64,000 nucleotides of DNA, taken from positions 16,942,144-17,006,143 of the forward strand of contig OX485809.1 in NCBI GenBank assembly GCA_950295325.1, in the 5' to 3' direction. Positions 1 to 64,000 of this stretch are shown here, piece by piece; the first letter of the stretch is position 1, and the number at the start of each line of letters is the position of its first letter. The stretch comes from Polytrichum commune (lineage: Eukaryota > Streptophyta > Polytrichopsida > Polytrichales > Polytrichaceae). The notes below the pieces were generated by a model that was not told the DNA's origin, made no database searches, and saw only the letters and a program-made list of their open reading frames with translations. A program made the translations under genes and the position numbers.

Positions 1-3000
1 ATATGACTCCGGAATTACATAATGGAGGTCACGGCAACATCACAAGTACTAGAGGACTAAACGATGACAAGTCCACACCCTAATGTGTCAATAGTTTAGT
101 GGTTCCGGTTTCTAGTACCTTTGAGCCGCACCTCATTTTCGTTTGAATTTTAAAGACAAAATATTAAAGAAAATCCTTTTTTGGGACCAAACTTGTGGGC
201 GCCTTCTAAGTTCATTTCTCCCCTAATGTAGGATATCTTGATGCTCAAATTAGGTTGACTCTATTGTATATGTAGGGGGTTTGACTTACTTGCCTCTTTG
301 GGGAATATGTAATTTAAATGTTTACATGGAATAAAATAATGAAACAACTTGCATTCCTCAACATTTTCTCTACTCCATGTCTTTAAAATATTGCACAAAT
401 TTCAAGCCACTCTTTTTGGCCGTATCAACTTATTTTCACCATTTTTTTTTTGTATATTTACCTCACAAGTTGACTAAATTGTACACAAATGACGTTTTCC
501 ATTAGTATGTTCATGAATATCTTCCTCTTGCATACAAAAATGTAAACATGCCCTTCCCTTTGGGTTTTCCCCTATACTTAAGCTCATATCACTGTAATAA
601 ATTCATGCAATTAGGGAGCCATAAGGTGACTACATCTATAGTGAAATGTTTGAGTATTTCAAGAGATGAAGGTGTAGTGTCCAGGGAGATTTTTGGGCAT
701 AACTGGTCAAAATCCTAGTGTTCCAAGTTCAACCGGCATGTTGTGAACGTTAGGTTTTTCTTTATCAATTTAAGGCATAATATATAGATTCTTCTAGGAT
801 GATTGGTAGTAATCCTGAAGTCTTGAATTTCAACTGGTGATTTCTCAAACTCAACGAGTTCATTTGTAACTTGACTAGCGGTCAGTTCTCCTCATTCATT
901 GTGAAGGTGCTTGATAATAAAATCAAAGTAAACACAAGCACACAAACAAATCCAAATGCCATGAACATGAACGTTGAGCTTGCTATATCTGGAATCCATG
1001 TTAATTTCTTATGATTTTTAAAAAGTACAACTCATAGGTATAGAAAGAAAGAAAAACAAGAGTTCTTGAAAAATATCACAAAACAGGTGTTGGGTGAGAA
1101 CATCAAATGATCACATGATTTCTATGCAAATAGTTGCTTACAAAGGTAGTTTTGGTGAAACTTCTTGGATTGATGTAGTTGTACGTATAGTCATTGTGAT
1201 TATCACTGCTCATGCAGTGCACAAAGGGGGGGGGGGGCATTGGTGAAAATGTAGAAATCCACGTGCGAGAAAATGTAGGGTGGATTTTATTCAAGACACA
1301 TAGTTTTTACAAATTTTTAAGATGTACAATAGCGTCCTTTAAATTTGAATTTGGGAATTATACATCGTGTACAGTGTGATTTGAGTTGTGCTATTTATTA
1401 TTATTTAAATGTAAAGTAAAGTAAATATAATTAAGTTAAATTTTTTTACATTTATAGGTTCAACATAAATCATCTGCATTAGTGGCATTGGATGAGAAAT
1501 AGGCAAAATGTATGTGAACATGTGGATGAAATTGTTCAAACGGTCGCCTTTGGATGAAAATACCATCCTTAGGTTTTTCATTTCCAACGTTGGGTTTTTG
1601 TTTTCTCCTCTAGTAGGCCGCTCTACTTCAGTTTATGGTTTCTCACTCATTGTGTTTGCTCCTGTGCTTGTTGTGCTCACTCTTGCGCTTGCTCATGTGC
1701 TCGCTCTTGCTGTTGTCGTTGGAAAAAAACGACCGAAGGACTAATTTCAGCCTTTTTTGGTGGTGCCAGTGAGTCGGCATGTCTCTGGAATTGCTAATAC
1801 ATGCTCAAAACTACTAATTGTGTGGCCTCTATGTGAACATTTAAGACGACTGCATCTATGTTCCTTGAAATCCATCCCAAATTGGTGTTCCTCATTGCAT
1901 AGTGTACAATATGCATAACGTATTTGCAGATTGTTCACACAAAATTTATACTACTAGTACATAAGATAGGGTGATTACAATTATGCGACTGTAGAATTTA
2001 CATATAATGATAGGGGTGTTAGAAAATACCATCCAATATAAATTTAGCTACTTATAGGGTGGAAAGTATTCAACAAAGGAAGGTGAACCCCCCCCCCCCC
2101 TTCAATAGGGGGCTCTCGCATGTGTATACATAAATCAAATGTAGGTGCACTCCCTACGATGCAATGTTGAGAGCTTCTCTTGTGATTCATTTAGAAGTGA
2201 AAAGCTTTAAAATTTTCACATTCACAAATATTATTAGTGAAAAACTTGATATGCTTCAGTGAAGTTACAAATACTATAAGATGGTGAGAAGTTGCAAGCA
2301 TCATAATACAATCTGAAAGCTATCAAAATGTGAAAACATCTCATTAAAGGAAGGAAATGTTGGTTGCTATTTCATGAGCACATTGACACAAGCGTGTTCA
2401 TGTCATACCCCTTGGTTATAGGAATTATGGGAATCAAATGCTCACCTATAGGGGTTCATAGGTTTTTGGGCACGGGTGCTCAAAAATATTTGAAGGAGGC
2501 CCAAAATGCTTGACCTACACAAATGTATGATGCCAAAAGATTATTGAAGTCCCGTTGACGTGTGGGCAACACATTGTTCTCAATGAGTGAATCCAATCCC
2601 GCGGGGAGCACTCCCCATTTTCTTTAGTTAGTATGCAATCAAATGAAGGGGTATTATAATTGCCTTGGTCCTAAAATTTAGAAAGGGCTTCAAATTAAAT
2701 TAGCCTCGCCAAAATGGGTATTTGAATTATTATAAATAATGAAGGGTAGCTGAATATACTAGATTTTGATTGAATTTTATATCTACAATAGGCTTGCCGA
2801 AAAAAATAGTTTTGGTTTTTTTTAGAAGTAAATTAGGCTGGTCATAATGGGATCCAATGTCCTCTCTATCCTTCATGTGCATACACTTCTAGTCAATGAA
2901 TATTGGTGGATAAAAATTTAACATCATCATATGAATGACCTAGTAGATGAAGTGTTAAGGTTCAATCTTCCCTTACACACATAGTTTGTTGTAGAATGTA

Positions 3001-3020
3001 GTATTTTCATGTCATAGCTA
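1..3020. other. AT-rich intergenic DNA, no gene recognised
   Basis: I see no convincing coding region here. The open frames are short and their products are low-complexity or lack any family signature. Homopolymer tracts stand out: a G run near 1227-1238 and a C run near 2088-2101. Nothing else can be supported. Confidence 0.6.
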
Positions 3021-3025
3021 GGGTT

Positions 3026-3597
3026 TCGTGTGTTTTCGAACCAACAACGCTACCATTGCAATTTGCATGTGAGGTTTAGCTATTCGTTGGTTTGGGGTTA
3101 CAATCTTCTCTTCCATGCATACGGAATTAGTGGTGCATTCCTGTGTTTTCCAACCACGACTCGAGTTTTGTGTGGTTTTTCAACAACTGTGTTAACTTTA
3201 CCAGTTATTGTGTATGAGGATGTACTTATGTTTGGTTTCAATCTTGTCGATGTTAATGCACACTGGGGTTTGTATGTAAGGTTTGGTGTTTTCAACAAAA
3301 GTTGGGGTTTTGTGTGGTTTTTGAACCAGCAGTGCTAAGGTTGCAGTTTGCGTGTGAGGTTTAGCTATTCTTTGGTTTAGGGTAGTTTCTTCCTCGCATA
3401 CGAGTTTTAGTGGTACATTTCAGTGGTTTCCATCCACAACTCGGGTTTTCTAGTGTTTTTAAACAACCATGTGAAGTTTGCCTATTATTGTGTATGAAGG
3501 TTAACTTATGTTTGGTTTCAATCTTGTCGATGCTAATGCACACTCAGGTCTGTATGTAGAGTTCAGTGTTTTCAACAACAATTGGGGTTTCTAGTTC
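3026..3597. repeat. two-copy tandem duplication, ~286-bp unit
   Basis: Two diverged copies lie head to tail. The phrase tttagctattcgttggttt near 3075 returns near 3361, and 'ggtttcaatcttgtcgatg' near 3234 returns near 3516. Both spacings are about 283-286 bp. An open frame in the first copy (3030-3338) is not kept in the second, so coding use is unlikely. Confidence 0.75.
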
Positions 3598-3774
3598 CTT
3601 TCCGGTGTTAATGTTTAGGTGGGCCATTGCAAAGCATACAAGGGTTTGGGTGTAGCCTCTCTTATCTTTTAAGAGCACGTAGAGTTTCTGGTTTAGGTTC
3701 AAGTATGAATGTGATTCTGCTCGATAGGATCACGTTGTATTCCTTGGAGAGGGAGGGCACAAATCTAGAGTACT

Positions 3775-4439
3775 TTGGAAAGGTCGACACTGCATGCACT
3801 TCGGATTGTGCTAGAAACCATTGATGCATTGGAATGGCCTTTTCATTTTTGCGACACCAAAGATAAGCGGCGCATACAAAAGAAGTTGGAGCGCTTGAAC
3901 GGGTTTTTTAAAAAAAAATGCACGTTATTCGGGTCACAAAAGGATAAACTAATGGAAACAAACGATGTCAAATTGGAGACAAGTTGTTCACTACCACCAC
4001 TATCAAGGCTGCCCCTGCTATGGTAACCGAGGTCGGAGGCCAAGGAGTGGATCCAACACTCTTGCCTGAGAGATCGTTTAGGGTTAATGGAAGTGCAAAC
4101 TCCACCAATGTAGTTGCCAACCCTCTCAAATTCACACTATTACTTAATGATGTCATGGATCGGTATTTAAAGAGGGCAAAGAAGTTGAGAGTGGAGTTGC
4201 AGAAGGTCGCCATGTTTGACCACGAGTGGTGGTTGAAGACATTTGACATGAATGGCTACGAAGTGGTGAAACTATGGTGCGGTGAGTGGAAGAAGGAATG
4301 TGGGGGTGGTAGGAAGAATCACACCAAAGTACATAGAGACAACTTGTTCAACAATTTTAGGATATCGCACATTCTCAGCACAACCCACGTTCAAAACTTT
4401 TGCACTGCCAAGAATGTTAATTTTGATGACCAACCCTAG
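3775..4439 (+). CDS. hypothetical protein fragment, possibly a decayed element ORF
   Basis: Two overlapping plus-strand frames (3775-4026 and 3984-4439) give an ordinary residue mix with lysine-rich, helix-like stretches (KDKRRIQKKLERLNGFFKKK; DRYLKRAKKLRVELQKVA). The second frame reads on past its stop at 4437-4439 in a plausible way, which suggests one protein broken by a frameshift and a stop. No catalytic motif or known domain is visible. It lies just upstream of the dispersed repeat starting near 4600 and could be the remnant of a mobile-element ORF. The start codon cannot be settled. I assign no function. Confidence 0.25.
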
Positions 4440-5142
4440 TTTGAGGCCAAGAATGGAATGCCAAATGTCCTAACTCCAAAGGACCATAATCGTTTGATTA
4501 ATGAGGGTGTTGAGATATTGGAAGGGGTGAATGTTGCTCTTCCATATGGGCATAAAAATTTCACAGTGTTGGGAAATTTAATAGCAGAAGATACCAAGCA
4601 TCGCAACCCTTGCTAGCCCCCCTTAACAATCTTGCCGGTTTTCATTCATAGCAAAGGTTACGAGCGCTAACCCTTCGCATTCCACCATGCTAATGGTTAG
4701 CTCCTTCTACCCCAGACCTTATAGTTCATAGGAGGGGAACCAACCCTCCTACTTTGCTTTTGGGACTCACCTCTTAATTGGTAACCAATTCTTAGATGTG
4801 GGCTTCCATCCATGGAAGTCCAATCTTATGTTGATCGTCGCGTTGCCAGAGCAACACTACAACAACCCGAATCATACTAGGCAATTGTGGCCTCACATTG
4901 GGCCAAAGCCCATGGAGGCCGTGCCGTTCGGCCTCGGGTGGGTGAGGCCACACCACCTCACCCATATAAGCCTCTAGGACTTTTGGTAGGGCCCCTACAC
5001 CACCATCAAGAAACCTTTTGTCTCTCTACCAAGAGTTGGGACCAAGTAGACATTTTCCCTTAGCCGTTGGGCCTAGAAGCCCGAGCAGCTTCATATCATC
5101 ATAACTTCCTTGTATGATGTTTGATGCTAACAAACGACCACT

Positions 5143-5177
5143 CCATCCTCATCTACGCTTCATGTAGATGAGGATGG
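5143..5177. repeat. perfect 14-bp inverted repeat, 7-nt loop
   Basis: The arms CCATCCTCATCTAC (5143-5156) and GTAGATGAGGATGG (5164-5177) are exact reverse complements around GCTTCAT. The matching position in copy B near 47.65 kb has lost the perfect pairing. Confidence 0.9.
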
Positions 5178-5280
5178 ACCCCTACTTTGCCCCATTTAGG
5201 CAAGTATTAAGGAAGTTAGGCTTGTTCAAACCTAGGCAGTCCCGGGGGCCGGGAGCCACTCCTAGGCCACTATTGTACCA

Positions 5281-5304
5281 GGGCGTTGTCTTGGGACAAC
5301 GCCC
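5281..5304. repeat. perfect 10-bp hairpin, 4-nt loop
   Basis: GGGCGTTGTC (5281-5290) pairs with GACAACGCCC (5295-5304) around TTGG. It lies inside dispersed repeat copy A. In copy B (near 47768) the stem is only partly kept. Confidence 0.9.
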
Positions 5305-5599
5305 CACTCAAATTGCCATAACTCCTACCTCATACCTCCGATTGGGTGTTCTTGAGCATTCAAGAATCTACAAGCCATAAGTTATGCATAGCTGATGGCC
5401 TTATCCTCGTGCCTCCTAGTCTACGTGGGTGGGAGGCGTTCCCAACGCCCGGGGCCCTCACCCACACTAGAATCACTTGGGCCCTCTCACTAATGGCGCC
5501 ACAAGTCCCGGGTGTCACTCCGGGGTCCCCTTTGTGCCCATGGTGTTTCGGGCACTCCTCATGGGGAGGTGCGCAACACCAAGTGTTAGCGGTACAACA

Positions 5600-6720
5600 A
5601 CATATTGGATTTTAGAGCACCAACAACGCAAAAGAATCCCATTTTTGCAACTCATACTCTGCTTGAAAGCCTAGACAAGCTAAGGCCCTACTCCGATAAT
5701 TCCCCTACACATGTCCATGTACAAATTTTACAGAATGCTCACATGGTGTATTTATAACGAAGATAGCCTACAAAAAATTTATCCAACAAAAAAATTATAA
5801 TGAAAGGTAGGGCACATGAAATGAATAGAATTTAGAATTTTAGGTAAAGATAGGCCTACAATAATCCAAATAAATTTACATACATAGCCCCCATGTAATA
5901 GGGGCTTGAAGGCATGTGATCCTCAAACACCCTATCTAGTGCTCCCCCCAAGAATCCAATCAACTAGGTGTACATAAGTTTAAAAGTTATATATTCTTTC
6001 AACTTCACCTATGTCATAATAAGTTTAGGAAGTGATTTTTGAAAGTAACATTATTTGTACCCTAACCAATGAAAAAACATGCTTCATTTCATGCAACCTC
6101 CTTCATATATCATCATGAATAAAATGATATATTTTCTTGAACGATCCTACACCACAAATAGAAAGGTGAAAATATGCAAGAGTAGCTTGTAAGGTTTTTT
6201 CATTTTTCATTTTCATTTCTATCAAATGTCAAAGATTCAAAAATAAAATAGTATATATTGATTTATACACACACACATCTCTCTCTCTCTAACTAACTAA
6301 TTAACTTACTATATGTATATATAATGCACATGGGTTCCAACTCTACCTTCATATTTTGTATCCTATTATTCCAACAAAACACCCCTACGCTCCACAAGAC
6401 TTACTACACAAAACTCTCCACCACATTCTCCACAAGATCCCCCACCAGTTCATCATCCTACATTCCATAACAGGTCAATAGACACTCTTTTGTTTTAGCA
6501 ATGATTTTCTTAATATTCATGATTGCATTCTTATTTTTTAAATCTATCATTGCCCATTATTTTTGTTATGTTAGAACCTCCAAAAGTGGAATTCAAACCC
6601 TAAATTTTGATTGAAAGCCATAGTACACACGATTCTCAAACTAAAAGTTATGGATCTGTATGCAATTGTTATAAGATTTCAAAATAAGGGCAAATTTATG
6701 GGACCTCCCTAGAAGAGGTA
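5600..6720. other. AT-rich intergenic DNA
   Basis: No gene recognised. Short simple-sequence tracts occur near 6268-6290 (acacacac then ctctctct). The open frames are too short and featureless to support. Confidence 0.6.
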
Positions 6721-8160
6721 AATATTAGTAGTAAAACCTTGACAAGAGACCTTTAGAAAAATATAGAGGAGAAAATTTCATCAATATTGAAGGAGAAAAT
6801 GTTTATGATTGGAGATCATACCCATGTTGGGAGGAGATTTTCACATAAATATAGGGAGAGAATTCCATCAATATTGAAATAAAAAAGTGAATTTGGAAGT
6901 CACATGACATTGCTATGAAATTCTAGGGTTGGGGGTTTGTTTTGGCCTGAGCTTCGCCCACCCCCCCCCCCCTATCCTTCTAAGGATATATCACAAATAT
7001 ATCAAGGATGGAATTTCATCAATATTGAAAGAAAAAATTAAAAAATAAATTTGGAGGTCATCTGCAATTGTTATGAGATTTGGGATTGGGGCTTTGTTTT
7101 TTGAGCTCTGAACAAGGGATTACAACACAATACCCCCTTAGAAGGAGACAATCATAGAAACTTGTTCAAATTTTCTCCTCTACGTGGCTTTGAAAGCATA
7201 ACCTAAAGGGGTGGGGGTGGTATTGTGTTGTACCCCCTACCCCCATAACTATTACCTTTGCCTAGGCTCCTTGCATAAACTTCATAACAAACGCATATCA
7301 ATTCGGTTCGCGAATACTTGATATTTATGAAATTTTAAATTTATTTTTCCAATACTCTTTCCTCTGCATGGGTTTGGAATCAAATCCTCAAGGGGGGTAA
7401 TGTGCCATACCCTCCTTAGAACACGCACCTCCACCTAAGCTCCCTGCATAAACATGATAACAAATGCATATCAACTTGGTTTTCAAAACTTCTTTTATCT
7501 CAATCATGATGATGTTTTCTCCTCTCCATGGCTTGGGAATCAAATCCTTGAGGGGGTATTGTAATGTACCCCTAGAAGATGCACCTCCACCCAAGCTCCC
7601 CTAAATAAATTTCATAACAAAAGGAGATCAACTTGGTATTCAAAAACTTATTATTTTCTTCAATATTGATGAAATCCTCCTCTACATGGTTTTAGAATCA
7701 AATGCCCCGACATAAATACCCAACACATATCTTCACATGGGCTCCCAACATAAATTTCATAACAAAGGTATCTCAACTCAATTTTTGAAGCAATTTTTTT
7801 TCAATATCAATGAAATTTATCTCCTCTACATGGCTTTGAAACAAAGTTCTCAAGGGGGTATTGTATTTTACCCCCTAGAATACACAACCTTCACCTAGGC
7901 TTTCCGCATAAAGTTCATAACAAATGGACATCAACTTGATTTTCAAGACCTTCTTTTGTTCAATATGGATGAAATCATCTTCTTTAAATGGCTTTTAAAT
8001 CAAATTCTCGAGGGGGTAATTGGCCGTACTCCACTAAAACACGCACCTTCACTTAAGCTCCTTGCTTGAATGTTTTACCAAATGCATATCAACTTAGTTT
8101 CCAAAAGTTTTTCTTCTTCAATATTGATGCAATTCTCTCCTCTACACGAAGCCTTCTCCT
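6720..8160. repeat. ~155-bp tandem repeat with an orientation switch
   Basis: From about 7170 to 8150 a diverged unit recurs roughly every 145-195 bp. Its landmarks are 'tctcctctacatggctttga', 'caagggggtattgta', 'cacctccacctaagctccctgcataaa', 'caaatgcatatcaacttggt' and 'ttcaatattgatgaaat'. Copies begin near 7172, 7365, 7518, 7675, 7820, 7976 and 8137. Between about 6740 and 7080 the same words appear as reverse complements (atttcatcaatattgaa, gagaaaattt), so the array inverts near 7.1 kb. The short frame at 7388-7594 is a by-product. Confidence 0.75.
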
Positions 8161-8174
8161 AGGGAGGAAGGGCA

Positions 8175-8212
8175 GGGGGGGGGGGGATTGTGCATTCCCC
8201 CCCCCCCCCCCC
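8175..8212. repeat. poly-G(12)/poly-C(16) inverted homopolymer
   Basis: Twelve G (8175-8186), ten mixed bases and sixteen C (8197-8212) form a potential hairpin or quadruplex/i-motif pair. Run lengths are prone to sequencing error. Confidence 0.7.
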
Positions 8213-8901
8213 TTTCGATGGAGCTCCTAAAACTAATATAATTTGCCTTGAAAGAAGTCCTTCTAGCTAGAGCATACTAGAAATATGGGAGCACCTGACA
8301 TAACATTATTAAGATGAATGACCCATTCTGTTCCACAAATAATTTTTTTGTCCCCATTGTACAAACAACGAAAGGAAATTGGGAGAGTGAAAGCTAGTTT
8401 TCAACGCAACCAAGGTGACTAGCTCCCAGTCAGTGAGACCGGCACGCTATCTATGGAAGAAGGTGCTTAAACTAACATTTCAAGCTATTCAACATACATA
8501 TAGTTATGTAGTTGATAAATAAATAAATAAATAATCATTTTAGCCTTTTGGTTAAATGTAGGTATAAAGAAAGAAAACAAAATAGACTCAATTGAATTTT
8601 TGATGAATATACAAAGTCAAAATCATTGTCTTCCTTAACACAATCCATAGGACCCGTTTATGATGACCTAGCATGTGATGAGGACCCCCACCTTCATTGC
8701 CTAGAACCAACACAACATAGTCGGCTTCTAGACCCAAACTAGATCAACGCCCGACAAGTAACGGTGCACAAAGCCACATGGCCACCTCCATGATTCCACC
8801 TAATTCACATGCAAAACTATCACCTTGCATCCCAGGAATTGACCCCCTTTATGCTTAAGATTGACCCCCCTTTATGCCTAGAACTGACCCCTTGTGTTGC
8901 T

Positions 8902-9322
8902 CACGGGGAGGTCACTCCATTGTAAAGTTGAACAACCAAGTGCAAACACTTTACATGTAAAAAATCCTACTTTCTACATAAAGCATCACCAAAATGGATC
9001 AAAATTTTATCAATACAATTTCATGAGTAGATATACATTGTATCTATTACATAGTAAAAAATGGTGACTAAATTTGATGAATTTGTTTTTCCATAAAACA
9101 TAGTGTTTCTAACTAGAATGATGCATAATTGAACTAAAACATTTACTACAAAAATGAAGATGAGGAAAAATTTCAAAAAATCATACAAAAGATACTATCA
9201 ATGGTTATGTATATGTAGAAAAAATATCATAAATTTTAAAATTATCTATGGTATGTAATACACAGGTAGCATACTTTGTTCGCACGTGGTGTTCAACTTG
9301 ACGATGGAGTGACCTCCATGTG
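8902..9322. mobile_element. hAT-type MITE, copy 2 (421 bp)
   Basis: The left end reads CACGGGGAGGTCACTCCATT and the right end is its degenerate reverse complement (gatggagtgacctccatgtg). The interior is AT-rich and non-coding. It matches the reverse complement of the MITE at 33149-33558, for example 'tatgtatatgtagaaaaaat' near 9205 against 'attttttctacatatacata' near 33245. The 8-bp flanks (gtgttgct and tgtgtgct) are similar but not identical, so the target duplication has decayed. No transposase is encoded. hAT is assigned from 8-bp duplications and CACGG-type ends, mainly on the cleaner copy. Confidence 0.8.
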
Positions 9323-9844
9323 TGTGTGCTTTGTGGGCCTACGTCCTTGGCTTTATGATCAGAATGGCTAGAACAGTCCCCCTCCCCCCCCCCCCCTCTC
9401 CCCCCACGGGTGTATAGAATAACTAGAATAGGCATTGATAAACCACCCTAAAGCCACCTTAAACCAACCCGAGATAGAGTGGAGCTCGTTACTAACCCTA
9501 CACGGAGGTCGTGGAGGTTGCTATGAGGTGGCATCACTAATGGCACCTAAAACATCACTTTGTGGGCCCATACACTCCTACACCATGGGAACAATTCAAG
9601 GTAGTGCATAGATAGATAGAAACTCCGGTCCCTTTTAGGGGCCGGCGTGAATGGAGTGTCCGTTCGTAATGCCAACAACCCGATGCCCACAGGACATGGG
9701 GAAGCTGGGACAAAACTACTCTCCTCTTTCGAGGATGGACACTATAGTAACCGAGAAACAAATAACGTGGGCCGATCATGGCCCACGGCGGTGCATGCCT
9801 TTTAGGTATAATTAGTGTTTTTGTTATGAGAGTGAACGCCAAGT
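9323..9844. other. intergenic, nothing recognised
   Basis: This contains a C-rich tract near 9380-9410 and open frames with no family signature. Confidence 0.5.
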
Positions 9845-10029
9845 CATGATTCCTCGGTTGGTTGTGGGAGGATGTTTGAGTTAAGACGTTCCGGGTTCGA
9901 TTTCAGTCGAGTCCGTATGATCGTCTAAAATGTAACGCGTGACTTGGTGCTGCAAGTGAGTAAAAAGCAGGAATTTGTACCAACCAACCGGCACCAATCC
10001 CTCATTCTGAGCTGTAAATAGATACTAAA

Positions 10030-10056
<27 letters not shown>
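9845..10056 (+). mobile_element. tRNA-derived SINE candidate
   Basis: A box-like TGGTTGTGGGAGGATG near 9858 and box-B-like GGTTCGATTTC at 9894-9904 are about 34 bp apart, the spacing of an internal RNA polymerase III promoter. A ~100-bp unrelated body follows, ending in a (TA)n tract at about 10032-10054. It abuts the 3' end of the LINE on the other strand, so the shared AT tail is ambiguous. The 5' end and target duplication were not resolved. Confidence 0.4.
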
Positions 10057-10063
<7 letters not shown>

Positions 10064-13000
10064 GGTTGGGTGGGTTTTATGGAGGGTCTAAGTTTTGGGG
10101 GAGCGGTTGGTGGTTTTCAATTCTCCTCTTATGGAGGAGGATGGACATGGCATATTGTATTGCAATGGTATTAATGTTTTTAAAGGTATTTTTGATGGTA
10201 ACCAGGGGTATTTTGAGATTTTCTTCTAGTATTTTCATAGATGGGATGTGGGCCGTAGCTCGGGCCCCAGCTGTGATGACAATAAGTGGTTCGATTTTCC
10301 ATCCTCTGGAAGCAATACTATCAATCAAAGGTTTGTATTTGTTGTTTTTTGCTTCTATTGTTTCTGGGGAAAATCTGTCGTTACAATATGTGAATTCAAT
10401 AAATTGTATGGTGAGGTTAGGGTCAATGTCAATGGGAGGGTCATTTTGATATGGTAATCCTTTAACGCAGAGTATATCAGGTCGAAATCTTGCGTTGCAA
10501 TGACATCTTTGTGTGTTACATGTACAGGGGAGTAGCCAATTGGGGACTGTATTTTCTTGGGGGTTATTATTGAAGGTACCGGCATTCATGAGAGTAAAAC
10601 ATCGGGATTTTTCGGACGAGATTAGAAGCTTCCTAATTTCTCCGACTGCTTTGTTATGTCTTTTAGTTCGTAGTGAGTGTATATGTTGTTGGTTGCATTT
10701 CAGTAGAACATGTAGCCAAGTGTCTGGATCGTTTGAATTGCATATAGGGCATGTGATAGAGGGGTACCTCTGGTGACCGAAGAACATTTGTTTTCTAGCA
10801 TTACCCATGTATGTTCCTGTACGGAATTTAATAAGGCATGATTTTTGTTTGTATGTGATTAAGGGATTTGTCCAGAATTCGTTGGACAGTTCTTTGTCAA
10901 TGTCTTTATTTTCTGTCCATTTACACGTGTTGGGGGTTTGTGTGGCCATGATTGCTATATTGATTTCCCTATCATATTTTTTAATTTGTTTTTCTAAGAA
11001 TCTTACTGGGCCTTTGTCTGGGACGTCTGCCATCGAGGCCCAAACGTCCTTTTGGTAATAGTACGGGATGGCGTGGGCATGTTCGTATGGGTGGATGGCA
11101 ATTCTGTGTTCTAATTCTAACCCGGCTTTTGCTAGTTTATCCGCTTTTTCATTACCGTCAATGTTGACGTGTGCTCTGACTTTGTATAGTGTGATTGGCT
11201 GTGTACGGTCTTGGAGGATTTTTACCATGGAGTTGAGTGTGGTTTGGTCGGGGTGACTATTGTGGAGAGTGGGGTGTTTAATTTGTGTATTGAGTAGGTA
11301 TAATACGTTTAGACTGTCTGTGAATATGTATGCGGGTTCATTAGGGAATTTTGTATTGATGACTCTTAGTGTTTTGTGTATAGCCATCATTTCTGCACGT
11401 AGTATGTTTTGATGCCCATGGAGTCTTTTGGCGATATTTAAGCCTTTGGGGCTATAGATACCGTATCCAGCTCTTTCTCTTCTCCATACCCCAGGGGCAA
11501 TTTCTTTGGGTTTTATAAAGGATCCGTCCGTGTAGTAGCTAAATTGGGGGTGGAATTTTAGCGGTAAGTTAGTTTGGTAGTTTGGAAGTTGTGGGGTGGG
11601 GATATTATTGTGTAGGGGTGTGTTTGGGTAGTTTGATTTAGCCCATTTTTTACTAGGGTTAACGGTGGTGTTTAGAGGGGTGGGTGGTGCAGTTTGTGTG
11701 TGACTTTGTAGTATTTGGAGGTTATTTGTTGTGTCGCTTATTAATTTCATTTGTTCGTAGGTGCCTATGTTATTGTTTTGGTGATGGATACAAAATATTT
11801 GTATGGTAGATGGTTCTTTTCTTGTGGTATTGAGCTCGGAGGGTATTGTGGGTTCTTCATACGTGATCGTATCAGCGGCGAAATGGGCAATGACGTGTGT
11901 GTCTGGGAATGGGCCTGTGTGTGGGTTGGAGTTTTGGTACCAATTAATATCCGGAGATATAAGTATAGTGATTGTATATGGATCATTTTGGGCCGCTATG
12001 CGCGCCCAGTGAATAGCTTGTTGTAGGTCTGTTGTATTATGAGGGTGTGCGTAACCGATTCCTTGCCATTTATGGTCAAACGCTTTACCTAGGGATCCAA
12101 ATATTATGTCTCGCGAGAATGGTGAGTAGAATTGGGTGAATTGTGTGGGGCATGTAACTGGGGATGAAAAATATGAGTGGTTAATATTGAATGTTGTAAT
12201 CAGGAGATCTAATATTTGGGTTGGTATTGTATATTGGGCTCGTTTGAGTGGGTCATTTTTTGGGATACGGTATTTGTACCTTTGGTATAACCAAACAATT
12301 TCAGTTTCGAACGATTGGGTAGATGGTTCTAGACCGTGTGTGTTGTTTTTTGCCAATTGGAATTGTTTCCATAGCCATGTTAGTCTAGCTTTCGGGATGG
12401 TAATGAGGTGTCGGCCATTGTCTTCGTATATGTGAGCGACATCGAATTGTGTTTGGATGGTATCAGAGTTTGTTTCGATGTCGTTTTCTGGGTTGCATTC
12501 ATTAATAGAAATATGTGCTAGTGGAATTATTGTGGTTGGTGTGACGTATCTTGTGTCTCTATGTTGTTCTGTGGAGAAGTAGGCATTAATTATGTTTGAA
12601 AAAAGTTTGTGTTGTCTTTCTTTGTAGTAATGAATAAGTAGGTCTGTGTTGTGATTACATGTGTTGGCTTCACAGTAGGGGTATAGGTCCCTTTGAGTTC
12701 GCCATTTGTTATATGTGTTGTTATTTGTTGTAGTCCATTGACATAAGTACGACGTGACTGTTCTTTTTATTCCGTTATGGTCATTGGATTGTTTTTGTTT
12801 ATGATCGATTATTTTGTGTATGGGGAATTGTCGGGGGTCTTTAAGCATGTTGTTGGGAGGAGGGGGTAGAGGGGGGATGGGGAGGTTAGGGGGGTGTACG
12901 GGGGCGGTTGGTGGGTGTGGTAGGATATTATGGTGTCTTATTATATATTTATTTTTTAGGGATCTTAGTGGATGGTGTTGTTGGCATGGTAGGGGGCATT

Positions 13001-16000
13001 GATTTCCAGGAGGGTGGCAAAATAATTGATTAGCTATGTTAAGTGCGCTTTTGATAAGTTTAGAAGGAGTGGAGTGGTAGATTTTGAATTCGTCCGGGTT
13101 CATTAGAGTGGTACCATTAGGCATGGTAATTTGGTCTAGTGTGATTATATTATGTACAAGTAGTTTGTGTAGTAATTTAAGTGAGGTGTTGGGATTTAGG
13201 CCATGAAGCATTTGTGCTTCCTGCATCCATGCAGTTTCAAGTGGGGATGGGGTTAGTAGGAAATTGTTTATTGTACTTTTTAGGTGGACTCCGGCTTTAT
13301 GTTTGAGCAAGAATAATGTTCTAGCGATGGGTGATCTAACACAGTGGTGGTATTTAATGCGGGTGATTTCCTTAGAGCCCCCATATTTGGCGAGTATGAA
13401 TTGAAGTAGACCAACATATATTTTCCCAATTCTACCTTTATCATTGAGTACGTTTTGTAGTTGTTCTCCAATGCATCTTAAATAGGCATTTTGTAGTGAG
13501 AATGCTTCGATTCCGAATAGATTGTGTGGGAGTTGTGTAGCGATGTTAGATGTGCATTTGGGTATTCCGCATATCGTTTTGTGAAGTGCTATGATTTTTT
13601 TATCGAGTTTTTTTATAGCTGGTATGGAGTATGGCACTGCGTAGAAGCTGTATGCTATTCCAGCACGTATGACTGTATCTGCCATGTTTATTTTTTGTTT
13701 CATAGTAGCTGGGCATGTTACAAGGGCTTGACACTGTTTTATTACTTTAGCTGTAGTGGTATTTATTTGTGTTTTCCATTTGAATGATGGTGCAAGATTT
13801 ATTCCTAGATACGTGTATGGTTCATGTTGGTTTAAGACTGGTATATGTTGGTTTCTGTAGTTGATATTGGTAGATTGGATTAGGGCTTTAAAGGTTGTGG
13901 GGTGAAGTTTGGATTTGTTTGGGCATCCAGTTATTGCGCATTTGGGTATTCCAAGATCCATTCCTGCCCATTCTTAGAATTTGTCTAGTTTGTTGAGTTG
14001 TGTTTGTAGTGTCTCTAGTTTATTGGCGATTGCTGCTAGGTCATCTGCATATGCTGCTGATGAGATTGTAATTTTAGATGTACCAAAAGTGTATCCATTA
14101 TTCCCTTGTTGTAGCCATCTGAGGAGGGGTTCTAGGAATATGATAAATAGATATGGGCTAAGGGTATCACCTTGTATTGTACCTCTTTGAATGGGGATTG
14201 GTAAGGTTTTACCGAAGTGTTCACCAGTGAATATTGTTGAGGATTGTGAATATATGTTTCCTATGAGATTTATGGAGTCAGTGGGATATCCCAGATATTT
14301 CATTATGGCTAAAAGTCTGGCGTGATCAATGGAGCCGAAGGCGTTTTTGAAGTCAATGTAAAGAATATATATATCTTGGTTCGTGAGTCTTGCGTCTTCA
14401 AGCGCTGCGATTAATAATTGGATTTGCCTAGAAGTGCTTCTCTCTGCTCTAAACCCTTCTTGACTATCGTGTAATATTTGGTATTTTTGTCCATACGCTG
14501 ATAGGATAGAAGTTAATGTACTCGTGTAGAATTTATATATGGTGTTAGCTAGTGCAATAGGTCTATGGTTTGTTAGTTGTGATGGGTTACCTTTTTTGTA
14601 TAGTAAAACTGTTAGACTGGTTTTCCATGATGCAGGGATTTATTTTTGTTTATAACAATGTTTAAAAAATAAGAAGAGTAATTTATGGAAGCATGGAGGC
14701 ATGTTTTTTAGAATTGAATTGGGTATTTTGTCTGGGCCTGGGGTTTGTTATTACTTAGGTTTTTAAGACAAAAGTCGTATATTTCTTGGTCAAAATACGT
14801 GTGTAGAGGAGTTTGGGGTTCTCCTCGTTTGTCAATGATATATCCGTCTAAGTCATGCCATGGATATTGCCGGACTCCACATGTGCAGTGTAATGGGTGT
14901 GTATTTTGATATTGGCATGTGGGAATTGTAGGACGGTTACTGATGGATTGTTGCGTGTATATTTCTGCTGCGATGTCTTCTGGGTTAGTTAATATATTGT
15001 TTTGTCTATCAATGATGGAGTCCAGGGGTGAGGTTTCAGTGTTCTTGAAGACTTTTCGATTTATCTTTTTGGGGCTTTTTTCATACATTTGACGGTATTT
15101 TGATACGGCCTTTAGAATGCAGTCTTTGGTGTATTTTGTGGTGATTTTCCTGGCTTCTTTATTTGCATTTTTTGCGATGGTTGCTATGGCATCAATCCAT
15201 TCAGTAGGAGGTGCCGTTGTAACATGTGGATGTGGGATGTTTGTGTGTTGGTGGTTTCGTATATCGTTTAGGATGGGGTGTGCTTGCCAGAGTGGATCGT
15301 GTTGTGCAATGTATATGGTTTTTCTGATGAGGTGATATGTGTTGAGGTGTCTTTTCCATTTTCTCGCAAGTTTGCGTGCCAAAAACCCACCTTGTTGTGA
15401 TGTTCTGTTCGTAAGGTTGGGTAGTGGGTCTGCTTTACAGGTTTCTTCAATCGTTTCTGAAATTTTGTATACAATGTGGTCGAATGTTGTACAGGCTTCC
15501 GCCCATTGATCCGGGCTTAAGTGTTGGTGGTTTTCGAGTAGGGTGGTAAGGGCTTTTATTTGTGCAGAGTTTTCTTCGAAGAATGTTATGTTGAATTTTT
15601 CGATGTTTTCTGGTGGTATTGGATTTAGTATTCTAGTTGGTGACGTGTTTGTGGGGGGTGGGGATCTGGCTATAAGGGTGTTGTGGGGGATATGTAGTAC
15701 AACTGGATAATGGTCTGAGTTTAGATTCATGTTTGTGATTGTGGTAGAAATGAATTTGTTGTTGTCTGGTGAGTGAATGTAGAATCCATCTATTAGACTT
15801 GTTGATGTGTAATTATAGCTTCCTTGTCTGGAGATGCTAGTGTTAGTTGGGATATATTCTAGGTTGAGTGATGCGGTGAAAATTTTCCATTGGTAATCTT
15901 CTTCTTGTGGAGGGGTGTTAATGTTGTTATTTTGTCTGCCTCTAAGTGCGATATCTCGGTTAAAGTCCCCACATAATGAATACATGTGATTGGGGTGTAT

Positions 16001-17098
16001 AGTGATTTCGTTAGTGATTTCGTTCTTAAGTTGTGGAATGAGGCATGTGTCTTCTAAGTGTGTAGGCATGTACATGTGTATGATTAACCAAGGTATTAGT
16101 GGATGGTTGTTTATTTTAATTATTTGTAGGTATGGAGATATATTTACTGGCGTGGGAATTTTGGTGATATTCCCAGGGAATGCATATTTCTTGTGGATAA
16201 GTGTGAGTAAGCCTCCTTTTCCAGGGGTATAGGGCATTCTTTGTTGTATGCATCTTGTGAGTGCATGTGTGTTGTTGAAAACGAGTTTAAATTCCGGAAA
16301 TAGGTTTTGTATATATTTTGTAGATTTATTTGCGGTTAGTTTGGTTTCTTGGATATGTATGATTGCTGTGTTGTTTAGCGAGTTGTTTATTAGGCTTTGT
16401 AGGTTTGGTAATGATGTGTTGAGTGATGACGCATTCCATGTTATTATGTTTGTTTCGTGCTCGGTGTCGGTGTTAATTCTTGGGGTTGGTGTGGGAGTAG
16501 CTGGGGGTGGGGGTGGGTGTGAATATTCGTTGATGCTTTCTAGGCATCGGAGTGCTTCGGTGATCAATTGATTTGGGAGGAAGGGAAATTTATTTTGAAG
16601 GGTGATTGGTGTTGGTGTAGTATCTTGGTTGTGGATAAATTCATATATCTCTGTGTGTATTGAATTTTTTGGGTATATTATATCTTGATTGTTTTCTACA
16701 AAAGTTGTGTAGGGGTGAGGTGTTGATATATGCCTTTCGGGGGGGTTGGTGAGGTTGGCCAGTCTGATAATCAGTGTGTTCGTCCATATGTTATTAAAGT
16801 GGTAGTTTTGGGGTTGGGCTAGTATGTTATTGCATGTGTCTATTGAGGGGTGGATGGTGATGATTAGAGCGTATAGCATATGGGTTAGTGGTGATTGCCT
16901 TTGTGTTTGGATATATTGATGTAGATGCGGGTAGGTGGTTATTGCTTGAGGGTGTAGTGGGTGTGTGTTTTTTAGTATGGGGGTAAATGTGTTTGCTATG
17001 TGTTGGTATTCAGGTTGTAGTTTTATAGTGTTTGGAATGAAGTAGATGTTGGCTCTTTTTTTGTGTGTAGCAGGGTGTGTATGTAGGATGTTAGGCAT

Positions 17099-17125
17099 TG
17101 GTCCGGGGTTGGGTTCTATGTCCCC
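17099..17125 (-). other. 2A ribosome-skipping motif in the LINE ORF
   Basis: The translated sequence is LLKCGDIEPNPGP, with the final proline codon at 17099-17101, matching the D-x-E-x-N-P-G-P consensus. In this family the ribosome fails to join the last G and P, releasing the upstream ~235 residues as a separate protein. An ATG codon (MPN) follows directly. Confidence 0.85.
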
Positions 17126-17374
17126 GCATTTTAGCAATTCTAGTTTGTTAATAAAGTAGTATCCGTGGGAATGGAGTGTTTTTGGATTTTTCATGTGTGT
17201 TTTTAGATATATTATGATTGTGAACTTGGTTGTAGTAAAGAGGTTAGGTATAGCGTGTATGATGTTTTCTATTTGTTTGGGTGAGAAGTGTGAGTTTGTA
17301 TTTTTTATAGATTTTTGGCTTGTTATTGAGTTAGGTCTCCAGTTATTTATGAAGTGGTATATGTTATTATTTGT

Positions 17375-17702
17375 GTGGCGAGGCCGGTAGGCCGAGGCCA
17401 TTGTATCTTTTGGGTGAGGTTGGTATTTTGAATGAGGGTTTAATAGGTGTTTGAAATAGGGTTTGTGATGGTGTTTGATGTTGAGGTGAGGTTTATTTAG
17501 GGGGAGTAGTTTATATTTACTTCTTGTAAATAGATTAGGTAAGGCAATTATTGTTTTTTGTGTAGTTTTTGGGAGGTAGTGTATAGGTTTAGTATGTTGG
17601 TGGGTAGGCTTTGTGATTGTGTTAATGATGGGGTTGAGGGAGTTGTAGTGTATATATCTTGTTAGTTTTATTTTGTGGCGAGGCCGGTAGGCCGATGCCG
17701 TA
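17375..17702 (-). repeat. duplicated module in the LINE 5' region, ~298-bp period
   Basis: The block 'tggcgaggccggtaggccga' occurs near 17377 and again near 17676. It encodes ASAYRPRH twice. Each copy is followed by an I-x-A-(L/I)-PNLFT-x3-K block. Only the downstream copy runs into the 2A motif. It resembles tandem 5' monomers seen in some LINEs, here kept open in frame. Confidence 0.7.
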
Positions 17703-17928
17703 TTGTGTACTTTGTTGTATTGGTTAGGATATTGTTGTATTGTGAGTAAATAGATTTGTTTTTGTGAGGTGTTGGGGGGGTTTTCTTTGTGAATTTTAGT
17801 ATTCATGAATACTATAGGTAGGGTTTTATTTTTAGTATATATTAATAATTTAATTATGTTTTTGTTTTTAGTATATAAATATACTATAAGTAATTTATAA
17901 TTGTACGCCGCCGGGATGTTTGTCGAAA

Positions 17929-20129
17929 TTAGTTTGTCAAGTCCATATTGTTTTCAATTTCCGATATGTCCGGATGAGCCGCTTCTATAGCATCCAAGGT
18001 AATCTTCATTTGCCTTTGAAGGAGTTGTATTTGGAGCTTGGAATTCTTGTTTGACTCCGCTTGCACATGGTCGGCATAAACCTTAGCCTCTTGCACAATC
18101 TCATCTTTAAGGTTCACCATTTCCTTTCGTATTTCATCCGTCCCTTTTTTACCGCTGCTTCTACCATTTTGTTGAGATCTTTGTTGGTGATGTTTTGGTG
18201 CGGTCCATTCTCCAGAGCTTGGATGGTGTTTGCAAGTGCGGTGTTCACGTCTGAAAATCCAAGTCTAACTAGCTCTTCTTTACTAGGTGCATTTATCCCG
18301 TCTAGACTTTTTGGATGGGGGGTAAATTCAACATATTTACCAAATATTTTTTCATTTTTCTTAACAAATTTCTTGTAGACAAACGAGTTGAGGCATTGGA
18401 CATTGCATGAGCCCGTATGCTTCCCGTTCTCAAGTCTAAAGTAAAAACCGAGAACATTTAGTTCTCCCATGCATTTTCGGATTCCTTCTTCGATTTGCAT
18501 GGTTGTTTTTACCTTATTGAGGTTACGGGCGATTAGAATGAGTGCATTCTTTCGGGCTTTATCATCTTCTGAGAGTTTTTCATTACTTGCAAAGTTTACA
18601 TCTACTATTTCATTAAAAAATGAAAGTTTGAGTGCTTTAATTCTTTTGGCTTCCTCTGGAGAGGGTGCTTTAATCCAAGCAAACTCTGCATCCACCGATT
18701 TTTGCACATTCGTTATTTCAAAGTCAAGGCCCCGTCGAAATCCATCCCCAACTATTTCTACAAACAAATCATACCATTCTTTACCCTTGATTGACGGGGT
18801 TGTGATTTTGACGGAGAGCATGGATGCAATTGCAATGGTATCAAAGGATTTACACACTTTGCCTATAGCATGTGTAAATTGGCCAAGCTTGAGGATGAAA
18901 GGTCTCAATCCACAGAGAAGGCCATATCCATCCATTTCAGGGTTTTTAAGGTGGAGTTTAATAATTCCACTCCATCTTTTGGTCCCATGAAAACAAAGGA
19001 CAGCTATGAGCTCTCCTAGAACTTCCCCGACCTCTATCCTCATTGTTTTTAGTCTATCCTTTGTTAAGTTGAGTATCACATCTCTATCCAATTCTATTCT
19101 TTCAATTTCAAAATGGATAGATATGTGATAGTCCAAAGCAAATCCATGGTCACCCACTTCCACATCCGAAGGAATCTGGTTGAGATTGTAGTGCATTCCC
19201 TCCTTACCATCCGTTCGTATAGAAGGCCACTCTTCTTGGGCAACGAACGGAAAGGAGGGAGATGACTCCACCATTTCATGTGCTTCAGACTCACACATAC
19301 CTTTTTTGACTAACTCAGTGAAAGAAGGTGTTTGAATGAGAGGCATGTTAGCAAATTTTGCAATTGTGTTCATAGCTTGAAAACCTAGCCAATAGGGGGG
19401 GCGTGTTCTCTCAGTGGGTGCTATTCCTTTAACCTTCTTTTGACTTGACAATACCACAGCAAGCACTGGACGTTTTCCACTTGTAGAATCTATATTTTCA
19501 TTTTCAAACAACTTACGGGATGATGAGGTTGGAGTGATGGTTGCCATTCTGATATAAGCAAAGCAAACAAACGTTTTGTACTTTAGTTTTGAATGAGGTA
19601 TACTTCTTATTTTCTTTCCTCTAATTCCTTTCCACAAATTAAGTTGTGGGCCTCCTAGGAATTGAGAGTGAAAGAAGAAGTGATTTGCACGTTCTAACAT
19701 CATATGAGTACTAGTATGAGTACAACTTGCATTCATCCTATGATAACACCTTTTCCTATTCATATGAATCTTCATATTAGTATTTACAAATTGGTTGTAA
19801 GTGCTCTTATGTAGATTATGATTTGTCACAACTCTAACATTCCATTCATCTCCTAAGCATTTGAGGCAAGTATAACTAAAAGCACAAGCATCTACCGTTA
19901 CTACCACGGATCCATTATTTCTAATGGAACATTCATTTATGTTATGAACATTAAGGTTGTTATACCATACCTTTGGATTTATGATGTTCTTATATGTGTT
20001 TTTAAAGCAAGAGTTTGTAAGGCATTCCCATGTGGTGTGAGAGTTGACACTATGAGAGTATATCCAGTATGGTGTGGCTAGTACTAGCCACATAATGATA
20101 ACAAGGTAGGTTGCATATGCAACCTTCAT
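17929..20129 (-). CDS. hypothetical secreted/membrane-start protein with coiled-coil C terminus (possible retroelement ORF1)
   Basis: The main frame is 671 codons from the ATG at 20129 to a stop at 18114. A second frame (18120-17929) overlaps the stop by ATGGTGA and continues naturally as a charged coiled coil (QLLQRQMKITLDAIEAA), so one protein with a one-base indel is likely. Residues 1-28 are hydrophobic like a signal peptide, and a Cys-rich segment follows to about residue 170. A second plausible start (MATITPTSSS) lies near 19545. From there the protein is soluble, with a GKHTGSCNVQCL motif near 18.4 kb and a tail LGFSDVNTALANTIQALENG. I do not recognise the family. It lies directly upstream of the LINE ORF on the same strand, so it may be ORF1/gag, but its codon use looks different. 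Confidence 0.5.
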
Positions 20130-20400
20130 TTTGCTTACTATCCTAACAAACCTATCAATGCTATGATGTGTCTAAGACTATGTGTGTGCCTATGTGCAAA
20201 TAATGAGAAAACAAATTAACGTGTAAACTTACCAAGCGGATGAGGGGCAGCAAAACTACTTCTACTTTTAGGGAGTAAAAAAGAAGCTAAGTGCCTAGTT
20301 AACTTATGTGTGTGTGTGTTTCTAATTGATTAAGTGTGTATCTACTGTGATTTTAGTTTGTTTCGTTTGTGTGTGTGTTCTCTATGTGTCTAAGTGCCTA
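20130..20400. other. upstream region of the 18-20 kb ORF
   Basis: TG-rich, with no clear promoter element that I could support. Confidence 0.4.
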
Positions 20401-21950
20401 TCTAAGTGTGGGTTTTGAGTGATACCTGGTTTAGCTCGGGCAGTATTTTGTTGGAGTTGCTCCTCTCTTTCTCAGCACCTCGAACTCCCTCCTACCTTGA
20501 AAAAGGCAATATCTCTTTGTTACAAGCTCCTGATCTTCGGTGTATCTTGACTTCGGTGAGTGTAACAACAACCAGCAGCTCTCTGACAGAAAACACCAAC
20601 TCTCCGGCAGCAAATCAACAACTCTTCGGCAACAACTAACAACTCTCCTCAACTTCAGTCTTGCGATGGTATTTTTGAATAGTGGCTCCTTCTCTCGGTG
20701 GCCGCTGTCTCCGAGCCAGCCAAGCCTAGCCGAGCCTCTTTTGTTGTACTTTGCAGACACGGGGATCTTATCCGATTATGGCCAAAAACCTCCCTGATCA
20801 CTGATCTGCTCCCACTCAGGTCTCAAAATCTCTGTATTGAGCTCACAACGAACACTTCACAGTTGAGCTAACGGTTTAAACACTTCTGCTCTCGCTTAAA
20901 GGAAAACAAGAGGATGTCAATGTGTAACAGGTTGTACTTTGCAGACACGGGGATCTTAACCGATTATGGCAAAAAATCTCCCTGATCACTTATTTGCTCC
21001 CACTCAGGTCTCAAAATCTCAGTATTGAGCTCACAATGAACACTTCACTGTTGAGCTAACGGTGAACACTTCTGCTTTCGCTTAAAATCTCAGCTTTTGT
21101 TCAACTCCAGATGTCTACTTCACTCAAGCTGTCACTTTTCTATCTAGAAGCCTATCCTCGGTTAGTATCGTCGGTTTCGGTGGAGGTTGTTGCCTCTAGA
21201 TCTACTAGTTATCTGTTCTAGAATCAAGATACCTCTCTTGTTCTTAGATAACTGCTTTCGCAGTTCTCACTTAGATCTCCGCTCCCACTCAGATGTGTCT
21301 CTAGTTCTCTCACTCAGGTTGTCCTAAACTCTAATAATCTCAGTTTATCAAAGGAAAACAAGAGGATGTCAATACAGAACCGGTTGTACTTGCAAACACG
21401 AGGATCTCAACCGATTATGCTCAAGAATCTCCCTGGTAACAGATCTACTCGCACTCAGGTCTTCAAAAACGTTGTGTTGAGCTCATGGTGAACAACATAA
21501 GCATTTTAAGTTGGACACCTTAACTTTTGTGCAATCTACATAGATCAAGGTTGAGAATTGCAGTCGCAGCTTCCGACAGTAGCAACTTCGGCACACAACA
21601 ACACCTCTTCTGTAACAACGATTTGTTGGGCAACGCCAGCTTCTTCAACGGTACCAACTTCTTATGTATGTGGCAACTCCTTTGACAGTAGCAGCTTCTT
21701 CGACGAGGATCTCAACCGATTATGCCCAAGAATCTCCCTGATAGCTTCGGAGGCAGCAACTTCGGCACACAACAACCTCTTCAGTAACGATTTGTTGGGC
21801 AACACCAACTTCTTCAACGGCACCAAGTTCTTCTGCAGATGGCAGCTCCTTTGACAGTAGCAGCTTCTTCGATAGTGGCAGCTTCTTCGGCAACACAAGC
21901 CACTCCTGGGCTCTCTTCTATACCTGGTTTCGGGGTACTCTGGGGGGAAG
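20400..21950. repeat. cluster of imperfect direct repeats
   Basis: A ~120-bp block beginning 'gcagacacggggatctta' and including 'ccgattatggccaaaaacctccctgatcac', 'gctcccactcaggtctcaaaat' and 'tattgagctcacaa' recurs near 20753, 20941 and, more diverged, 21393 and 21707. Between 21555 and 21900 a second unit ('aacttcggcacacaacaac', 'cgatttgttgggcaac') is duplicated at ~185-bp spacing. The frames in this region change between copies and look non-coding. Confidence 0.7.
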
Positions 21951-22960
21951 TGAGATGCGCTTAGTGTGGCTCAAGGGTGGTTTTATGTTGAGGTGGTGGA
22001 TCGTGCATGGGGGGGATGCCCTTTCAAATTTCTAAGAGGTGGGTGGCTAGGGGGGAAGAATCTAGAGGAGCAACAAAGCTGCTGCTTCAACCCTTGGTTT
22101 TCCCCCCTTACCTCCAGCGGCCTTTCGAAATCGACAGGGCTTCGCCCCTCTCACTCACTCCCGCCTCCCCCACTTATACACACAACAATCCAAACAACTA
22201 CTAATGTAAGCAATCTCAAGGTAGTGCACTATTAGGGCCAAGTTCCATGTGCCAGTCCCGGTCCATTTTTTCAAAATAAATGGGTGGGCTGGTGGAAAGA
22301 GGGTGGTGCCATGTGCCCATCCCTCTCACCCAAGGACCGGTAGCCCCCATGGATGGGTGTCCCACATTTTGTGTTTTGCAAGAACAGGTGCCAAAGGACC
22401 CGCGGTCCTAACCGTCACAAGAAGGACATGTGCCAGTTAGAAAGCTCCGGTGACCGGATTGGCCGGTCACCTATGGTACACCCTTGGATACTAAAGGCCA
22501 CTTTATCCAAATGCTTATTATTGTTATCCAAATGCTTAACGCGGCGAACCGTGTGGTAGCATGAGGAGTTATGCCTCTTTTAGGAGGTGGGCTTCATTAG
22601 TTAAAAGGTTTGGTCCCATTTTAGGGTGGTGCGACAGTAGTTTGTTTATTGTCAAGTTTCCTTTTGTTGAGTACAAGGTAGGTAAGGTATTTAATGGCAT
22701 TTTGATGTATGTTTTTTCATGAGAGTTTTGATGTTAGTCTTTGGGATTTTGAGGTCAATTAGTTTTTCAATGGATTGTTTGTGTATAGCTCCTCTTACTC
22801 TCGCTGTAATACTGCCGCTAGCCATGTATTGTTGCTGGCCATTTGTTGTTACTGCTAACCATCTACTAGTGCTTATTGGGTTGTTGTGACTCCAGCTTCT
22901 ATTGTTGCCATTCCTTGGTGGTGGTTTTTGAGTCCTCTTGCTTTCCTTTCCTTGGTTTAG
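21950..22960. other. intergenic, nothing recognised
   Basis: Moderately GC-rich DNA without a supportable gene. The short plus-strand frames at 21966-22440 are low-complexity and overlap one another in different phases. Confidence 0.5.
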
Positions 22961-22965
22961 AGTTG

Positions 22966-23560
22966 TTAACCTCTTTCCAATTTATCTGCATGTCTATGAA
23001 GCAATTGGATGTAACACACATGATGAGCTTGTAAATGAGATTCTCCATCCCTCATCCAACACCAAATGTGACCATCAGATTGAATTCCATTAATCTTAGA
23101 CTCATTGCTAAAAATAACCCTATACCAATAATGGATAGTCCAATCTTGATGACGTTGAGGAATTCCAACATGCAACGCACATTCTTGGTTGTGAGCGATG
23201 ACTTCTTCTCCTTCTCTAATGACCCAAGACCTCCTTCATGAAGTGCACACCTTACTATGTTGGTGCTCACTACCACATTCAAGTGCTCACTTAAAGCATT
23301 CCTCAAGAGTCTACAACATTATCTAGTCCAACAATTGTGACGGCTCTTCCACACACTCGTCATCTTGGGCGCCCTACTCTTGAAGGCTTCAGATGAGGAA
23401 TGCACTCTCTACAAATCCTAGAGCATGTAGATTGAGAAATACCCAACAAATTTGACACTTCACGTGTGCTATGCCCATGCTACAACAACGCTACATCATT
23501 CAACCTTTTCTCCTCTAGTAATGCTCTCATGGGCAAAGAAAACTTTCACAATCATAAGGG
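22966..23560 (-). pseudogene. Tc1/mariner-type transposase fragment
   Basis: Reading the minus strand from about 23500 gives a helix-turn-helix (STREVSNLLGISQSTCSRIC) and a GRPR-like tail typical of Tc1 DNA-binding domains. Then come 'LSEHLNVVVSTNIVRCALHE' and 'GLGSLEKEKKSSLTTKNVR', and in another frame 'RHQDWTIHYWYRVIFSNESK' followed by IQSDGHIWCWMRDGES. Tc1 proteins normally have a catalytic Asp in the IFSDES block. Here it is Asn, so the enzyme would be inactive even apart from the frame changes and stops. No terminal inverted repeats were identified. The C-terminal catalytic part is missing. Confidence 0.8.
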
Positions 23561-25072
23561 AAAATGTCCTAAGAGACTACACTACAAACCAAAAGTGTGA
23601 AGAAAAATCTTAGGTGGCGCTGTGAGCCCAATATTGCGCCCACATGTCAACTTAATCTTAAAAGTCAGTAGAACCTTAGGCCTTGTAATTGCATTAAGTT
23701 TTCAAAGCGATAAAAAGAGTGATGCGTTGAAAGTTTAGGTTGAATTGAGTTAAAAGGCCGGGGTAGGAGTTAGTTAGGGTAATGGAATTGCGTGGAGTAA
23801 TTATGGGTGGGTTGATTGCTAGGTGATGTTTAGGACCAAACCATTAGAGGCCAGGGTTTTATTATTTGGGAAGGGGTTCTTTGCTATTCGTTTAGGGTTG
23901 AGGTCACTGCTGAATTGGGGTGTCTTTGGTTGGAGGCAAGGAAGAGCTCTCGGACGTCTCTGGGCCCCAGAGAGAATTCCGGGCAGGAGGATCAGTGCAG
24001 GCAGTTGAACGGGCGAAGGCAGCAGGGAAGGCTCTCTCTCTCGTTCGAACTGGGAAAGGAGTAGCCAGAGGAGGAGCCGGTGCGGCGCCGCTGGCTTAAC
24101 GGCATAGAAAGGAGGGTACTGCGAATTAGGGGTAGGCGTGAGGAAACCAACAGTTGCCGCCAGAGGAGGTGTGAGCTTCAGGCTGTCGGGAGGTACTCGG
24201 AGCACAGATTGGTTGAACTCCGAGGTCGAAGGATTGAATGAGCAATGCAAATGCTGTTGTGACTGAGGATCGATTTAAGTGAGAATTCCGCTAGGAGCTG
24301 ACCAGTTCATTCCCGCTCAGCAAAAAAAAATCAGACTAGCAATGAATGTGAATGTTCCGAATTCTCTTATGAGAAGGCGGTAGTTTTGAAGGAAGCTGGA
24401 TCTGATCCATTTGAAATTGGGTTGGGTGGCAAGGCATTAGACTACCTCCGAGTGAGTGAGCTGTGCTGAGAGGGAAGAACTGAATGGGAGTGGGAAAGGA
24501 GCACTAAACTGCCGCATTACTACACTCATGGCCGCATATGGGCAGAGTTGTGGGTGAGATGCTCCTCAATCGTGCTGCATTTGGGTGTGAAAGGGCAGAC
24601 AACAATCTGGGGGAAGCTACTCAAAGGACTGTGGCTGGGGATGCACCGAATCGTTGGTCCACAGAGGTGGCCTGGCCGAGGTGAGAGGGCCCAAGAGGGA
24701 TGACGTCACAGCCAAGCCTCCACTCCAGGGGAGACCGTGAGCCTCACCGGGACGACTGGGACGAGTAACACCGAGACCAGGCTGCTGGTAGGAACAGGGG
24801 AGGGTTAGTTAAGGGTCACCGATCCGATTAATCTCGGTAGAATGAGATTAGTGTAGGTGAGGGTGGTGGATGATTTAGGAAGTAACTCGTGATTTTAATC
24901 AATCACAACAAGTGTGAGCATTTATCAATGCTTAGGTAGTGTAATGCCTTAGTTGAAATTGTGGTGTTTGCAAAAATATAACTTGGTTGAGTAATCAAAG
25001 CTCACTGTGGCTTAAGCATTCATGATGAGGCCAGAGTTAGGCACTTGATGGTGAAGGATGTGTGCTCTGGGG
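23561..25072. other. intergenic flank of the composite MULE
   Basis: No gene recognised. A 143-codon minus-strand frame (23819-24250) is proline/leucine-rich with no domain signature and is treated as chance. Confidence 0.5.
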
Positions 25073-25082
25073 GTGTTTCTCA
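25073..25082. repeat. target duplication, left, outer MULE
   Basis: GTGTTTCTCA, identical to 53000-53009. Confidence 0.9.
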
Positions 25083-25374
25083 CCCTAACATTACCCAACC
25101 CAACAGTCATAATTGCATTCCGGTTCTCGAGGCTCGACAGAGGGGTGTCAGGGGTACTATGTGGGCGACCTGCTCCCAGGCCGGGCCGGCGCCCCAGCAT
25201 GCAGCCCCGTGCGCCACGCTGGCCGTCGCCCACGCTGGCACCAGTCGCCCCTGCCTCCACGCTAGCACCGGTTGCCCCTGTCTCCACGCTGGCACCGGTG
25301 CCACGCTGTCTCCCAGTTGCAACGTGTCGCCGGCCGCGCCACGTCCCCATGCCCATCCTCGAGGGTCGCCCATG
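25083..25374 (+). repeat. left terminal inverted repeat of the outer MULE
   Basis: About 290 bp, strongly GC-rich against an AT-rich background. It matches the reverse complement of 52723-52999. It contains a short internal repeat (cacgctggcaccggt-type units), of which the left copy has one more than the right. The many overlapping frames here in all phases follow from GC content and are not genes. Confidence 0.88.
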
Positions 25375-27206
25375 CTATGGCCTCGGGCGCGCCATGGCCT
25401 TCAACCACCCATTCATTCAGCCACCTGTTGTGTGTAACCTGCTGTTGCGATGGAGACTCGAAGCTTTTGCCGCAAATTCTTCTTTGTTTAGGGTACCTGC
25501 GATTCGAAGGTGATGCTGCTGCTGTTGATCGCACCCAAACTGCGGCTTTTCGAAGAGCGTGTAACAATCAAGGTGAGTTTGGCCACTTCGAATTCCAAAC
25601 CCCCGTTTCCCTGTCATTGCAACTTCTGAGTGCGCCGCAAGTTGAATGTGTTTTTGCAACTTTTGTTTGAGCCGCATGTTGATGATGTGTGCGTTTAGGG
25701 ATGTGATGTTTTGCTTTAGGCCACCCACTCAGTGTACTTTGTTTTGGGGTTTTTTTGGGTTTAGGCCAGTTATGTTACACAAGGCATAAATGCATTGTGT
25801 ATATTGTCATTGCCGCAATCACATACACGTCAATATGATTGTGTGCTCATGTTTTGCTTTGTTGCCAGGCAGGAGCGATGCCGACCACCAGGGTGCCGCA
25901 CAAGATTCCTAGCTGGTTTAGGAGCGCAACGTCGAAGGCACGTGGTTACAAGGACCATCGAACATCCAAGCATCACGTGGCATAATGTAACATGCCTTTC
26001 CTATCTTTATGCTGCAGTTTTCCCTTATTTACCTTTTCTATATGGCAATGTTTTGTGTTTGGCTAGGGTTTGTTAGGCAGAGTTTCTGGTCTGCTTGTTA
26101 GTGCAGTGCTTGTGGTATGCAAAGTTCAGATCTGTGGCAATCGATCGACCAAATGCTGTTAGGGGTGTAGTTAGTCTCCGAAGTTAGTCTCCTACGGGTT
26201 AGGGTTTGGTGCGGCATGGGTTGTCGCTGTCGCCACGTTGTTTGGGTGGTCTTCTGAATGCGACCAACATCTCTATCGCCATGGCCATCTAGTACCATTA
26301 AACTTACAGACTCCAGATCTGTGGCAATCGATCGCCCTAAACCTGTTAGGGGCGACGTTAGTCTCCGAGTTCAGAAGTCAAGTACTGCAGGTCTACTCTG
26401 TGTGCTTCGCGTGTGAGTGCTTCCGAGTCTGCAATGTGCAGAGGTTTAGGGTCATGAGGTCTAGAGCAGATCTTGCTGCTTTGCTATGCTATGTTGTGCT
26501 CTGTGTAGGCGAATCTTACCTGCAAAAATTTTGAGCTTCGAAGGGGTTTAGGGGTGGGCTGGTAGTTGGAGCGGCCGCTGTTTTTCCACGCAGCCTTGGC
26601 CAGGTTTGTGAGGGAGAGTCGGAGAAGGTGAGGAGTTTGAGTCTACCGTGGTGGTCTTACTTCGTGCTGGTTTAGGGTTTCTGCGGAGGCTTACTTTGAA
26701 GGAGTCTTTAGGGTTGGGGAGGTTCACTTGGGGCTGTCAAGGAGGTCGGCAAGGAGAGGAGTTTGGGGAAGCAGGAATCAGGGTTCAGCTGAGTTCCATC
26801 CGACCGTAGCATTTTGGTACTCGGGAGCGGGAGATTGCTGAACATTGTGAAGGAGGCACAGAAGCCGGGGAGATTGGTCAGGGTTTACAAGGAACTGCTT
26901 GGGTAATGTTAGGGAATCCAATTAGGGTAATGTTAGGGTAATGTTAGACAATAATGTTAGAGCTGCTTCAGCAATGCGCTTGGCATGAAGGCAGAACAGT
27001 TTACGGTCATGAGACTTCAAAGTCACAAGAGTTCATAGTCAGGATAGTTTAGAGTTAGAAGAAGTTTAGGGGCAGCATACATCATGTTGGATGTCACAGC
27101 ACGCAGTCAGAGCAAGGGAATATGAATCTGCAATGACTGCTGCTGATTTTAGTACTGTTTGTAGTGCTGTTTAGGTAAATCATACAGAAGGTTTAACAAA
27201 ATTCCC
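25375..27206. other. subterminal/5' region of the plus-strand MULE gene
   Basis: No convincing ORF. A phrase 'cagatctgtggcaatcgatcg' is repeated near 26127 and 26311. The stretch probably holds the promoter and 5' UTR of the gene starting at 27207, but no TATA box could be assigned with confidence. Confidence 0.5.
26901..26948. repeat. subterminal copies of the MULE end sequence
   Basis: GGGTAATGTTAGGG at 26901-26914 is the exact reverse complement of the first 14 bp of the left TIR. A near-duplicate pair follows at 26926-26948, with GGGTAATGTTAG twice in a row. Repeated end-like words inside an element can be transposase binding sites. Confidence 0.7.
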
Positions 27207-29264
27207 TTGGCGCATATTCTGAGTTTGTTGGCCATGGCCGTTGGGGCAGTTGTTCCCCAGGGACACAACTATCAACACAGGCGCACCTTCATGTCTCTTC
27301 CCTGCACCTCAAACTGCCACCCCAATTCCTTCATGATGGCGCCTCAGTATGCTCTGTTTCGTGCCATTGACCTCCATTGTGCTGTGCAGACTATGGAAGC
27401 CGCTGCAGAGGTAGCGTTTCGTGAAGTGGATGAGGTCACATATTTTGTGAACAGAGACTCGCAAGGTTGGGTGCAGCAGACTGTCAAGAGGCGGGTGTAC
27501 ATCGAGCTCAAGCTCGAATGTACACGCAATCGATGTCGAGATGGGCATAAGTCGAGGGACGTATGGTTGTGTGTCTACTGCAGGTCATCTTTCCCAAGCA
27601 AGTTGCGCTTGACGGATCATAGGGTGGGGGGTTGCCCATGTGGACCCGTTGACCCAAATGGCGCAAAGTTGGAGCTCCCGGTCTACCCCAACCTCAAGAC
27701 AGCGAAGCAAGGTAAAGACCTGAAAGCAGCAATCGAACGAGGTGAGAGTTCGGTTTGGGACAATTTGCAAGATAATTCAATGTGGCTCGAGCTAAACCCG
27801 GAGCTAATGGAGGTAACGTACCCTCCCGCTGGAGCGAGAGTGCAGGTGCGGCGGTTCATGGAGCGCTCCATCGACCGATTGAGAGCTTCACATCCAAGGC
27901 CGGAGGGTGGGTCGCAATCGGCCCCTAGAGCAGATCGGTCTCCCATACGACGTACCCCACCACCCCCCCTGGAAGAGGTTGTGGACGTAGGGGATGACGC
28001 CACCGATGAGGGGGAACCTCCACTTTCTCGGCCCAAGAAACGAAGTCACGCATGGATGGAGGAGGGCCATCGGGTTTTCACCTCCACCCGCCAATGGAAG
28101 TCTGTGCCAAGGAGACACCACCCGACTCTGCCTCCACAACCTGCCCAAGCTGCACCTGCACCGCCTCCCCACCCCATTAGTGTGAAGCCAATCGCTTCTC
28201 GCAGCCCAACCCCAGAGAGGAGGATAATCTTGGCTCCTCCTTCGCCCATTCCACAGGCTGCCCCTACGCCACCTGTTAGCCCTGTTCCCCCCATGCAGGC
28301 CGCAAGAGGTGAGCCTGATATTGCAAGTCCTGTTCCCCCCATGCAGGCCTCAAGAAGTGAGCCTGATATTGCAACGGTGTTGAAGAAGGAGCGGCAATTC
28401 TTCTATGTACAAGCAGCAGCTGCAGCCCGTGGATCTGTGAGGATGGAAGTCCCCAAACCAGCGTTGAGGCCCCCAATTCAACCCCCAGGCTTGTTTCATT
28501 TAATACCATGTGGTTTGTTGAAATTTGACCTCGAGTGCGGCGACTACCATGCGTTTCAGGAGGAGATTGACAATTGGAGGAATGACCCGGCGTATATGGA
28601 CCGGTTGTTCGCTGCCTATGGTAGATTTTCCTGGCACAAGCATCAGGTAAATGTTCTGTCTTCTCCTAACCTGGCACATTGGCTTCAAAGTATATGCGTT
28701 GTAACATGCTTCAGGCTATTGTACATGGAAATTTTGAATCTGAAATGGGGCTGTGGTATGGTTTAGGGTGGCCACGGTAGTTTGAGCCAGGAAATCAGCA
28801 AGTATAGGGCCCTGTAAACTGAATTTTGCCTGAGCTAAGCTTTCAATCAGCGTTCACTAGCATTCAAGTAGATTTCGTGCTTGCTTATGGTCTTCTAAGA
28901 TAATGGTCTGTCACACAGCACATGGCTGTAGCATAATAAGTTTGTAACATGGGTTCTATATGTTGACGCAGGCTAAATCACATGTAACGCCACTAATCAC
29001 GAAGATCGTCAACGTAGCAATGAGCCAGGTAGACGACGAGGCCGCGTTTCAGTCTGAGATTGGTGGCCTATGCCACTACGTCCAGCACACAGTTGAGGCA
29101 CGCGAGGTCAACAAACAACGCAAACTGTGGGAGGAAGAACGGTATGCGAAGATTAACGACATCGTTTCAGGGGCCATGAAAGAATGGGACAATGTGCACT
29201 ACCCCCGTTTGCTGGAGGCCACATGGGGGTGGCACCCTTTCTATGCCGCATTCGTTTCTAACCC

Positions 29265-32103
29265 TGTGGTACTTTTGGGCCACCCCCTTTCGAGGGAGCC
29301 TAAAAGTATCACACAAGCCCTTCGGTGAAGGTGGCTTGCATTTGCAGGCGCCCAAGCCGAATCCGGATGATAGGTGTATAACGTGAGTAGTTAGATTTTT
29401 AAGGGAGATTAAATATGCGTCGTAGTACCTCCGGAGGTTAGGCCTTAGTTTTTTACTAGTGTGGCTTTAAACTCCACTAACCAATTTCATATCTAGTTCT
29501 AACCTTAACCTACAACCTATTCTACGCGCAGACGCACCAGCCTTGAAACCAAGGCAATCCTAATTTGTGAATTGGGATGGTTCTGATACACCCAACCGGG
29601 TGTGACTCATACCACCCTAACTCAACGAACGGAATAACGACAATTTGATGGACCATTCAATTCTTCCTATTTCTTTATTTAGTTCTATTTAGTTTTCTAA
29701 GCGGGGGAACTTGGCCTAAGTCCCACCCTTCACACAAATTCCTTCTTAATTACTTACTTTTGTTTGCACGTCCTAACTTACTACATTAACATATTAGGCA
29801 TCACCCCTTACCTCGGGTCTCTTGCCCACAAGGGTTTATGATTTATTTTGTATGTTTTGATTGTTAAATGTGTTTACACTGGATAGACCACGAAATGCAA
29901 CTCAATGGGACCAGGGTGACGGGCGACCTGTAGGTTCAACCTGTTGCGCAATCTTCATAAATTGGGGCCATTACTCCCAATCTATGGGGCCAACAACATA
30001 ATAGTGGATTCGCGGGTCATTAACCCCACCTTTCCACCAACAACATTCAGAGTGGTCGTGTCGGTGATTAATCCGACTTACCACACACGAAACTTGCTAA
30101 TAAATGAAGCTACTACCACAAAACATACCAAGGGCCCCGAAAACAATGGAATTGGGTACTCCCTTGGCGGTCAAGTGGTCAAGCCACTTGACCTTACGAG
30201 ATAGGTGAGTGGGTTTAGAGATGCGTACCTTAGCCGTGCTCCCTCCAATCCTAAATGGAAGGCTTAAGGTTAGTTAATTTACCTCAATTTTCCTCGGTTG
30301 ATTTGGGCTTGATGTAGGCCGAGCCGCTACCTCCTTCCTTGCTCCACTTTCCGAGCGTCGACCTTGCCTCCTTCTTTGTAACTAGTTTGGTAGTAAGCGT
30401 ACCTTAGTTAACAATTAAAATATAAAGTATTATTCTGCCCTGTAATTTAATCCTAAGCATAATATTTATACTTAGTGCACCAAATTATCTTTCCAATGAT
30501 CTAAAAATCACTCTAATCGGATAAGAAATGCAAAAGTTATGAGGGTTGGAAGTGTGAGGTCGATTCAACCGACCCTTCCAACCCACCTATCTACCTTCTA
30601 ACTTCAAAAATTCATAGCACACTCCTTACTACTTGGATCTAGGCTTTCCTTATACCATTGGAAAGCTATGAACAAGCTCTAACTAGAAAAATTATGACAT
30701 CAGCAGGTTAAGCTAATAGAAATTCAGCGGACTCCTTGTAACACAGCAGTCAATCAAGAAGGCTTAAACTATGTATCTCGCCTTCAACAATTCATATCTA
30801 ATTCAAATCTTAGTCAAATCAAACGTTCTATATGACCCTGGAGAGATATTAAAAAGATGTATTTGATAAAAATATGTGATTAGAAAGGTAAGCCGAAGTG
30901 AACCCAGCAGGTCCTCTGTAATGCAGCAGTCAACCAAAAGTTCTCAAACTATGTGTCCCATCTTGCACAATTCATATCTAATTCAAATCATGCTCAAATC
31001 AAATGTTCTAAGCCATTTTGGAAAGCTACACAAAAGTTCTACTTGGGAAAAATATAATTTCTTGGAATTAAAATTTCTATTGGGCTCGCAGGTCTGATCC
31101 AGCAGCCGCTACCCACAAGACCACCCAGTTTTTCTACTCCATCTTTGAAAATCCATAACTAATTGTCATCTCAACCAAATCACAAATGGGAAACGGCTAT
31201 GGATGGCTATATGAAATCTCTGTAAGAGAAAAATGATAAGTATCTTGTTCTAGCTTTTGAACTAAGCCTTCAGGGCATTGGCAGATGAGGTCTATAATGC
31301 CTCTACTCAAAACTCTACCATCCAACCTACCTCTACAAAAGAAGGAATAATTTTGTTGGTGTATTAATAAACACACAACCTAACTAGGAGAGAGAGAGTA
31401 GAGGAGGTTCTCAAGCCTTTTTTTTAGACCATTGAGAATACATGCTAAAGGATTTTTTCCTAACTACATTGAAGCAGGGCTTCGCCCAAAAACTAGAGAA
31501 AAAGCGACAGCTACAAGGTGGAAGGAGGGGTTTTTAAACCCTCTCACAAAAGGGTTGGACCCCTCCTCCACCGGATCCATTTTTCAAACCCTTTCCCGAA
31601 ATTTTGGCTCGGGGGTTTTCCCGGTTGAGGTTGCCACCCTCTCGCCGAGGTGGCTCCGACAAAAAACCTTTAGAAATCTTTCTAATTTTTCCGCCATCGA
31701 GTTGGCAAGGGGGCAAGTGGGCAAGTATCCCCCTTGCTCTCTTTCTTTTTTGTTTTCAAAATTCTTCACGCCGATTTTATCTTCTTACGTAAAACACCTC
31801 CAATAGTCTTGTGTGCCTCACACTAACTAATAAACTAACACTTGCTTAGCTAGCATCTACTAACATTTGCTTAATAACTAGCATCTACTAATATTTGCTT
31901 AGCTAGTTGTTTTTACTAGCTAGCACATTTTTTCTACTTTGCTATCTTCTAGCACTACTTAGTTTCATTTTGACCTTCCTTCTTCTAGGCTAAATGCTAA
32001 ATGAACTAATTTTTCCTAAATTCCCTATCAATTCTAACTTTTAATGCTAACATTCTAACTAAAAGTGATCCCGCAGAGTGGTGGACCACTCAAAGGGTTC
32101 ACA
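29265..32103. mobile_element. 2,839-bp solo-LTR-like insertion in the MULE accessory gene
   Basis: It begins TGTG and ends CACA and is flanked by AACCC on both sides (29260-29264 and 32104-32108). Joining the flanks at one AACCC keeps the host reading frame (..AAFVSNP|LSQNF..). A TG..CA element with a 5-bp duplication fits an LTR retrotransposon. No coding region and no second copy of the 5' end are seen inside, so it is a solo LTR or a small non-coding derivative. The interior holds two related ~185-bp units near 30.72-31.06 kb ('acaattcatatctaattcaaatc' twice). Confidence 0.8.
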
Positions 32104-33148
32104 AACCCTTTGAGCCAAAACTTCAGACCCTCCTACCCTTTGTACCATTCAGTCGTTGAGGGTTTAGGAGTGCATGCGTCCCTCTTGCAGCAATCCCATG
32201 TTGAGAGAGCTTACCCTGTGCCTTGGTCCGTGCTTCTCCTTCGTTGCTTCTTGAAATTCTATATCATGGTGCCCCCTCCCCTCTCTCACCCACACAGCGG
32301 TGGATCTGTCGGCAACGTTACGGAGTGGTTGAAGCTCGCCGAAGAAAGCAATGGAGAGGGTGCACGTGCGTGGTATTTGGCCAGATGTTACTTGAAAAAT
32401 GAGGGTTTCCTTGTGTTTGCAGATGCCAGGTTTGGGGATTCGCGGCAAGATTGGGTTGCAGCCGTGGAAGCAGCCTGGACGGAATTGAAAAATCCCACAC
32501 CTCAGTGGTGGGCAGATTTCCGTAGGTGGTGCAACTCCATCCAGTTCAGGGCATTGCAGGACATGGCGTTTCACTCCAAGTCAGAATGGCTGAACGCTTG
32601 GGTGATTCGAGATCGTCCCAACACTCACTCACCCCCCCTTGCATGTTACGAGAGTTGGTTACATCATCGGGAAGACTTGGACATTGGCTATGTTCTTGGA
32701 AACCCAGGTATTTTGCTGACATTTCAACCTTGTAACATATTAATGCACCGCCTTCAACATCCATGTACCCAGCCCCATTAAGCAATTGCATGTGTGCACT
32801 CCTTCGCAGATGTCCTCGTCCCCTCATTGGAGCGACCCGAGTACATGGAGGAGCTTCGCAACATTGGCAACAACTTTGTGAAAGAGCGCTTGGAGCACTC
32901 GGAGGTGCTACCACCAGCCCATGCCACACCAGCGCGGGAATCTACGTCTTGCGGCGCGTCCCAGCCATCGTCCCAGCCATGTCCTCAAAGCCCAGCGCAT
33001 GTTGGGCCGGCATTTCACATCCCCATGACCCAGGGAAAGAGCCTGGAGGACTTGCCGAGCCAACTCGATTTTGAGTGGCAAGATTCCGTGTCCCGTAACT
33101 CTACAGCTGCCCATGTTACAGCACGTAGTCTTGGCGGAGAGTTGGACG

Positions 33149-33558
33149 CACGGGGAGGTCACTTCATTGTCAAGTTGACACCACGTGCGGCCAAAGTTTG
33201 CTACCCCTATATTACATGCCATATATAATTTTAAAATTTATGATATTTTTTCTACATATACATAACCATTGATAGTATCTTTTGTATACTTTTTTGAAAT
33301 TTTTAGTCATCTTTATTTTTTTTAGTAATTGTTTTAGTTCAATTCTGTGTCATTCTAGTTAGAAATGGTATGTTTTATGAAAAAAACAAATTATCAAATT
33401 TAGTTACCACTTTTAACTATGTCATAGGTATTGTGTATATCTACTCATGAAAAAAAATTGATAAAATTTTGACCCATTTTGGTGGTGCAACTTACCAAAA
33501 GAAGATTTTTTTTGGTCGCACATGGTGTTCAACTTGGCAATGGAGTGATCTACCCGTG
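33149..33558. mobile_element. hAT-type MITE, copy 1 (410 bp)
   Basis: The left end CACGGGGAGGTCACTTCATT and the right end, reverse complemented CACGGGTAGATCACTCCATT, form inverted repeats of about 40 bp. Perfect 8-bp duplications GTTGGACG lie at 33141-33148 and 33559-33566. Eight bp is the hAT value. It carries no transposase. Removing the element and one duplication rejoins the host reading frame (..GELD|VVGTPQ..). Its sibling is at 8902-9322 in the opposite orientation. Confidence 0.92.
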
Positions 33559-33724
33559 GTTGGACGTCGTGGGCACTCCCCAGCCTCCCGTTGGAGCATG
33601 CGAGGTGGATGTAAACACATTTGGCCAGGTTTCCCAGATTGCCCGCGAGGCCTGCGTGGATGCCACCAGTCAGCCACATTCTGCCACGACTACGGACGGC
33701 ATTTCGGATGCATCGCAGATTTAG

Positions 33725-34203
33725 GCTTAGGTTACTGTTGCAATTGCTGCAAGAGACTTAGGGCATGCGTGTGTGTATTCCAGGTTGATGTTAAGCACGG
33801 GATGGAAGAAAAACTAAGGATAAGCTATGTTGCAAACTCTCTGCAAACCATCCAAGCTACGGGTCCCTTGTGATGTAATATGCCGATTGATGTGTAAAAG
33901 TTGTAACATGGAATAACATTTCCCCCTTTTATTCACCCAGTCCCAATACAAAATGCGTTGTTTGTGAAGCATGAAAAGATGTAAAGTATGCCGAAAATGT
34001 GTTGCGATGCTCCCGCAGAATGGGAACCCACGTGCACGTCTAACATGTACTTGCAACTCGCATACACATCAAAACATATACAGCAGAACAAGTTACAAGA
34101 CAAGTCATGCATCAGAACAAGTCATGCACGAAACAAAATGTGTTTATTAAGCCTACGTTTGAAACTGCGTGAACATATTGGCGATGTAACATGCATGCAC
34201 ACA
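33725..34203. other. 3' region between convergent MULE genes
   Basis: No ORF of note. It probably contains the polyadenylation regions of the plus-strand gene and of the minus-strand gene at 34204-34570. A motif TGTAACATG occurs at 33902 and 34185. Confidence 0.5.
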
Positions 34204-34570
34204 CTACGGGGCCCACACAGGCCTGTAAACCTTAATCGGCCGCTGGTAAGCCTTTAGAGGTCCTTGCGGGGGGGGGGGTGTGACGATTGGAGCTGGGGTA
34301 ACCAGCTGCCGCACAACCTCTGCATGTCGGCGCCGCAGTCGAGCAGTCTGCGCCGGCGAGAGCAACTTTGGAACGGCACCTGCTGTGGGTGTGAAGACCG
34401 AATCCGATTGCTTGGAGGTGTCCACATGGTGCTCTTTGGTGTAACGCCCTGGCGTCGTTGGAGGCGTGAAGAATTCGTCGTCGCTTGAACCATCTTCAAC
34501 GGGTCCGATGGCATCGGGGCATCTACAAAGCCATTTCCAGACAGACTGGCCAACTCACGCGACGTCAAAA
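34204..34570 (-). pseudogene. small MULE accessory gene fragment, Ser/Thr-Pro-rich
   Basis: The minus-strand reading gives 'PVLTSRELASLSGNGFVDAP' and then, after a frame change near 34.5 kb, 'VEDGSSDDEFFTPPTTPGRY' followed by a basic stretch (TARLRRRHAEVVRQLVTPAP) to a stop near 34204. The composition (acidic, S/T-P motifs, then basic) is protein-like, but the frame change and lack of an in-frame ATG suggest decay or an unrecognised intron. A TATA box on the same strand lies ~140 bp upstream. Function unknown. A nuclear regulatory role would be a guess. Confidence 0.4.
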
Positions 34571-34710
34571 CGGGCCATGGATGCGGGAAAGTGGGGTATA
34601 AAGGAGGAGGGAGATGGTGGAGAGTGCTAATGCTAATGCAACCTCTTGCCTAACCATACGAAACTAAAGCGGACGAATGGAACCTGTCTCCTTGAGGGCT
34701 GGTCGTGACC

Positions 34711-34717
34711 TTATATA
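34711..34717 (-). promoter_or_regulatory. TATA box for the minus-strand gene at 34.2-34.6 kb
   Basis: TATATAA on the minus strand lies between the transposase stop (34822) and the small gene, about 135 bp upstream of an ATG near 34.58 kb. Spacing and position fit a promoter. Confidence 0.5.
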
Positions 34718-35198
34718 CCCTAGACCTCAGCACGTGAACACACGTGTGGCATGTGTCGTAACGTGCAGGCCATGTTGTAACATGCCAGTGTTACGACACG
34801 TGGTTGACTGCCACTAGTTAGTTACCGACGTTTGGCCAGAAAGTCCTTCCTGCGCTTGAGGGACATGTTGCTGCCATCGTTGATGGGCAAGAAATGCAAG
34901 TCCACTTGGGAAGGCTCAACCAACCCATGTTTGATCTGAGCCAACAATGTCTATTGCTTCCCCCTTACAACGTGCAGGTCTGCCAGGAGGTGCTTCAGCA
35001 GGAAAGTATCACCCGTGGCCGCGTCCAAGAACTGTGTTGCGAGGTTGCGAACATGGGATTCGATGTCTTCATGAGATGGTTGGACACGTTGGCTGCCATT
35101 AGCAAGAATGGGTGTGGAGGTGGGCACTGCTGATCCAGTGTCATAACAAGCATCTGGAAATGCACAACAGGGTCCAACATGTTACCACGGCCGCCCTC

Positions 35199-35207
35199 GG
35201 TTGTGCC
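35199..35207. repeat. target duplication, left, inner element
   Basis: GGTTGTGCC, identical to 49495-49503. Confidence 0.9.
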
Positions 35208-35270
35208 GGGAAAAGCTATTTTGCGAGCGGTGAGCGGTGAGCAGTGAGCAGTGAGCGGTGAGCGGTAAGT
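35208..35270 (+). repeat. left TIR of the inner element with GAGCGGT repeats
   Basis: After AGCTATTTTGCGAGCGG the 7-bp word GTGAGC(G/A) recurs six or more times. The right TIR (49447-49494) has fewer copies, so the short repeat has changed in number. Confidence 0.85.
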
Positions 35271-35419
35271 TTTGTAGAATATTGAAATTTTGTGTGGTGA
35301 AACATGCCCTATGACCGCGGTGTAAAGCTAAATATTGAAATATTTATTGACAAAAATAACCTATAACCGTGGTTGAGGAACCTATACTATATTTGCTTGC
35401 ACATTCTCTTATAAGGTTT

Positions 35420-35890
35420 GTAGGTTGGGAATGGGTCTCAGATGGTTACAGGTTGTCATTTGAGGTGTACTAAGTCCCACTTGGAGAAGGCCTGGGATCC
35501 GAGGCCTCGTGGTTGTGGTATCATTTCAAATTGGGTATAAGGTTTAATTTGTAGGTTGGGAATGGGTCTCGGATGGTTACAACTTGTCATTTGAGGTGGA
35601 CTAAGTCCCACTTGGAGAAGGCCTGGGATCCGAGGCCTCGTGGCTGCGGTATCATTTCAGATTGGGTATAAGGTTTGTAGGTTGGGAATGGGTCTCGGAT
35701 GGTTACAGGTTGTTATTTGAGGTGAATGAAGTCCCACTGGGAGAAGGCCTCGGACCCGAGGCCTCATGGCTTGAGCCCCTACATTCTGATTGTGTTTAAA
35801 GGGTGTGGTTTCTGGGTGGGTCTCGTCATTTTAAGTGGATGGGCTACTTTGCAGGAGGCCTCGGATCCGAGGTTTGTTGGCCTTGGGGTT
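35420..35890. repeat. ~128-bp tandem units with a CCTCGG-NN-CCGAGG palindrome
   Basis: Units start 'gtaggttgggaatgggtctc' near 35420, 35551 and 35677 (spacings 131 and 126), with a shorter fourth unit near 35.8 kb. Each holds a palindrome: GGCCTGGGATCCGAGGCC in units 1 and 2 (one mismatch), AGGCCTCGGACCCGAGGCCT in unit 3 (perfect 9-bp arms) and GGCCTCGGATCCGAGG in unit 4. The CTCGG..CCGAG core is shared with the satellite at 38-46 kb although the flanks differ. Confidence 0.8.
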
Positions 35891-36593
35891 TGCTGTCTGA
35901 TTTGAGGTGAAGTTTATGGTTTCAGGTTGAATGTAGGCATGCCATGTTTGGGTTTCATGTTTAGCTACATTCAACCTGACTCCATAAATTTGAAATCGAA
36001 TCATTGGTTTCAATTTGGGTCTCGACATGCCCAATGGCTTAGATTTCATGTTCGGTCTCGGCATGGCCACTTTGGACAAGGCCTAGGGGTTTTATGTTTA
36101 GAATTTAGTGTCGTTGGTGTACACTTTAGTGAACTTGTAGACCATTGTGTAATATAGGTGTGCACCTCATATCATTGTTGAACATACTCATACAGAGATA
36201 TTAGTAAAAACACTTGAATGCCACGTTTCATGAGGTGACAGTAATGGTTTAGGGTCATTTATTCAAACCAGCATTCGCCTAAAATCGCAAGCAATCATTG
36301 AAAAAGTGTATGAAAACCATAATAGAAGAATAGTGGAAACCCTTAAAGAAACATGAGAATGGTATGAACTAATACGCCGATTATGGAAGTAAGTGATGAA
36401 CAATAAAATTATTCGTTAACTCAAACGTTAACAAGAAACCAAGTGGTGTTCGAAAATATTTTAAACAATATCCCATAAACTCCGAAAGTAATACACATAC
36501 AATGAATTCCATGCGGAATGAGTGCATAAAATGAAAAACCAACGGAAGAAAAAACGGTATATTAGATAGTACACAGACATACACATGAAGCTA
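35891..36593. other. inner element, nothing recognised
   Basis: AT-rich, no gene supported. Confidence 0.5.
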
Positions 36594-38050
36594 TTACATC
36601 AAATCCGAATCACTATGATCACCTGATGATGAAGACATTCTAGAATCACTAATATTTGAATCAGAGGAGGCATGACCATCAGATTCTAAAGCTTCTATAT
36701 CCAAAACTCTAAAACTCTTCCTGGACGATATTTAGATGTAAAAGTCTGATAAAAACCTCCAGCTAGTTGATTAGCAATATCATTTGCATATGTAAGAAGT
36801 TGCCAAGACTTTGGAGGGCTGGGATTGAATTTAGGGTCACAAAAAAAAGGCCGGTGAATAGGATAGCTCAATTTATCGCATCTGCAAATGCCAATGGTAC
36901 CATGTTCATAACTCAACTTTAGAAGAAATGACAGCAAAAAACATAACACTAGTAAGAGAATTTTTATGGACCATACTCACTTAGTAAAGCGAGATCTTTT
37001 CACAATCCTCTCAACGGGGATATCTTCACCCTCATGATCCTCTAAACTAGTGACACGGTCTTCAATAGTGACTGCAGAGGCTGCTCTAGAGATAAATCAA
37101 TGGAGCAAGTAAGGCCTCAAAAATATCAACATCAGCCTCTAATGCCGCAATGTGACGGTGCACATTGCGGCATGCATGAATGGAAGATCCTACAAATAAA
37201 GAAGTTGGAAAAACTTAGTGCAAAAACCACAATAAATTTTCAGAGCAAAAAAATATTAACCATTAACCAACTGAAATGGAAGATTACAAAGACATACCGG
37301 TCAATGCCGTGCAATCTAGAATAATATCCCATGGGGAGCTACATGCTTCAATTAGCATTTGCATTAGAAACACGGACTTTTCACGAGGCCCTCGCCATGG
37401 TGTGGATCCATTAGTTAGCTAGTCCTCACGAGAGACCAAGTTCTGGAGAATATCATCCCGTGCAACATCCACCCCATAAGGATCCAATTCAGGGACATGG
37501 CGAAATGAAAACTTCGATGCAGGTGACCCCGGCACGCTCCTGACCGCCAATGAAATAACGAACCTCATGGTCTACAATGTACCCGACATAAAAATCAATA
37601 TTACTTTACAAAGTAAACAACACAACTAACTTAAGGATGAAATTGAAACTGAATGCGGTGATGAGAAAGAAGGTTGAAGCTTTATCTTACAGTTGATGCT
37701 GGATTTATTGGGGATGTAAGATGAAGGCGGTTCATTTCCCACCACTCTTTCCGAATTGCAAAACCATACGATTTGCAATATCCAAGAATATTGGACTTCG
37801 TACTCATGCGAAAAGGGTGAAACAAAATAATTGCCCCATCGTCGTGCAAATGTTCGTCGGCAAAGTCAATTAGTGGTTGTAACGACTCTTTCGATTCTTG
37901 ATTCCAAGCGGGAATGGATGATGGTGGGTTTGATATGCCAGGAACAGGAAGACTTTCCGGTATATCTGCAAGAATCAAGTCCAAACAGGGATGGTCCTCC
38001 GGAGAACCCTTGTAGTGCCGGGTTTTGTCTTTTGAGTGATGCACAATCAA
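36594..38050 (-). pseudogene. amino-methyltransferase-like gene (DNA N4/N6 type), decayed
   Basis: Minus-strand exons. The exon at 38050-37682 contains LDLILADIPES, a degenerate motif IV (normally DPPY), then 'HDDGAIILFHPFRMSTKSNI'. The exon at about 37583-37298 contains TPWRGPREKSVFLMQMLIEA and DIILDCTALTG, a motif I-like SAM-binding strand/loop. A 108-bp intron (37190-37297, GTATGT..GTAG) follows, then an exon from 37189 reading SSIHACRNVHRHIAALEADV. A last coding stretch (36902-36594) ends in an acidic Ser/Asp tail (SSSSGDHSDSDLM). Motif IV before motif I is the beta-class order. An in-frame stop near 37418, a frame change near 37.55 kb and another near 36.72 kb show decay. Substrate cannot be told; the family transfers methyl groups to exocyclic amines. 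Confidence 0.6.
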
Positions 38051-38309
38051 AGGAGATTGTCACAATTTATACATGACAAATGACTTCAATAAAACTAGGT
38101 TAAGGGTGAATAGAACAAGCATTCAACTAGTTCCATTCAACGAGGAGTTTAAATCATTTTGAAGTTTACCTACCTCTACAACAACCACAAGACATGAATC
38201 TCCCTGATGATGTGTGACTTCATAAAAAATTTGTAAGCAGTGACTGTCGGACAATAACAAATTTGAGGACCCTTATCAACAGGATTAAAAGAATCCTAGC
38301 TTTATACAT
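38051..38309. other. 5' flank of the methyltransferase-like gene
   Basis: No additional exon could be supported. Confidence 0.4.
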
Positions 38310-39465
38310 TGCCTAGTACTAGGAATACACTCAAATGGAAAAAAAAACCCCAACCCCACCCACTAATCTACCACCAGTTCCCCCTCAAAATCAGACTTAC
38401 AAAACATTTAACCCATATACATGAGCATCCTCACCCCATCCCATATGGTCTCTCGGTACCGAGACACCGTCAAATGAGAAAAAAAAAACCCCAACCCACC
38501 CACTAATGTACCACCAATTCCCCTTTAAAATGATACTTAGCAAAAATCAAGTCATATACATGAGCATCCTCACCCCCTCTCCTATGGTGTCTCGGTATCG
38601 AGACACCCTCAAATGAGAAAAAAAAACCCCAACCCACCCACTAATGCACCACCAATTCCTCTTCCAAATGAGACTTAGCAAAAATCAAGCCATTATACAT
38701 GAGCATCCTCACCCCCTCTCCTATGGTGTCTCGGTACCGAGACACCCTCAAATGAGGAAAAAAAAACCCCAACCCACCCACTAATCTACCACCAATTCCC
38801 CCTCAAAATGAGACTTAGCAAAAATCAACCCATATACATGAGCATCCTCACCCCCTCTCAAATGGTGTCTCGGTACCGAGACACCCTCAAATGAGAAAAA
38901 AAAACCCCAACCCACCCACTAATGTACCATCAATTCCCCCTCAAAATGAGACTTAGCAAAAACCATCCAATATACATGAGCATCCTCACCCCCTCTCAAA
39001 TGGTGTCTCGGTACCGAGACACCCTCAAATGAGAAAAAAAAAACCCCAACCCACCCACTAATGTACCATCAATTCCCTTTCAAAATGAGACATAGCAAAA
39101 ATCAACCCATCTACATGAGCATCCTCACCCCCTCTCCTATGGTGACTCGGTACCGAGACACCCTCAAATGACAAAAAAAAAACCCAAACCCACCCACTAA
39201 TGTACCATCAATTCCCTTTCAAAATGAGACTTAGCAAAAATCAACCCATCTACATGAGCATCCTCACCCCCTCTCCTATGGTGTCTCGGTACCGAGACAC
39301 CCTCAAATGAGAAAAAAAAAACCCCAACCCACCCACTCATGTACCATCAATTCCCCCTCAAAATGAGACTTAGCAAAAATCAACCCATATACATGAGCAT
39401 CCTCACCCCCTCTCAAATGGTGTCTCGGTACCGAGACACCCTCAAATGAGAAAAAAAAAAAACCC
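38310..39465 (-). repeat. satellite array, C-rich orientation (~139-bp monomers)
   Basis: About eight to nine monomers. The central palindromes lie at 38455, 38594, 38733, 38872 and 39010, so the period is 138-139 bp. Each monomer has an A/C-rich strip (aaaaaaaccccaacccaccc), 'tgagacttagcaaaaatcaa', 'tacatgagcatcctcacccc' and GTGTCTCGGTACCGAGACAC. The open frame at 38309-38506 is an artefact of the repeat. Confidence 0.95.
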
Positions 39466-39810
39466 CTAATATCTTCAGACCTTCATAACTTCCACTCAAA
39501 ATGTCCAAATCTAACAAAATACCACTCTATTGTTATGTAAATGCAACGTAGATGGCAATGCCCACCTCACTTGCCCCATTCAAGCAAGTATTAAAAACGT
39601 TATGCCCCTTCAAACCTTAGAAGTCTTGGGAGCCACTCCCGGGCCACTGCTAAGGTTTGAAGAGGCATAAGTTTCTGAGTACTTGCCTGAATGTGACAAT
39701 TATGGTGTGCATTGCCATCTCCGTTGAATTAAGATAACAATAGAGTGGTGTTTTGTTAGATTTGGACATTTAAAGTGGAAGTTATGAAGGTCTGAAGATA
39801 TTAGGGGTTT
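39466..39810. repeat. inversion core A of the satellite, ~340-bp palindrome
   Basis: The left half (39468-39640) and the right half (39650-39810) are reverse complements with some divergence. Examples are 'taatatcttcagaccttcat' against 'atgaaggtctgaagatatta' and 'aatgcaacgtagatggcaat' against its partner near 39710. The half-sequence matches 47588-47765 of dispersed repeat copy B, so the core derives from that repeat. Monomers switch orientation across it. Confidence 0.9.
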
Positions 39811-42800
39811 TTTTTTTTTCTCATTTGAGGTTGTCTCGGTACCGAGACACCATTTGAGAGGGGTTGAGGATGCTCATGTATATGGGTTGATTTTTGCTAA
39901 GTCTCATTTTGAGGGGGAATTGATGGTACATTAGTGCGTGGGTTTGGGTTTTTTTTTCTCATTTGAGGGTGTCTCGGTAGCGAGACACCATAGGAGAGGG
40001 GGTGAGGATGCTCATGTATATGGGTTGATTTTTGCTAAGTCTCATTATGAATGGGCATTGATGGTACATTAGTGGGTGGGTTTGGGTTTTTTTTTCTCAT
40101 TTGAGGGTGTCTCGGTAGCGAGACACTATAGGAGAGGGGTTGAGGATGCTCATGTATATGGGTTGATTTTTGCTAAGTCTCATTTTGAGGGGGAATTGAT
40201 GGTACATTAGTGGGTGGGTTGGGGTTTTTTTTTCTCATTTGAGGGTGTCTCGGTACCGAGACACCATTTGAGAGGGGGTGAGGATGCTCATGTATATGGG
40301 TTGATTTTTGCTAAGTCTCATTTTGAAGGGGAATTGATGGTACATTAGTGGGTGGGTTTGGGTTTTTTTTTCTCATTTGAGGGTGTCTCGGTAGCGAGAC
40401 ACCATAGGAGAGGGGGTGAGGATGCTCATGTAGATGGGTTGATTTTTGCTAAGTCTCATTTTGAAGGGGAATTGATGGTACATTAGTGGGTGGGTTGGGG
40501 TTTTCTTTTTCTCAGTTGAGGGTGTCTCGGTACCGAGACACCATAGGAGAGGGGGTGAGGATGCTCATGTAGATGGGTTGATTTTTGCTAAGTCTCATTT
40601 TGAAGGGGAATTGATGGTACATTACTGGGTGGGTTGGGGTTTTTTTTTTCTCATTTGAGGGTGGCTCGGTACCGAGACACCATAGGAGAACGGGTGAGGA
40701 TGCTCATGTAGATGGGTTGATTTTTGCTAAGTCTCATTTTGAAAGGGAATTGATGGTACATTAGTGGGTGGGTTTGGGTTTTTTTTTTCTCATTTGAGGG
40801 TGTCTCGGTACCGAGGCACCATTTGAGAGGGGGTGAGGATGCTCATGTATATGGGTTGATTTTTGCTAAGTCTCATTTTGAGGGGGAATTGATGGTACAT
40901 TAGTGTGTGGGTTTGGGTTTTTTTTTCTCATTTGAGGGTGTCTCGGTAGCGAGACACCATACGAGAGGGGGTGAGGATGCTCATGTATATGGGTTGATTT
41001 TTGCTAAGTCTCGTTTTGAAAGGGAATTGATGGTACATTAGTGGGTGGGTTGGGGTTTTTTTTTTTCTCATTTGAGGGTGTCTCGGTACCGAGACACCAT
41101 AGGAGAGGGGGTGAGGATGCTCATGTAGATGGGTTGATTTTTGCTAAGTCTCATTTTGAAGGGGAATTGATGTTACATTAGTGGGTGGGTTGGGGTTTTT
41201 TTTTTCTCATTTGAGGGTGTCTCGGTACCGAGACATCATAGGAGAAGGGGTGAGGATGCTCATGTAGATGGGTTGATTTTTGCTAAGTCTCATTTTGAAA
41301 GGGATTTGATGGTACATTAGTGGGTGGGTTGGGTTTTTGTTTTCCTCATTTCAGGGTGTCTCGGTACCTAGACACCATAGGAGAGGGGGTGAGGATGCTC
41401 ATGTAGATGGGTTGATTTTTGCTAAGTCTCATTGTGAAGGGGAATTGATGGTACATTAGTGGGTGGGTTTGGGTTTTTTTTTTCTCATTTGAGGGTGTCT
41501 CGGTACCGAGACACCATAGGAGAGGGGGTGAGGATGCTCATGTAGATGGGTTGATTTTTGCTAAGTCTCATTTTGAGGGGGAATTGATGGTACATTAGTG
41601 GGTGGGTTGGGGTTTTTTTTTTCTCATTTGAGGGTGTCTCGGTACCGAGACACCATTTGAGAGGGGTTGAGGATGCTCATGTATATTGGTTGATTTTTGC
41701 TAAGTTTCATTTTGAGGGGGAATTGATGGTACATTAGTGGGTGGGTTTGGGTTTTTTTTTTCTCATTTGAGGGTGTCTCCGTACCGAGACACCATAGAAG
41801 AGGGGGTGAGGATGCTCATGTAGATGGGTTGATTTTTGCTAAGTCTCATTTTGAGGGGGAATTGATGGTACATTAGTGGGTGGGTTGGGGTTTTTTTTTT
41901 CTCATTTGAGGGTGTCTCGGTACCGAGACACCATTTGAGAGGGGTTGAGGATGCTCATGTATATTGGTTGATTTTTGCTAAGTCTCATTTTGAGGGGGAA
42001 TTGATGGTACATTAGTGGGTGGGATTGGGTTTTTTTTTCTCATTTGAGGGTGTCTCCGTACCGAGACACCATAGGAGAGGGGGTGAGGATGCTCATGTAG
42101 ATGGGTTGATTTTTGCTAAGTCTCATTTTGAAGGGGAATTGATGGTACATTAGGGGGTGGGTTGGGGTTGTTTTTTTCTCATTTGAGGGTGTCTCGGTAC
42201 CGAGACACCATAGGAGAGGGGGTGAGGATGCTCATGTAGATGGGTTGATTTTTGCTCAGTCTCATTTTGAAAGGGATTTGATGGTACATTAGTGGGTGGG
42301 TTTGGGTTTTTTTTTTTCCATTTGAGGGGGTATCGGCACCGATACACCATTTGAGAGGGGGTGAGGATGCTCATGTAGATGGGTTGATTTTTGCTAAGTC
42401 TCATTTTGAAGGGGAATTGATGGTACATTAGTGGGTGGGTTTGGGTTTTTTTTTTCATTTGAGGGGGTATCGGCACCGATACACCATTTGAGAGGGGGTG
42501 AGGATGCTCATGTATATGGGTTGATTTGTGCTAAGTCTCATTTTGAAGGGGAATTCATGGTACATTAGTGGGTGGGTTTGGGTTTTTTTTTCTCATTTGA
42601 GGGTGTCTCGGTAGCGAGACACCATAGGAGAGGGGGTGAGGATGCTCATGTAGATGGGTTGATTTTTGCTAAGTCTCATTTTTAAGCGGATTTGATGGTA
42701 CATTAGTGGGTGGGTTTGGGTTTTTTTTTTTTCATTTGAGGGGGTATCGGCACCGATACACCATTTGAGAGCGGGTGAGGATGCTCATGTATATGGGTTG

Positions 42801-45800
42801 ATTTGTGCTAAGTCTCATTTTGAGGGGGAATTGATGGTACATTAGTGGGTGGGTTTGGGTTTTTTTTTCTCATTGGGGGTGTCTCGGTAGCGAGACACCA
42901 TAGGAGAGGGGGTGAGGATGCTCATGTAGATGGGTTGATTTTTGCTAAGTCTCATTTTGAAAGGGAATTGATGGTACATTAGTGGGTGGGTTGGGGTTTT
43001 TTTTTCTCATTTGAGGGTGTCTCGGTACCGAGACACCATTTGAGAGGGGGTGAGGATGCTCATGTATATGGGTTGATTTTTGCTAAGTCTCATTGTGAAG
43101 GGGAATTGATGGTACATTAGTGGGTGGGTTTGGGTTTTTTTTTTCTCATTTGAGGGTGTCTCGGTAGCGAGACACCATAGGAGAGGGGGTGAGGATGCTC
43201 ATGTAGATGGGTTGATTTTTGCTAAGTCTCATTTTGAGGGGGAATTGATGGTACATTAGTGGGTGGGTTGGGGTTTTTTTTTTCTCATTTGAGGGTGTCT
43301 CGGTACCGAGACACCATTTGAGAGGGGTTGAGGATGCTCATGTATATTGGTTGATTTTTGCTAAGTTTCATTTTGAGGGGGAATTGATGGTACATTAGTG
43401 GGTGGGTTTGGGTTTTTTTTTCTCATTTGAGGGTGTCTCCGTACCGAGACACCATAGGAGAGGGGGTGAGGATGCTCATGTAGATGGGTTGATTTTTGGT
43501 AAGTCTCATTGTGAAGGGGATTTGATGGTACATTAGTGGGTGGGTTTGGGGTTTTTTTTTCTCATTTGAGGGGTTATCGGCACCGATACACCATTTGAGA
43601 GGGGGTGAGGATGCTCATGTAGATGGGTTGATTTTTGCTAAGTCTCATTTTGAAAGGGAATTGATGGTACATTAGTGGGTGGGTTGGGGTTTTTTTTTCT
43701 CATTTGAGGGTGTCTCGGTACCGAGACACCATTTGAGAGGGGGTGAGGATGCTCATGTATATGGGTTGATTTTTGCTAAGTCTCATTGTGAAGGGGAATT
43801 GATGGTACAGTAGTGGGTGGGTTTGGGTTTTTTTTTCTCATTTGAGGGTGTCTCGGTACCGAGACACCATAGGAGAGGGGGTGAGGATGCTCATGTAGAT
43901 GGGTTGATTTTTGCTAAGTCTCATTTTGAAGGGGAATTGATGGTATATTAGTGGGTGGGTTGGGGTTTTTTTTTCTCATTTGAGGGTGTCTCGGTAGCGA
44001 GACACCATAGGAGAGGGGGTGAGGATGCTCATGTAGATGGGTTGATTTTTGCTAAGTCTCATTTTGAAGGGGAATTGATGGTATATTAGTGGGTGGGTTG
44101 GGGTTTTTTTTTCTCATTTGAGGGTGTCTCGGTACCGAGACACCATAGGAGAGGGGGTGAGGATGCTCATGTAGATGGGTTGATTTTTGCTAAGTCTCAT
44201 TTTGAAAGGGATTTGATGGTACATTAGTTGGTGGGTTTGGGTTTTTTTTTTTTCCATTTGAGGGGGTATCGGCACCGATACACCATTTGAGAGGGGGTGA
44301 GGATGCTCATGTATATGGGTTGATTTGTGCTAAGTATCATTTTGAAGGGGAATTGATGGTACATTAGTGGGTGGGTTTGGGTTTTTTTTTCTCATTTGAG
44401 GGTGTCTCCGTACCGAGACACCATAGGAGAGGGGGTGAGGATGCTCATGTAGATGGGTTGATTTTTGCTAAGTCTCATTTTGAAAGGGAATTGATGGTAC
44501 ATTAGTGGGTGGGTTGGGGTTTTTTTTTTTCTCATTTGAGGGTGTCTCGGTACCGAGACACCATTTGAGAGGGGGTGAGGATGCTCATATATATGGGTTG
44601 ATTTTTGCTAAGTTTCATTTTGAGGGGGAATTGATGGTACATTAGTGGGTGGGTTTGGGTTTTTTTTTCTCATTTGAGGGTGTCTCCGTACCGAGACACC
44701 ATAGGAGAGGGGGTGAGGATGCTCATGTAGATGGGTTGATTTTTGCTAAGTCTCATTTTGAAGGGGAATTGATGGTACATTAGTGGGTGGGTTGGGGTTT
44801 TTTTTTCTCATTTGAGGGTGTCTCGGTACCGAGACACCATAGGAGAGGGGGTGAGGATGCTCATGTAGATGGGTTGATTTTTGCTAAGTCTCATTTTGAA
44901 GGGGAATTGATGGTATATTAGTGGGTGGGTTGGGGTTTTTTTTTCTCATTTGAGGGTGTCTCGGTACCGAGACACCATAGGAGAGGGGGTGAGGATGCTC
45001 ATGTAGATGGGTTGATTTTTGCTAAGTCTCATTTTGAAAGGGATTTGATGGTACATTAGTTGGTGGGTTTGGGTTTTTTTTTTTTCCATTTGAGGGGGTA
45101 TCGGCACCGATACACCATTTGAGAGGGGGTGAGGATGCTCATGTATATAGGTTGATTTGTGCTAAGTATCATTTTGAAGGGGAATTGATGGTACAGTAAT
45201 GGGTGGGTTTGGGTTTTTTTTTCTCATTTGAGGGTGTCTCCGTACCGAGACACCATAGGAGAGGGGGTGAGGATGCTCTTGTAGATGGGTTGATTTTTGC
45301 TAAGTCTCATTTTGAAAGGGAATTGATGGTACATTAGTGGGTGGGTTGGGGTTTTTTTTTTCTCATTTGAGGGTGTCTCGGTACTGAGACACCATTTGAG
45401 AGGGGGTGAGGATGCTCATATATATGGGTTGATTTTTGCTAAGTTTCATTTTGAGGGGGAATTGATGGTACATTAGTGGGTGGGTTTGGGTTTTTTTTTC
45501 TCATTTGAGGGTGTCTCCGTACCGAGACACCATAGGAGAGGGGGTGAGGATGCTCATGTAGATGGGTTGATTTTTGCTAAGTCTCATTTTGAAGGGGAAT
45601 TGATGGTACATTAGTGGGTGGGTTGGGGTTTTTTTTTCTCATTTGAGGGTGTCTCGGTACCGAGACACCATAGGAGAGGGGGTGAGGATGCTCATGTAGA
45701 TGGGTTGATTTTTGCTAAGTCTCATTTTGAAAGGGATTTGATGGTACATTAGTGGGTGGGTTTGGGTTTTTTTTTTTTCATTTGAGGGGGTATCGGCACC

Positions 45801-45985
45801 GATACACCATTTGAGAGGGGGTGAGGATGCTCATGTATATGGGTTGATTTGTGCTAAGTATCATTTTGAAGGGGAATTGATGGTACATTAGTGGGTGGGT
45901 TTGGGTTTTTTTTTTTTTCATTTGAGGGGGTATCGGCACCGTTACACCATTTGAGAGGGGGTGAGGATGCTCATGTATATGTGTT
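39811..45985 (+). repeat. satellite array, G-rich orientation (~44 monomers)
   Basis: Continuous ~139-bp monomers in reverse orientation to 38310-39465. Palindrome types are mixed: CTCGGTACCGAG, CTCGGTAGCGAG, CTCCGTACCGAG and TATCGGCACCGATA. Linked flanking variants (ccatttgagag or ccataggagag; tatatggg or tagatggg) mark monomer types. A six-monomer block repeats at 832 bp: 'acattagttggtgggtttgg' at 44221 and 45053. The minus-strand frame at 42150-42476 is an artefact. Confidence 0.95.
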
Positions 45986-45989
45986 GATT

Positions 45990-46732
45990 TGCCAATACAC
46001 CCTCAAATTAGAAAAAAAAAAAAAAAAAAAAACCCAACCCACCCACTAATCTACCACCAATTCCCACTCAAAATGAGACTTAGCAAAAATCAACCCATAT
46101 ACATGAGCATCCTCACCCCCTCAAATGAAAAAAAACAAACCCCCTAATATCTTTGGACCTTCATAACTTCCACTTGCGTTGTCCAAATCTAACAAACAAC
46201 CGCTCTATTGTTATTTACATTCAACGTAGATGGCAATGAACACCTTAGTTGTTCCATTCAAGCAAGTACTCAGAAAGTTATGCCTCTTCAAACCTTAGCA
46301 GTGGCCGGGGAGTGGCTCCCAAGACTGCTAAGGTTTGAAGGGGCATAACTTTCTCAGTACTTGCTTGAATGGGGCAAGTGAGGTGTGCATTGACATCTAA
46401 GTCTCATTTTGAGGGGGGATTGGTGGTAGGTTAGTGGGTGGGTTGGGGTTTTTTTTTTTCTCATTTGAGGGTGTATCGGCACCGATACATCATAGGAGAG
46501 GGGGTGAGGATGCTCATGTATATGGGTTGATTTTTGCTAAGTCTCATTTTGAGGGGGAACAGGTGGTAGATTAGTGGGTGGGTTGGGTTTATTTTTTCTC
46601 ATTTGAGGGTGTTTCGGCACCGAAACACTATAGGAGAGGGGGTGAGGATGCTCATGTATATGGGTTGATTTTTGCTAAGTCTGATTTTGAGGGGGAATAG
46701 GTGGTAGATTAGTGGGTGGGTTGGGTTTTTTT
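45990..46732. repeat. satellite tail with inversion core B
   Basis: One C-rich monomer (about 45990-46125) is followed by a second, diverged copy of the inversion core (46126-46395; centre near 46310). Then come G-rich monomers with TATCGGCACCGATA at ~46469 and TTTCGGCACCGAAA at ~46612. A fragment of the core ('gtggaagttatgaaggtcc') closes the array at 46738. Confidence 0.9.
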
Positions 46733-46779
46733 GCAAGTGGAAGTTATGAAGGTCCAAAGATATTAGGGGCTAAGTTGTG

Positions 46780-46870
46780 TCATGTAATGACGCTCTCGGC
46801 CCCGAGAAGGGGTAGGGGGTTGGGTTCAATCTTTGTTTCGGGGACCCTCTCGGCTCCGAGAGGGTAAGGT
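46780..46870. repeat. two further CTCGG..CCGAG palindromes
   Basis: CTCTCGGCCCCGAGA near 46792 and CCCTCTCGGCTCCGAGAGGG near 46847 (9-bp arms, 2-nt centre). They lie just outside the monomer array and share only the palindrome theme. Confidence 0.8.
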
Positions 46871-47134
46871 ATGTGTTGAACGGGACCTAATTAGTATTGA
46901 CGTCCTCCACCCTGTTGGTTCCAAGACCTCCCCCCACATTCCAAATTTCACACTCAATTTCAACCAAATATTTTCAGCCTCTAATCAAAATCACTAAATA
47001 CCTTACCTTCTCTCAAGCACAACCTAAACATCCTCCACTTGGAGCCATTCCCGGGTCAATGATGTCTAGGGCTTGGTCCTGCGCGAGCGCCCCACTGAAA
47101 TTGGCATATCTCCTACCTCACACCTCCACTGTCG
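46871..47134. other. inner element, nothing recognised
   Basis: Non-coding, and leads into dispersed repeat copy B. Confidence 0.4.
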
Positions 47135-48070
47135 CGACCCTTGCTAGCTTTTCTTCACTTAGCTCAATCACTTTCCAACCCTAGCAAGTGTCCCGAGCGC
47201 TAACCTGCACATCCCACGCACATGCATGGTTAGCTTTCAAAACTGCGGACCTTCAATCTCATATTTGGTCACCAAACCCTCCTAGACATGCATTCGGGAC
47301 TCTTCCCCTTAGTAGGTAACCCATGGCTAAGGTGGACTTCCATCCATGGAAGTCCACTCCTTAGTTGGTCATAGTGTTGGTAGGACAACACTACAACCAC
47401 CCGGAGCACATTGCCAAGTATGCTCCGGGGGGGTCGGTCGGCAAAGCCGCCTCACCCATATAAGCCTCTAGGACTTTTGGCGGGGCCCCTCCCCCACCGT
47501 CAACATCCCTTTTGTCTCTCTACCAAGAGTTGGGGCCAAGTAGACATTTTCCCTTAGCCGCTGGGTCTAGAAGCCTCCGTGCAGCTTCAGACCTTCATAA
47601 CTTCCACGTACAGTCTTTGAATCTAACAACCAACCACTCTATCGTCATTTACGTTTCACGTTGATGCCGATGGACACCTCACTTGCCCCATTCGGACAAG
47701 TACCAAGGAAGTTATGCCTGTTTAAACCTTTGCAGTCCCGGGAGCCACTCCCAGGCCACTGCTGTTCCAGGGCGCTGTCCCGGGACATCATCCCACTCAA
47801 AGTGCTATATCTCCTAGCTCACACCTCAGATTGAGGTGTTCTTGAGCGTTCTAGAATTGGGACGCCATAAGCTACTCATAGCTTATGGCTTTACCCTAAT
47901 GACTCCTAGTCTTCGTGGGTGGGAGGTGTTCTAAACGCCCGGGGCCCTCACCCACATTAGGATCACTTGGTCCCTCTCACCAATGGCGTCACAAGTCCCG
48001 GGTGTCACTCCGGGGTCCCCTCTGTGCCCATAGTGTTGCGGGCACTCCTTATGGAGAGGTGCGCAACATC
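47135..48070 (+). repeat. hairpin-rich dispersed repeat, copy B
   Basis: Collinear with copy A at 4601-5582. It has its own perfect hairpins: CCATAAGCTA/TAGCTTATGG around CTCA (47865-47888) and CACCTCA/TGAGGTG around GAT (near 47823), where copy A is imperfect. Part of it (47588-47765) is the source-like sequence of both satellite inversion cores. Confidence 0.75.
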
Positions 48071-48629
48071 CACCCCCTACCGCCTCTTGGAACCGAGAAC
48101 CCCATAATGTGACATAACAAAACATTCATCAAAGCAACTCCCCCTAACCTGAAATCCTTTCAACCTACCATTCAATCTATAGTGTGACTTATTTTCATCC
48201 ATATTCAGAGAACTCAATTTCACATGCCATTTTTGCAAAAATCTAAACGTGTATATGCCCTTATTGCATATTATCTGTGACCCAAACAAACTGTGCAAAT
48301 TGAGTATTCTTTTGTCTCCTCGTCTGATCCGCTCTTATTGGGATTGTTGCGATGCTCACTCTCTGTCATTGATGGTTCGCGTGATCCTCTGTGCTCCTGT
48401 TCTTCCTCTATTGGTTGTAGTTCCATGTTCCTATCTGATGACCTGTGTCAACCTCTCCACACGCATTGGATGCAATCCTTGGAGAAACATACCAAAAACA
48501 GGAAACTCGAAACTCGAGTTGGTAAGTCTATACTTGCCTCTATATTTCATGTATAGTTCATTTTTTATAGTTCAACTACATTGATTCCGCCATTATCCGG
48601 ATGAGTTTCCCACCCGGCATTCAAGGAAA
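48071..48629. other. inner element, weak coding signal
   Basis: Short plus-strand frames (48249-48584, 48293-48556) precede the SWIM-like fragment and could be upstream exons. No domain is visible. Confidence 0.3.
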
Positions 48630-49028
48630 TTGATTAGGCGCAACAAGAAGGCCCCGTCAACAAAACACGCCAATAATTGTGCCTCAACCCTATCACTGAA
48701 AGCCAAAGTGCACAAATTGTGCATGCTTCCAGCCCCTGCCTTAGGATGCATCGTCTCATTGGATTCCGGCACGCCCCCAAAGGTTCAGCAATACTACTTG
48801 ACGATTTCGTAGCTGCCAGCATGCACTTGTCCTAACTTCAAGGAGATGGCGACTAAAGAAATTGGAAAACGGGGTCAATGGGCCAACTGTAAGCATTTGT
48901 ATTATTTGTTTACTATAGTGTGTGATTTGGACTCGGATTCAGACACGTTCATTCATGCAGCTAGTTTTAGCTTCAACGAAGTGAAGCGAGTTTTGGAGGG
49001 TGGTTTGTTGAAGTACCTTGATTCTTAG
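48630..49028 (+). pseudogene. SWIM-type zinc finger fragment
   Basis: The frame reads ..VQQYYLTIS, a stop near 48810, then LPACTCPNFKEM and GQWANCKHLYYLFTIVC. The C-x-C and C-x-H pairs around about 25 residues form a SWIM finger, which in plants is typical of MULE/FAR1 transposases and some nuclear proteins. The end SFSFNEVKRVLEGGLLKYLD is helical. One in-frame stop breaks it. It may be the last trace of the inner element's own transposase or a captured host exon. Confidence 0.5.
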
Positions 49029-49446
49029 AGTTTTCTGTTTCTTTAAAGAAACATATGTATGCAAGATATGTTATAATGATGATGTAGTGAGACTAAAAGG
49101 GCCACTACAAGACATTTGACGCACCACATGTATTTCTCTTTCCCAAAGTTGCGTGACCCTTTTAGAGTACCACTAATTCTCATTATACTAAAACAATATG
49201 TGTTTGACTTGAGACAAACCATATTTATTATTGATATTACTTCCAAATGTTCAATTAAACACCCTAAACCATATTTTTTACTGATACAATAACAATTTTT
49301 CCTGTATCAGAGCCCTTAATTGTCCACGGTCATAGGTTCCACTGTTCACTAAGTTTAGAAAGAAAAAAATCCTAAAAATAATTTTAGTCCAAAAATACCA
49401 TAAACTTATTGCTTAAAATAACATTTTAATCAAAATATCTCGGAAG
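49029..49446. other. inner element right subterminal DNA
   Basis: AT-rich and non-coding. Confidence 0.5.
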
Positions 49447-49494
49447 TTACCGCTCGCCGCTCACCGCTCACCGCTCGCAAAATAGCTTCATCCC
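49447..49494 (-). repeat. right TIR of the inner element
   Basis: Inverted partner of 35208-35270, with the shared core AGCTATTTTGCGAGCGGTGA read on the minus strand. Confidence 0.85.
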
Positions 49495-49503
49495 GGTTGT
49501 GCC
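49495..49503. repeat. target duplication, right, inner element
   Basis: GGTTGTGCC, identical to 35199-35207. Confidence 0.9.
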
Positions 49504-51900
49504 TGCAAGGAACCCACAGTAACGTGTGATGGTTCCTTCGGCCAGGCTAGGATGGAGCATCATCAGTACTTTGATCTGATGTTTGCAAATGTTTCCCTTG
49601 AGCGCCCACACGCAGTCACAACAACCCCACTCACAGTCTGGGTTGTACACAGAGTACCGTTTAGCTGAGTTTGTCTTGGAAGTTACAATGGCTGGGGCGT
49701 CATCCGCAATGGGGAGAGTGACACAACTGTCCGGAATTTCTCTCGCTTTCAGAACCGCATTGATAACGAATTGCTCCTGTTTTAAGTTGGGGACGAACCC
49801 ATGTTGTTTCCTCATGGCCTGGTACCAATAGTGGGAGAGGATTTCCTCCGTCAGCTCGTATATGACCCAGTCTAGACGACGTCCATACGCTCTTCCTTTT
49901 GAGGCACGCAAGGTGGCTTTAAGGTTAGAGTGGTAGCTCTCGATTGCCGCATTTGTGTCCTGCCCAGCATAAGGCAGGTTACGATGCCCCATAACCCACA
50001 TATTGGTCTTGTCAGCCCATTGTTTGTTGAAATACGCCCAAAAATTGGTCACAATAGGGAAGCTATCCATGAGAGCGGAGAGTTGGCGAAGAGCCCAAGG
50101 CCCCATTTCATCTCCCTGGGGGCACTTTGTATCGTACATAATACGACCCAATCCTTTCAGCACACCAGCCCGGATAGCATGGTCCTTAATTTTTGCCACC
50201 GCCTATTTCAACCATCCACGACGAACATGCCAAAGGCAAAGAAAGACTTTCACTCCGGGCCATACTGACTGCAACCCTCCGATCTCAGCCTGCGCACAAT
50301 CTGTGATGAAAGCATTCGGCATCCAATCCGATTACACTGACACCAATTTCGTCTTAAGCACCATCATCCATGGTTCAAGATCGGGTTGCTTGGAACTCGA
50401 TGTAATAATGTATGCCACGGGCACTCTGTTCAGCCAGTCATCAAACACCATCAAGGTGTAGAGCGGAAACTGCAATAACAAGGAAAAATAATAACATTAC
50501 ATGCTGGGCGATGGTAGATGTTACAGATAACACCGTTGTAACATGGAATCTGGCAAAGCAAGTACCTCTAACAGGCTGTAACTTGAGAGTTCATGGAGCA
50601 TGATAGCAATAAACCTTGTTTTCATTTGTTGCAAATGTGGCATCAATGGAGACAGCATTTTTATGTCCGTGCTTGACCATCATATCTTGTTGCCACGCAG
50701 TTTGGATACCTATCGTGAATGGAATGTTGTCGCGTGTAATAGCGCCGCGAACATGCACGCCAGATTCTTTGTAGTAGAAGACGAGTTGGGGATGTTCTTG
50801 CACCCACATGCGAACAGATTTTGCATCGTTGTTGTCGCGTTTGAAGGTCTCTATTGCTAGGCGGCCAGCGACGTTACGGATGTCTTGGTCAGAAATGAAA
50901 AGATCCCTTGTGAGCTCTTCCCCCCTTTCACACACTTCAAGGAAGCATTTCCTATGCTTTGCCATTATTTGCGGGATGGACAAACCCAAACGTAGATGAG
51001 TCATGATGAATTCCCGAACATGCGGTGAGAGATGGCTAGAGAATCTGCTTTTATGGCCGCTCTTTGTAATGCCATGGCAGAAGATTCCTTCCAAGTTGAC
51101 ATGTTGCATCTGATGGTACGTTACTTCTGCAATCGAGGGCTCAAGGTATAGTCGCGTGACAACAAAACCACATTGGCAACCCCTTCGTTGCCCAAATCCT
51201 CGCATACGTGCGATGTTCCATTTGGAACATATTTGCCCTTGGAGTTGAGTTTTCTTTTCTTCTGGTACATTTCCTTTGTAACAACTGGAATGTGCGAGGC
51301 ATTGTCATTTGGCCCATACTGGCAGTGATACCTGTGGCAGACAACAAGTGCGGCAAGGGAGTATCAGGCACCAGACGCCCATATAAGTTTTTGTGTTATA
51401 ATATTGCAACGGGGAAAATGGAATTGGAATTGCATGCTACAAACACACTTGATGACGTCAGAATAGCTATTCCAACGGGGGAATGCTAGTTTCCCTTGTA
51501 TGTTCGATGGAGTGCCTTGGCAAACGAATTTGCAGGGAGCATCAGGGCGGGCCTCCTCACCTTTGAGAAAATCCTGCACTCTTGCCCAAGGTATGTACGC
51601 AACCGAAGTTGCTGCATGAGTCCTGGGGTCACTCCTCCTCCCTTTCAGGCGGATTTGCCTTGCCCACGATAGGTCACTGTGCATGAAGGCTCCCGCTTGA
51701 GGTCTCTGGACCAAACTGAGGAGCCGCTGAAACTCCCCTTTGTGTGCCTCCCGGTATATAGACTCATAGGAGGAATCCACGGCCAACGGAGTGCGAAGTG
51801 TGTGTTCAGTGGCATGGTCTCCATCTCGGATAACATCTAGTGCAGTTGACAATTCAGCACAGGATCCCATTGACGTTGTCTTCTGGAGCATTTCGAGCAC

Positions 51901-52722
51901 CTACAGCTGGTCGTGCATGTAACGACGTCCTAACCCAAGTGAGGAGTGACCAAAAAATGAGAAGCAGTGAGGAGAACCCTAGCTGGCACAAGGTGGGGAG
52001 TGACCAGAAAATGGATAGGTTACAGTCAAACAGGCGCGATGGTGTACTGCAGATCTAATATCATATATGGAAAGCACAATGAGTGAGGGCGATTGTTGGG
52101 TTCGTCTGCGAGGATGCAATACATGAGCAGATTTGTGTTGGGGTCACATCAGTGGCTGCAATAGAGGAGCAGATGTGTGTTGGGTTCACATCATTACATG
52201 CAAGACAGGAGCAGATCTGCATTGTTGAGTGCAGATCTGATGAAAGCACAATGTCGACATATACCTTGTCATTACATGCAAGAGAGGAGCAGATCTGCAT
52301 TGTTGAGTGCAGATCTGATGAAAGCACAATGATCTACTTGTCGACATATACCTTCAGTACAAGAAAAGGGAGAGGTCGCATCATTACATTCAAGAGAATC
52401 CAGTGCTACAGAAATGCAGATTGTTTAGTGAATGGGCATGTTGCGATTAATCAGAAGCATGAAAGCAAAGGAACCCCGAAAAGAAACTAGCAATGAGGTG
52501 ATCTTGTCCTAAACCCTTGTGCGCATCATTGCTCAAGTGTATCACTCTCCATTGCAGCAAAAATTTGCAGTCTCCATAGAATGAGCAGGTTACAGACAAG
52601 CATCAGGAGTGGTTCATTGTATGTTTGAAAATACGCGCTCCCCGAGGGCGGCTGGATGACCAGTAGGGATGGGGGTGTAGGCCATGGCCATACCGAGGCC
52701 CATGCCATGATGAGGCGCAAGG
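51901..52722. other. subterminal region upstream of the MULE transposase
   Basis: A splice-acceptor-like TGTAG directly precedes the coding frame at 51900, so this may be a 5' intron or UTR. 'gcagatctgcattgttgagtgcagatctgatgaaagcacaat' occurs twice (52212-52251 and 52290-52330), with further 'gagcagat(t/g)tgtgttggg' words at 52128 and 52168. No exon could be placed. Confidence 0.5.
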
Positions 52723-52999
52723 GCATGGGCGACCCTCGAGAATGGGCATGGGGACGTGGCGCGGCCGGCGACACGTTGCAACTGGGAGACAGCTTGGCAC
52801 CGGTGCCAGCGTGGAGACAGGGGCAACCGGTGCCAGCGTGGAGGCAGGGGCGACCGGTGCCAGCGTGGCGCACGGGGCTGCATGCTGGGGCGCCGGCCCG
52901 GCCTGGGAGCAGGTCGCCCACATAGTACCCCTGACACCCCTCTGTCGAGCCTCGAGAACTGGAATGCAATTATGACTGTTGGGTTGGGTAATATTAGGG
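52723..52999 (-). repeat. right terminal inverted repeat of the outer MULE
   Basis: About 277 bp, the inverted partner of 25083-25374. The outermost 14 bp differ at one base (CCCTAATATTACCC here against CCCTAACATTACCC on the left). Confidence 0.88.
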
Positions 53000-53009
53000 G
53001 TGTTTCTCA
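53000..53009. repeat. target duplication, right, outer MULE
   Basis: GTGTTTCTCA, identical to 25073-25082. Confidence 0.9.
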
Positions 53010-53620
53010 TGGCCTGGATGGGGGTAACTAGAAAAATAAGAAGTATTCCAATGCATGTGAGTGCCTAGCCCACACCCGGACACAGACGCACAAAGGGTGA
53101 TGGTTTAGCGCTCACAGGCGCTATGAATTTATTCTTGCAATTGATGGTGAGTGATGAAAATAATTCCAAAATTGAATCAATAGACCTATGTGCACTCAAA
53201 ATGCAATTTCTCTCCCGTTTGCTGCACTAACCAAGTTAAAATTTGGAAGATGATATCAAGCTTGGTTGTGCATCTCACCCAATTTATGGTTTGGCCAAAA
53301 AATCAATATTCTTCCCAATATGGCTTCCCAAAATTTGTTGTCTTGTTAATTGACTAAGTTTTAAGAGTCAGTGCATGTGTATGATAACTAAGCAGACTTG
53401 GTTGTATGTGTGAGAAAACTTGGGTGACTTTATGTTAATTCTCATAAATTCAAAATAAGGGACTAAACCACATGATTTCATTTTTAGTACTATCCGTATA
53501 ACTCTAATACGTCCATGGCGACTAGGGGGGTTAGTGGGACCTACAAAATATATATTTCCATTTTTCAAAAGGTGCTAAGTCTAAAATTGGGGTAAGAGGC
53601 ATTGCTAATGAAGTAATAGG
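53010..53620. other. right flank of the outer MULE, nothing recognised
   Basis: AT-rich DNA with no supportable ORF. Confidence 0.5.
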
Positions 53621-53639
53621 TTTACCAATTCATTGACAC

Positions 53640-56600
53640 ATATCACACTACGTTGTATAAGTAGTACAAATCCGCAAATATTGTAGGCCACCAATAACCG
53701 GATTGCAATATCTTGCATGCAGTGATATCACCCGCAAAATGACCACTGACATGGTTATTGTGACATTCTTTAAAAATTTGTGAAATCAATTTCAGAGCTT
53801 GTCACACATCTTCTAAGGACATCATCTTTTCCTTGTTTATATAAAGTGTTAGCTACGATGGCATAAGGTCTTGCCTTGAAGGCCAAACGTTGTTTTTGTT
53901 TGTCATTATAGTTTGTCGGAAATATATTGCTTTACAAATAATTAATTATCTCAACATATTTCGGGGTTATAATATCAATAAATTAAAAAACTGGGCATCT
54001 GGAAATGAGCCATCAATGGGTTCATCTTCTAATTCATCATTTAAACGTAACAAATGATCGGCATTGGCATGACTCTTACCAAGTCGAATTTCATCGGTGA
54101 AGTTGAATTTATGTAAGAATAATACCCAACGGGCCATACAACCACTCAATTGGGGTTTATTGACAATGTATTTTAATGCATCATGATGTACATGAAAAAC
54201 CACCTTATATCCCAATAAATAGTGTCTAAATTTTGTGTTGAATATATCATGCCCAATGCTTCCCTTTCAATCATAGATTAATTATTTTTTGCTTGAATAA
54301 GTTGACGACTGGCAAAATAAATTGGATGATCACGTCTATGAACATCTTTTAGGCTTAGGACCGATCCAATAGCCACATTGGAAGCGTTCACATATATGTG
54401 GAAATCCTTCTCCTGATTTAGATGGATTAAGACTGGAGTTGTCACTAATTTATGTCTTAAGGTATTAAAGGCGTTGGTGCAAGTTAAGGTCCACACTGGA
54501 GGTGAACATTTTTCTTTAGTAATTCGGTCAAAGGCATGGCTAGAGTAGCATACCTGAAGAAAATATATACAGTAATATCCAGTATGACCCAAAAATCCTT
54601 TAACTTTTGTGACCGTCGTGGGGATAGGTAAGACAACAATCACTGTGACCTTATCTGGGTCTATAAATATGCCTCTCTCAGACACAATATGTCCTACTAG
54701 TTTTTCAAATAGAATTAGGAATGCAAATTTAACAACATTTATAGAATTACAAAATTTCATGCATTTGTCAAAACATTTTTGTAGACAATCAGCATGCTCT
54801 TCTATAGTTCCAAATACTGCAAAATCATTCAAGAATACTTCCATAGATTTGCGTAAATATTTTTGAAAGGCTTTGGTCGTAACCTTTTGAAAGGGTTGCG
54901 GGTGCATTACTTAATTCAAAAGGCATGACTATATGTAAGACCGATTTTTGACCATATCCTAGCCGAATTATGAATTGTCAAACTTTGACAACATTCATTA
55001 AGCTAATAGACTTCGGATGTCATTTGGAGTAGAAACTAGAGGCAATTGCCATTGTGAATCAGGCTCCAACCAACTCTTCTTCTATTTCGACACCATAAGG
55101 AGGAGGCGAGCAAAGATGTAGGGAGGCTATTTTCCAAATCGTAGAAATCATACATAGTCTCATACTTGAAGCAATAGGCTTTCTGAAGCACCAACACTCA
55201 TTGATTGAGGTTGAGGGGCAATTAGGTAGTCCCAAGTGAGATGCTTGTGGGCATAAGATGAGTCTCTTAGAGCCGAGTGATTCGGACTCTAGTTGTTTTT
55301 AAACTCCAACATTGAGAGTAAAGTCATGATTTCAATGCTATTATCTTGGTAAACTTGGATTGGAAGTTTATGTTGTGTGTATGAGTAGTTACCTTGAAGT
55401 GGAATAATGTTACAGATATGTAAGAGCAAGATTGTTAGATGTAAGTCATGCAAGTAGTCTATCAAGGAATATGAATGAGAGTGAGCAAAAATTTCAATTT
55501 TTAAGATGAGATGTAAGGAAGATATGGGGATAGGCCGAGTAAGAGGAAGTCTGAGTGAGAACTTCAGAGAGTAATGTCTAAAGAGACCAGTGTTGTTTGA
55601 AGTCGGCGCATAGTCAAGTGCCTTGAGAGCAATAATTGGTAAGACATTGATTGATTAGAAAGGCAAGTAAACTTGTGAAGGTTGTGAGAGCCATAGGCTA
55701 GTCTAAAGGAGTGATCCTCTAGCTATAACCTATAAGGTGTAAGACAGAGGTGCCACTCTTTGAAAGGAAAGTAAAGTCTTGGCAATAAGCAAGAGTGGTC
55801 TCACCTTAGTCTGTGAGAGAGAAAGGAAGACAAATCGCCGTAAGAAAGGCGATAGCCTGTATGCAAGTTAGAGGCCATAAGTTGAGAGGCCGAGGCTTAA
55901 GACATGTCCAAATGAGAAGAAAAGGCAAGTAGCTAGAGTGTAAATGGTAAAGACTGAGTGGCATGGGATGGGTAAAGTCATTATTGAGGGAGTTTGATAG
56001 GCCATAGCCGTGACCTAAGGCTCAAGCCATAATCAGGAAGAGACATTACCTTGTGGTAAACACCTTGTAAGGGATATAGCCTGGGTAAGGCAACCGCATA
56101 TCGCTAGCCAGTATGATAAAGTAGGCATGCCAAGATGGCGAAGCCTAGTGAGGGTTGACGTGGGCTATAAACTACACAATCAATTTGATAAGGAGAAGAA
56201 GACTTTACCTTGTGAGATAAGATTGAATTCCATGCAAGCCCTTTAGACAGTTCACCAACTAATCAAAGCATATGGCGTAATAATCATATATTCTTGACGT
56301 ATTAACAAGATGGATGATCTTTGAGATGAGTTGTTATGTATGTTGGAAGTCGAAGGTGGAGGTTATAGTTTCCAAAGACTTGCCCGATGGTTGTAAGTAA
56401 ACTAAATGGATTTAATTTGAGATTATTGCAAGCATAATTCATCACAAATAAAGACAAAGGTGGATACCAAAAAGACGATACCCCGGACACGTTATCCCAA
56501 CTATGAGTAATTGATTATTTGCCACAACTTTTGAGTTCACGACTGAATTAAGTCAAAACCTTAGAGTGATAGAGCCCACCGTGAGATAGGACGGAAATCG

Positions 56601-57320
56601 CTCACTGTGGAAATATCACAAATGAACCCTTGAAAAGTGGGATAATTCAATATTAAGGAGAGTAAAGAATGAGAATTACCATAAAATATTATTAAGAACC
56701 TTAATCCAATGTGACATTAACCCTTATAGACACTAGCTCAGTCTTCCTTGAGACTTAGTTCCTTGGGTTGTTGCTTTTAAGTAATAGCAAAGAACTAACT
56801 ACACTATATAAGCAAAGGTTTCCCAATCAGTGGTGAATGTGGTATACTAGCGGTGGGGTTAGTAAATTTGGATTTGAAATTGGACCTGAGAATCCATTCA
56901 TAAAGAAATATCCATTATAACCCGCTACCGCATCCAAAATAGTGTCAGTAAAAGGAAGTGAAAAATAGTATTTTCTTATGACATTATTTAATTTACAAAA
57001 ATCTTGGCAAATTCTCGGTTTGTCATTTTTCTTGGGCACTACCACAATTGGAGAAACCCACTCACTGAAAGGTATTTTATAAATGAGTCATGCCTCTAAA
57101 AACTTGTCAATTTTATCTTTGACGAACAAGGAGTATTTGGGATTCATTCTATATCGTCTTTGCCTCAGGGGTGTAACACCTTCTTCTAATACAATTTTGT
57201 GCTCGTTGACTTCAGGTGGTACCCCTCTTAAATCTTTAAAGGTCCACGCAAACATTTGTACAATTCTCTTAAAAAAAATTATGCTAGTATTTCCACTCAA
57301 CATTAGAAATTTTCTCATAA
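53640..57320 (-). pseudogene. Ty3/gypsy pol remnant (RT, RNase H, integrase finger), split
   Basis: From the 5' side on the minus strand: FAWTFKDLRGVPPEVNEHKI and RQRRYRMNPKYSLFVKDKID (57318-57088), then VVVPKKNDKPRICQDF..SLPFTDTILDAVAGYNGYFF to GFSG (57060-56885). After ~1.9 kb of other DNA it resumes with VMPFELSNAPAT (near 54920) and VFLNDFAVFG, where the catalytic LDD is now LND. RNase H follows (FHIYVNASNVAIGSVLS; DHPIYFASRQL), then LKYIVNKPQLSGCMARWVLF (54215-53967) and an integrase HHCC finger (HFAGDITACKILQSGYWWPT near 53.7 kb). There are several stops and frame changes. The integrase core, gag, protease and LTRs are not seen. It is dead. Confidence 0.88.
54965..56884. other. ~1.9-kb unrecognised segment inside the gypsy RT
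   Basis: The RT is cut after GFSG near 56885 and resumes near 54960 with GYGQ, close to the expected GYNQ. This stretch is therefore inserted DNA, plus a small deletion of the RT. It is A/G-rich on the plus strand with no ORF. Ends and duplications were not resolved. Confidence 0.55.
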
Positions 57321-59095
57321 ATTTTAATGATCTTAGGTATTTCCTCTGTGCCTAACTTCTTTTCTTTACACACATCCTTAGTCATATAGCTCTTGACTGG
57401 AGTGCTAGATGAAAATATAGCATCTTCCCAATCCTCGTCAAGAGTTGGCGCTACTTCAACATTTTTATTAGTGGAGGATTATTCATGACCAAGAGATCGG
57501 AACTAATGTTTTGTCTCAGGGACATGTGTAGTAGAAATATTACACACAAATTTGTGCCACTAGAGAATTGCATCAACTGAATGTCCTTGATGCAAAGGAA
57601 AATAGTATTCTCCTATTTCTAGTGAGCCATGTTGATCTTGATGACTTTTAACATTGTTTATGGACTCACTAAGTACATTGTCAGTATCACATTATGAACT
57701 ATCTAAGGAGAATTTTGTGCCATCATCTTGGGTTTCCCCTTGATATTGGGTAGGAAACAGTGGTAAGATCGTGTGAGAAAAGACAACGATCTCGACATAT
57801 CGGAAAGTGACACTAGAATGGAATATAATTTGATATAACATTGTGATCATTGATATCTTAGAGTTTGGATAGATAGAATTCGGAGAACAATATGAAATAT
57901 AGAGGAAATGAGGCAAAATAAGAGGGTTTCTCCGAAGGAAGAGAAGGATTGAAAGAGCTGAAATTAAATTCTGAAACTCTCTAATTTTTTTTGGATCAAT
58001 TTCATAATATTTGTGAAATCTAAATATATATACAACTTTTGTGTAACGTGAAATTATATGTATTGTGAGTAATTTGAGTAACTCCAAGGTGAATGCACTA
58101 GAGTACATTGAATCATGACATATTTTTGTGTATCAATGTGATTAAGAATTGAGAATTAATCATTGCAGGAGTCTGTGATTCTGACATTAAGCATATAAGT
58201 CATAACTTTGAAATTTAGTCTATAGTCTTGTGGTTGTTTGCTATAGGAATTGATAATCTCCGAAAAAAAAAATAGAATCGGAATTAAAATTCGTTAAGCA
58301 ATCTGATATATATATTGCTTGCATTGGTACGATTGTTGATTATTGGCAACATTGAAAATTACTTTCAGGGAGTGTAATTGTTTATGAGATTAGAACATTG
58401 ATGGCTATGGTGTACCACTAGTAATTGGGCTTGAATATATAGCAGTGTACAAAGCTCTGAGCCGAGAGTGTTTCAGACACTCATCTGGGTAAATCGTGTA
58501 ATTAAATTATAACTATAAACCTAAATGAATTGAACGACCATGGTTTGTGAGAGATTTGGTCAGTGAACAAAGGCTCAAACTATTATATTTCAATATCAGA
58601 CTTTGTTGAGTACTTCGCCTATGAGACATTTTTTAATTTGAATTATTAACCACAAATTATGTACTGTTGCAATTAAGTGTGATACTTATTTGCAAGGTAG
58701 TTGTTTGATATTTTTAAGGATTATGTTCTTAATATCTGTGAACCATTTAGTTTCAACCATTCTAACCTTCCAGAGCATGCGAAAGGACAATTGGGCAAGA
58801 CTATCGTTTGGCTAGGAGGGGAAGCGAAATGGTGGTAGCCGAGAAGACTCAGTTGTTGACACTTCGGTAAGTAGTGATTACTTGTTGAATGAACGAGAAG
58901 AGAGAGTAACTAAAATTTAGAAACAATGATTTGTCAGTGTTCAAGACATGATCAATGTTTAATTCAATCAACATTATTGAGATGTTCAAATTGAATGAAT
59001 TATGATAATAGGATGTTATAAAAAGATAGTAAGAATGCAAAGCAAATTAAAATTAATCCAATAAGGAACCATGCAAGATTAGGTTGACACGCATA
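57321..59095. other. AT-rich DNA downstream of gypsy remnant
   Basis: It may include further decayed retroelement sequence. The minus-strand frame at 57692-58108 has no recognised domain. Confidence 0.4.
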
Positions 59096-59098
59096 TGT

Positions 59099-60541
59099 AG
59101 TAGGAAGGGAAATATCATGCATGCGTGTACCACTCATCCATCCAAGATAAAAGTTGACCCCTATAAGTATGTACATAATTTATTTTCTTAAAAGTAAACA
59201 AAAAGATTCAACAATATCTTGTTGGGAAAATGTTGATTTTCAATATTTTCAAAGTCCATATTTTAGCAAAATGAACATTCAAATCCTAGATTCAAAACCA
59301 TCCAAGTAAGACGGATATGCACTGGCTAGATGAGTTTGTGGGAAGTCTCTTAAATACACGTTATTTTTCATCCAATAGAAACATTGTAACCTACAACATA
59401 AACCTCCGTTACTCTCTAATGTGGACTCAAAGAATATAATTTGCATCCACAACAAGTAATATCTATAATGTTTTTATTTGTTGTTTTTTATGTTATAGTG
59501 TGGCCCATACGGATTTACCTTAAGCAATGTAGTGTTCGCATTTGTAAGTAATAAGTCAGGGAGAGAGGGAATCATCACAAATGAGTGCACGTCTCATTCA
59601 TCCAACATATATACTTGAAGTAGTACGCATCTCGAAGGTTAATATTTTTAGTAGATTTGACACTGGAGTTAGCTAAGACCCCAAATAAGTCGAGATTGAG
59701 TCAATTGAGATGAATTATGCACCCGGGTAGGGCACTCGCGAAAATTTATTAAACCATGTGAGAAAGAATGTAGGGTATTTTTTATTCATTTGTGAGAAAA
59801 TTTATACAATTCTTCGATGTAATGAAGCACCTCTTCAATTACAAAGTTGTGTGTATAAAAAAATAAGGGTACCATATAATGCATCAATTTATCTAATTCT
59901 TTCAATCTAGAATTGGGAATAATAGGTAGAGAAAAAAATATTGAGGCCGAGGTATACAATGCATTTTATGGTGGTCAATGGATGAAAAACTATCCATTTT
60001 CAATCCAAATACCCGAATGAGCTTAGAGGTTCATATTTTTTATTTTGGTGCGTCTCTCAAGTTTGCTTGCTTCAAGTTTGTTTGATTTGAACATTGTTTG
60101 ATGTATGTTTTGGAACAATAGGAGGTCCTAATAATGCTTCAAGTTTTTATGTTTTGGTACATTGTTTGATGTCTTTAGTCTAGACATGGTTTATTGAATT
60201 TTTACTATAAACTTTCAAGAGTCCTATGATTCGTCATTCATGAGGTCAAATATTAAAATTATAAGAAACATAGGGTACTAGAAACTAGTTCACTTGCGAC
60301 TTTATAAATACAAATAGGGTCATCTAAAATGACAAAATTTAGATTTATGTGTACTAATAGGGTGTAAAGAATTCCAAATTCTTAGATAAATAGCCCCATG
60401 ATAAATACCCTTCCGTTGCAGATGGGTTATTAAATACATGTATGAGTGCCCTACCCGGGATTATGCACAAACTTATAGGGGTCAACTTTTATCTTAGATG
60501 GATGCGTGGTACACGCATCCATGATATTTCCCTTCCTACCC
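59099..60541. repeat. inverted-repeat unit, ~80-bp arms 1.3 kb apart
   Basis: The left arm 59099-59178 and right arm 60462-60541 are about 90% identical as reverse complements (GTAGGAAGGGAAATATCATG at the outer end). In the right arm the sequence continues inward to CCCGGGTAGGGCACT (minus strand, near 60450). The same word lies at 59719-59733, ~540 bp further in on the left. The left arm may therefore carry a ~0.5-kb insertion. No ORF or target duplication was seen. Confidence 0.7.
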
Positions 60542-60544
60542 AAA

Positions 60545-61121
60545 TAAGGGCCACACAAACTTGTGGAGAAGGAGACGTGGTTTTTAGCTTGGCAATCTTT
60601 CTGCAATTTGAGATTCTAAAAGTAGAAGTTAAATATATTGCTTCTTTTCATGTTTCCCATGCATGAAGTCACCAAAATCCCCTAACAATAATCGAATGTG
60701 GATAAAATTGCCAAACTTTTTATGTATGCGGACAAACTTGGATGAGTTTTCTTCTATAACCATGCATGTCTAGATTCCTCACTCCCATGGTTATCACTAT
60801 ATTCGTTAATTTGGGACTTTTTCGGCATTTTGAGACAATTACAAATATAAGAACATGGATTAAATCACATAGATATTGGAGAATGTTGTAAGATGCAAAT
60901 ACTTTGAAACGGGTGTTCATATCAAGAACCCAATTAAAAATTCATATCAAGATGGTTTAGGTAGGACGACCCAAACATTAGACCATGTTGTTGTGGTTCA
61001 TATATTAATTTGAGACAGGAGAAAGTCTCAAATTAACGCATATAGTGATGGTTGTAGCCAATGCTCGTCTCTTGACACTTTGGAAAAAGAAAAAGAAAGA
61101 TCAAAATCGTGCACGGAGAGA

Positions 61122-61152
<31 letters not shown>

Positions 61153-62290
61153 CTGGGCATTTCTTGAGTGAAGCTATGCTTACTTCCAAGCATGTTTCTT
61201 TCTACAACATCCTCTTGTCAAGAGGCCATTCCATTCTTTCATATATCTATGTATCTATCCAAACCCGGGAGGGTGGGTGGGATCTTCCCTCCATATAAGT
61301 ACATTGCACAGTTTAACTTTCACACTTTGGAGCATTTTGACAAAACTTGCAATATGTGTAACTTTGGACCATTCACATATCTAAGGTTATCAAGTGTAAA
61401 TCCTTTCCAAACCAACTTGCAACCTAAGTCCATCATGTGCTAAATCAAGTTTAACATGACGTCCTAATATCCTCTTGAAGTCAATAACAAGGTATCAATG
61501 TAAAACATGCTTTCTAACTTGTAGAATGCTTTACTTCCACTATACACACACTATTTCGTAACAAGATGGTATACAAAACCTAATATGGCCGTCAAGTTTG
61601 TGAAGGGTCTGCCTCACCTGTGCCCATGCAACCAACCAACAAACAATTGAGGATTAGTTACGTACACGAGGTGAATAACAGCAGAACCCAATTGTTATCT
61701 ATGTCACACAAATACATGAAGCATAACCATATATTTTGTATCCAAAAATACTCACTATCTTCAATGAGTATTCTACCTGTTCCTTGGCCATTTGAGAATC
61801 CACAGCTTGTAGTAAGGCACATTCACTTCCAACAAGCCCCCTCCTTGTTTACCCTAACCTCAAAAATTACCTAAGGTAAACTGCTTCCGCGGCTTACTCT
61901 TGGAAAGGAAGTACTCAAGTGGGCTTCCTCTTAATATATGGTTAGGTAAACAATTAGGACCGTAGATTTTCATTCTCAGATCTACGGTCGTTTTACCTTC
62001 ATTTGGCTATTGTCTAGTACTGAGGTAAAACTTTTTAGGGTACATATTACTGAGTGGTATCAATTGGTTAAAATCTGGCCCAGAGCAAGATAGAGAGAGA
62101 GAGAGAGAGGCCCACCACCTGTTATAAGTCCCCTGGTATGTTTAAATAAAATCCAGAGATGAGCTGCATGTGTGTATTTATAATAGACATAGCATGCAGC
62201 CACTCTCGGTCTGCATACCAGCCCTCTAATATTTTCTCTACTCTACTCTCAAGTCACAGCAGATTCTACGGATTTTTCCTAGAATGCTAA
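60545..62290. other. intergenic DNA with (GA)n tracts
   Basis: Dinucleotide runs occur at about 61122-61152 and 62090-62110. No gene was supported. The last part may be the 3' flank of the element encoded at 62295-64000. Confidence 0.5.
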
Positions 62291-62294
62291 TTAC

Positions 62295-64000
62295 TTATCT
62301 CTCTCCAATTGACAGAAATAGTAGTGCCTTAGATAGGGGAGTACCTTGTAATAGCTGGATAAGGTTTGTTACCTTAAACCTTACTGCCGGGAAGGCTGTG
62401 GTTGAAAGGGTCGAGATTACCAGTTGTAAAAGTTTTTGTCTCCGGAAGCCGTTGCTAGAAAGAGTGTTAATCAATTTCTGTATTTCATGTCTTGCCAGTA
62501 TAATGTTATTAGACAGATACAATATAGGAATTGTCTGTGATATTATAACATTGTATGCTTGTTTTACCGGTCTACATGAACTAAATTTAATGTATTGCGT
62601 ATATGTGAATGGAAGGTCACATCTCTTATCAAACTTTTGGAGGGAGAATTCTCCTAAGTTTTCATTGGATATAGTTACAAGCACATTCATGAAGTGTGCT
62701 TTGGTACCATGACTAGGGTTTGTGTTAGAGAAATTAGACACTTCCGTCTTAATTTCCAAAATATGTAGAGGGTAAATCCAAAATGGGTTATCCGCTATCC
62801 AGGAAAATTTGTGCGTCTCCAATATTGAGCCAACAAAGATCGTCAAAATAATGGAATGCACAAGCAAATTTAGCCATAAGATCCATTCGTCCAAGTTTTG
62901 CTAGTCTTTGGATAAATTTAATCTCATACGACATTAGGTAGAGATTGCACCATAGTGGAGAACAAGATAATCCCATTGGGATCCCTAATGCTTGCTTCCA
63001 TACACGGTTACCTAGTCTAATGTAGCAATTAGTGGTAAGCCATTTGTGCAATTCCAAAAATTTAGTGATTGACATGTAGTTCCAGTTCCCGTAGTTAGGG
63101 CATGAGGACGCCCATACTACTTTGGATGTTATGCCTTGTGTATTAGCTTTGAACCAAATATTCATTTCACTTCTAGGGTGCTTTCTTTTGAAATTTTTAA
63201 CCCCAAGTGATGTAATGAACTCCATGGCTTCAAACAAAGTGTCATTACCATTGACTGGAATAGTTTCAAAGCATCTAGTAATATCCACAACATATATGTT
63301 GTGAATATTATTTGGTAAGTTGATACAAAAGTCATTTATTGAGTCAATTACCCAATAAATGGAAGTATCCACTTGGAGGAAATTTTTGTACCCTTGTATG
63401 GTAGTTTTAGCCCACTCCTTAACTTCTTCTAGGAGGGCCATAGTAGCAATGGTAATCAATGTAGCCAAATTGACAAAGATGGAACCAAAGGCATTGGTAA
63501 TCCACCTATACTTCTTTTTATGGAATTTATATATGGCCATAATGTAAGGTAGTTCCTTACCATTTATGGGTAAGTCCATCATAAGATCTTGCATTGTTAC
63601 AAGGAGAGGAGTGGTTACCTCTTCTAGTGACAACCATTCACCATTATCTAAGCAAGGTATGAAATCAAGGCTATTGAGTCTATTCAATGCTTGAATTCTT
63701 ATGTGACTAACACATATGAAGCAAGCATTGTTAGATGCCTTATCTAATCCGGATATGTAGACGTGTTTAAGGATCCAACTTAACTCGTCATTAACAACAT
63801 TTTCTGAAAAAAGATAAGGTTGCGAGTACCTGAATCCAAACTTGTTTAGCTTGCATGCTTCAAGTAGAATGATCCGGCACCTCCTCCGAACTTCCTTGCA
63901 AGCGTGCTCCATATCTACCATATTAGTTATGTTGAGAACTTGGCATACTTGTATGAATGTGTCACATACTACTTGTATTGCCTCATGTATCACTGTGGGT
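62295..64000 (-). pseudogene. Penelope-like reverse transcriptase, partial and frameshifted
   Basis: The minus-strand frame is open to the window edge (no ATG is needed upstream of 63993), so the N terminus lies outside. Signatures are YKFHKKKYRWITNAFGSIF, VDITRCFETIP (RT motif A Asp), LGIPMGLSCSPLWCNLYL (motif B) and FHYFDDLCWLN (motif C, FDD). At about 62795 the frame changes. The thumb continues to 62295 with NPFWIYPLHI, FDKRCDLPFTYTQYIKFSSC and 'AYNVIISQTIPILY'. The order and the G-(I/A)-x-MG..P motif B are typical of Penelope-like RTs rather than LINE or LTR types. No GIY-YIG endonuclease is visible within the window. One frameshift is the only clear break. Confidence 0.7.

Follow-up and report, generated by a model that had tools for sequence, protein, structure and literature searches.

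MULE transposons have terminal inverted repeats and a DDE transposase with a zinc finger such as SWIM, and Foldback elements have long inverted repeats made of tandem subrepeats; in En/Spm the motif is CCGACACTCTTA, an inverted pair of which would give TGTCGG..CCGACA. The VANDAL transposons of Arabidopsis, which are of the MULE type and encode the anti-silencing, methylation-removing VANC proteins, are reported to carry arrays of short motifs, located in non-coding tandem repeats, that are bound by protein and turn over rapidly, and the locus analyzed here resembles them in being MULE-like, in having arrays that differ greatly between related copies and in motif variants that separate lineages (PMC5735166, PMC10398659). 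CACTA elements (En/Spm, Tgmt*) carry subterminal repeats bound by TNPA-like proteins, and the likeness lies in reiterated direct and inverted motifs, capable of forming stem-loops, that diverge between families within a species (PMC2613891). Muta1 of Aedes aegypti, a MULE of the type 2 Foldback class with 8-9-bp duplications, combines a terminal inverted repeat bearing a terminal palindromic motif with subterminal tandem repeats (PMC5225508), and the target-site duplications of MULEs measure 8-11 bp (PMC6446971).

The motifs of VANC21 (YAGTATTAY) and VANC6 (AGTTGTCC/AGTTGTAC) are without dyad symmetry as printed, and the stem "palindrom-" is absent from the available text of both reports (PMC5735166, PMC10398659), whereas the palindrome described here has a fixed core and paired arms. 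Membership of the CACTA group was rejected, since the duplication is of 9 bp rather than 3 bp and the termini (GGGAAAAGC) are not those of CACTA elements. Muta1 bears one 10-bp imperfect palindrome at its extreme terminus (PMC5225508), in contrast with the internal tandem palindrome arrays seen here. Arrays opposed around a core recall Foldback elements, but they are internal and the element ends in short terminal inverted repeats made of heptamers, so that this assignment was rejected as well. Among the matches listed in the accessible part of the open-licence literature, neither this core nor an instance of paired arms preceding a MULE transposase was found described.

The element that carries the arrays

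The window comprises 64,000 nt of the Polytrichum commune genome (GCA_950295325.1, contig OX485809.1, forward strand, 16,942,144-17,006,143). Its palindromic repeats had been described in an earlier note as a satellite, but the ends and duplications of element G2 (Table 1) reveal that the arrays are part of a transposon rather than a free satellite. Target-site duplications of 9 bp were identified at three independent copies, each with a different sequence and all within the range of 8-11 bp expected of a MULE; of two further copies probed, one presented the right end only and the other neither end. The terminal inverted repeats carry GGGAAAAGCTATTTTGCGAGCGG on the left and nearly its complement on the right. 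Two other loci (L052 and L096) share the terminus GGGAAAAGCTATTTTGCGAGC with heptamers, which is seen in a diverged form at L074 and as heptamers alone at L075. The longest non-array match of G2 is 98.0-99.4% identical at 14 other loci. A larger element, G1 (25083-52999), was rejected as the arrays' own carrier, G2 being a separate element inserted in it.

Table 1. Features of G2 and its repeat arrays, in window positions
Feature	Position	Strand	Basis
MULE-like DNA transposon G2, 14.3 kb	35208..49494	+	matching ends and duplications
Left 9-bp target-site duplication, GGTTGTGCC	35199..35207	.	
Right 9-bp target-site duplication, GGTTGTGCC	49495..49503	.	
Left terminal inverted repeat, GGGAAAAGCTATTTTGC and GAGCRGT heptamers	35208..35266	+	
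Right terminal inverted repeat	49449..49494	-	
Tandem repeat family N, ~131 bp	35410..35771	+	
Family A array, period 139	38330..39460	-	
351-bp inverted-repeat core between opposed A arrays	39461..39811	.	self-match in both orientations
Family A array, period 138, C-G and A-T palindrome classes	39812..45991	+	
Single opposed A monomer, beginning at palindrome half-site CCAATACACC	45992..46127	-	
Inverted-repeat core, second partial copy	46138..46409	.	
Short A array with one A-T (46476) and the sole T-A (46614) palindrome	46398..46726	+	
Two further palindromes of the same core with other arms, cores 46796 and 46850	46788..46865	+	
Decayed C-terminal (SWIM-like) transposase remnant	48600..49019	+	tblastn

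The lineage of MULE-like DNA transposons that carries the palindromes may number about two thousand transposase copies (1987 candidates at first look, of which 110 were scored), and a wide variety of tandem repeats in one plant genome are thereby tied to what appears to be a single lineage. Within G2, the copy of family N at 35750 reads GGCCTCGG-AC-CCGAGGCC, two other copies there having a core mismatch, and the palindrome with its core at 46850 reads ACCCTCTCGG-CT-CCGAGAGGGT. The transposase remnant of G2 is 46% identical over 140 aa (tblastn) to the long frame of L075, in a frame that holds a stop, and no start-to-stop frame of at least 150 aa lies wholly inside G2, introns not being considered.

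Changes inside arrays and between families

Between 38300 and 46740, 55 palindromes match the core TCGG-NN-CCGA with at most one mismatch. The three states reported previously at the fifth base from the palindrome centre (position 5) are all present: C-G in 45 of them, with spacer TA; A-T in nine, with spacer CA (core starts 42333, 42470, 42747, 43577, 44269, 45101, 45793, 45933 and 46476); and T-A, again with spacer CA, at 46614, so that the third class exists but is a single monomer in the window. The monomers that hold the A-T and T-A palindromes are homologous to those of the C-G class. That both arms always change together holds for position 5, where none of the 55 presents a one-sided change, but not across the arms, where comparison with the commonest arms yields 37 single-arm against 10 paired changes, all ten at position 5; perfect 10-bp arms are found in just 21 palindromes, the other 34 being imperfect. 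Genome-wide, TCTCGG-N0-12-CCGAGA occurs 5820 times versus 178 for the reversed string, a control with likewise palindromic arms and equal composition, and the palindrome is therefore more abundant than expected by chance.

The covariation check on aligned monomers proposed in the earlier note detects no paired excess inside arrays. In a family A sample of 481 sites from the window and 17 other stretches (14 loci), retaining one match per centre within the mismatch limit, 13 haplotype differences at position 5 are one-armed and 15 two-armed, and single-arm changes outnumber paired ones by 114 to 15 over the arms. The corresponding ratios are 87 to 3 in family J, 36 to 1 in K, 15 to 0 in B, 9 to 0 in D, 12 to 1 in G, 19 to 1 in N and 4 to 1 in I. 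These one-arm changes, together with an array (L103) in which the asymmetric site GTATCGG-GG-CCGAGAC is repeated in the three monomers read, leave unsupported the strict claim that independent mutation is ruled out or that one arm rewrites the other, and illustrate how covariation read from one position misleads, arm changes being mostly unpaired within arrays. Arm constraint in family A was assessed on 378 sites of the C-G class (481 sites, 449 oriented, 444 ungapped). Non-consensus bases average 0.025 in the arms versus 0.059 in the flank (median 0.033), a flank figure that contains subfamily markers and probably indel effects. In unique monomers the four closest 20-bp flank windows span 0.015-0.049, which brackets the arm value of 0.030, and arms and flank have nearly the same number of minor alleles per site (1.55 and 1.53), so that no clear arm constraint is apparent in this family.

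Between families, an invariant TCGG-NN-CCGA core is common to many tandem repeats with largely unrelated flanks, positions 5-7 being variable but mostly paired. Genome-wide, the 36 doubly changed sites at position 4 are all unpaired, whereas at position 5, where all four states are seen, 1200 of 1282 are paired and 82 unpaired; it is at this level that the paired change reported previously is meaningful. There are 2581 doubly changed sites at position 6, and the first 50 listed, 33 of them from one array, divide into 42 paired and eight unpaired. In 23 sampled repeats, not all independent, the majority base over all copies is paired at position 7 in 13 of the 16 where the search imposed no base, and positions 8-12 match in 51 of 115 cells, versus 27% assumed by chance; hand-picked copies, some of them more symmetric, had given 12/15 and 52/110, and the majority recount was used instead. 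The repeats were drawn from the first 100 matches listed per pattern, with a bias toward contig C1, and the patterns themselves constrained positions 4-6; family E, with its 8-nt spacer, was excluded. The majority symmetric arm spans 6 to 12 bp, but only 4 bp in L042, L043 and L103, and reaches 15 bp in single J copies, a variation unlike that of one fixed footprint. In family M the most frequent bases at position 7 do not pair. The same arm class can also turn up in different monomers: CCGAGAGGGT is shared by C46850 and family K, and CCGAGACAC by family A and L104. With core and outer bases evolving in different ways, these dyad sites form a natural series on which two processes can be tested directly: how transposons give birth to satellites, and how a transposon protein co-evolves with its own sites.

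Position of the arrays and reading of the palindromes

The arrays typically occupy non-coding DNA that precedes the transposase gene. Among the 191 clusters listed, 26 are within 20 kb of a scored transposase, 24 upstream and two downstream, against 1.25 and 1.30 expected from random placement; the 409 sites involved include one-arm-changed sites and a few other spacers. The upstream clusters are spread over 21 different transposases, and one of them is the locus that supplied the query. Transposases 93-98% identical to that query (L075, 371 aa) carry differing arms (GGTTTCGG in L099 and L100, CTGTCGG in L101 and L102, and the asymmetric site in L103), which indicates that this protein is not the sole determinant of the arms, and in L104 the core precedes a transposase with 62% identity to the query. 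The J array of L074 is positioned beyond the nearest element end. No Pfam family matches the long transposase frames of L075, L099 and L104, the SWIM match in L074 (E 0.046) is under the family cut-off, and a C-x-C..C-K-H pattern can be recognized in the transposase by eye.

It seems somewhat probable, on this evidence, that the palindromes serve a large MULE-like lineage as cis-acting sites with dyad symmetry, which a protein reads and whose arms drift between lineages. The best reading of the arrays would thus be as putative dyad protein sites, comparable to the VANDAL/VANC or CACTA/TNPA motif arrays. The reader would be a homodimeric DNA-binding protein, most likely encoded by the transposon, contacting the fixed core and some outer bases with lineage-specific preference, and the sites may serve transposition, expression or anti-silencing. 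A new arm variant would spread through its tandem array by unequal exchange, so that lineages would drift to different, usually symmetric arms, and many one-arm mutations per monomer would be tolerated because the array is redundant. A two-part code, in which all members of the lineage read the core and the paired outer bases ahead of the transposase act as a lineage password, is a rather unlikely extension; if true, it would allow sub-lineages to escape each other's regulators, with satellite families as a by-product.

Unlikely, if worth weighing, is an origin in which palindromes are born perfect by copying (snap-back synthesis or hairpin template switch), amplified and then left to decay, the paired differences between families reflecting separate births. 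This would account for symmetric arm lengths that differ by family, for the mostly one-sided decay inside arrays and for the 69 scored copies of family K, 29 of which have perfect arms with a TT spacer and 15 a three-change right arm. A core held in common and a position 4 that hardly ever changes nevertheless require sequence-specific action, and both the homology of A-T and T-A monomers to C-G ones and a paired position-6 variant inside a single array (L099) speak against separate births. Selection on nucleic-acid structure, be it a DNA cruciform or a hairpin in an upstream transcript, would keep pairing while leaving base identity free, as the usually paired variation of positions 5 and 7 between families might suggest, but it is improbable: a purely structural rule would leave the four core bases unfixed, single breaks dominate the arrays, extra arm conservation is not clear, the array of L103 is asymmetric, and with a two-base spacer the smallest hairpin loop would have to open the innermost pair. 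A founder effect alone, by which a now functionless palindrome hitch-hikes with successful transposons, is congruent with the unclear arm constraint in family A, with the decayed remnant of G2 and with its lack of a start-to-stop frame of that length, but becomes very improbable given that the core is retained across tandem repeats whose flanks and periods differ, and also ahead of the divergent transposase of L104. Finally, the continual rewriting of one arm from the other by gene conversion, raised in the earlier note as one of several explanations and suggested by the paired position-5 states of the three classes, is scarcely credible in view of the 34 imperfect window palindromes and of variants amplified uncorrected, namely TAGCGAGA (29 copies of its commonest form), CCTAGA (15) and TCGATACC (11).

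Half-sites and flanking repeats

The half-palindromes were also considered as ends of tandem miniature elements (MITE monomers with CCGA termini and a 2-bp duplication). Outside palindromes, half-sites in A stretches account for 4 of 879 matches to CCGAGACACC and 17 of 754 to CCGATACACC, at most one mismatch being allowed in each so that the two sets overlap, and 13 of the 17 represent one homologous boundary. Five palindromes (L042, L046, L047, L049 and L051, with common flanks in L046, L049 and L051) have no neighbour in the stretch of ~500 bases covered at each. The rarity of stray half-sites and the palindromes lacking neighbours led us to reject this reading. A CENP-B-like satellite box was considered, by literature only, and not retained. 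By eye, direct repeats of 8-9 bp flank the palindrome in families A, B and G, and none is evident in D, M and I; the palindrome might be a tiny insert with its own duplication, but such repeats can equally be due to slippage deletions or chance. Palindrome-free monomers are present in families A and B.

The palindrome and its states in the window arrays

The window lies in contig C7 of a genome that belongs to a green plant or alga: it holds 19 matches to the RuBisCO small subunit, and the one reading frame inspected resembles chloroplast small subunits in the PDB. Family A tandem repeats carry a palindrome with a 2-base centre in nearly all of their monomers in the window. The three states reported in the earlier note at one paired position (position 5, counting outward from the centre) are real: among 55 window palindromes, 45 show C-G with spacer TA, whereas nine show A-T and one T-A, both with spacer CA. 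The accompanying claim that both arms always change together holds at position 5, where no palindrome of the 55 has a one-arm change, but fails over whole arms, with 37 single changes against 10 paired ones and perfect 10-bp arms in 21 of 55.

Coordinates of the features discussed (window positions unless a contig is named)
Feature	Coordinates	Strand	Description
Tandem repeats (A)	38330-39460, 39811-45990, 46397-46732		period 138-139
Element G2	35208-49494		heptamer-repeat TIRs; holds the window A arrays
Inverted-repeat cores	39461-39811, 46138-46409		central segment in opposite orientation (by eye)
Transposase remnant	48600-49019		140 aa
Larger element	25083-52999		~27.9 kb; ~290-bp TIRs (CCCTAAYATTACCC..); 10-bp duplication GTGTTTCTCA
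Frame holding G2	49468-50199	minus	in larger element; looks SWIM-type by eye
Long frame	14708-17806	minus	GDIEPNPGP in N-terminal quarter
RNase H frame	10077-13961	minus	1294 aa
Satellite stretch L073	C2:44441000-44450999		10 kb, almost all 107-bp satellite, 94 copies, same palindrome core
Transposase locus L105	C3:58495800-58499800		largely N; open frame given as 2527 aa

Change within and between repeat families

Within arrays, single changes outnumber paired ones in all families counted. The A sample, 481 sites drawn from the window and from 17 further stretches at 14 loci, collapses to 76 haplotypes, in which 114 changes are single, 15 are paired and 2 are double but unpaired; the corresponding figures are 87/3/0 in J, 36/1/3 in K, 15/0/0 in B, 9/0/0 in D, 12/1/0 in G, 19/1/0 in N, 4/1/0 in I and 2/0/1 in the L104 type, haplotype counts not being equivalent to independent events. 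All 15 paired A changes fall at position 5, as do 13 single ones. Mean non-consensus in A is 0.025 at arm positions against 0.059 in the flanks (median 0.033), where subfamily markers, and probably indels too, contribute to the figure. Among unique A monomers, the arms (0.030) lie within the range of the four nearest 20-bp flank windows (0.015-0.049). These figures lean slightly towards arm constraint, short of demonstrating it.

Across the genome (408 Mb in 64 contigs), where TCTCGG-N0-12-CCGAGA has 5820 matches against 178 for a reversed-string control, the pattern at position 5 is the reverse of that within arrays. Counted as copies, not events, position 5 is changed on both arms around a 2-base spacer in 1282 cases (control 82), 1200 of them paired and 82 unpaired (37 + 32 + 8 + 5), and on one arm in 259 + 347 (control 34 + 33), so that paired changes exceed single ones about 2:1 and unpaired doubles about 15:1. 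Against strict symmetry, an asymmetric class, represented at L103 by GTATCGG-GG-CCGAGAC in the three monomers read, contributes to the single changes; by our own tally, 34 of the first 100 one-arm matches listed have the CC spacer of this class. Position 4 is changed on both arms 36 times (control 4), unpaired in 36 of 36 listed places, and position 6 2581 times (control 70), with 42 paired and 8 unpaired among the first 50 places, 33 of which come from one array. It follows that the core TCGG-NN-CCGA is fixed while outer bases vary, usually in pairs. Compensatory change is thus strong between families, but its strict form is not supported inside arrays.

The core recurs in repeats with differing arms and periods of ~85 (B), 107 (K), 131 (N), 138 (A), 150 (M), 159 (D), 171 (C), 139-171 (G) and 424 (J), among others; by eye, B shares ancestry with C, and F with A. 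With the majority base taken for each of 23 sampled repeats, and with those repeats set aside in which the search pattern fixed position 7, 13 of 16 are symmetric at that position; over positions 8-12, 51 of 115 cells match. The M array, also at odds with strict symmetry, has position 7 both as A/A (unpaired, the majority) and as C/G (paired). A dispersed repeat at L008-L011 has an 8-base centre, TCTCGG-AGTTGCAA-CCGAGA, and the L073 satellite is a candidate free satellite descended from the transposon.

The carrier element and its transposase

The palindromes are a transposon-borne motif array. Copies of their MULE-like carrier, G2, are flanked by 9-bp duplications (GGTTGTGCC in the window, ACGCCTCAA at the C5 copy and TCTCGTTAT at a C3 copy); in two further copies, probed with motif limits, only the right end and neither end, respectively, were found. 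The longest matching non-array stretch of G2 is 98.0-99.4% identical at 14 other loci, and lesser stretches include one of 95.9% over 98 bases in L005 and others of 78-79% in L019 and L028, there to one side only. Inside G2, two opposed A arrays surround a 351-bp inverted-repeat core, followed by a second short set; the central segment of the core appears as if flipped between inverted repeats. A G2 terminus also adjoins N and D arrays at L096, a diverged one lies at L074, and heptamers alone occur at L075. Homologous transposase-like frames are present in L074, L075, L097 and L098 (main matches 50-57% identical to the L075 frame), and a search of three 10-kb stretches, L072 (G arrays), L073 (K) and L096 (D), gave no match to that frame.

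A genome-wide search with the L075 frame gave 1987 first-look candidates, 110 of which were scored. When 409 listed palindrome sites, paired and unpaired, were merged into 191 clusters, 11, 17 and 24 lay upstream of a scored transposase within 5, 10 and 20 kb (the query's own locus being one of the 24), against 1, 2 and 2 downstream; random placement gave ~1.3 on either side at 20 kb (maximum 7 in all, 300 trials). The 24 are spread over 21 transposases, and each of the two transposases that have a cluster downstream has one upstream as well. The other 165 clusters lie more than 20 kb from any scored transposase, as expected if scoring reached only ~110 of as many as 1987 copies, though this does not prove association.

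Possible function and neighboring elements

The fixed core and position bias are established, and the most economical reading, which we consider somewhat probable, is that the control region of the transposon carries an array of sites for a dimer. A dimeric protein would bind the palindromes and might act in transposition, transcription or anti-silencing, by analogy with VANDAL/VANC (PMC5735166, PMC10398659) and CACTA (PMC2613891). The main difficulty for the dimer-site reading is that differing arms accompany transposases that share 93-98% identity with the L075 query, so that either a second protein sets arm preference, or arrays are transferred between elements by recombination, or palindromes originate by copying and are kept for the core only. 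That the palindromes arise by copying is, in our estimate, unlikely; the significance that the earlier note attached to paired change stands between families (1200 of 1282 position-5 doubles) but not within arrays.

Elsewhere in the window, G2 is itself inserted in a frame of the larger element. The 14708-17806 frame, with what we take to be a 2A-like motif, looks like a non-LTR retrotransposon protein. The length of the L105 frame is probably an effect of its N run. The 1294-aa frame combines RNase H with an unexpected PCIF1_WW Pfam match (E 1.6e-10).
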